A stretch of 30,306 nucleotides of DNA from a virus, in the IMG/VR virus record IMGVR_UViG_3300025009_001418, positions 1 to 30,306 of that record, one strand, 5' to 3'. This document shows positions 1 through 30,306 of this stretch, one piece after another (within the stretch, counting starts at the first letter, position 1; each line of letters begins with the position of its first letter). The notes under the pieces are model-generated. The model did not search any database and was not told where the DNA came from. It saw nothing but the letters and a program-made list of their open reading frames with translations. The position numbers and the translations under genes are program-made.

Positions 1-96
1 CGGGACGCCGCTTGGGACGCCGCTCGGGACGCCGCTTGGGACGCCACTTGGGACGCCACTTGGGACGCCGCTCGGGACGCCGCTCGGGACGCCGCT
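1..96 (+). repeat. 12-nt tandem repeat (8 units) inside the WDAA-repeat gene
   Basis: Eight consecutive 12-base units of the form GGGACGCCGCTY, differing only at the C/T that sets Arg versus Trp and at a G/A that sets Ala versus Thr. The array is in frame, so unit number can change without breaking the gene. It may extend left of the window. Confidence 0.9.
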
Positions 97-246
97 TTAT
101 ATACTAGAGGTATTATAGTCGCTGACCTAAAACTAGAACCAAAACATCATTCTTACATCAAAAAACGAATGGAAGTTTGGCAGAAGGGATATGGTTTATT
201 GTGCGATGTTGATGGAGTTTTGTATTGTTATAAGAAAATCAAGTAA
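1..246 (+). CDS. WDAA/RDAA-repeat protein, C-terminal part (5' end outside window)
   Basis: Frame 1 is open from the first base to TAA at 244-246 and gives 81 residues. Residues 1-32 are eight four-residue units (RDAA, WDAA or WDAT). They are followed by a non-repetitive tail of about 50 residues with the strings WQKGYGLLCDVDGVLYCY. From general knowledge, Ala/Asp/Trp repeats with this kind of tail recur in phage and prophage hypothetical proteins, but I know of no assigned function. The repeat predicts an alanine-rich helix. The N-terminus is missing because the window begins inside the gene, so repeat number and full length are unknown. Confidence 0.7.
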   Translation, partial: RDAAWDAARDAAWDATWDATWDAARDAARDAALYTRGIIVADLKLEPKHHSYIKKRMEVWQKGYGLLCDVDGVLYCYKKIK

Positions 247-250
247 CCCC

Positions 251-271
251 TTATCAGCTTAAAAAATAAGT
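251..271 (+). promoter_or_regulatory. Leader element A (copy 1), upstream of the pentapeptide-repeat gene
   Basis: The 14 bases TTATCAGCTTAAAA (251-264), followed by an AATAAGT-type run, end directly at the ATG at 272. The same 14 bases, with a near-identical continuation, occur at 758-780 directly before the next gene. No Shine-Dalgarno site is present in either copy. A duplicated A-rich translation leader or operator is the likely reading. Confidence 0.5.
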
Positions 272-757
272 ATGAAAATAACCAAACAACAAGTGCTAGA
301 CAATTTAGATGAGGTCAAGAAGTATATCAGCGAGGCGGAAAATAAAGCCGAAGAAAAAGTGTTAGGTATTGCGATTAAAAATCGTTTTACGGGGGAGATT
401 GTCTTCCAAAGCACCAAGACGGCTTACAAGGAAGCGATTATTGAGAAAGGAGACACCGACCTTAGTGAAGCCAACCTTCGTGAAGCCGACCTTAGTGAAG
501 CCAACCTTAGTGGAGCCGACCTTGGTGGAGCCAACCTTCGTGAAGCCAACCTTAGTGGAGCCGACCTTAGTGGAGCCGACCTTGGTGGAGCCGACCTTGG
601 TGGAGCCAACCTTAGTGGAGCCGACCTTCGTGGAGCCGACCCTAGTGGAGCCGAATTGATGAACGCTAAGTTTTATGGTAAGGGCGGAAAAACTAAAATA
701 AAGAAATCACAACTAAATGACTTCTTAACTGCCCTTGGAGTGATTATGGAAGATTAG
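272..757 (+). CDS. Pentapeptide-repeat protein
   Basis: 161 residues in three parts. Residues 1-60 are charged, with no recognised domain. Residues 61-130 are about 14 five-residue units of the A(D/N)LxX type ([15 protein letters not shown]). Residues 131-161 are a short C-terminal tail. Pentapeptide repeats are known to fold into a right-handed quadrilateral beta-helix; some mimic DNA and inhibit gyrase (Qnr, MfpA), but most have unknown roles. About 14 units would make only three to four coils. The repeat DNA is nearly exact at 15 bases, suggesting recent expansion. The ATG is chosen because it follows the leader element at 251-271; there is no Shine-Dalgarno site. A role in host takeover is possible but not shown. 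Confidence 0.85.
452..661 (+). repeat. 15-nt tandem repeat coding pentapeptides
   Basis: About 14 in-frame 15-base units built on GGAGCCGACCTTAGT with few substitutions. Near-identity at the DNA level, including silent positions, argues for slippage or recombination rather than old divergence. Long open frames in the other reading frames here are artefacts of the repeat. Confidence 0.85.
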
Positions 758-780
758 TTATCAGCTTAAAAGAATAAAGT
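758..780 (+). promoter_or_regulatory. Leader element A (copy 2), upstream of the CCGH protein
   Basis: TTATCAGCTTAAAA at 758-771, followed by an A-rich run ending AAAGT just before the ATG at 781. It is a near copy of 251-271. The element begins one base after the stop of the pentapeptide gene. Confidence 0.5.
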
Positions 781-1146
781 ATGACCAATAAAAGAGTAGA
801 GGAGATAGTGGGGGAAGTGGAATGCACTTGTCGAAGTAGTAATAGACCAGACATCGGAGAAACTCCTGAAAGAATACTTGACCCAAATGAGTATTTTAAA
901 TGGGATGTTCCTGCAAAAAAAGTTGCTGTTGACGAGTGTATTGCCGATGAAGTTTTGGCTCTTTGGAAAGCGGGAATTTGGACAAGGGGAAGTTGTTGCG
1001 GACACAATGATTTTTGGGATAGGTCTATTATTCTTGATGAGGGTGTAATTGTTATTCCATTTTCATTGGTGTCAAAGAAAACAAAACTTCAACAATGGCG
1101 ATTAGTAGATTTAACCTTAATCCCTCCTAAGGAGAATAACCCATGA
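781..1146 (+). CDS. Conserved phage protein with GSCCGH motif
   Basis: 121 residues. The central segment VDECIADEVLALWKAGIWTR followed by GSCCGHN is typical of a widespread phage hypothetical family in which a CCGH motif follows a predicted helix. Paired Cys and His suggest metal binding, but no activity is established to my knowledge. The gene starts directly after leader element A and has no Shine-Dalgarno site. It ends in TGA. An ATG overlapping that stop opens only a nine-codon frame (1143-1172), which I do not annotate. Family assignment is from memory of the motif and function is unknown. Confidence 0.7.
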   Translation: MTNKRVEEIVGEVECTCRSSNRPDIGETPERILDPNEYFKWDVPAKKVAVDECIADEVLALWKAGIWTRGSCCGHNDFWDRSIILDEGVIVIPFSLVSKKTKLQQWRLVDLTLIPPKENNP

Positions 1147-1187
1147 AAGACCTAATCACCCAAGCAATGTAAACTAACTCCCGTTTT

Positions 1188-1216
1188 AGTATATCTTCGG
1201 GTTAAAGATATATACT
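1188..1216 (+). other. Hairpin downstream of the CCGH gene
   Basis: AGTATATCTT (1188-1197) pairs with AAGATATATACT (1205-1216) through a 10-bp stem with a two-base bulge and a CGGGTTA loop. There is no T-tract. It lies just before the terminator at 1221 and may help 3'-end formation. Confidence 0.45.
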
Positions 1217-1220
1217 ACAT

Positions 1221-1245
1221 AACCGTCCCCAAAAGGCGGTTTTTT
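1221..1245 (+). terminator. Rho-independent terminator
   Basis: Stem AACCGTC (1221-1227) with GGCGGTT (1235-1241), one G-T wobble and a CCCAAAA loop, followed by a T run to 1245. It lies downstream of the three repeat/CCGH genes and closes that transcription unit. Confidence 0.65.
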
Positions 1246-1278
1246 AGTGAAAGGTGGATAACTCTGTAATGGTGACTG

Positions 1279-1287
1279 TGGTATAAT
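1279..1287 (+). promoter_or_regulatory. Extended -10 promoter TGGTATAAT
   Basis: A perfect TATAAT at 1282-1287 with TGG directly in front is an extended -10 element; no clear -35 is seen. The same nine bases occur at 7196-7204 and 25265-25273. Expected transcription start is near 1294, so the RNA would begin with the hairpin series that follows. Confidence 0.55.
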
Positions 1288-1530
1288 AAAAAGCATCCTG
1301 GGGAGGATACTTTTTACTGCCAGGTTTTACGGTGGCACGCTTGACCCGGATTAACCGGGAAATAATGAATGTCCTCTGCCAGCTTACGAGCAGGGACTCG
1401 GCCGGCGGTTCGGCCTTAATCTGTAGCCGTTGTAATATAGGCTAAATTACAGGACAATTTTGATAATTTGTGTTATAGCTTGGGACCGGAATGTCGGTAA
1501 ACTAAGCTCTTTAACAAGGTTAGAAGGAGG
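1288..1530 (+). ncRNA. Candidate structured RNA / leader upstream of the HNH gene
   Basis: This roughly 240-base stretch has no gene but holds consecutive stems. AAAAAG-C-ATCCT (1288-1299) pairs with AGGAT-A-CTTTTT (1304-1315). TGCCA 1318-1322 pairs with TGGCA 1333-1337. CCCGG 1345-1349 pairs with CCGGG 1355-1359. GTCCTCTGC 1371-1379 pairs with GCAGGGAC 1390-1397, one bulge. GGCCG 1400-1404 pairs with CGGCC 1411-1415. TAGCC 1424-1428 pairs with GGCTA 1440-1444. AGCTT 1477-1481 pairs with AAGCT 1504-1508 and encloses ACCG/CGGT. An extended -10 precedes it and a strong AAGGAGG follows at about 1523-1529. The first stem ends in T5 and could also act as a terminator. I recognise no known RNA family. 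Options are a long 5' leader of the HNH gene, an endonuclease-associated RNA, or a phage small RNA. Confidence 0.45.
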
Positions 1531-1580
1531 TGCGTATGAATCTGTTGCGAATATGAACTGGTTTGTGGTATCATTCTTCT

Positions 1581-2114
1581 ATGAGAAAATCTAAGGGTTT
1601 CTGGGTTAAACAGAAAGGTTATATCATGAGGTCTTGCCCCGGCCATCCGCGGGCGGATAAGGACGGGTTTGTTATTGAACATCAATTAGTGATGGAACAA
1701 CATCTCGGCCACCTCATAGATACCCAAAAATTCCAAATTCACCACATCAATGGAGTTAAGGGCGATAATCGTATAGAAAACCTTCAACTTCTAACGCCCG
1801 GTGACCACTCGCGAATTACCAAGGGGTGGTGGTTGGTTGATGGATTTTGGTATAAATGGTGTACTGGTTGCGGGAGAAAATTATTAGTCAATCTTGATAA
1901 TTTTTACCAATCTAGCACGGGTACATTTTCTTATAGATGTCGTGATTGCACAAAAAAGTCAGCCAACAACAGAAAAAAAGTTGTCGTTGGCAGCCGTTTG
2001 TGTAAATTGTGCGGCAAGAAATTCGGGGTATTATCGCAGCATCGTAAGCAACTCTTTTGTGGGTATAGTTGTGGTAGTAAGTGGAAAGGCGTCAAAAACA
2101 AGGAGGATTATTGA
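1581..2114 (+). CDS. HNH homing-type endonuclease with C-terminal zinc fingers
   Basis: 177 residues from ATG 1581; an upstream TTG at 1563 is possible. Residues 13-80 form the phage HNH module, with GHPRADKDGFVIEHQLVMEQ, the core HHINGVKGDNRIENL (His54, His55, Asn57, Asn68) and a following GDHSRI. The C-terminal part has C94xxC97 with C120xxC123, and C141xxC144 with C160xxxC164, two likely zinc-binding units for DNA recognition. Such free-standing endonucleases nick or cut DNA and spread by homing. The strong AAGGAGG at about 1523 is too far upstream for this ATG; it serves a six-codon frame (1536-1556) whose stop overlaps a 13-codon frame (1553-1594), so start choice may involve coupling. 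The stop overlaps the next ATG by one base. Confidence 0.8.
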   Translation: MRKSKGFWVKQKGYIMRSCPGHPRADKDGFVIEHQLVMEQHLGHLIDTQKFQIHHINGVKGDNRIENLQLLTPGDHSRITKGWWLVDGFWYKWCTGCGRKLLVNLDNFYQSSTGTFSYRCRDCTKKSANNRKKVVVGSRLCKLCGKKFGVLSQHRKQLFCGYSCGSKWKGVKNKEDY

Positions 2115-2260
2115 TGAATATATACCTTGTACTCGCCGGCCTTCTCTATGTGTTAGGGGCGGTCAAATCGGCTTATGACGGTGAGGTGAAAATGGCGGGC
2201 GTGCTGGTATGCTACGCGCTCGCTAACTTTATCCTCTCCCTCATCAAGGAGGCGAAATGA
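2114..2260 (+). CDS. Small membrane protein, two predicted TM segments
   Basis: 48 residues. Two hydrophobic stretches (residues 2-16, rich in Leu/Val/Ala/Gly, and about 27-43) are separated by the polar turn SAYDGEVK, so both ends should lie on the same side of the membrane. AAGGAGG lies about 8 nt before the ATG. Its first base overlaps the HNH stop and its own stop overlaps the next gene (ATGA), indicating translational coupling. Size and topology would fit a holin-like or accessory inner-membrane protein, but there is no motif to assign a function. Confidence 0.65.
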   Translation: MNIYLVLAGLLYVLGAVKSAYDGEVKMAGVLVCYALANFILSLIKEAK

Positions 2261-2550
2261 AACGGGCAATCTTCGAGTTCTTACAAGGGGATGTCCGGAT
2301 TAAGTTGAAGGTCATCCCCAGAAAGTGCGGTTGGACAAACCGTGTGGACGAAATCGTCCTTAACCCAAAGTATGACATCCTCTCCACTTGTTTACACGAG
2401 GTCATTCATTGCCTTCGGGGAGACTTGGTGGAGGCCGAAGTCCTCAAAGAGGAACGGCGAATCGCCGAGTTGATGACCAACCGCGAGTGGAAGCGTCTAC
2501 TCACCATCATTAACCTCAAGGTGAATCACCCGATTCGCGGAGGGTACTGA
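2257..2550 (+). CDS. HExxH metallopeptidase-like phage protein
   Basis: 97 residues. CLHEVIHCL at residues 46-54 carries the HExxH zinc motif and is followed by an acidic segment (GDLVEAEVLKEE) that could supply a third ligand. Small phage proteins with this layout are common and are annotated as putative metallopeptidases or SprT-like proteins; the substrate is unknown. Strong Shine-Dalgarno AAGGAGG precedes the ATG, and the start overlaps the stop of the small membrane protein. At under 100 residues it is much shorter than true SprT proteins. Confidence 0.65.
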   Translation: MKRAIFEFLQGDVRIKLKVIPRKCGWTNRVDEIVLNPKYDILSTCLHEVIHCLRGDLVEAEVLKEERRIAELMTNREWKRLLTIINLKVNHPIRGGY

Positions 2551-2551
2551 A

Positions 2552-2653
2552 ATGAAGTGGTTCAAATGGATTCACTCCCACCATCACTGGTACTTGTGTA
2601 TCAGATGGGGGAAGTACAAAGGAGGCTCCCGTGAAGAAGAAGACAGTCGCTGA
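2552..2653 (+). CDS. Small Trp/His-rich protein
   Basis: 33 residues, beginning MKWFKWIHSHHHWYLC and ending in an acidic/basic tail. GGAGG lies about 7 nt before the ATG, and the ATG is 1 nt after the previous stop, which supports translation. Its 3' part overlaps the start of the phosphoesterase gene by 23 nt, so it may act mainly as a coupling frame. No family recognised. Confidence 0.4.
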   Translation: MKWFKWIHSHHHWYLCIRWGKYKGGSREEEDSR

Positions 2654-3644
2654 CGACAAACAAAAGCTGGCTGACCAGTCTCTTTTCCGAGAGCTGAAAG
2701 CCAAATACCAACTTCTCCTCAAAGAGAACGATGCCCTTGAAGAACAAGTGGCGAATGTTCTCCAGATGAGAAAGCGGGTATCTACCCACCAGATTGTTGC
2801 CAGCAAGAAATCAGGCCACGGTGAGGCAACCGCCTTTATCGTCGCCTCGGACTGGCATATGGAGGAACGAGTAACCGCCGAAAGCGTTTACGGCCTCAAC
2901 GAGTATTCGCTCGAGATTGCCAAAGCCCGCTCCGACCGCTTTTTCAAGAACGCCTTAGTGCTTCTGAATATCTGTCGGCGCGATATCCGCATCAAAGAAA
3001 TCGTCCTCGGACTCCTGGGGGACTTCATCACCAATCAAATCCACGAGGAACTGATGGAGATGAACACCCTCCGGCCGATTGAGGCGGTGATGCTGGTCCA
3101 AAGTTGGTTGGCCTCGGGGATTGAGTTTCTGCTCAAGAACACCGACTGCCACCTGACCATCCCCTGCTGTACAGGGAACCACTCGCGAATTACCAAACGC
3201 ATCCACCACTCCACCGAGCAAGGCAACTCATTGGAACACTTGATGTACCACTCCCTCGCCCTTCATTTCCTGAAGGAAAAGCGGGTGAAATTCATCATCA
3301 ACCAGTCCTACCACACTTTCCTTGATGTTTATGGACAAACCGTGCGGATTCACCACGGCCACGCCATCAAGTATCAAGGGGGAGTCGGGGGTATCACGAT
3401 TCCAATGAACAAAGCCATTGCCCAGTGGAACAAGGCCAAAGAAGCCGACCTCGACATCTGCGGGCATTGGCACCAGTTCAAAGACACCGGCAACTGCATC
3501 GTCAACGGGTCGCTCATTGGCTACTCGCCTTACGGCATTGTCATCAAGGCCGAGTACGAAAGGCCCAAGCAAGCGTTCTTCCTCCTTGATTCTAAGAGGG
3601 GAAAAACGATTGTCGCCCCGATTATCGTCCACACTGACTTCTAA
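2631..3644 (+). CDS. Calcineurin-like metallophosphoesterase
   Basis: 337 residues from GTG 2631 with AAAGGAGG five bases before it. The N-terminal 60 residues are helical and charged. The two-metal phosphoesterase motifs are complete and in order: SDWH (Asp74, His76), GLLGD (Asp131), TGNH (Asn183, His184), HHGH (His242, His244) and GHWH (His279, His281). Members hydrolyse phosphomonoesters or phosphodiesters; phage homologues are often suggested to act on nucleic acids or nucleotides, but the substrate cannot be read from sequence. It is probably cytosolic, with no signal peptide. Codon choice looks more GC-rich than in the structural genes. Followed by a hairpin at 3657. Confidence 0.85.
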   Translation: MKKKTVADDKQKLADQSLFRELKAKYQLLLKENDALEEQVANVLQMRKRVSTHQIVASKKSGHGEATAFIVASDWHMEERVTAESVYGLNEYSLEIAKARSDRFFKNALVLLNICRRDIRIKEIVLGLLGDFITNQIHEELMEMNTLRPIEAVMLVQSWLASGIEFLLKNTDCHLTIPCCTGNHSRITKRIHHSTEQGNSLEHLMYHSLALHFLKEKRVKFIINQSYHTFLDVYGQTVRIHHGHAIKYQGGVGGITIPMNKAIAQWNKAKEADLDICGHWHQFKDTGNCIVNGSLIGYSPYGIVIKAEYERPKQAFFLLDSKRGKTIVAPIIVHTDF

Positions 3645-3656
3645 CCACACGGTTTC

Positions 3657-3687
3657 GCCTCATTTTCCTTAAAATGGGGCTTCGTTT
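3657..3687 (+). terminator. Hairpin, weak terminator candidate
   Basis: GCCTCATTTT (3657-3666) pairs with AAAATGGGGC (3671-3680), a 10-bp stem with one G-T wobble and a CCTT loop, followed by TTCGTTT. It is 12 nt after the phosphoesterase stop. The interrupted T-tract makes termination uncertain. Confidence 0.5.
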
Positions 3688-3689
3688 AC

Positions 3690-3776
3690 AGGAACTAAGG
3701 GGGAGTCTTCCAGCTCCTTGGTGGTGTTCCCGGTTCAGTTTTCAAACCGAAGCCTTGGTTCCCGTAACAGGAGCTG
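3690..3776 (+). other. Non-coding leader with long-range pairing
   Basis: CAGCTCC (about 3710-3716) is complementary to GGAGCTG (about 3770-3776), enclosing a hairpin CGGTT/AACCG around 3732-3750. The sequence CCTTGG..TTCCCG occurs twice inside, so one half looks like an imperfect duplication of the other. No gene fits here. It would form the 5' leader of the small membrane gene at 3811. Confidence 0.35.
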
Positions 3777-3810
3777 AACTTTGACAAATAGAACTCTGAA
3801 AGGGGGAGCG

Positions 3811-3978
3811 ATGACTAATATCCTTAGGTTTACTTTGTGTGTGTTGGTCATTACCTGCTTCCTCATCTTGTGGGAATTAAGGTATGACTTCGAACGGCTG
3901 TATCACTTCATCAGAAAGGCGGTGTGTCGTGTCTGTGTGCTGTTCTCATTGCGAAGCCACCATCGTCCCCCGCCGTAA
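3811..3978 (+). CDS. Small single-TM protein
   Basis: 55 residues from ATG 3811, chosen because AAAGGGGGAG lies just upstream; a TTG at 3781 would add ten residues without a Shine-Dalgarno site. Residues 4-21 form one hydrophobic membrane segment, followed by a basic tail (RKAVCRVCVLF, SLRSHHRPPP) expected in the cytoplasm. The 3' part overlaps the next gene by 50 nt in another frame. No family recognised. Confidence 0.5.
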   Translation: MTNILRFTLCVLVITCFLILWELRYDFERLYHFIRKAVCRVCVLFSLRSHHRPPP

Positions 3979-4096
3979 GGAGGTGACGAATGGCAAGTGG
4001 AAGAAAGACCACATAACCCTCTCAATCTGCCAGGCGTGCCAGTTACGCCTCGCTAAACAGGAGAAGAAGAAACTCGGTAAGAAGTACAAATTCTAA
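3929..4096 (+). CDS. Small zinc-ribbon-like protein (Cys-rich, basic)
   Basis: 55 residues from GTG 3929, with a GGCGG-type Shine-Dalgarno site 6-8 nt upstream. The frame is open further upstream (ATG at 3884), but the extra residues fall inside the previous gene. CCSHC (Cys4, Cys5, Cys8) and ICQAC form two CxxC knuckles about 30 residues apart, as in a zinc ribbon. The C-terminus is strongly basic (KQEKKKLGKKYKF), suggesting nucleic-acid or ribosome contact. First of three small CxxC proteins in this block. Function unknown. Confidence 0.55.
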   Translation: MSVCCSHCEATIVPRRKEVTNGKWKKDHITLSICQACQLRLAKQEKKKLGKKYKF

Positions 4097-4106
4097 GGAG
4101 AGAGCA

Positions 4107-4184
4107 ATGGACATATTTACCCTGTCGGTAGATGTGGTCCTCATTGCCCTTGTCCTTTGGACGATGTTAAGGAGGACCAAATGA
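4107..4184 (+). CDS. Micro membrane protein (25 residues)
   Basis: AAGGAGAG precedes ATG 4107 by about 5 nt. The 25 residues form one hydrophobic segment (VDVVLIALVLWTML) with a short basic end RRTK. The TGA stop overlaps the next ATG (ATGA), and the last codons contain the AAGGAGG that serves the next gene. It is probably a real membrane micropeptide, or at least a coupling frame. No family can be assigned at this size. Confidence 0.45.
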   Translation: MDIFTLSVDVVLIALVLWTMLRRTK

Positions 4185-4390
4185 AAAAACTCACTTGTGT
4201 TGCCTGTAAGTCTTTTTGGAAGTTTGAGAACTACGGTCGGGACGAGGAGCTGTTCCTCATCTGTGACGACTGTAAGCTCAAATACGAGAAGTTGCAGGCG
4301 GAAATCCAAGGTGTCCACACCAGTCTCTTGGGGGCGTTAAGACGCTTTAGCCGGAGACATCGCCCCGCCGGAGGGTGGGGAGAAAGGTAA
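4181..4390 (+). CDS. Small zinc-ribbon-like protein
   Basis: 69 residues from ATG 4181 with AAGGAGG 5-6 nt upstream; a TTG start at 4157 is less likely. C6xxC9 and C32xxC35 (TCVACK, ICDDCK) form a classic two-knuckle zinc ribbon, followed by a helix and a basic tail (RRFSRRHRP). It resembles the neighbouring protein at 3929 in layout but not in detailed sequence. Such small phage zinc ribbons often bind nucleic acid or host RNA polymerase; nothing here shows which. Confidence 0.6.
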   Translation: MKKLTCVACKSFWKFENYGRDEELFLICDDCKLKYEKLQAEIQGVHTSLLGALRRFSRRHRPAGGWGER

Positions 4391-4393
4391 ATT

Positions 4394-4843
4394 ATGGAGA
4401 CGAAAGACATCGTGTACTTGAGTGGGCCGATTACCGGCAACGAGGGCTACATCGAGTTCTTCGCCTACTGGGAGAACATCTTTGAGCAAGGCGGTTACGC
4501 GGTGATGAACCCAGCCAAACTGGATGACCCCACCAACCCACCGCCGTGGATTGAGTGCATTGTCCGTGATTTGGGCTACCTGTTGCTCGCAGACTATGTT
4601 GCCCTATTACCGGGCTGGGAAGAGTCAATGGGAGCGAGAATGGAGCTAATGGCTGCCATCCGGCTGGGCAAACCGCTCATCATTCCGCCCGGCTCGGCCA
4701 GTGGTGTCACCTTCCAATTCGAGGCCAGTCCTAGAGGCGAGCTTCAAGACTTGGGGTCTAACGGCCTCCAAGGAATTGAAGAAGAAGTGGACCTCTCGGA
4801 CATACCGGGGTGGAACAATGAAGAGACGACTGAAGAGGAATGA
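4394..4843 (+). CDS. DUF4406 protein (nucleoside deoxyribosyltransferase-like fold)
   Basis: 149 residues. The N-terminal 100 residues match the DUF4406 pattern: VYLSGPITG (7-15), a Phe-rich helix, GYAVMNPA (34-41), and LLADYVALLPGWEESMGARM with the following ELMAAIRLGKPLI. The family has the Rossmann-like fold of nucleoside 2-deoxyribosyltransferases and is frequent in phages. The conserved GWEESxGA and the Glu nearby could form a nucleotide-binding active site. The C-terminal 45 residues are acidic and variable. Role inferred only: nucleotide salvage or modification. GAGAAAGG upstream serves as the Shine-Dalgarno site. Confidence 0.8.
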   Translation: METKDIVYLSGPITGNEGYIEFFAYWENIFEQGGYAVMNPAKLDDPTNPPPWIECIVRDLGYLLLADYVALLPGWEESMGARMELMAAIRLGKPLIIPPGSASGVTFQFEASPRGELQDLGSNGLQGIEEEVDLSDIPGWNNEETTEEE

Positions 4844-5054
4844 ATACAAGGGGACAATCCTCTGCCCGGGCTGTTTCAAGATTAAACCCGGCACCAGACA
4901 TCATTGTTGCCCCCAACGCCACTTCGAGCAGTCCCCTTTGCTCTACTTGTGCGATGATTGCCACCGCCAAATCGAGCAAGTAACCCCTCAAGAATTACAA
5001 CCTGACGAGTTCTATTTTGAAATCTGCCGCCTCTTTCTCAAGAGTCGCAGATAA
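4818..5054 (+). CDS. Small HNH-like / zinc-binding protein
   Basis: 78 residues from ATG 4818, overlapping the DUF4406 gene by 26 nt. LCPGC (Cys16, Cys19), then RHHCCPQRHF and LCDDCH in the middle. The spacing HHCCPQRHF..LCDDCHRQIE resembles the His-box and Cys-knuckle of short HNH-type proteins (HHxxPxR..LCxxCH), so it may be a treble-clef zinc protein related to HNH nucleases. It is too short for a full homing endonuclease, and the usual Asn-containing second half is not evident. Last gene of the block rich in Shine-Dalgarno sites. Confidence 0.55.
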   Translation: MKRRLKRNEYKGTILCPGCFKIKPGTRHHCCPQRHFEQSPLLYLCDDCHRQIEQVTPQELQPDEFYFEICRLFLKSRR

Positions 5055-5119
5055 CTCCCAAGACCCGGCCAAGTCTCAAAACTGGCCTCATTTAAGACTT
5101 ATGCTAGAAAGCAACCAAA

Positions 5120-5144
5120 GGATAAGTACAAATTGTACTCATCC
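5120..5144 (+). promoter_or_regulatory. Near-perfect 25-bp palindrome, candidate operator, followed by TTGACA
   Basis: Two 12-base arms (GGATAAGTACAA and TTGTACTCATCC) around a single central A, with one mismatch. It is directly followed by a consensus -35 hexamer TTGACA at 5145-5150. The matching -10 position (TATGAA, 5167-5172) would overlap the annotated ATG at 5168. The palindrome may be an operator for a repressor, or a hairpin at the end of the upstream unit; there is no T-tract. Confidence 0.5.
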
Positions 5145-5167
5145 TTGACATATTTAACACCAATGCT

Positions 5168-5653
5168 ATGAAGCAAATAAAACTATCTAAAAAGGACAAG
5201 GACGAAGTGTGGGGGAATATTGTGCAGGAAATGAACAAAACATACCACCTAGAAAGTAATAAAAAAGTCACCACCAAATCAGGAATGGCTGGAGATGATA
5301 CGGCTGGCAAACTACGCTACGACTTGGTTGTCCCAATGAATATGGAGAACCCAATGCTTAGACGCTGGGCCTCGCTTTGTTCTAAGGGTGTTCCCCATTA
5401 CGGGGCAAGAAATTGGGAGAAGGGGATAACTGAAGAAGACCTTTTAATCCACCTTGAGAAAGCGGAGAGACATTTTAACTTATGGGCGGAAGATGTTAAA
5501 CGAAAACTGACTGGGCGTAAACCGTTAAGTGAGGAAGACCTAGCCGCCGCCGTCTATTTCCGCGTTCAGGGAGTAGAGTATGTCCTTGAACGATTACTTG
5601 GACGGATAGAGGAGCAACTTGATAGACAGGTAGAAAAGCGGTATAATGAGTAA
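5168..5653 (+). CDS. dATP/dGTP diphosphohydrolase-like protein (DUF5664)
   Basis: 161 residues. The strings GKLRYDLV, LRRWASLCSKG, HYGARNWEKGI and HLEKAERHFNLWAED follow the DUF5664 / dATP-dGTP diphosphohydrolase N-terminal domain pattern (GKxRYDL, YGxxNWEKG, RH). The family is common in phages and belongs to the nucleotide-pyrophosphatase-like group; the likely role is cleaving purine dNTPs to shape the nucleotide pool. A C-terminal helix (LAAAVYFRVQGVEYVLERLL) takes the place of the usual His-containing segment, so one conserved site may differ. No Shine-Dalgarno site. If the TTGACA at 5145 is a real -35, the true start could be a later ATG. Confidence 0.7.
   Translation: MKQIKLSKKDKDEVWGNIVQEMNKTYHLESNKKVTTKSGMAGDDTAGKLRYDLVVPMNMENPMLRRWASLCSKGVPHYGARNWEKGITEEDLLIHLEKAERHFNLWAEDVKRKLTGRKPLSEEDLAAAVYFRVQGVEYVLERLLGRIEEQLDRQVEKRYNE
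5619..5647 (+). promoter_or_regulatory. Sigma-70-type promoter for the packaging genes
   Basis: TTGATA (5619-5624), a 17-bp spacer, TATAAT (5642-5647). Predicted start about 5654, right after the upstream stop, giving a leader of about 30 nt before ATG 5683. It lies inside the end of the DUF5664 gene. The best full promoter match I saw in the window. Confidence 0.6.
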
Positions 5654-5682
5654 TCGCAGAAATACAGTGATAAAACAACGAA

Positions 5683-5985
5683 ATGCCTTACAAAATACCA
5701 CCAAAAGAATTTCAGTGGAAAAAAGGTCAGTCGGGAAACCCTAATGGTCGCCCTAAAGGTAAATCCCTAAAGGACTTTGCTAGGGAATACTTACTTAAAC
5801 TATCAGAGGAAGATAAAATTGATTTTTTGGCTTCCCTACCAACTGAGATAGTTTGGAAAATGGCCGAAGGCAACCCAGCTAACGCGACTGACATCACCTC
5901 TCAAGGAAAACCAATCATCCAACTAGCTCAAGAGATAATCGAGAAGAATGAAATTAACACCCAGTCAGAGTCAGATAGCCAGTGA
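5683..5985 (+). CDS. Probable terminase small subunit (GQSGNPNGRPKG protein)
   Basis: 100 residues. FQWKKGQSGNPNGRPKGKSL at residues 10-29 is the hallmark of DUF5681-type phage proteins, a basic N-terminal arm typical of proteins encoded directly upstream of terL. The rest is helical and acidic. Position, size and a 38-nt overlap with terL support a DNA-recognition role in packaging, but no helix-turn-helix is obvious. The overlap suggests coupled translation. No Shine-Dalgarno site; the promoter at 5619 is immediately upstream. Confidence 0.65.
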   Translation: MPYKIPPKEFQWKKGQSGNPNGRPKGKSLKDFAREYLLKLSEEDKIDFLASLPTEIVWKMAEGNPANATDITSQGKPIIQLAQEIIEKNEINTQSESDSQ

Positions 5986-7192
5986 TCGCCACCGCTTTAG
6001 AGTTCTAAACTGTGGCAGACGCTTCGGTAAAACAGTCCTAGCCATCGAAGAGATGGTTGGGGTGGCAATTAAGAAGAAGAACCGCCGGGTGGCTTACTTT
6101 GCTCCCACCAGAGATGATGCCAGAGAGATTACTTGGGCAATGCTTCTAGCCAAGTGCCAGAACATCATCACCTACAAAAACGAATCACTTTTACAAATAA
6201 AGATAATGACCGAAGATGGGGGAGAATCTCTGATTGCTCTATATGGTTGGGAATCTGTCCAAGAACGAGGTAAGGGTAGAGGATTGGCTAATGATTTTAT
6301 TGTCTGCGATGAGGTGTCATCCTACCGTAACTTTTGGCTTGGTTGGAATGAGGTTTTATCCCCGACTTTGATTGACCGTAAAGGATCAGCGATGTTTATC
6401 TCCACCCCTAAAGGGTTTAACCACTTCTACGATTTATACGGGATGGAAGCTAAAGACCCAGACTATAAATCTTTTCACTTCACCTCTTACGACAACCCAT
6501 TCATCCCTCCAGAGGAAATTGAGCGGGAAAAGCTCTCCAAACCAGAGGACACCTTTGCCCAGGAATATCTGGCTGACTTTAGAAAACAACAAGGTCTGGT
6601 TTATAAAGAGTTTAACCGGGACCGCCACGTGATTGATGAAATCCCAGACAAATGCGATGAGTATATCGCCGGGATAGACTTTGGCTTCACTAACCCAACC
6701 GCCGTAGTCCATATTAAACGGGACGGGGACGAGAATTACACTGTGGTCGCCGAGTGGTATAAAACCGGCCGGACGGAAGACCAGATTAAGGATTATGTTA
6801 AATCCTGTGGGTTTAACCGAGTGTACCCAGACCCCGAATCACCAAGCGCGATTGAGGTGATGCAACGCTCGGGGATTGCGGTGGTAGAGGTGGTGAAGAA
6901 TAAAGACTCGGTCAAGAACGGTATCAACCGAATCAGGCAGTTGCTTAAAATGGGCAAGCTCCACATCCACAAGTCTTGCGTTAATTTAATCAGTGAGTTT
7001 GAAACCTACACCTATCCAGAGAAACGGCCAGACCATAACGAGGAAGAGAACCCAGTTAAAGAGAACGACCACGCCCTCGATGCCCTGCGGTATGCTCTAA
7101 GCACCAATAACAGCGACAATGTCCTCACCCAAGAGGAGCGGGCAAGGCAATTCTTTGAAGCTAGACGCAATTTGACTAGCAATGCCCGTTAG
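5948..7192 (+). CDS. terL: Terminase large subunit
   Basis: 414 residues. ATPase domain: GRRFGKT Walker A (23-29), FIVCDE Walker B (117-122) and STP coupling motif (152-154). Nuclease domain: GIDFG (Asp244), VYPDPE (Asp295) and HALDALRYAL (Asp378), the expected acidic triad. This is the motor that cuts and translocates DNA into the prohead, docking on the portal encoded next. Length is usual for compact TerL proteins. The start ATG 5948 lies inside the small-subunit gene; the following residues MKLTPSQSQI match normal TerL N-termini, supporting this choice. Confidence 0.95.
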   Translation: MKLTPSQSQIASDRHRFRVLNCGRRFGKTVLAIEEMVGVAIKKKNRRVAYFAPTRDDAREITWAMLLAKCQNIITYKNESLLQIKIMTEDGGESLIALYGWESVQERGKGRGLANDFIVCDEVSSYRNFWLGWNEVLSPTLIDRKGSAMFISTPKGFNHFYDLYGMEAKDPDYKSFHFTSYDNPFIPPEEIEREKLSKPEDTFAQEYLADFRKQQGLVYKEFNRDRHVIDEIPDKCDEYIAGIDFGFTNPTAVVHIKRDGDENYTVVAEWYKTGRTEDQIKDYVKSCGFNRVYPDPESPSAIEVMQRSGIAVVEVVKNKDSVKNGINRIRQLLKMGKLHIHKSCVNLISEFETYTYPEKRPDHNEEENPVKENDHALDALRYALSTNNSDNVLTQEERARQFFEARRNLTSNAR

Positions 7193-7195
7193 ATA

Positions 7196-7204
7196 TGGTA
7201 TAAT
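7196..7204 (+). promoter_or_regulatory. Extended -10 promoter TGGTATAAT before the portal gene
   Basis: Perfect TATAAT at 7199-7204 with TGG in front, identical to 1279-1287 and 25265-25273. A TTGACT at 7172-7177 is 21 bp away, too far for a normal -35. Predicted start about 7211, giving a 30-nt leader that contains the hairpin at 7221-7239. Confidence 0.55.
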
Positions 7205-7220
7205 TAAGACATTAACAATC

Positions 7221-7239
7221 AGAGTTGCGGCCCAACTCT
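7221..7239 (+). promoter_or_regulatory. 5'-leader hairpin (GAGTTG element, copy 1)
   Basis: AGAGTTG (7221-7227) pairs with CAACTCT (7233-7239) around a CGGCC loop, ending two bases before ATG 7242. The right arm plus spacing (AACTCT-AA-ATGG) matches the hairpin at 21102-21133 (CAACTC-TT-ATGG), and both left arms contain GAGTTGCG. Confidence 0.5.
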
Positions 7240-7241
7240 AA

Positions 7242-8219
7242 ATGGAAACCAAGCAATATAAAATCTTTAGCGAATTACAGACTTTAGACACCAACTACCA
7301 CAAGAGCAGTCTTGAGAAAATTGACGGCCTAAAGCGTTCGCAGTTTGAAATTGTCCGAATGTGTGAGTTTTACTCCGACTCCCGTTATCTTGAACAAAAC
7401 AAAGACGCTACCGGCAAATCAGGGGTGAATTTAGACAAGTTAGGCCGACCCCGACCTTTTTATAATATCGTTAATTATCGGGTTGCCCTAGCTAAAACCG
7501 CCACCGACTTGGATATTAAGGACATTCAAATCATCTCGGACAATCCTAAGTATCAAGTCCACTCAATGCTCTTGAACCGCGAGGCTTACGAGTGGATGAA
7601 AGAAAGCGAGTTTTCCCGAACCTTCAACCAAATGGGTAGCACTAGACCTAAATACGGTGGCTACTTACTCAAAAAGACCACTCCTAAAGGTAAGTTAAAG
7701 ATCGAGGTTGTCCGTTGGACCAATGTTTTCACCGACCAGAATGATATTTTGGGCGGTCCGATTGTAGAACATCATTACCTCTCACCAGTTGCCCTAAAGA
7801 AGAAAGACGATGTTTGGGATAATGTAACCGAGGTGTTAAAAGCCAACCGGAAGCTCAAAGACAAGACTGATATTGATGTTTATGAAATCACCGGCGAATT
7901 CCCTGTCCAGGTCTTCAAGGACTCGCAAAATGAGGACTCCACCGAAGCCGATGAGTTTACTTTCACTCTCCAGCGATACTTTGTCGCCGAGGTAGACGGT
8001 AAGCACTTCCTGATGAGTGCTGATGAAATCCCCGGGGTGATGGAGGATTATTACGAATACTTAGCTTGGGAAGATAACGGTTACGGGTTGGGCCGAGGAG
8101 TGATTGAGGACTCTGAAGAAGCTCAAGTCTGGACTAACGACTCAGTGATTAACGAGTCTATCGCTATGTCCTTGGCCGGTCGGGTAGGAATCAAAACCAC
8201 CTCCAAAACTGGGAAATAA
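7242..8219 (+). CDS. Portal protein, N-terminal part (reading frame broken)
   Basis: 325 residues, then TAA at 8217-8219. Position directly after terL and the segment GYGLGRGVIEDSEEAQ followed by VWTNDSVINESIAMSLAGR (near the end) are typical of phage portal proteins, which form the dodecameric ring at the capsid vertex through which DNA enters and leaves. The sequence continues in the +1 frame from 8221 (ILEHDHGKIYELEKD), so this is one gene of about 600 codons with a frameshift. The +1 frame is open only from 8188 (TAG at 8185-8187), so the shift must lie between 8188 and 8219, which contains two A4 runs, GGG and AAA. Either an indel (biological or assembly) or recoding. Confidence 0.8.
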   Translation: METKQYKIFSELQTLDTNYHKSSLEKIDGLKRSQFEIVRMCEFYSDSRYLEQNKDATGKSGVNLDKLGRPRPFYNIVNYRVALAKTATDLDIKDIQIISDNPKYQVHSMLLNREAYEWMKESEFSRTFNQMGSTRPKYGGYLLKKTTPKGKLKIEVVRWTNVFTDQNDILGGPIVEHHYLSPVALKKKDDVWDNVTEVLKANRKLKDKTDIDVYEITGEFPVQVFKDSQNEDSTEADEFTFTLQRYFVAEVDGKHFLMSADEIPGVMEDYYEYLAWEDNGYGLGRGVIEDSEEAQVWTNDSVINESIAMSLAGRVGIKTTSKTGK

Positions 8220-8220
8220 T

Positions 8221-9051
8221 ATCTTAGAACACGACCACGGCAAGATTTACGAGCTGGAGAAGGATTCGGATATCAACTCATTTAACTTGGCTCCCTCGGC
8301 TTTGGGTCAGTATCAAAACCAGATTGAAAAATGGCGAACCCAAGCAGATAATGTTACCTCGTCCTTTAATGCTATCACTGGTGAACAGCCACCGTCCGGC
8401 ACCCCTTACTCGCAAACCGCCCTCTTAAATCAAGTCGCTACCAAGCCCTTTGACTACAAACGAGAGGAGTGGGGTATTCACTTGACCAAAATCTTTGATA
8501 AATGGGTTATCCCTTACTTAATCAAGAAGATTAAAGCCGAACATATCCTTGTCACCGAGTTCTCCGATGAAGAGTTGGAGAAGATTGACGAGAGCTTTGC
8601 AGTGTACAGCTCCAACCAAGAAATTAAGAAGAAAATGATTGAGGGCATTTTAGTCTCCCCGGAAGAGCAGGAGATGATGATAGACGGGTATAAAACATCA
8701 ATCAGAAAGAATGGCAAACGGCGGTTTATTAAGATCCCTGAGGATTTCTTCAAGGAAATTGAGTGTAAGGTAACAGTCATTACCACTGGTGAGCAGATGA
8801 ATAAGGCCGTCATCCTCCAGTCCTTGTCGGAGATTATGCGGGCAGTGATTGCCTCGTTTAACCCCAACACCGGCGAGTTTGGTGTCTTAGCCGACCCCGT
8901 CCTCTCTAAGGTGTTTAATCAAATTGTCGAGCTTAGTGGGTCTGGCATCTCACCTGTTTCATTAGGTAAGGGGGCTAGGCCAACCAAGCAGGTTCCCCAG
9001 CAAACCACCACCCCAGTCCCAACCCCAGAGTCCGCTCCCTTAGCTGCCTAA
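8221..9051 (+). CDS. Portal protein, C-terminal part (+1 frame)
   Basis: 277 residues continuing the portal gene without a credible start of its own; the first possible start is TTG 8287. ILEHDHGKIYELEKDSD and the following helical stretch look like the stem and crown region of portals; the end is Pro/Thr/Gln-rich (QVPQQTTTPVPTPESAP), a usual flexible tail. With the first part, total length (about 600) fits the family. Function requires fusion to the upstream frame; alone it should not assemble. Confidence 0.75.
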   Translation: MLEHDHGKIYELEKDSDINSFNLAPSALGQYQNQIEKWRTQADNVTSSFNAITGEQPPSGTPYSQTALLNQVATKPFDYKREEWGIHLTKIFDKWVIPYLIKKIKAEHILVTEFSDEELEKIDESFAVYSSNQEIKKKMIEGILVSPEEQEMMIDGYKTSIRKNGKRRFIKIPEDFFKEIECKVTVITTGEQMNKAVILQSLSEIMRAVIASFNPNTGEFGVLADPVLSKVFNQIVELSGSGISPVSLGKGARPTKQVPQQTTTPVPTPESAPLAA

Positions 9052-9052
9052 T

Positions 9053-9274
9053 ATGAACGCTACTCTCCAACAATTCTACGACAACGAGGGCCAACGGGAA
9101 GCCGTTAAAGTCTTTATGGTTGAGACCTTAAAGGAAATGACGGTTGAGCTGGCTTTTGAGGGTAAATCAGTGGTCGGTATCCCCGAAACCAGCAAGTTAA
9201 TTGACCGCACCTTTGACAGACTAGAGGAGTTGTATGGTAAAATAGAGAAACCAATTATCAATAATCCACGCTAA
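9053..9274 (+). CDS. Small helical protein between portal and scaffold
   Basis: 73 residues, starting one base after the portal stop with no Shine-Dalgarno site. Predicted mostly helical and charged (EAVKVFMVETLKEMTVELA; KLIDRTFDRLEELYGKIEK). No known family recognised. Small genes at this place often encode head-assembly accessory or packaging-related proteins, but this is position-based inference. Confidence 0.6.
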   Translation: MNATLQQFYDNEGQREAVKVFMVETLKEMTVELAFEGKSVVGIPETSKLIDRTFDRLEELYGKIEKPIINNPR

Positions 9275-9276
9275 AT

Positions 9277-9423
9277 ATGGCTAAAGTTAAAAAAATTAAA
9301 GTGAAAAAGGAAGTCGAGCCGGAAGAAGTTGTCCCGATGGACGCTAATGAGCGCCGGCGCTATGACATCCTTAAAAGAAACGCCCAACGGCGTTTAGATA
9401 AGGAAGCCGCCAAGAGACGGTAA
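9277..9423 (+). CDS. Small basic Lys/Arg-rich protein
   Basis: 48 residues from ATG 9277, 2 nt after the previous stop. The N-terminus is Lys-rich (MAKVKKIKVKKEV), the middle is acidic, and the C-terminus is Arg-rich (NERRRYDILKRNAQRRLDKE, ending AAKRR). It is likely helical and nucleic-acid binding by charge. A weak extended -10-like TGGTAAAAT at 9235-9243, with TTGACA 19 bp upstream, lies in the previous gene. Function unknown. Confidence 0.5.
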   Translation: MAKVKKIKVKKEVEPEEVVPMDANERRRYDILKRNAQRRLDKEAAKRR

Positions 9424-9512
9424 AACCGCGAGGGCTTTAGGACAGGGCCACCTCATATAAAAAGCCAGTCCATGAGAAGGAAAACTCTCTAAACCGATTA
9501 ACCATAGCTTAT

Positions 9513-10007
9513 ATGGATGATGACAATAAGGACCTCAACCTTTCAAACGAGACAGACGGGGAGACTGTTGAAACTCCTGAGACCGAGGAGGAAACTCCAG
9601 CGGTAGATGTCGAACAACTGCAGGCTACAAACAAGAAATTGTTTGAGCGTGCAAAGAAGGCCGAAGCTGATTTAAAAGCGTTGAAAGACGCGGACAAGTC
9701 GAAACCAGCCGAAGCACCTTCTCCACAGCTTAGCGTGGAAGAGGCCGTCCTTTTAGTAGGCGGTATGCCCGAGGAACTCCTAGGGGAACTGAAGGCCGTC
9801 GCCCAAGTTAGAAAGGTCTCTCTCATTAAAGCTCAAACTGATCCTATCTTCGTTGCGGTGAAGGATAAATTTGACAAAAATAAGAAGCAAGAAGAAGCCA
9901 GCTTGCCTGCTTCTCGCAGTTCATCGGGGGTGAAGCCTAAAAAAGACTTCAAGACTCCAGGTTTAACTCGAGAAGAACACAAGGCAATGGTGAAAGATCT
10001 ATCTTAA
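9513..10007 (+). CDS. Scaffolding-like protein
   Basis: 164 residues. Residues 1-35 are very acidic (Asp/Glu/Thr). Residues 33-65 form a predicted coiled coil (VEQLQATNKKLFERAKKAEA), then a Pro/Ala linker. The C-terminus is basic and Lys-rich (KPKKDFKTPGLTREEHKAMV). An acidic coiled-coil protein directly before the major capsid gene with a basic C-terminal tail is the standard arrangement of phage scaffolds, which guide capsid assembly and leave before or during packaging. No sequence motif proves it. The 89-nt gap upstream holds no gene. Confidence 0.65.
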   Translation: MDDDNKDLNLSNETDGETVETPETEEETPAVDVEQLQATNKKLFERAKKAEADLKALKDADKSKPAEAPSPQLSVEEAVLLVGGMPEELLGELKAVAQVRKVSLIKAQTDPIFVAVKDKFDKNKKQEEASLPASRSSSGVKPKKDFKTPGLTREEHKAMVKDLS

Positions 10008-10045
10008 CCTAGTGGGGGAGCCATTATTAAATAGCAAAAAACGAT

Positions 10046-10972
10046 ATGGCATTCCCAACTGGCACAGAGTCCAGCGTTTCGCTGGCAAGCTATATTCCAG
10101 AGATTTGGGGTGAGCGCATTAACGAGTTCTATCGGGCCCGTTTGGTCGCCGCTCCTTTCTTTACCGACCGAAGTGATGAGTTAGCAGGTGGTGGTGATAC
10201 GCTTTACACTCCTAATACAACGGAGTTCACCGCTACTGCTAAGTCTCTTGGTGTCGCCGTGGCCTTAAACAGCCCGACTGATACTAAGGTCACTTTGACG
10301 GTAAGTAACTGGTACGAATCTTCATTCGCTATCGAAGATAACGATGCGGCTCAAATGAAGCGCTCATACTCGGTTATGGAACGCTACGCCAAGAACTGCG
10401 GTTACGCTATCGCGAAGACCCTTGATACAGCGATTGTTGCTTTGTTTGCCGACTTTAGCAATTCTGTTGGCTCATCAATCACCAACCTCCAAGACTCGGA
10501 CATTCGCTCGGCGTTTGCTTACCTTGAGGCCAATAATGTTGACTCAATGGAAGCGGCCTGGTTCTTCCACCCAACCGTTTTCTGGCGACAAATTCAGCGG
10601 ATTGACAAGTTCTCTCTCGCTGTTAACTCACCAGTTAATGACCCGACGGCTAAGCGCCCGGCTGGTTACTTGTACGGTCAGCCCGTATATTTGACCACCC
10701 AGATTGCTTACCACGTCCCGTCTGGTACGGCTGGTCGCAACAATGCCTTTGTTCACGCTGACGCTATTCACTGGGCAACCTCTCCCTTGGGAGCTGGTGG
10801 CTCAGAGGGAGCGATGGTTGGTTCAAGTGGCATTCGGGTTCAGTCCAACTACATTCCGGAGTATCTCTCAACGGTTACGACCGCTGACATCCTCTACGGT
10901 GTAGTGGAAAACCGTGATGTTGCCGGAGTCCGTGTTTTGACTCCAGCGACCACTGACAGTAACAATCTTTAA
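10046..10972 (+). CDS. Major capsid protein
   Basis: 308 residues. Features typical of a HK97-fold coat protein: an N-terminal arm (PEIWGERINEFYRARLVAAP), a beta-rich E-loop-like region, a spine helix (YAKNCGYAIAKTLDTAIVAL) and a P-domain with SDIRSAFAYLEANNVDS and a following FFHPTVFWRQI. Position after the scaffold-like gene supports this. About 420 copies would be needed for a T=7 shell, so this should be among the most highly expressed genes. No Shine-Dalgarno site is visible before ATG 10046 (AAAAAACGAT). The 3' flank contains a strong RNA structure. Confidence 0.85.
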   Translation: MAFPTGTESSVSLASYIPEIWGERINEFYRARLVAAPFFTDRSDELAGGGDTLYTPNTTEFTATAKSLGVAVALNSPTDTKVTLTVSNWYESSFAIEDNDAAQMKRSYSVMERYAKNCGYAIAKTLDTAIVALFADFSNSVGSSITNLQDSDIRSAFAYLEANNVDSMEAAWFFHPTVFWRQIQRIDKFSLAVNSPVNDPTAKRPAGYLYGQPVYLTTQIAYHVPSGTAGRNNAFVHADAIHWATSPLGAGGSEGAMVGSSGIRVQSNYIPEYLSTVTTADILYGVVENRDVAGVRVLTPATTDSNNL

Positions 10973-11036
10973 TCTTTAAGATTGTTGTGGGGTCTGGTCT
11001 CCAAAGTTCCTTACCCCACAACTTTGGAAGCAATCT
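10971..11036 (+). promoter_or_regulatory. Interleaved RNA stems between capsid gene and cassette
   Basis: Nested and competing pairings. The outer stem is AGATTG (10979-10984) with CAATCT (11031-11036). Stem A is GTTGTGGGG (10984-10992) with CCCCACAAC (11014-11022). Stem B is CCAAAGTT (11001-11008) with AACTTTGG (11020-11027). A and B cross each other and share three bases, so they form either a pseudoknot or alternative states. AATCTTTAAGATT at 10971-10983 is a further small palindrome. There is no T-tract, so this is not a plain terminator. It may lower expression of the downstream genes relative to the capsid gene. Confidence 0.5.
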
Positions 11037-11177
11037 ATGAAAATCAACACAAAACCGAATAAAAAGACCGTATTCATTGACCCCAATCCGGTGAGGGTTA
11101 GGGAGATGTTAGATGCTAATGGTAATGTTATTGACTTTAGGACCAAGCAGATTATCCGTAAAGCCGACCAATCATGA
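11037..11177 (+). CDS. Small protein (46 residues) leading the glycan cassette
   Basis: Starts one base after the RNA structure and ends in TGA overlapping the next ATG (ATGA). The sequence is polar and beta-like: VFIDPNPVRVREMLDANGNV followed by IDFRTKQIIRK. No family recognised. A capsid-associated role is possible from its place after the coat gene, but it is also coupled to the glycosyltransferase genes. Confidence 0.5.
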   Translation: MKINTKPNKKTVFIDPNPVRVREMLDANGNVIDFRTKQIIRKADQS

Positions 11178-12235
11178 GGGTTTATTTCGTGAGCAGTGGT
11201 AGCTTTGGGTGCTATATCGTCAGAAGTCTCCTACCTTTAGTGGCTAATGGTTGGGACGGCGACCACACCTCCATCCATCCCCTAGAGAAAACTCCCGAGA
11301 ATAAGGCTTTAGCCGCCCAAAATGCTGATATTGTGGTCTTCCATCGTCCTGAAGACCCCCGGAAACTCGATTTAGCCCGCCTCCTCAAGAAACAAGGCAA
11401 GAAAATCGTGATGGACAATGACGACACCTACAAAGACAAGGGGTCGATTAAACTAAACACCTACTTCAACGAAGAAAGAGTGCGTAAAGGGTTGGGTGAT
11501 GTGAATAAAATTGTTGACCAGTTTGTGATTGAGGCTGATTTAGTCACAACAACCACCCCATTCTTGGCTGATGAGTATAAAAAGCTGAATAAAGAAGTCG
11601 TGGTTTTACCTAATTTCATCGACCCGTTCTATTTTGACGAGCCGTTACGAAACGAGACTGATGTGGTGCGGATAGGCATCACCGGCTCCCTTGGGATGTC
11701 GTCTGATCTAGATGTTTTATCCCCAATCATCAAGCATTACGAGAAAGACCCGCGGGTTAAGATAGTGTTCTTCTCGCTTCCGGCCAACCGTGACTCCAAT
11801 CCCATCATCACTCGGGCTTACGAGAACGAATACAACTTCCTAGACTCGGTGGATGTCGAGTGGCATCCGTTGGTCAACGCCGACCTCTACTACGACAAGC
11901 TCAACTCGCTTAAACTAGACTTAATGGTTATTCCTCGGGCTGATAACTACTTCAATCGAGCTAAGAGCAACCTGAAGTTTCTTGAATCATCAATGTTCAA
12001 AATCCCATGTGTGTGTCAAGGCTTCGCTGATGGTCTAAGCCCTTATCAAAAAGACGCTGACCACCTAGTGCTCGTAAACGACAACACCCAATGGATACCA
12101 GAGATTGAAAAGCTGATTAAAGACAAGGAGAAACGCCGAGAGATGGGCCGAAAAGCTAAGCAGTATGTGCTTGAGAATTACGATATCAACAATAACGCCC
12201 ACCTTTGGGAAGAAGCCTATTCTAAACTGCTATGA
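11174..12235 (+). CDS. GT-B fold glycosyltransferase (GT4-like)
   Basis: 353 residues. Two Rossmann-like halves: the N-terminal half has DIVVFHRPEDPRKL and IVMDNDDTYKD; the C-terminal half has LPNFIDPFYFD, IGITGSLG (donor-domain start), then KSNLKFLESSMFKIPCVCQG, the acidic/donor-binding region of GT4-type enzymes, and a closing EMGRKAKQYVLENYD helix typical of GT4 C-termini. It transfers a sugar from a nucleotide donor; donor and acceptor are unknown. No membrane segment. Opens the cassette through a 4-nt ATGA overlap with the small gene before it, and overlaps the next gene the same way. Confidence 0.8.
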   Translation: MRVYFVSSGSFGCYIVRSLLPLVANGWDGDHTSIHPLEKTPENKALAAQNADIVVFHRPEDPRKLDLARLLKKQGKKIVMDNDDTYKDKGSIKLNTYFNEERVRKGLGDVNKIVDQFVIEADLVTTTTPFLADEYKKLNKEVVVLPNFIDPFYFDEPLRNETDVVRIGITGSLGMSSDLDVLSPIIKHYEKDPRVKIVFFSLPANRDSNPIITRAYENEYNFLDSVDVEWHPLVNADLYYDKLNSLKLDLMVIPRADNYFNRAKSNLKFLESSMFKIPCVCQGFADGLSPYQKDADHLVLVNDNTQWIPEIEKLIKDKEKRREMGRKAKQYVLENYDINNNAHLWEEAYSKLL

Positions 12236-12783
12236 TTCCGATGTGGAAATTAGGGGGCCGGTTGGGTAATCAGATGTTCCAATATGCCTATTTGTTTGCC
12301 CAAGTTAAGCGAGGAGAAATCCCAGACATCTATCTCCAAAGTGAGGAGTATTTTGAGGATTACAACCGAGAGATAAAGGCCATTTTTAGTACTGGAATCG
12401 GCCACCTAGACCAAGTGTCAATCCATGTCCGCCGGGGAGACTATGTGAATAATCCTTTCTACACTGATTTGTTTGAAAGTGGTTACTATGAAGAAGCGAT
12501 GGAGATGTTCCCAGATGCCAACTTTTTGGTTTTCTCTGATGATATTGCTTGGTGCAAGAGACAACCTCTGTTTGAAGAGTGTGAGTTCTCAGAGGGGAAT
12601 GACGAAGTGACGGACTTAAACTTAATGGCCTCTTGTCAGCACAACATCATCGCTAACTCCTCGTTCTCGTGGTGGGCGGCCTATCTCAACCCCAATCCCA
12701 ACAAGAAAGTCATCGCTCCGGCCCTGTGGCATCCAGACGGATTAGAGCGGACAGTATTACCAGCTAATTGGATAACTATATGA
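12232..12783 (+). CDS. GT11-family alpha-1,2-fucosyltransferase-like protein (short)
   Basis: 183 residues. All GT11 hallmarks are present: GGRLGNQMFQYAY (8-20), the donor-binding HVRRGDY (65-71) and ANSSFSWWAAYLN (141-153), followed by KKVIAPALWHPD. GT11 enzymes use GDP-L-fucose and bind the GDP moiety through the HxRRGDY motif. Usual length is near 290; this version lacks most of the segment between the first and second motifs, so acceptor specificity may differ. The neighbouring gene makes a GDP-L-galactose-type donor, a close analogue of GDP-fucose, which may be the real donor. ATGA overlaps at both ends. Confidence 0.85.
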   Translation: MIPMWKLGGRLGNQMFQYAYLFAQVKRGEIPDIYLQSEEYFEDYNREIKAIFSTGIGHLDQVSIHVRRGDYVNNPFYTDLFESGYYEEAMEMFPDANFLVFSDDIAWCKRQPLFEECEFSEGNDEVTDLNLMASCQHNIIANSSFSWWAAYLNPNPNKKVIAPALWHPDGLERTVLPANWITI

Positions 12784-13679
12784 AATGCTTAGTCATAGGC
12801 GGGTCGGGATTTATCGGCCACAACCTAGTTAAACGCCTAAAAGCCGAGGGTTGGTGGGTTAAGGTGGTGGACTTGAAGCATTGTCCATACGAAAACAGTC
12901 CGGCTGATGAGGTGGTGATTGCTGACGCTTCAGGGTGGGAGTTAGACCAACACTATGACCGAATTTATCAATTAGCCGCTGATATGGGCGGCGCGGGGTT
13001 TATCTTTACCGGCGATAATGATGCCGACATTATGCACAACTCCGCCTCGATTAACCTTAATATCGCCTCCCAAGCCGTTAAAATGGGCTGTGGTAAGCTC
13101 TTTTACTCCTCCTCGGTGTGTGTCTACCCCGATGAGCATTCAGGCCGTGAGGACGACCCTGGTGTCCCCCCAACCGCTTATGGTTGGGAGAAGATGTTTA
13201 GTGAGCAACTCTACCTCTCTTATGCCAAGAACCACGGTTTGGATGTTAAGATTGCTCGTTTCCACAATACCTATGGACCTTACGGCACTTATGACGGAGG
13301 ACGAGAGAAAGCCCCGGCCGCTCTTTGTCGTAAAGTGATTCAATCTGACAAAATAGAAGTGTGGGGTGATGGAGAGCAAGTTAGACCGTTTATCTACATT
13401 GACGACCTTTTAGACGGGATTGAGATTTTGATGAACTCTGATCTGACCGGCCCGGTGAACATCGGCCCCAATGAAACTGTCTCAATTAAAGATTTAGTGA
13501 CTAAAATCAGCTTTATTGAGGACAAGGAGATTGAAATCAAGTTTATCCCCGGCCCGACCGGAGGGAAAGTGCGGAATACTGACAACGAACTGATTAAAAG
13601 TCTGGGCTTTAGGCCTAAAGTTTCCCTCCAACAGGGGCTAACTAAGACTTATTGGTGGATAAAGTCTCAATATGATTAG
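12780..13679 (+). CDS. GDP-mannose 3,5-epimerase
   Basis: 299 residues from ATG 12780, overlapping the previous stop. Extended SDR fold: GGSGFIG (7-13) for NAD, AADMGGAGFI, YSSSVCVYP (109-117), then Tyr134xxxLys138. The strings RFHNTYGPYGTYDGGREKAP, WGDGEQVRPFIYIDD and TYWWIKSQ closely follow plant and bacterial GDP-mannose 3,5-epimerase. The two catalytic residues known from the plant enzyme (Cys in SSSxCVYP, Lys in GGREKAP) are present as Cys114 and Lys177. Product would be GDP-L-galactose (and GDP-L-gulose). It is shorter than the plant protein (about 377), mainly at the N-terminus. No other GDP-mannose pathway gene is in the window, so GDP-mannose would come from the host. Confidence 0.85.
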   Translation: MKCLVIGGSGFIGHNLVKRLKAEGWWVKVVDLKHCPYENSPADEVVIADASGWELDQHYDRIYQLAADMGGAGFIFTGDNDADIMHNSASINLNIASQAVKMGCGKLFYSSSVCVYPDEHSGREDDPGVPPTAYGWEKMFSEQLYLSYAKNHGLDVKIARFHNTYGPYGTYDGGREKAPAALCRKVIQSDKIEVWGDGEQVRPFIYIDDLLDGIEILMNSDLTGPVNIGPNETVSIKDLVTKISFIEDKEIEIKFIPGPTGGKVRNTDNELIKSLGFRPKVSLQQGLTKTYWWIKSQYD

Positions 13680-14253
13680 TATCGCTATCCCCTTCTACAA
13701 TATGCCGAACGCAGCCTACTTTTTAGGTCGGTGCTTGGCTAGTATTGAGAGTCAAACTTATAAGGATTATGAGATAGTTATTACTATGGAGGGCAAGATG
13801 GCCGAGAATACCAACGCGGCGATTAAAAAATGCAAGGGTGAGATAATTAAAATCCTCTATATGGATGATTACCTGGCTCACGATGACGCTCTCCAAGAGA
13901 TTGTGGACAATTTTAAGGGCGGTTGGTTAGTCACGGGTTGTCTCCACGATGAAATGGTGGTTGGCAGACCGCATTTGCCGTACTATAATGAGGATATTGT
14001 TAAAGGTGAGAACACTATCGGTTCCCCCTCGGTGTTAACTTTTGAAAACCAAGACCCTTTATTGTTTGACGAGATGATGACTTGGATGTTGGATTGCGAC
14101 TATTATACTAGGCTTCACTCTCGCTATGGTCCGCCGATCATCCTTAACGACTTAAATGTCGTAATCGGGATAAGTGAACACCAAACCACCCACCAGCTAG
14201 ACGACCAAACCAAACAAGACGAACAACTTTATTTAATTAAAAAACATTTATGA
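13672..14253 (+). CDS. GT2-like glycosyltransferase
   Basis: 193 residues. SIAIPFYNM at residues 3-11, SIESQTYKDYEIVI (24-37) and the metal-binding MDDY (64-67) mark a GT-A fold. The N-terminal nucleotide-binding half is clear; the C-terminal acceptor half is short, but TWMLDCDYYTRL matches the catalytic-base region of GT2 proteins in position. No membrane segment. Overlaps its neighbours by 8 nt and 4 nt. Confidence 0.75.
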   Translation: MISIAIPFYNMPNAAYFLGRCLASIESQTYKDYEIVITMEGKMAENTNAAIKKCKGEIIKILYMDDYLAHDDALQEIVDNFKGGWLVTGCLHDEMVVGRPHLPYYNEDIVKGENTIGSPSVLTFENQDPLLFDEMMTWMLDCDYYTRLHSRYGPPIILNDLNVVIGISEHQTTHQLDDQTKQDEQLYLIKKHL

Positions 14254-15314
14254 TTCCAGTCTGCAAACCCTCGTTTGATGACCAAACTAAAAAAGAGCTT
14301 TTAGAAGTGCTTGATAGCGGATGGGTAGGCCAAGGGCCGAAAGTTAAAGAGTTTGAAGAGAAGTTTGCCGAGTATGTCGGGGCTAAGTATGCCGTAGCGA
14401 CCAACTCCTGCACTTCGGCCTTAGACTTGTGCTTGAAAGTCTACGACATTAAGGACGGAGAGCTGATTACCACCCCGATGACCTTTGTATCAGACGCGAT
14501 TGTGGGCGAATGGAACGGAATGGATGTTACCTTTGCTGATATAGACCCAAGAACCCTTTGTATAGACCCCGAAGCGGTCAAAATTACCCCTAAAACACGA
14601 GCAATCATTGCCGTTGACTCCCACGGCAGGTTGGCTGATATACCGGCCTTAAAACGCAAGTTTGGCGGTTTGATTATTGAGGATGCCGCTCACGCTATGT
14701 TTACTCCTGGAGTAGGGCAAGGGGATATAACGGTCTATAGTTTTCAAGCCGTTAAAACGATGCCTATTTTTGACGGCGGGATGATTACCACTAATGACGA
14801 GGAGATTGCCAAAAAACTTCGCACTTTGACTTGGTTGGGGATTGAAAAGACTACTTACGACCGAGTGGGCAAGAAAGGTTACACCTGGGACTACGATATT
14901 ACTCATTTGGGGATTAAAGCTTATATGACCGATGTCCAGGCGGTGATTGGTTTGGGTCAATTAAGACGCTTGGATGAGATGAACGCCAGGAGAAGAGAGA
15001 TTGCTGACCTTTATAACCAAGCTTTTAAGGACATTCCGGGCTTTGTGGCCCCGGAATACTCTCATACTGTCCAATACTTTACCCCAGAGTTTGATAATCG
15101 TGATGGTTTGAGTGAGTTTTTGGCTGAAAATGACATTTCAACCAGCGTCCACTTCAAACCATTGTCTGAACTGACTTACTGGAAGAAGGCTGCTAAAAAT
15201 CCCCTACCTAAAACCGAGGTGTGGCGGAGATTATTATCACTGCCTGTCTACAGCCACCTGACCGACAGCGACCAACTTTACATTATCAGTAAGGTAAAGG
15301 AATTTTATGCCTAA
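14250..15314 (+). CDS. DegT/DnrJ/EryC1/StrS-family sugar aminotransferase
   Basis: 354 residues. PLP-dependent fold type I. DSGWVGQGPKVKEFEEKFA (22-40) is the family signature, IIEDAAHA holds Asp145 for the PLP nitrogen, and YSFQAVKTMPIFDGGM holds Lys169 as the Schiff-base lysine. These enzymes add an amino group to keto-sugar nucleotides, giving amino or N-acylamino sugars. The keto-sugar supplier is not obvious here; the RmlD-like neighbour or host enzymes could provide it. A role as a PLP-dependent dehydratase is less likely because the lysine is kept. ATGA overlap upstream, 8-nt overlap downstream. Confidence 0.9.
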   Translation: MIPVCKPSFDDQTKKELLEVLDSGWVGQGPKVKEFEEKFAEYVGAKYAVATNSCTSALDLCLKVYDIKDGELITTPMTFVSDAIVGEWNGMDVTFADIDPRTLCIDPEAVKITPKTRAIIAVDSHGRLADIPALKRKFGGLIIEDAAHAMFTPGVGQGDITVYSFQAVKTMPIFDGGMITTNDEEIAKKLRTLTWLGIEKTTYDRVGKKGYTWDYDITHLGIKAYMTDVQAVIGLGQLRRLDEMNARRREIADLYNQAFKDIPGFVAPEYSHTVQYFTPEFDNRDGLSEFLAENDISTSVHFKPLSELTYWKKAAKNPLPKTEVWRRLLSLPVYSHLTDSDQLYIISKVKEFYA

Positions 15315-15927
15315 AATCTTAATTACTGGTGGAACTGGCAGATTAGCAGCCGAATTAAAGAAACACCTTGAAGGTGAATATGTTGGGATAGAGGATTGGG
15401 ACATCACTTACCCTATTCCTGACGGTCAGTATGACCTAATATTGCACATGGGCGCTTACACCGATGTTAAAAAGGCCGAAAAGGAGCAAAATAAATGCTT
15501 CCAAACCAACACTTTTGGCACTTTCCAGTTAGTAATGAAGTACCTTGACACTCCGTTTGTATATATCTCAACCGAGTATGCCAAGAATCCAATGGGGGCT
15601 TATGCTTTGACTAAACAATTAGGTGAGGAAGTGGTAAAAACCCATCCCAATCACTTAATCTTAAGGACTTCTTTCAAACCTAACCCATGGCCTTTTCCAA
15701 TGGCGTATATTAACCAATGGACTCAAGGCGACTATGTCGATGTAATTGCTAAATTACTGGCGGAGCGAATTAAATCCTGGGACAAAAAATCAGCCTTTGA
15801 ATATCTAGGAACCGGACGGAAAACCATGTACGAATTGGCCCGTAAAACAAGACCAGATGTTGAGCCTAACTATGTAGAGGATTATATTAAGAAAACCGGT
15901 GCGCCCATCCCTTTAGACTATGCTTAA
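15307..15927 (+). CDS. RmlD-like NAD(P)-dependent sugar reductase (short SDR)
   Basis: 206 residues. GGTGRLA (8-14) is the nucleotide-binding glycine motif; HMGAYTDVKKAEKEQNKCFQ followed by TNTFGT is the RmlD/SDR pattern for cofactor and substrate; YISTEYA and GAYALTKQLGE hold the Thr/Ser and YxxxK catalytic residues. RmlD reduces dTDP-4-keto-rhamnose; this shorter relative (normal about 290) lacks part of the substrate domain, so the substrate is uncertain. One of few cassette genes with a Shine-Dalgarno-like AAAGGA before the ATG. It may pair with the aminotransferase in making a modified sugar donor. Confidence 0.75.
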   Translation: MPKILITGGTGRLAAELKKHLEGEYVGIEDWDITYPIPDGQYDLILHMGAYTDVKKAEKEQNKCFQTNTFGTFQLVMKYLDTPFVYISTEYAKNPMGAYALTKQLGEEVVKTHPNHLILRTSFKPNPWPFPMAYINQWTQGDYVDVIAKLLAERIKSWDKKSAFEYLGTGRKTMYELARKTRPDVEPNYVEDYIKKTGAPIPLDYA

Positions 15928-16498
15928 CCTTCCTCAGGTTACTTTAGTAACCGTTACTTCAGTGGACAAAGAAAACCACGAAGCGGCGTTAAGAATGAGT
16001 CAGGACGGGATAAAGTTTGGAGCGGTTAAACTCTTGGATCTAAACACTCACAGCATAGACGAATGGAACAAGGCGGTGATTAAAGAACTTCCTAAGCATA
16101 TTGACACCGAATTTGCACTGTTAATTCATGCCGATGGTTATATCATCCACCCCGAACTATGGGACAACGACTGGTTGAATTATGACTTCATCGGCGCGCC
16201 GTGGCCCCTACCGAGAGATGACTACTCTTACCGGGATGAAGAAGGCGGGTTGGTAAGGGTGGGTAACAGCGTGTCCCTTAGAAGTAAAAAACTAATGGAC
16301 TTGGCGTCGACTAGAAAATGGCAGTCCTATTTCGGCAACACTAATGAGGATGGATTTATTTGTTGCCACAACCGACTCTGGCTTGAGTCTAAGGGTTGTA
16401 ACTTCGCTCCCCTTGAAGCGGCAATCCACTTCTCCAAAGAACACATTATCGATGAGAACCGTGATATAATGAACACGTTCTGTTTTCATTCTTTATGA
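15920..16498 (+). CDS. DUF5672 glycosyltransferase-like protein
   Basis: 192 residues. ALLIHADGYIIHPELW, YDFIGAPWPLP, VRVGNSVSLRSKKLMDL and NTNEDGFICCHNR follow the DUF5672 pattern, a GT-A-like family found in glycan clusters. The HADGY string takes the place of a DxD metal site, and the NED motif is the likely catalytic acid region. Usual DUF5672 proteins are of similar or slightly larger size. Overlaps both neighbours; the homing endonuclease gene begins on its stop codon. Confidence 0.75.
   Translation: MLNLPQVTLVTVTSVDKENHEAALRMSQDGIKFGAVKLLDLNTHSIDEWNKAVIKELPKHIDTEFALLIHADGYIIHPELWDNDWLNYDFIGAPWPLPRDDYSYRDEEGGLVRVGNSVSLRSKKLMDLASTRKWQSYFGNTNEDGFICCHNRLWLESKGCNFAPLEAAIHFSKEHIIDENRDIMNTFCFHSL
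16462..16470 (+). promoter_or_regulatory. Extended -10-like TGATATAAT before the HNH-AP2 gene
   Basis: TGA followed by a perfect TATAAT (16465-16470) inside the end of the DUF5672 gene. Predicted start about 16477, 18 nt before ATG 16495. No good -35. It may give the endonuclease its own transcript, but could be chance in coding DNA. Confidence 0.3.
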
Positions 16499-16959
16499 AA
16501 TATATCTCGCTAACAAAAGAAAAAAGAGCAATCGTAGATAACGGGGATTTTGCTCGCATAAACGAGTTGAACTGGTGTTTTTCAAATGGTTACGCGGCTA
16601 AGAAAACCAGAGGTAATAAAAACCTATTTATGCACACTCTTATTATGAGTGGCCTTGAGGGTATGAAGATAGACCACAAGAATGGCGATGGGCTGGATAA
16701 TAGAAGGTCAAATCTAAGATTTTGTACTCAACAACAAAATACTTTTAATCAAAAGTTGAGCAAAGCAAATACCTCTGGCTATAAAGGGGTGTGTTACTTC
16801 CCGTATGGTAAAAGGTTAAAAAGATGGGTGTCAAAGATAAATATTGATGGCAAGCAGAAGCATTTGGGGTATTTCTCAACAGCAAAAGAAGCGGCACTAG
16901 CTTACAATAAGGGAGCTAAGAAATATTTTGGCAGTTTTGCTAAGTTAAATAATGTATGA
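16495..16959 (+). CDS. HNH-AP2 homing endonuclease
   Basis: 154 residues. The HNH core is MHTLIM..MKIDHKNGDGLDNRRSNLR (His47, Asp60, His61, Asn68), with an AP2 DNA-binding domain at 93-150 (NTSGYKGV, WVSKINIDGKQKHLGYFSTA, AYNKGAKKYFG). Such free-standing phage endonucleases insert between genes and spread by cutting cognate sites that lack them. The gene is visibly more A/T-rich than its neighbours, consistent with a separate origin. It is joined to both neighbours by ATGA overlaps, as if it had always been part of the operon. Confidence 0.9.
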   Translation: MKYISLTKEKRAIVDNGDFARINELNWCFSNGYAAKKTRGNKNLFMHTLIMSGLEGMKIDHKNGDGLDNRRSNLRFCTQQQNTFNQKLSKANTSGYKGVCYFPYGKRLKRWVSKINIDGKQKHLGYFSTAKEAALAYNKGAKKYFGSFAKLNNV

Positions 16960-17660
16960 TTGCTGGCGTTTTTCATCAAGGGTCAGGTTTAGGCAACCAG
17001 CTCCACCGTTACACCGCCACGCGGTGCTTAGCTCTTGAGAAGGGTTACGATTTCGGGATGATTTACCCCGAGAACTTTAAGGGGACATTTATGAAACTTG
17101 ATATGGGTGTGCCGGTGGAGAACTTGGCCCACGAATTTAATGAAACCAAGGTCTTTAAGGACGGCCACGATGTTAGACCTTATGACCTTAGAATTAAAGA
17201 GGTAGAGGACTTTACTTTAATAGACGGAGAGTTTCAAGACCAGCGTTACTTTACTACTCTGGATAAGAGTTGGTTTGAGGTTGAACCCCTTGATTTACCA
17301 GACGACCTTTGTATTATCAATTTCCGCGGTGGGGAATATGTTGGAGTATCAGACCTCTTTCTTCCCAAGTCTTATTGGGATAAAGCAATCGCAATGATGC
17401 CGGGGATGAGGTTTGAAGTCCACACTGACGACCCTCACACCGCCAGACAATTCTTCCCCTATCCGATTATCCACGACATCTCTCTAAATTGGCGGTCTAT
17501 CCGTTATGCGAAAAACCTGATTATCTCCAACTCCAGCTTCGCTATCCTCCCAGCTTTAATGAGTGGGGCTAGAGTGCTGGCCCCTAAGTTTTGGGCCGGA
17601 TATAACAAAGGCCTCTGGCAACTGCCCCAAAACGAATACCCTCAATTTACCTATCTATGA
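16956..17660 (+). CDS. GT11-like (fucosyltransferase-type) glycosyltransferase
   Basis: 234 residues. GSGLGNQLHRYTATRCLALE (9-28) is the GT11 first motif; INFRGGEY (121-128) matches the donor-binding HxRRGDY with substitutions; IISNSSFAILPALMSGARVL (189-208) and APKFWA match the last motif. The changes (Phe for His, GGE for RGD) suggest a divergent donor or lost activity; the first Arg (Arg124) is kept. Second GT11-type gene of the cassette, only distantly similar to that at 12232. Overlaps its neighbours by 4 nt. Confidence 0.7.
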   Translation: MIAGVFHQGSGLGNQLHRYTATRCLALEKGYDFGMIYPENFKGTFMKLDMGVPVENLAHEFNETKVFKDGHDVRPYDLRIKEVEDFTLIDGEFQDQRYFTTLDKSWFEVEPLDLPDDLCIINFRGGEYVGVSDLFLPKSYWDKAIAMMPGMRFEVHTDDPHTARQFFPYPIIHDISLNWRSIRYAKNLIISNSSFAILPALMSGARVLAPKFWAGYNKGLWQLPQNEYPQFTYL

Positions 17661-18238
17661 AATTTATCCTCTCGCGCTACAATCACGACATCTCGTGGCT
17701 AAAAGAATACAGCGATGACTATGTCCTTTATGACCGAAGTGAAGAACCTTTGGAGGGGGCAATAGTAGTCCCAAATATCGGCAGCGATTGGTATGACAAA
17801 CTGACTTATATCATAGACAATTACGACAATCTCCCCGAAGTCGCGGTGTATACTAAGGCCAACTTGTTTAAATACATCACTAAAGAGGAGTTTGACCTGG
17901 TTAAAGGCAATAAGACTTTCACTCCTTTGTTAACCCAGCATCACGAGGTTTACGAGCCGGTGTGTCGGTATGTGGACGGGATGTATGAGGAGATAAACAA
18001 CCGGTGGTATTTGGGGCCACATCCGGCCAGACACGCCGTGGAAATGATGAGGTTATTAGGTATTGACCACCAAGAGTATGTCCGGTTTGCGCCGGGGTCT
18101 AATTACATTTTGCCGAAAGAAACCATCCTCAAGCACCCCAAAGAGCTGTATATTAAGTTAAGGTCTTACTTAGACTGGGTAATCTACCCCGGCGAAGCGC
18201 AAATTATGGAACGAGGCGCTTATAATTTATGGAAATAA
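17657..18238 (+). CDS. DUF3431-like protein, glycan-cluster associated
   Basis: 193 residues. FILSRYNHDISWLKEYSDDY and VPNIGSDWYDKLTYIIDNYD followed by NLPEVAVYTKANLF follow the layout of DUF3431 proteins (RYxxDxxWL, VPNxGxExxxYLxYIxxxYDxLP), which occur with glycosyltransferases and are thought to be GT-like. Biochemical role unknown. It ends with the conserved-looking YPGEAQIMERGAYNLWK. Overlaps upstream by 4 nt and downstream by 10 nt. Confidence 0.65.
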   Translation: MKFILSRYNHDISWLKEYSDDYVLYDRSEEPLEGAIVVPNIGSDWYDKLTYIIDNYDNLPEVAVYTKANLFKYITKEEFDLVKGNKTFTPLLTQHHEVYEPVCRYVDGMYEEINNRWYLGPHPARHAVEMMRLLGIDHQEYVRFAPGSNYILPKETILKHPKELYIKLRSYLDWVIYPGEAQIMERGAYNLWK

Positions 18239-18984
18239 TCACCCTAAATCATAATCGTCCTGACTTTATCGAGCTTCAGCTTAATTCCCTGAAGAAACAT
18301 TTAACCGACTTCAATTACACGGTGTTTGATAGCTCTCAAGGTGATTTAATAGCCAAGGAGTGTGAGCAATTAGGAGTGGAGTGTATCCCGATTGTTGGGG
18401 ATCGGCGATTTGACGAACCTAGTTGTAAAGTTGCTTCCCTCCTAACTGAGATGTGGAAACTGGTCCCCCGTCAGGGTTTGGTTGTTTATTTAGACTACGA
18501 TATGTTCTTAATGAACCAGCTCCCTGATATGACGGGTTATGATTGGGCGTTTGTCCCTCAACTTAGACCTTTGATTACCTATCCCTGGACGGGGTTGATG
18601 ATGTTTAATATGGACACCCTTCACCCTGAAGATATGAACTGGAGGGTGGCCTCGGAATTAGGCGGAGATGTTGGAGGGTTTAATCACTTCTATCTTAAAA
18701 AACACCATCCTAAAGTTTTAGAGCTTGAGATGTGGACGCTGGTAGATGATGAGGAATATAGTTTTAACGGCGCACATACTGGAGTTTTCCACAAGAATTA
18801 TGCTAAAATGAGACAGTTGGTTAAAGATTTTCCGCATCCTTATTCGGTGGATGTTTTTAAAACCAAAGACCAGCCATTTGATGACTACTTTATTTTTCAT
18901 TACAAGAGCGCGAGTAATTATCCCCCTTTCGCGACACCCGAATATAACAAACTAAAAACCGAAGCCTTAATCAAGTTGCTATGA
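18229..18984 (+). CDS. GT-A fold glycosyltransferase-like protein
   Basis: 251 residues. IITLNHNRPDFIELQLNSLK (3-22) is a GT2-type start, and VVYLDYDMFL carries a DxD-type metal site (DYD). Then PWTGLMMFNMDTLHP, a tryptophan/glycine segment and ATPEYNKLKTEALIKLL at the end. It looks like a capsular-polysaccharide-type transferase with a small acceptor domain. No membrane segment. Donor and acceptor unknown. Overlaps the DUF3431 gene by 10 nt and the GT17 gene by 4 nt. Confidence 0.65.
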   Translation: MEIITLNHNRPDFIELQLNSLKKHLTDFNYTVFDSSQGDLIAKECEQLGVECIPIVGDRRFDEPSCKVASLLTEMWKLVPRQGLVVYLDYDMFLMNQLPDMTGYDWAFVPQLRPLITYPWTGLMMFNMDTLHPEDMNWRVASELGGDVGGFNHFYLKKHHPKVLELEMWTLVDDEEYSFNGAHTGVFHKNYAKMRQLVKDFPHPYSVDVFKTKDQPFDDYFIFHYKSASNYPPFATPEYNKLKTEALIKLL

Positions 18985-19793
18985 TTTATGACTGCTTTAA
19001 CTTTAATGCCGAATTAGATTTACTGGAGATTAGACTGGGAATACTCTATCCTTATGTGGATAAGTTTGTTTTGCTTGAATCTGCCATGACACACTCGGGA
19101 CTACCCAAACCTTTATACTATGAGTTAAACAAGGCCAGATTTAGCAAGTGGCAGGATAAAATAATTCATCACATCATCCCCAACCCCCCAATGACTAGAG
19201 CCGACTTCCCTTCAGACCATCCGGCACTAACCAGCTCTAAAGTACCGCCCGGGGAGTCCTCTTTTATGCGAGATTTCTTTGAAAAAGAGGCTGTCAAGGA
19301 TGCCTTAGTTGGGGTAAACGATACGGACTTAATCTTTGTCTCTGACTTAGATGAGATATGGAATCCGGAAATTCTTGACAAGATTCAACTTGATGGAGAG
19401 ATTTATCGCCCAGACCAATTATCATACTGTTATTTTTTGAATCTACGCACCAACGAAAAGGATAACTGGACGGGAACAATCGCCACTACTTATAAAACTA
19501 TCAAAGAAAACTGTTTGAATCACTTACGAGCCAAGGAAATAACCCCCTTCGTGAAAATAGAACGAGGGGGGTGGCACTTTACCAATATGGGCGGGGTTGA
19601 TTTGATTAAACAGAAATTTGAAAGTAACTCTCATCAAGAGATTAACACCAAATATAATAAGGCGATGTTGGTTAGTCGAATGGCTGATAAAACTGATTAT
19701 ATTGGTCGGGACTTCAAAATGTGGGTTGATGAGTTTGACCTCCCCAAGTATTTGTTAGATAATAGAGAGAAGTATGCTCACCTCTTCAATTAG
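18981..19793 (+). CDS. GT17-family glycosyltransferase
   Basis: 270 residues. The N-terminus MIYDCFNFNAELDLLEIRLG, then VDKFVLLESAMTHSGLPKPL and KIIHHIIPN, is the diagnostic start of GT17 (beta-1,4-mannosyl-glycoprotein beta-1,4-GlcNAc-transferase family). VSDLDEIWNPEI supplies the DxDE metal site, and GGWHFTNMGG is the expected late motif. Eukaryotic relatives add bisecting GlcNAc; bacterial and viral relatives occur in glycan clusters with unknown acceptors. Length is normal for the bacterial type. Overlaps the next gene by 20 nt. Confidence 0.85.
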   Translation: MIYDCFNFNAELDLLEIRLGILYPYVDKFVLLESAMTHSGLPKPLYYELNKARFSKWQDKIIHHIIPNPPMTRADFPSDHPALTSSKVPPGESSFMRDFFEKEAVKDALVGVNDTDLIFVSDLDEIWNPEILDKIQLDGEIYRPDQLSYCYFLNLRTNEKDNWTGTIATTYKTIKENCLNHLRAKEITPFVKIERGGWHFTNMGGVDLIKQKFESNSHQEINTKYNKAMLVSRMADKTDYIGRDFKMWVDEFDLPKYLLDNREKYAHLFN

Positions 19794-20496
19794 CATCATC
19801 GTCCCCTGCTACAAGTACGCCCACTACTTAAAGGAGTGTGTGGACTCTATCAAGGCCCAAACCTACTCCATCCACGAGATTATTGTGGTATCAGACGGCT
19901 CGCCGGATAATACGGTTGAGGTGTGCAAGGAATTGGGAGTGCGGTACATTGAGAAAGAAAACGGCGGTCTGTCCTCGGCTAGGAATGCCGGGATTAAAGA
20001 GGCTACCGGAGAATATCTAATGTGCCTGGACGCGGATGATAAGTTGGTCCCAGGGGCGATTGAGGAACACATGAGATTGATAGATGACGACAAGACCATC
20101 GCCCAGTGTGCTTTAATGGAGTTTGGTGAACGGCATGTTGTGATGACCCCAAACCCCAACACCAACCTTGAACGAATCCTCCAATCAAATACCATCTACT
20201 GCAACGCGGTCTTTAGTAAGCGGATGTGGGTCGAAAGTGGAGGGTTTGATGAAAGTGAAACCATGAGATTGGGGTTGGAAGACTGGGAGTTTTGGATTAG
20301 ATTGTTAGCGTTGGGTTGTCGGGTAAACACTTCCGACTTTATCGCCCTTAGGTATCGTTGCCACGAGGGACAAATGACCCAAGCCACCACTCATCCTAAT
20401 CACCAGAAGTTATACCAGTATATTTACGAGAAGCATCAAGATTTATATGATAAATTTAACTTAACAATAAGCGGCTATGATAACCCTAGACAATAA
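19774..20496 (+). CDS. GT2-family glycosyltransferase
   Basis: 240 residues. Canonical GT-A motifs: SIIVPCYKYAHYLKECVDSI (6-25), VVSDGSPDNT (38-47), NGGLSSARNAG (63-73), CLDADD (84-89) for metal and nucleotide, and GLEDWEFWIRL (167-177) with the catalytic acid Glu169 or Asp170. Complete and likely active, soluble and cytosolic. Last sugar gene of the cassette; the coiled-coil gene begins 20 nt before its stop. Confidence 0.9.
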   Translation: MLTSSISIIVPCYKYAHYLKECVDSIKAQTYSIHEIIVVSDGSPDNTVEVCKELGVRYIEKENGGLSSARNAGIKEATGEYLMCLDADDKLVPGAIEEHMRLIDDDKTIAQCALMEFGERHVVMTPNPNTNLERILQSNTIYCNAVFSKRMWVESGGFDESETMRLGLEDWEFWIRLLALGCRVNTSDFIALRYRCHEGQMTQATTHPNHQKLYQYIYEKHQDLYDKFNLTISGYDNPRQ

Positions 20497-20989
20497 AAAA
20501 CTACACGATTTAATCACCCTCAAAGACCAAGTGGTTGGCGAGGGGCGAGCCATGTCGCGCGAGATTGAGGAGATTGAACGCAAAATCCTCAAGTTTGAGA
20601 AAAAAGAACAAGTGATTACCGCTAAAGTGGTCCCACCGAAAGAATTGACTGATAAAGGGGAAGAGATTGTGAAAGAAGTAACCAAATTGAATGTTGAGCT
20701 GACCAAGTTAGCCAATCAAATCAACGAGTCTAAGTTGGCGGCGATCCCCGAGGATATGAAGACCGAACACTTGGCCTTGATGAAAAAGCGTGAGGAGTTG
20801 GAGCGCCAACGGAATAAGATTGCCCTTAAAGTGCAGAAAATCAAGGACAAAATCATTCCCTTGGTCCAAAAAGAGGTTAAGCCCCTGCTTAATCCTTACG
20901 ATGATATTGAGACCGCTCGGACCAAAGACGGCAAAGTAGTAATTGAGACTTTTAATCACATCGAGGAGTTCAAAAAGAAATTCAAGTAA
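20477..20989 (+). CDS. Coiled-coil protein at the end of the cassette
   Basis: 170 residues. Long helices with heptad spacing of Leu/Ile/Val, at residues 10-48 (LHDLITLKDQVVGEGRAMSR onward) and 60-130 (LTKLANQINESK; LMKKREELERQRNKIALKVQ). A short folded end follows (LLNPYDDIETARTKDGKVVI). It starts inside the GT2 gene, so it should be co-translated with the cassette, but its nature is that of a structural or assembly protein. No family recognised. Followed by a strong RNA structure. Confidence 0.65.
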   Translation: MITLDNKKLHDLITLKDQVVGEGRAMSREIEEIERKILKFEKKEQVITAKVVPPKELTDKGEEIVKEVTKLNVELTKLANQINESKLAAIPEDMKTEHLALMKKREELERQRNKIALKVQKIKDKIIPLVQKEVKPLLNPYDDIETARTKDGKVVIETFNHIEEFKKKFK

Positions 20990-20990
20990 T

Positions 20991-21058
20991 GGGGAGTTTT
21001 ATCTACCGTGCAATAAGGGGAAACCCTGCCGCAACTGTTGTGCGGTAGATTAAGCCCC
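20991..21058 (+). other. Stable RNA stem-loop between cassette and tail operon
   Basis: ATCTACCG (21001-21008) pairs perfectly with CGGTAGAT (21043-21050); GGGG (20991-20994) and CCCC (21055-21058) may extend the stem. Inside are GGG-GAAA-CCC (about 21018-21026) and an alternative stem, CCGCA (21029-21033) with TGCGG (21041-21045), which competes for part of the main stem. No T-tract follows. It could stop or slow readthrough from the cassette, or protect the 3' end. Confidence 0.5.
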
Positions 21059-21062
21059 TCAT

Positions 21063-21091
21063 TTGTATTGACTTGAAAAAAGTGCTATAAT
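21063..21091 (+). promoter_or_regulatory. Promoter for the connector/tail genes
   Basis: TTGTAT (21063-21068), a 17-bp spacer ending TGC, TATAAT (21086-21091). It thus has both a -35 and an extended -10 (TGCTATAAT). Predicted start about 21098, just before the leader hairpin at 21102-21133. Confidence 0.6.
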
Positions 21092-21101
21092 CAAGCTACT
21101 T

Positions 21102-21133
21102 GAGTTGCGACAAGTTTATCACTAACGCAACTC
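21102..21133 (+). promoter_or_regulatory. 5'-leader hairpin (GAGTTG element, copy 2)
   Basis: GAGTTGCG (21102-21109) pairs perfectly with CGCAACTC (21126-21133) around a 16-nt loop, ending two bases before ATG 21136. Same left-arm bases and same distance to ATGG as the hairpin at 7221-7239, although loop and downstream gene differ. Confidence 0.5.
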
Positions 21134-21135
21134 TT

Positions 21136-21855
21136 ATGGTATTCAATGATACCTCGACCAAGCTTGGACTCATCCAAGACTGTGAGCAAACCATTTTCTC
21201 TAATTACGGCGACATCACTGGCAACACTAATCGCCTGTATGATTTTACCGCTCGGCTGAACCGAGCTTATGATAAGTTAGCCACCAAAATAATGTCCGTG
21301 GACGGCCGGTGGCAGTTTGATGATACTAATTACACCGACCTGCCGATTGGTAGCACCGCCTTGGTCTCCAGCCAACAAGACTACAGCTTCGATGTGGAGT
21401 TTTTAGATATTGTTAAAGTCCTTATCTTGGATAGCTCCGGTAATAAAATCCTCCTCCACCCAATAGACATCAACGACCCGATTGCCAAAGTTTATTTAAC
21501 AGATGTTACCTCTAACGGCGGTATCCCAACCTACTACGACAAGACCGGCGGGACAGTGATGCTCTACCCCACCCCTAACTATTCAATCGCCTCTGGCCTA
21601 ACGGTGCATTATCGCCGGAAACCATCCTATTTTACCCATACCGACACCACCAAATCAGTTGGTGTGCCGGCTATTTTCCATCGCTACCTCTCACTGGAGG
21701 CATCCTTAGACTATGCCTTGTCTAAATCCCTAGCGATTAAGAATGACTTGGCGGTAATGGTAAAAGAGATGGAGGCAATGATTGAAGATTGGTATTCCAA
21801 AAGGTCCAAAGATGAACAGAAGATTATTAAAAGTTATTATCGTTCTAATAGATAA
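21136..21855 (+). CDS. Head-tail connector / adaptor protein
   Basis: 239 residues from ATG 21136; a TTG at 21100 would place the leader hairpin inside the gene and is disfavoured. Pattern of adaptor-type proteins: helical N-terminus (TSTKLGLIQDCEQTIF), RLNRAYDKLATKIMSVDGRW, QQDYSFDVEFLDIVKV, GIPTYYDKTGG, VMLYPTPNY, and LTVHYRRKP followed by a C-terminal helical bundle. This layout (W-D after the first helices, YP-P-N, VHY-R) matches phage adaptors of the P22 gp4-like and related groups, which bind under the portal. First gene of the operon after the promoter. Confidence 0.7.
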   Translation: MVFNDTSTKLGLIQDCEQTIFSNYGDITGNTNRLYDFTARLNRAYDKLATKIMSVDGRWQFDDTNYTDLPIGSTALVSSQQDYSFDVEFLDIVKVLILDSSGNKILLHPIDINDPIAKVYLTDVTSNGGIPTYYDKTGGTVMLYPTPNYSIASGLTVHYRRKPSYFTHTDTTKSVGVPAIFHRYLSLEASLDYALSKSLAIKNDLAVMVKEMEAMIEDWYSKRSKDEQKIIKSYYRSNR

Positions 21856-21864
21856 AATAATAAA

Positions 21865-22323
21865 ATGGCAAGCTACATCCCGAATTCTATGAAGGGCAGG
21901 TTAGTGGGAGATAATGCCCAAATCTCCACCGCGGTCGATTTGGAAGCTGATACCATTAAGGGTATGCTTCTTACCTCAAGTCACACGCCGGATATTGATG
22001 CCGAAGTGTTTATTGACGATGTGTCCGCTAACGAGGTAGGGACTTCGGGTACTTACACCACCGGGGCGGGAAATGGTTTTACTATCACCCCTACCTCCTC
22101 AACAGATGACACTAATGACCTTGGTAAGTGGGACGCCGTCGACCCCTCTGCTACCGGTGCCACTATTACCGCTCGTTACCTCGTTCTCTACAAATGGACT
22201 GGCACCGCTGGGACTTCCCCAATTATCGCGGTGATCGACTTCGGTTCAGACCAAACCTCAACCGCCGGAACATTCGCGGTCACCTTTAACGCCAGTGGCA
22301 TCCTCACTCTAGCCCTAGCTTAA
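21865..22323 (+). CDS. Minor structural protein (beta-rich)
   Basis: 152 residues. GMLLTSSHTPDIDAEVFIDD and ANEVGTSGTYTTGAG are followed by TARYLVLYKWTGTAG, a pattern seen in many phage virion proteins of unknown fold near the connector or decoration genes. Rich in Thr, Ser, Gly and Ala with little charge, predicted beta. No signal peptide. No Shine-Dalgarno site (AATAATAAAATGG). It may be a decoration or tail-completion protein; this is positional inference. Confidence 0.6.
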   Translation: MASYIPNSMKGRLVGDNAQISTAVDLEADTIKGMLLTSSHTPDIDAEVFIDDVSANEVGTSGTYTTGAGNGFTITPTSSTDDTNDLGKWDAVDPSATGATITARYLVLYKWTGTAGTSPIIAVIDFGSDQTSTAGTFAVTFNASGILTLALA

Positions 22324-22324
22324 T

Positions 22325-23200
22325 ATGGCAGCCTTCGGTTCAGTCTCAACAGGGTCGGTGGAAAATGACGCCAACCTATCAATCACTAAACCTACTGGAT
22401 TAGCAGAAGGAGATTTGTTGGTCGGCTTCCTTTTTCAAATTGGTCAAGGTAGCGCTTGGACAACTCCAACTGATTGGGATGCTATAACCGGTGTATCATT
22501 TTCAACATCAAGACGACTTGATGTCTTCGCTAAATTAGCTGACGCTGCCGATGTCGCTGCTGCCGATTTTACATTTAACCAAATAGATGCTTCGGGTGTT
22601 ACTAAAACCGGGGTCCTCTATCGTATTACCGGGACATTAGCTGGGGCAGAGAATATTACTGCTTCTACATCCGACATTGGAACCGAGGTAGCTGATGATG
22701 AACCACGATACGCGACTGGTATTGTTAACGTCGCTAACGCTTTGATGATTATGTTCTCTGGTGGAGCTGTCACTAACAATGGGACATCAACTGTTTCCGG
22801 ATATTTAATAGAAAATGATAACCCGACTTGGACAGAGAGGGCCGATTTTGGTTTTGCTGCTTCCGTTGATTCAAGGTGCGGTTCTGCCACCGCCACCCGA
22901 ACAGCAGTCACCAATACGGGTTATTACCAAGTCGATTACAACAGTACAGATAACTTAGGGACTGGTAGCGTCGGGGCATTATTAGCGATTTCAGACACCG
23001 CTAATGTTACCGTCTCCCCTGATGTTGTTGCCACGGAGATTACTATGCCCGCGCCAACAGTTGCCGCCGGAGCCACGGTGTCGGCCGACACTATAGCCGC
23101 CGAGATTTCAATTAAAGCCCCGACAGTTGCCACGGCGGATGCTAAGTGGTCGAACCAAGCTAAGAACTCATCTGTTTGGACTAATCAAGATAAAAGCTAG
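22325..23200 (+). CDS. Virion protein, probable tail or surface beta protein
   Basis: 291 residues. The N-terminal 220 residues look like a jelly-roll or Ig-like surface domain (FGSVSTGSVENDANLSITKP, GLAEGDLLVGFLF). The end, about 230-275, contains two copies of an about 20-residue unit (VVATEITMPAPTVAAGATVS; TIAAEISIKAPTVATADA), and the last residues are WSNQAKNSSVWTNQDKS. Starts one base after the previous stop. Probably exposed on the virion; no motif gives a function. Confidence 0.55.
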   Translation: MAAFGSVSTGSVENDANLSITKPTGLAEGDLLVGFLFQIGQGSAWTTPTDWDAITGVSFSTSRRLDVFAKLADAADVAAADFTFNQIDASGVTKTGVLYRITGTLAGAENITASTSDIGTEVADDEPRYATGIVNVANALMIMFSGGAVTNNGTSTVSGYLIENDNPTWTERADFGFAASVDSRCGSATATRTAVTNTGYYQVDYNSTDNLGTGSVGALLAISDTANVTVSPDVVATEITMPAPTVAAGATVSADTIAAEISIKAPTVATADAKWSNQAKNSSVWTNQDKS

Positions 23201-23201
23201 T

Positions 23202-23489
23202 ATGGATGACAAAGAACAATTTAAACAGGAGATAATCGCCGAAGTGATGGATATTTTGGGGCGGTTCGATTCTATTCCCCATAATGTCCAAAAGGCCCTC
23301 GCACGGAGGTTTAAACTAAGTGAGGTGCCGACAGTCACCGCCGGAAGCAAGGCCGCGTCTTCAGAAAATCAAGCAGTCGATGAAGGTGGTTCTGGAACTT
23401 ACAGTGTATTGGGGCCACCAGATTCATTTAAACTTTTATCAAATAGCGACGGCACAACTATTGGTTATGTCGCCGTTTGGAACTCTTAA
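23202..23489 (+). CDS. Small protein between tail genes
   Basis: 95 residues from ATG 23202. Helical charged N-terminus (DDKEQFKQEIIAEVMDILGR), then Ser/Gly-rich linker and a beta end (PDSFKLLSNSDGTTIGYVAV). It begins immediately after the upstream stop and ends one base before the next ATG. No family recognised; probably a small tail component. Confidence 0.5.
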   Translation: MDDKEQFKQEIIAEVMDILGRFDSIPHNVQKALARRFKLSEVPTVTAGSKAASSENQAVDEGGSGTYSVLGPPDSFKLLSNSDGTTIGYVAVWNS

Positions 23490-23490
23490 T

Positions 23491-25260
23491 ATGTTTAAAT
23501 TACCTCAAAACAACTGGAAGCAGAATAACCGGAGTGATATCCTTGGGGACTTAAAAGAGACCTTCAATATAGACCCCAATTCAAATGTCGGGAAAATAAG
23601 AACCACTCGAACAAAACGAATAACAACCGGAGATGGTGAGATTAGTAATTTTGGCCCCGTTTCGGCTCTGGTGTATTTTTCAAACGCGGTTAGAGTTTTT
23701 TCAAATGGGCTTCAATATGATGGCGGTAATTCGCCGTTTGATTCTTTGACCCAAGTAACCGCCGACCCAATGTCGGTCGGTGTTGATGATGGTGATGCAG
23801 TCAATTTTAATTCGGAAATATACGGGACTGCGGACGATGATATAAATAAATGGGACGGTTCATCTGAATCTACTGTTTCAGTCAATGGCTTGACCAGCAA
23901 TACCCATCATCTTTTAGCTACCTTCACCCCAGACGGTAATGGTGAGAGATTATATGTTACCGAAGGAGGGGATAAGGTCTGGAGTGTTAATACTAGTGAT
24001 ACTCTAGCGACATCCAGCACTTATACCCTAGACTTAAATCTCGCCCCGGATTATCAGATTACCTTTTTGGTGGCTGGTGAGGATAGGTTGTGGATTGGGG
24101 TTTCCAGTGCCGGGAATAACATTTCTGGCGGACAGGCGATTGTTTTAGGGTGGGATGGTATCACTGCCAACTCTCCCTCGGCTAAGTATTATCTCCACTC
24201 GTCAAGAATAATGGCCGGAGTGATTAAGGACGACGTACCATACATTATGGATTCGTTGGGTAGGTTACTGGTCTTTAATGGTGGGGTGTTCTCGGAGATA
24301 GACCGCTTGCCCTTAGACGACAAGACAATGCAAAATACCTCCTCCAACCTCCACCAACAAGCTATCCATTCAAAGGGAATGGCGGTAGATGGTGAAGAAA
24401 TTTTAATCTGTGTTTCCAACTTGCGGGACAACTCATCGGGCGTTAATGCCACCTTCAACGATTTTCCGGCTGGAGTGTGGGCCTGGAATTCGCGTAATGG
24501 CCTGTATCATAAGTTTTCCCCAAGTTACCAAGCGGTAGCTGATACTGGGACGACCAATTTAACTGATTACGGGCAGTTTAGGGTCGCTTTCGCCGGTCCA
24601 ATCAAGGTATTTGAGACCCAAAATCCCACCCCCTCCGATGGCGGAAGAGTGGTGTTTGGGATGAGTTACTTCTTGGATGGAGGGGACAATTTGACCGCCG
24701 CCACTGACATTCAATATGGCCTATGGACCAATGATACCCACGATGATACCGAGCAAGGAGGTTACATCATCACGCCCAAGATTCACAGCTCGGTCTTCCG
24801 AGATAAGTGGAATAAGATTTATGCCGCTTTAAGTGATTTATACTCCGGTGATAGGTGTGTGGTGAAATACCGCATAGACGATACGGAACTCTACACTAAA
24901 ATTGAATGGCGAGGGACTGACGCTTTCGAACCCACTGAAGATCCGTCAGATTTTACGCAAGGTGATGAGGTTCAGATCGTCCAAGGCACTGGCTCGGGAA
25001 TGTCAGCACCGATTGAGCGGGTAGAGTCCGGGGCGGGTTATTATGTTGCTTTAAAAGAAAACATCACCGGAGCAACTGGAACATCGGTGGCAAAACTAGC
25101 TAAATGGCGACAATTAGGTGAAATAACCGGCACGGCGGTTAGTGGTTTTACTATCGGTGAGGAGGCCAACTGGATACAGTTTAAGATTTATATGGAATGG
25201 ACGGGCGCGAAAGAACTTTACTCATTATTGGTAGACAACAAACCTTCAATAACCTTATAA
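23491..25260 (+). CDS. Large beta-rich tail protein (possible tail-hub/nozzle)
   Basis: 589 residues from ATG 23491. Repeated strands with WDG/NG turns (INKWDGSS, DKVWSVNTSD, VLGWDGITAN, GRLLVFNGGV, PAGVWAWNSRNGLYHK), about one per 50-60 residues, suggest a beta-propeller-like body, followed by a C-terminal beta region. In short-tailed phages a large protein of this place and type forms the tail nozzle or hub after the adaptor. No enzymatic motif seen. I could not identify the exact family. The next promoter (25265) lies just past its stop. Confidence 0.6.
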   Translation: MFKLPQNNWKQNNRSDILGDLKETFNIDPNSNVGKIRTTRTKRITTGDGEISNFGPVSALVYFSNAVRVFSNGLQYDGGNSPFDSLTQVTADPMSVGVDDGDAVNFNSEIYGTADDDINKWDGSSESTVSVNGLTSNTHHLLATFTPDGNGERLYVTEGGDKVWSVNTSDTLATSSTYTLDLNLAPDYQITFLVAGEDRLWIGVSSAGNNISGGQAIVLGWDGITANSPSAKYYLHSSRIMAGVIKDDVPYIMDSLGRLLVFNGGVFSEIDRLPLDDKTMQNTSSNLHQQAIHSKGMAVDGEEILICVSNLRDNSSGVNATFNDFPAGVWAWNSRNGLYHKFSPSYQAVADTGTTNLTDYGQFRVAFAGPIKVFETQNPTPSDGGRVVFGMSYFLDGGDNLTAATDIQYGLWTNDTHDDTEQGGYIITPKIHSSVFRDKWNKIYAALSDLYSGDRCVVKYRIDDTELYTKIEWRGTDAFEPTEDPSDFTQGDEVQIVQGTGSGMSAPIERVESGAGYYVALKENITGATGTSVAKLAKWRQLGEITGTAVSGFTIGEEANWIQFKIYMEWTGAKELYSLLVDNKPSITL

Positions 25261-25264
25261 ATAA

Positions 25265-25273
25265 TGGTATAAT
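25265..25273 (+). promoter_or_regulatory. Extended -10 promoter TGGTATAAT with leaderless spacing
   Basis: TATAAT at 25268-25273 preceded by TGG; only six bases separate it from ATG 25280. Transcription starting 6-8 bases downstream would begin at or next to the ATG, so this mRNA would be leaderless. No convincing -35. Confidence 0.55.
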
Positions 25274-25279
25274 TTAATT

Positions 25280-26893
25280 ATGGAAGACACACTTCAACAA
25301 ACGATAGAAAAAGCAAGCATTGCCGGAAGACAAGCGTCAAAATACACCGGCGTTGCTTTTAATCCCCTAGAACCCATTGATGCCAATCAACTCTCAACAG
25401 AGAATACACCCTTTAATTTAACCGCCGAAGAACTAGACACATCTACCACGGCGGAGCTAAGCCGATTTTCTACTCAAGACTTCACTCAAGGACTGGAGAC
25501 TAAAGCTGTTCAAGCCCAAGCTGGAGAACAAGAGTCTTTTGAATCATACTTAAAAGCCGCCCTTGCCACACCCGGCGAGACTGAGCTAACAGTTAAAGCT
25601 GAAGAAAAAGCCGGCGTGCCTGAACTTGAAGCTCAAGTCAAGGAATACAACCAGCAACTAAAAAGCGAACAAGAAGCCCTACGAAAACAAGTCGAGCAAA
25701 TTCAAACTGGGGCTGGAACAGCGACTGCCGCCCAAAGAAACGCCTCTGCTCAAGAGGCTCAACGAGTATCTCTCCGTAAACAAGCCGACATCGCCATTAT
25801 CGGGATGGCCGCTCAAGGGAGATTCGACTCGGCAAAGTCCATTGCCGACAGAGCGGTTGCTGTTCAAATGGAACAAGGTCAAAGAAGATTAGATGTTCTT
25901 GGGTTAAATTACGAAAGAAACAAGGACTTGTTTAGTAAGGCTGAACAGAGAGCTTTTGAGTCTGCTCAAAGTGATAGGCAACGAGCGCAAGATGAGGCGA
26001 AGGAGAATAAGGAGCTAATCTATCAAACTGGCTTAACTGTCGGCCAAAATGGTGGGGGCACTGCCTTGATGCAACAGATTTTCGGCGCTAAAACCCCAGA
26101 AGAAGCAGCTAGAATAGGGGCTAATTACCTCTCTAATCCATTAGATAGGCAATTAAAGAATCTCCAAATTTCAAAAGCTAATCTTGAATATGAACAACTA
26201 GAAAGCGCGCAAGAGGTATTATCAGATCCCAAATGGTCCACCTTGGTTAATCAAACAGCCAGTTTAGTTGGCTCAGAAAGAGGAAAAGCCATTAGGGCTG
26301 ATATGGCGGGTTATATTGCTAGTGGAAATTATAAGGCTGCTTGGAATGAAGTTTCCAATGCCGTTGAGGAGAAACTGACTGGTGAAAATGCCACCAAGTT
26401 TGGTAATCAAGTTACTGATTATGAAGCTATGATCGGTCTTAAAGACGCAATCCAAGCATATTCGGATGGTGGCGGTGATATGGGTTTGTTGGTTGGTAAG
26501 GCCGAAGATATTTCAAACCGATTAGCTGGTGTTACCGGTAACCCCCAACTAACAGCCTTGGCAACCCAACTTAGTCGTGAGTTTCAAACTTATCGAACTA
26601 ATGCCACCGGGGCTGCTTTTAGCCCAGAGGAATCAAGGGAATACGCAAAAGTAAATCCACGAACCACCGCTAGTTTGGACCTTAACTTAGCTGTGATTGA
26701 TGGTGCATTAAACCAGCTTCAGAATCGGATAGTTTCAACTACCAAAACCCGTGTTTCGGGCGCTGAAGATTTATGGAAACTAAGTCACGGGCAAACAACG
26801 GAAGAATACTTGAACGATGTTGATACTGTCCTACAAGATACATCTAGTCCACTTAATTCTTGGCTTAATAGCTTTATGGCCCCAACCCAATAA
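25280..26893 (+). CDS. Coiled-coil ejection / internal virion protein-like
   Basis: 537 residues, hydrophilic and Gln/Ala/Glu-rich. Predicted long helices: 90-140 (ELTVKAEEKAGVPELEAQVK onward), 145-230 (QKEAQR-type heptads) and further helices later. No signal peptide and no glycine-zipper. Size, composition and position before the glycine-zipper protein fit internal ejection proteins of short-tailed phages, which leave the head with the DNA and line a channel across the host envelope. No peptidoglycan-cleaving motif is evident. Likely leaderless mRNA. Confidence 0.5.
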   Translation: MEDTLQQTIEKASIAGRQASKYTGVAFNPLEPIDANQLSTENTPFNLTAEELDTSTTAELSRFSTQDFTQGLETKAVQAQAGEQESFESYLKAALATPGETELTVKAEEKAGVPELEAQVKEYNQQLKSEQEALRKQVEQIQTGAGTATAAQRNASAQEAQRVSLRKQADIAIIGMAAQGRFDSAKSIADRAVAVQMEQGQRRLDVLGLNYERNKDLFSKAEQRAFESAQSDRQRAQDEAKENKELIYQTGLTVGQNGGGTALMQQIFGAKTPEEAARIGANYLSNPLDRQLKNLQISKANLEYEQLESAQEVLSDPKWSTLVNQTASLVGSERGKAIRADMAGYIASGNYKAAWNEVSNAVEEKLTGENATKFGNQVTDYEAMIGLKDAIQAYSDGGGDMGLLVGKAEDISNRLAGVTGNPQLTALATQLSREFQTYRTNATGAAFSPEESREYAKVNPRTTASLDLNLAVIDGALNQLQNRIVSTTKTRVSGAEDLWKLSHGQTTEEYLNDVDTVLQDTSSPLNSWLNSFMAPTQ

Positions 26894-26894
26894 T

Positions 26895-28538
26895 ATGGAA
26901 ATCACCAAACAACAATTCAAGTCAATTTTAGAAAAGGCTCCAGTCGGAACTAACCCACAAGCCTTAGTAGAAGGATTGGTTAAGCGTGGCTATAATTTAG
27001 AGGGATTAGACCCATTAACAACCGCCGCCTTTAGAGAACAAGCTAATCTAACCGAAACGACTGCCGGTAATCAATTTGAGCAGAAACCACAAGGATTCTG
27101 GCAGAAAGCCCAGAACTTTGCGGCTAATGTTATTGGTGGAGGGAAATTGGCTGAAGGTTTGGGGCAGGCAATCGCTGCCCCATCCGCTCTAAATTCGCTT
27201 GATGATGCTTACACCAATTTAGCTAACCAACAGACTGATTTGTTAATGAAATTAAAAGATCAACGAGCAAATGGCGAAGATACTTCCAGGACGATGAATC
27301 TCCTGAAACTTAATCAAGCTGATATAGAGAAAATCGCCGATGCCAATTCAGACTTTGCTGAGTCGTTAGTATCTGATAAACAAGTTGTTGGTTCGGCGGC
27401 TAGGTTGGCGGGAACTATTGCTGGTGGCTCTTTGGTGGGCGGTGTAAGTAGGGGCGGAACAGGAACCCTACAAGCCGCTAAAGGACTTGAAAAAGCTGGT
27501 GGAGTTTCGCAATTATTTGGAGCTGGTAAAGCTACCACTATAACGGGCGGGGCCTTACGGGGCTTGGGGGCTGGGGCAACTACTGGAGCAGTTGAGGGTG
27601 GAGTACAGGGAGCTGGTATGGCGGCCGAAGCAAACAAAACCACTGAAGAATTGCTAATAAGTGGTGCGCTGGGCGCTGTTGGTGGAGCAGTTATTGGGGG
27701 TGCGGTTGGTACCGTCGCTGGTGGTGTTACAGGTGGTCTCAAGGGTAGGAAATTAAGGGCAGAGCAATTTGCTCAAGATTTAGCATCACCCAAAACTACC
27801 CCCAAAATGAGGGCGGAAGCGATTAGACAAGGAAGATTAACAGACCCGACTTTTTTAGGAAAAGCGGAAATACAATTTTCCAAACGAGATAAAATAGTTG
27901 CTGATGCTATTGATGATGTTGTATCTCCAAAAGCAACAATCGGAGAAAACATAGGGGCTATTAGGTCAAAGATTGACCAGACCGATGCTGGTGTTAGGGC
28001 TTACATAACTAGAAATAAAGTCCCATTTAATTCTAACCAACTAAGGTCTAGACTTATGGCCGGAAATGAGGATTTGAAGTTAATCTTTGCCTCTGACTCC
28101 AATGCTCAAAAAACTTACAATGCTGTCGTAGATGCTTTTATGGATAATGTTGGTAAAAAAGATACCCTTGGATTATTTGAGGGTAGGCAAACATTTGACC
28201 AATTACCGGCGATAAAAAAATTACTACAAAGTGATGTTTTAGGAGAAAACGCCAGAAAAGAAATTTCCCTATCAGTCAGAAGGGCAGCAAATGAATACAT
28301 TGCCGATTTACTACCGAAAGGCAATCAGTATGCCAATTCAATGCGAAACCAAAGTTATGCGCTTGAAGCCCTTGGTAATCTGGCGGAAAAATCAGAAAAC
28401 ATTATCGGAAAGAATAATTTGCAGTTGCTGGCCCAGGAATACCCCTACATCAAATGGTTGATTGGGGCTGGGGCTACTGGATTAGTTGGAGCGGCGGGGG
28501 TAGGTGTTGGGGCTTCTATTGTTGGCTCAAGTGATTAG
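26895..28538 (+). CDS. Glycine-zipper ejection / channel-type virion protein
   Basis: 547 residues from ATG 26895, just after the previous stop. N-terminus polar (MEITKQQFKSILEKAPVGTN). The middle (about 180-285) is very Gly/Ala-rich, with glycine-zipper stretches (AGTIAGGSLVGGVSRGG; GALGAVGGAVIGGAVGTVAG) that resemble membrane-inserting hairpins. The C-terminal half is helical and soluble, with a last hydrophobic segment (LIGAGATGLVGAAGVGVGAS). Such Gly-zipper proteins in phage virions are candidates for forming the DNA-entry pore. A tape-measure role is possible but the length is modest. No lysozyme motif seen. Confidence 0.55.
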   Translation: MEITKQQFKSILEKAPVGTNPQALVEGLVKRGYNLEGLDPLTTAAFREQANLTETTAGNQFEQKPQGFWQKAQNFAANVIGGGKLAEGLGQAIAAPSALNSLDDAYTNLANQQTDLLMKLKDQRANGEDTSRTMNLLKLNQADIEKIADANSDFAESLVSDKQVVGSAARLAGTIAGGSLVGGVSRGGTGTLQAAKGLEKAGGVSQLFGAGKATTITGGALRGLGAGATTGAVEGGVQGAGMAAEANKTTEELLISGALGAVGGAVIGGAVGTVAGGVTGGLKGRKLRAEQFAQDLASPKTTPKMRAEAIRQGRLTDPTFLGKAEIQFSKRDKIVADAIDDVVSPKATIGENIGAIRSKIDQTDAGVRAYITRNKVPFNSNQLRSRLMAGNEDLKLIFASDSNAQKTYNAVVDAFMDNVGKKDTLGLFEGRQTFDQLPAIKKLLQSDVLGENARKEISLSVRRAANEYIADLLPKGNQYANSMRNQSYALEALGNLAEKSENIIGKNNLQLLAQEYPYIKWLIGAGATGLVGAAGVGVGASIVGSSD

Positions 28539-28612
28539 TATTCAAACATCAAATAACCAATCAATCCAATAACCCCCCCTATAAAACCCCACCATAAGAT
28601 AAACGCTATCAT
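28535..28612 (-). CDS. Possible antisense membrane micropeptide
   Basis: A 25-residue reverse-strand frame starting MIAFILWWGFIGGVIGLIGY, one TM-like segment with a GxxxG-type pattern. AAAGGGGGG abuts the ATG with no proper spacing, which argues against efficient initiation. It fills the otherwise empty 107-bp gap before the fibre gene and would be the only minus-strand gene. T-rich antisense of C/A-rich DNA easily encodes hydrophobic residues, so it may be chance. Confidence 0.2.
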   Translation of the reverse strand: MIAFILWWGFIGGVIGLIGYLMFEY

Positions 28613-28645
28613 CCCCCCTTTATACCACCACCAATAATAAAGTCA

Positions 28646-29542
28646 ATGAAAGACCCAGCCAAACTAAATAAACTCCTCTTGATGGCTAAAGAACTAGCCA
28701 AACTTACCGATACCCCTTCTTCTGAAGAAGTGGCTAAAGTGGTAGCCCAAATCATCAGGCAAATCAAGGAAAACAAGGAGATGATGGACGGTCATATGCA
28801 TTCTCTTAAATCAGAGATGGAGGATGAGATTAAGGTCTTACAAGAGATTATTAAAAGAGTCAAGGCACAAAAGGGTGATAAGGGAGATAAAGGAGAACAA
28901 GGGAGGTCTGGTAGGGATGGTCTTGATGGCCGTGATGGTAGAGATGGACGGGATGGTGAAGACGGCAAGGATGGAGATATTAAAGACCTCTCTCCTGATG
29001 AGATTAGAGATTCTTTAGAATTATTAAAGGATGACGAACGCTTGGATATTTCCGCCATCAAGGGCTTTGGTAAGAAAACCACCAAACTGACTGATGATAT
29101 ACTTAACAGGGCGATTGGGATTGTAGACCAACGAACATCGTTCTTGATTCAGAAGGTTAGTAATTTGCAAGATAAAGTCAACTCTCTCGGTAGCTCAACT
29201 GGCGGTGGTCATACCATCCAAGACGAAGGATCAGACTTAACCCAACGCACCAACCTTAACTTCGTGGGAGCGGGGGTGACCGTGACCGATGACGCTGGGA
29301 ATGACGCGACTAAAGTTACTATTTCAGGCGGTGCCAGCGCCGCTCTTAACAAAGAAACTCCCGTTGGTGATGTGGACGACACCAACACTTCCTTTACCGT
29401 GTCCAATGAACCTTTCTTTATTAACGTTAATGGACTCATCTACGAAGAGGGTGATGGAATCTACATCTCTTATGTCGCTGGGACCATTACATTATTATCG
29501 CCGGTCGGAGCTTCCGGCTTCATAAAATCATATTATGCGTAA
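28646..29542 (+). CDS. Collagen-like tail fibre protein
   Basis: 298 residues. Residues 1-75 are helical (predicted trimeric coiled coil). Residues 76-112 are about twelve Gly-X-Y triplets, mostly GDK, GRD and GED, a collagen-like triple helix rich in charged residues. Then a helical linker follows, and a beta-rich head from about 190 (HTIQDEGSDLTQRTNLNFVG; VTVTDDAGND; FFINVNGLIYEEGDG). This order (coiled coil, collagen stalk, beta tip) is common in phage fibres that bind host surfaces. No Shine-Dalgarno site before ATG 28646. Confidence 0.8.
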   Translation: MKDPAKLNKLLLMAKELAKLTDTPSSEEVAKVVAQIIRQIKENKEMMDGHMHSLKSEMEDEIKVLQEIIKRVKAQKGDKGDKGEQGRSGRDGLDGRDGRDGRDGEDGKDGDIKDLSPDEIRDSLELLKDDERLDISAIKGFGKKTTKLTDDILNRAIGIVDQRTSFLIQKVSNLQDKVNSLGSSTGGGHTIQDEGSDLTQRTNLNFVGAGVTVTDDAGNDATKVTISGGASAALNKETPVGDVDDTNTSFTVSNEPFFINVNGLIYEEGDGIYISYVAGTITLLSPVGASGFIKSYYA

Positions 29543-30306
29543 AATACTTTTAGCTTTAATAGTTTCAACGATTATCATTCTTGGTTTGGTTCAGTTAACC
29601 CATGCTCAAATCACTGTCCCCCAAGGTGGCACTGGTTCTTCCACTGTCGCCTCGGGCCAACTGCTCTGGGGCGACACGGCTTTAAGACTTGGTTCCTCCA
29701 TCAACCTTAAATGGGACAAAGTGTGGAACAGGCTAATAGTCTCTAACTTAGCCGTTACGAGTTCAACCTCTACCAACGCCACCACCACCAACCTTGCCGC
29801 TACTACCGCTTCCACCACCGACCTAAATGTTTCCAAGAGTTTAACGATTCAAGTCTTAACCGGCGTTCTCCAAGCGATTAACGGCCTAGTCTCCTCCACC
29901 TCCACCATTTCCGAGAACTTTATTGACGCTAACATTGCTCGAGACTCCGAACTCCACTCGTCCGTGACCGTTACCGACTCTAACACCGTAGACTTGACCC
30001 TTGTGGGCCAAGATTTGACCGCCGATGGCCTTTACACCGCCGGCGATGGTTTAACCCTCACTACGGCTGATTTTGACTGCGACACGGCCTCTGGTTCGGT
30101 CTTTGGTTGTCTCCTCTCGACTGACTGGACTATCTTCAACAACAAAGTCTCCTCCTCGTCTCTCCCCACCTCTCAAGCTAATCCTTTGTGGTGGAACGGG
30201 ACAGTAATCGCCCCCACCTCCACGCCCACCTTCGCCGCCTTCCACGCCACCTCCACCACCGCTTCCTCCACGGCCGGAGTTATCTCTCTGTCTAAAATTG
30301 TCACCT
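29535..30306 (+). CDS. Fibre-like surface protein with signal peptide (3' end outside window)
   Basis: Open from ATG 29535 to the end of the window (257 residues so far), overlapping the previous gene by 8 nt. Residues 1-24 are a typical Sec signal: MRKILLALIVSTIIILGLVQ followed by LTHA, with cleavage expected before QITV. The mature part begins with VPQGGTGSSTVASGQLLWGD, a phage-fibre string, then Thr/Ser/Asn strings (STNATTTNLAATTASTTDLN) of a kind I associate with Patescibacteria surface proteins, then repeated beta units. A signal peptide on a fibre-type protein is unusual for a tailed phage. Confidence 0.75.
   Translation, partial: MRKILLALIVSTIIILGLVQLTHAQITVPQGGTGSSTVASGQLLWGDTALRLGSSINLKWDKVWNRLIVSNLAVTSSTSTNATTTNLAATTASTTDLNVSKSLTIQVLTGVLQAINGLVSSTSTISENFIDANIARDSELHSSVTVTDSNTVDLTLVGQDLTADGLYTAGDGLTLTTADFDCDTASGSVFGCLLSTDWTIFNNKVSSSSLPTSQANPLWWNGTVIAPTSTPTFAAFHATSTTASSTAGVISLSKIVT

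Follow-up and report, generated by a model that had tools for sequence, protein, structure and literature searches.

A conserved neighborhood joining the gene for the major capsid protein (MCP) to a glycosyltransferase (GT) gene, together with the co-occurrence of that GT and a single capsid serine, Ser151, in more than 90 relatives, suggests that a group of uncultured phages sugar-coat their own shells. In the window (the whole stretch of DNA analyzed, 30,306 nucleotides, IMG/VR record IMGVR_UViG_3300025009_001418), 13 overlapping ORFs of an uncultured phage lie at positions 11174–20496, between the MCP gene and the genes for a coiled-coil protein and an adaptor (d1 and d2, Table 1). We regard it as reasonably probable that the first of them, c1, primes the MCP, most likely at Ser151, and that the enzymes encoded behind it extend or decorate the glycan. 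A stronger form of the proposal, for which we see the chances as evenly balanced, is that an uncultured, probably short-tailed clade obligately glycosylates its MCP at Ser151 (a D-S-D/E sequon) by means of an adjacent, dedicated GT4, that the serine disappears wherever the GT does, and that in some lineages an island behind the GT expands a single sugar into a hypervariable oligosaccharide.

Table 1. Features of the capsid gene, the sugar-enzyme cassette and its right flank
Feature	Positions	Strand	Predicted product or role	Basis
MCP	10046..10972	+	Major capsid protein, HK97 fold, proposed acceptor	PHROG 267 4e-22
Ser151 codon	10496..10498	+	Candidate glycosylation site in MCP, D150-S151-D/E152	Ser/GT co-occurrence
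c0	11037..11177	+	46-aa conserved small ORF between MCP and GT4	Motif ..SPN..K.SERID..GNVIDPRTKQII
c1	11174..12235	+	Core capsid-linked glycosyltransferase, GT4-like GT-B fold, proposed priming enzyme	PF13524 (Glyco_trans_1_2) 8e-6
c2	12232..12783	+	Compact GT11 (alpha-1,2-fucosyltransferase family)	PF01531 3.9e-30
c3	12780..13679	+	GDP-mannose 3,5-epimerase-type SDR	Epimerase Pfam 3e-38; PDB 2c59
c4	13672..14253	+	GT2 family	PF00535 4.4e-8
c5	14250..15314	+	DegT/ArnB/PseC-like sugar aminotransferase	PF01041 2e-89; PDB ArnB 1mdo 4.5e-48
c6	15307..15927	+	Short RmlD-like reductase	PF04321 9.7e-17
c7	15920..16498	+	DUF5672 (GT-like)	PF18922 1.5e-13
c8	16495..16959	+	HNH/AP2 endonuclease	HNH_3 PF13392 2e-8, AP2 PF00847
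c9	16956..17660	+	GT11-like glycosyltransferase	PHROG 2644 (glycosyltransferase) 4e-5
c10	17657..18238	+	DUF3431 (GT-like)	PF11913 5.6e-9
c11	18229..18984	+	Putative GT-A protein	Homologue in huge phage LR756502
c12	18981..19793	+	GT17 family	PF04724 1.1e-23
c13	19774..20496	+	GT2 family	PF00535 8.9e-37
d1	20477..20989	+	Coiled-coil protein, island right border in relatives	Locus comparison
d2	21100..21855	+	SU10-type head-tail adaptor	PF24175 2.5e-10

Twelve of the 13 cassette genes encode sugar enzymes, namely nine GT or GT-like proteins, one enzyme of the GDP-mannose 3,5-epimerase type, one DegT aminotransferase and one RmlD-like reductase; the remaining gene, c8, is an HNH endonuclease and probably a selfish insertion outside the sugar chemistry. 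The original prediction, made from the letters of the window, had given the correct boundaries, the placement between capsid and connector genes and these classes of sugar enzyme, but it counted eleven genes. Its description of the genes as all ATGA-coupled was slightly overstated: every junction from c1/c2 through c13/d1 does overlap, by 4–20 bp, and the overlap is a 4-bp ATGA at 7 of the 13. The highest 19-residue hydropathy in any of the 13 products is 1.33, so that the cassette has no transmembrane segment, as had been claimed. Among the individual assignments, the c3 product is closest in sequence to GDP-mannose 3,5-epimerase (GME) over all other SDR epimerases (best PDB match 2c59, E 2.2e-68, versus 1e-26 for the next family), c9 has no Pfam match but has homologues in the islands of three relatives (L004, L010 and L018), and c11 matches no Pfam family. 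The MCP matches the capsid of cyanophage A4 both by profile (9jwb, 6e-22) and by Foldseek (1.8e-15, the query being a predicted model of modest pLDDT, 73), and that of mycobacteriophage Che8 by profile (8e16, 3e-7). In the profile alignment, Ser151 corresponds to roughly residue 158 of the A4 capsid.

An artificial join of phage and host DNA, about which a caution had been raised, is ruled out. A sister contig, IMGVR_UViG_3300025154_001689, matches 16.9 kb across MCP, cassette and adaptor with 0 mismatches and differs by a single small gap, located in the gene for the portal; about 90 further contigs show the same MCP–GT junction.

The c1 gene is a core phage gene. It lies directly behind the MCP gene in 71 of 74 non-redundant IMG/VR loci ascertained through their MCP, which answers the earlier proposal to seek the capsid–cassette order in related phages, and it reads through in 17/17 longer genomes examined, with 48 residues invariant across 30 diverse members. 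Tree distances of MCP and GT are correlated in 74 phages (r=0.60; 0/999 permutations), more strongly than those of MCP and adaptor (r=0.33). The c1 product is predicted to adopt a GT-B fold with a GT4-like C-terminal donor domain: its AF2 model (pLDDT 90) has GlgM as best PDB match in Foldseek (6tvp, 1.9e-13), with GlgM, PglA, BshA and PimA all at E<1e-9, and against Pfam PF13524 scores above and PF00534 below the cut-off. The minimal form of the locus was also seen on two contigs assigned to MAGs (L055 and L056), which are short and possibly mis-binned phage contigs.

What follows c1 is a variable island of 0 to 8.3 kb with one fixed insertion point. The gap between c1 and the next core gene is empty in 51 of the 70 loci having both, and the others carry islands of up to 8.3 kb whose ORFs encode sugar enzymes, methyltransferases, deacetylases and nucleotidyltransferases; no convincing membrane protein was found among 91 island ORFs of relatives. 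Rather than one eleven-gene unit to be gained or lost as a whole, the cassette is thus a core GT plus an island. Since other phages carry these island enzymes too, beside tail-fiber or replication genes, the island is portable and not capsid-specific. That homologues of island genes sit away from capsid genes both in cyanomyoviruses and in a huge phage, and that similar clusters have been published as host-surface modification, counts against self-glycosylation of the virion.

The candidate acceptor is singled out by its distribution. Within the motif D-S-D/E, MCP position 151 holds a serine in 94/95 phages with the GT (GT+) and in 0/13 without it (GT-). These 13 represent three independent GT losses, all coinciding with loss of Ser151, and ten were obtained in a later fetch, outside the original sample; that there are only three such losses is a limit on the case for self-glycosylation. 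In the first set, Ser151 is the only one of 70 near-invariant MCP columns that differs in all GT- phages, a difference given by 3 of 400 matched triples in the control. Among the newly fetched loci the serine is present in 13/13 GT+ and absent in 10/10 GT- phages, and two further GT+ loci both have it. The number of MCP columns expected to behave like Ser151 is 0.013–0.064. In the portal, adaptor, d1 and scaffold proteins no position tracks the GT in this way, d1 and scaffold having few conserved columns. Position 152 is acidic in 84/93 GT+ versus 1/13 GT- phages, and Ser144 is found in 93/93 versus 2/13. The exception, L183, has Ala151 together with a GT that shows no clear sign of being inactive, 46/48 invariant residues being retained. 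By simple mutual information column 231 ranks slightly above 151, probably inflated by a single large GT- clade, whereas a count of independent clades picks out 151. GT- phages are more divergent on average, and part of the Ser151 signal could therefore be lineage. A Gly/Ser loop of the MCP near residue 250 was rejected as acceptor because several GT+ phages lack it.

Late in infection, then, cytoplasmic c1 would add the first sugar to the MCP, most probably at Ser151, which sits in the D-S-D/E turn where an A-domain helix begins. Most relatives have this one GT and nothing more; here the glycan would be extended and branched by the island enzymes (GT2, GT11, GT17, DUF5672 and others), which would draw part of their nucleotide sugars from c3 (converting GDP-mannose to GDP-L-galactose or GDP-L-gulose), c5 and c6. 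The outcome would be an oligosaccharide on hundreds of capsid subunits, with shielding, stability or adsorption as possible benefits.

One could instead assume that the enzymes alter or mask the LPS, capsule or another glycan of the host during infection, blocking superinfection or re-adsorption of progeny. Comparable GT clusters of cyanophages, jumbo phages and pelagimyophages have been read in this way (PMC7824862, PMC7029224), hypervariable island content fits surface diversification, and the nucleotide-sugar genes of the islands (DegT, GMD, epimerase) resemble O-antigen genes. We nevertheless judge this unlikely. Profiles for secretion machinery (PF01943, PF02397, PF00953, PF04932), positive in control genomes, found a flippase, polyprenyl-phosphate sugar transferase or Wzy polymerase in 0/18 genomes, in agreement with the original prediction; a secreted polysaccharide locus is unsupported, and by its gene content the cassette would not qualify as a Wzx/Wzy-dependent O-antigen or capsule locus. 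Soluble GTs without secretion machinery are, by function, the arrangement of Che8-type virion glycosylation. Membrane anchors are lacking too, the core GT is locked to a late capsid gene and often stands alone, and the GT-linked MCP serine would be left unexplained. The earlier idea of a glycan built in the cytoplasm on a soluble virion protein, most likely capsid or fiber, is supported by the same observations where the capsid is concerned.

More doubtful still is that a different virion protein, such as c0, d1, the adaptor or a tail fiber, is glycosylated and not the capsid. The small ORF c0, which has no PHROG match, is joined to c1 by an ATGA overlap and present in nearly all loci, and similar cyanophage cassettes adjoin tail-fiber genes. 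However, c0, d1 and d2 are all kept in GT- phages, which disfavors c0 as sole acceptor, and a GT-linked conserved residue was seen in none of d1, d2, scaffold and portal.

T4-type phage GTs glycosylate DNA bases. That the enzymes here modify bases of the phage genome seems very improbable, even though phage GTs are capable of it (PMC7029224): the thymidylate-synthase-like hydroxymethylase (PF00303) was found in 0/18 genomes, so a DNA glucosylation system would lack its base hydroxymethylase, the cassette sits in the virion block, and the sugar gene set is far too elaborate. Passive cargo, in which a selfish, endonuclease-driven island occupies a permissive spot and c1 is a chance neighbor of the MCP gene, is scarcely credible despite HNH, NUMOD3 and endonuclease VII genes in or near islands, given the conservation of c1, the sugar-specific island content and the loss of c1 together with Ser151.

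If true, self-glycosylation of the virion would count among the core traits of a widespread uncultured clade and be coupled to its capsid; the acceptor residue could be named, and the phages that have lost both GT and serine would provide a ready-made evolutionary control. It also suggests that some phage GT clusters annotated as host-surface auxiliary metabolic genes may need re-reading. MCP and GT4 would make a small two-gene system for tests of site-specific glycosylation in E. coli.

To our knowledge, virion glycosylation has been demonstrated experimentally for few bacteriophages only, mainly mycobacteriophages. Among phages with a related MCP, of the Saffermanviridae type (Pf-WMP3, cyanophage A4), Pf-WMP3 differs in having the gene for tail tubular protein A, and not a GT, behind its MCP gene. 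The cyanomyoviruses Synechococcus phage ACG-2014f and S-B43 have similar soluble cassettes with epimerases, aminotransferase, GT11, GT17, DUF5672 and methyltransferase, but these adjoin tail-fiber genes, lack a capsid-linked GT4 and are usually interpreted as LPS modification. The huge phage LR756502 has a run of genes for DegT, a fused RmlD+GT2, DUF5672, DUF3431, GT11 and GT17, with homology to c4–c7, c9, c10 and c12; in its 642-kb genome, however, the cassette flanks examined hold replication genes and no recognized capsid gene, and no c1 homologue was found in the cassette stretch. Chlorovirus PBCV-1 N-glycosylates its MCP in the cytoplasm with its own enzymes and without host organelles, the glycan core being conserved among chloroviruses (PMC7826918). 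The likeness would lie in virus-encoded, cytoplasmic MCP glycosylation, whereas PBCV-1 is a eukaryotic virus with N-linked glycans, an unrelated capsid fold and a non-homologous system. Closest in function are the mycobacteriophages Che8 (gp110), Corndog (gp38) and Myrna, for which virion glycosylation is reported from Freeman et al. 2023, with phage-encoded GTs modifying capsid and tail proteins (summarized in PMC12363180 and PMC11256854). The profile match given above places the Che8 capsid in the same broad MCP family, but Che8 has three GT genes, which lie at the genome's 3′ end without sugar-synthesis genes in the stretch seen, and gp108–110 have no significant blastp, phmmer or HMM match to c1 or other cassette proteins, so homology was rejected. 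Virion glycosylation by phage enzymes is thus already known from Che8; what would be new here is its capsid-locked form, with a GT tied to the MCP gene and an expandable island behind it.

Relatives were gathered via the major capsid protein (MCP), via the glycosyltransferase (GT) and later via divergent MCPs. The late block of the window, an IMG/VR virus record of 30,306 bp, runs terminase, portal, scaffold, MCP, the 46-aa ORF c0, the thirteen overlapping cassette ORFs c1–c13, the coiled-coil protein d1 and the SU10-type adaptor d2. The original prediction treated the cassette as one eleven-gene system, which has to be divided: c1, a GT modelled with a GT-B fold of GT4 type (pLDDT 90), is a core gene, a homologue of which adjoins the MCP in 71 of 74 loci (a count restricted to non-redundant loci that were found by their MCP and have 1 kb or more of downstream sequence), and the other genes form a variable island at one position. 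Each of 17 longer genomes encodes exactly one copy of c1. The gap between GT and d1 is empty in 51 of the 70 loci that also hold the next core gene, the remainder having islands at exactly this position, of up to 8.2 kb in the window and 8.3 kb in L223. On the MCP tree, every member of the window's clade with a visible island region is expanded, and separate expansions occurred in L218, L223/L185 and L146.

Coordinates of features in the window and in loci of relatives
Feature	Record	Position
Pentapeptide-repeat-like ORF	window	272-757
Portal frame break	window	8205-8290
MCP	window	10046..10972
Ser151 codon (candidate acceptor)	window	10496..10498
c0	window	11037-11177
c1-c13	window	11174-20496
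d1	window	20477-20989
d2	window	21100-21855
Fibre-like ORF	window	29535-30305
HNH-like ORF	L025	3775
HNH-like ORF	L029	2005
HNH-like ORF	L047	5065
MCP	L183	8220-9152
Extra ORF	L183	about 9178-9566
GT	L183	10001-11047
Fused RmlD-like/GT2 ORF	LR756502 (L236)	11389-12807

Three MCP-ascertained loci of the first set (L044, L045 and L217) represent a clean empty site, in which the GT is gone and c0, d1 and d2 are kept. Among 70 MCP columns near-invariant in phages with the GT (GT+), only Ser151 differs in all three, being Ser in 73 of 74 GT+ phages of that set and Ala, Leu and Ala in the GT-less (GT-) loci; as a control, matched triples of divergent GT+ phages were drawn 400 times, and 3 of the draws yielded a column of this kind. 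In an out-of-sample test on further divergent relatives, the serine was found in 13/13 new GT+ and 0/10 new GT- phages (nine Ala, one Thr; Fisher p 9e-7, ignoring phylogeny), and both of two GT+ phages fetched later have it, giving 94/95 GT+ versus 0/13 GT- overall. The GT- phages fall into three independent clades, each missing the serine. When clades rather than phages are counted, chance alone would give 0.013 to 0.064 columns of this kind, and one was observed. No column linked to the GT in this way was found in portal, adaptor, d1 or scaffold. The evidence throughout is comparative; the loss events are few and the relatives are metagenomic contigs. The flanking positions resemble a relaxed recognition site, residue 152 being acidic in 84/93 GT+ versus 1/13 GT- phages and Ser144 present in 93/93 versus 2/13. 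In the MCP model (overall pLDDT 73, about 86-90 here), Ser151 is predicted to start the helix after a long helix (108-136), whose position marks it as the HK97-fold spine helix.

The sole exception among GT+ phages is L183, which has Ala at 151 and a full-length GT; the enzyme retains 46 of 48 invariant residues, but the Phe of its Y-F-N motif is gone. An extra ORF follows the L183 MCP. The small ORF c0, with the motif SPN..K.SERID..GNVIDPRTKQII, is conserved at the MCP-GT junction of most loci by far, GT+ or GT- alike, and has a coiled-coil tail in some; no PHROG match was found for it.

The most economical account would have c1 place the first sugar on Ser151 of the capsid protein; in phages with an island, the island enzymes would lengthen and decorate this glycan. 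Such a coat might serve protection, stability or adsorption. Twelve of the thirteen cassette ORFs are sugar enzymes or GT-like, the weakest assignment being c11 (from context and a homologue in another phage cassette), and the remaining one, c8, is an HNH/AP2 endonuclease. GDP-mannose 3,5-epimerase is far nearer to c3 than any other solved SDR enzyme, and the nearest relatives of c5 are ArnB/PseC-type aminotransferases. The 91 island ORFs of relatives include GT2, GT11, GT17, GDP-mannose dehydratase, DegT, FkbM methyltransferase, nucleotidyltransferase, PIG-L deacetylase and a few homing-type endonucleases, with GNAT and formyltransferase genes as further types in two distant islands. GT11-family enzymes usually take GDP-L-fucose as donor; from family knowledge, c3 could feed them GDP-L-galactose. 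HNH-like ORFs, recognized by eye, lie between c0 and the GT in three relatives and endonuclease VII is present in L012, which together with c8 suggests homing around the capsid-GT junction.

A secreted polysaccharide would be an alternative. The lack of membrane segments noted in the original prediction was borne out by hydropathy of all thirteen cassette ORFs, and no convincing membrane protein occurs among the 91 island ORFs, a few DegT aminotransferases lying slightly above threshold. Flippase (PF01943), polyprenyl-phosphate sugar transferases (PF02397, PF00953) and polymerase (PF04932), also noted there as missing, were indeed found in 0/18 genomes searched, as was, with regard to DNA modification, thymidylate-synthase-like hydroxymethylase (PF00303), control genomes being positive. 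Since the records may be incomplete fragments, these negative results are strong evidence but short of absolute. An assembly chimera at the MCP-cassette-adaptor join is ruled out because a second contig carries the same join with zero mismatches. A short homopolymer difference breaks the window's portal frame, probably an assembly error since the sister contig (L135) and relatives keep the frame intact. Close to the contig's left end lies a pentapeptide-repeat-like ORF. The N-terminus of the fibre-like ORF is hydrophobic, and its low-complexity repeats, of the TSTTNATTTNL type, resemble Patescibacteria proteins, a likeness by which the host may be from this group.

Two papers (PMC12363180, PMC11256854) describe mycobacteriophages Che8, Corndog and Myrna as encoding GTs that glycosylate their capsid or tail proteins. 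The Che8 GTs show no homology to c1 and lie at the genome 3′ end, away from virion genes, as PMC11256854 has it for a close relative; the Che8 capsid is a distant relative of the window MCP. Chlorovirus PBCV-1 offers a case similar to the system proposed here: its own enzymes modify the MCP within the cytoplasm, around a glycan core that is conserved (PMC7826918). Cyanomyoviruses have cassettes with homologous island genes beside tail fibres, and the 642-kb phage LR756502 has seven of the window's cassette genes as a contiguous block beside replication genes. Inside this block, a single ORF joins an RmlD-like domain, homologous to c6, to a GT2 domain, homologous to c4, a fusion that hints at a common step in the pathway. 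Comparable phage GT clusters have been interpreted as host-surface modification (PMC7824862, PMC7029224). The island is thus of a known, portable kind; what is new here is the capsid-locked GT with its co-conserved serine.
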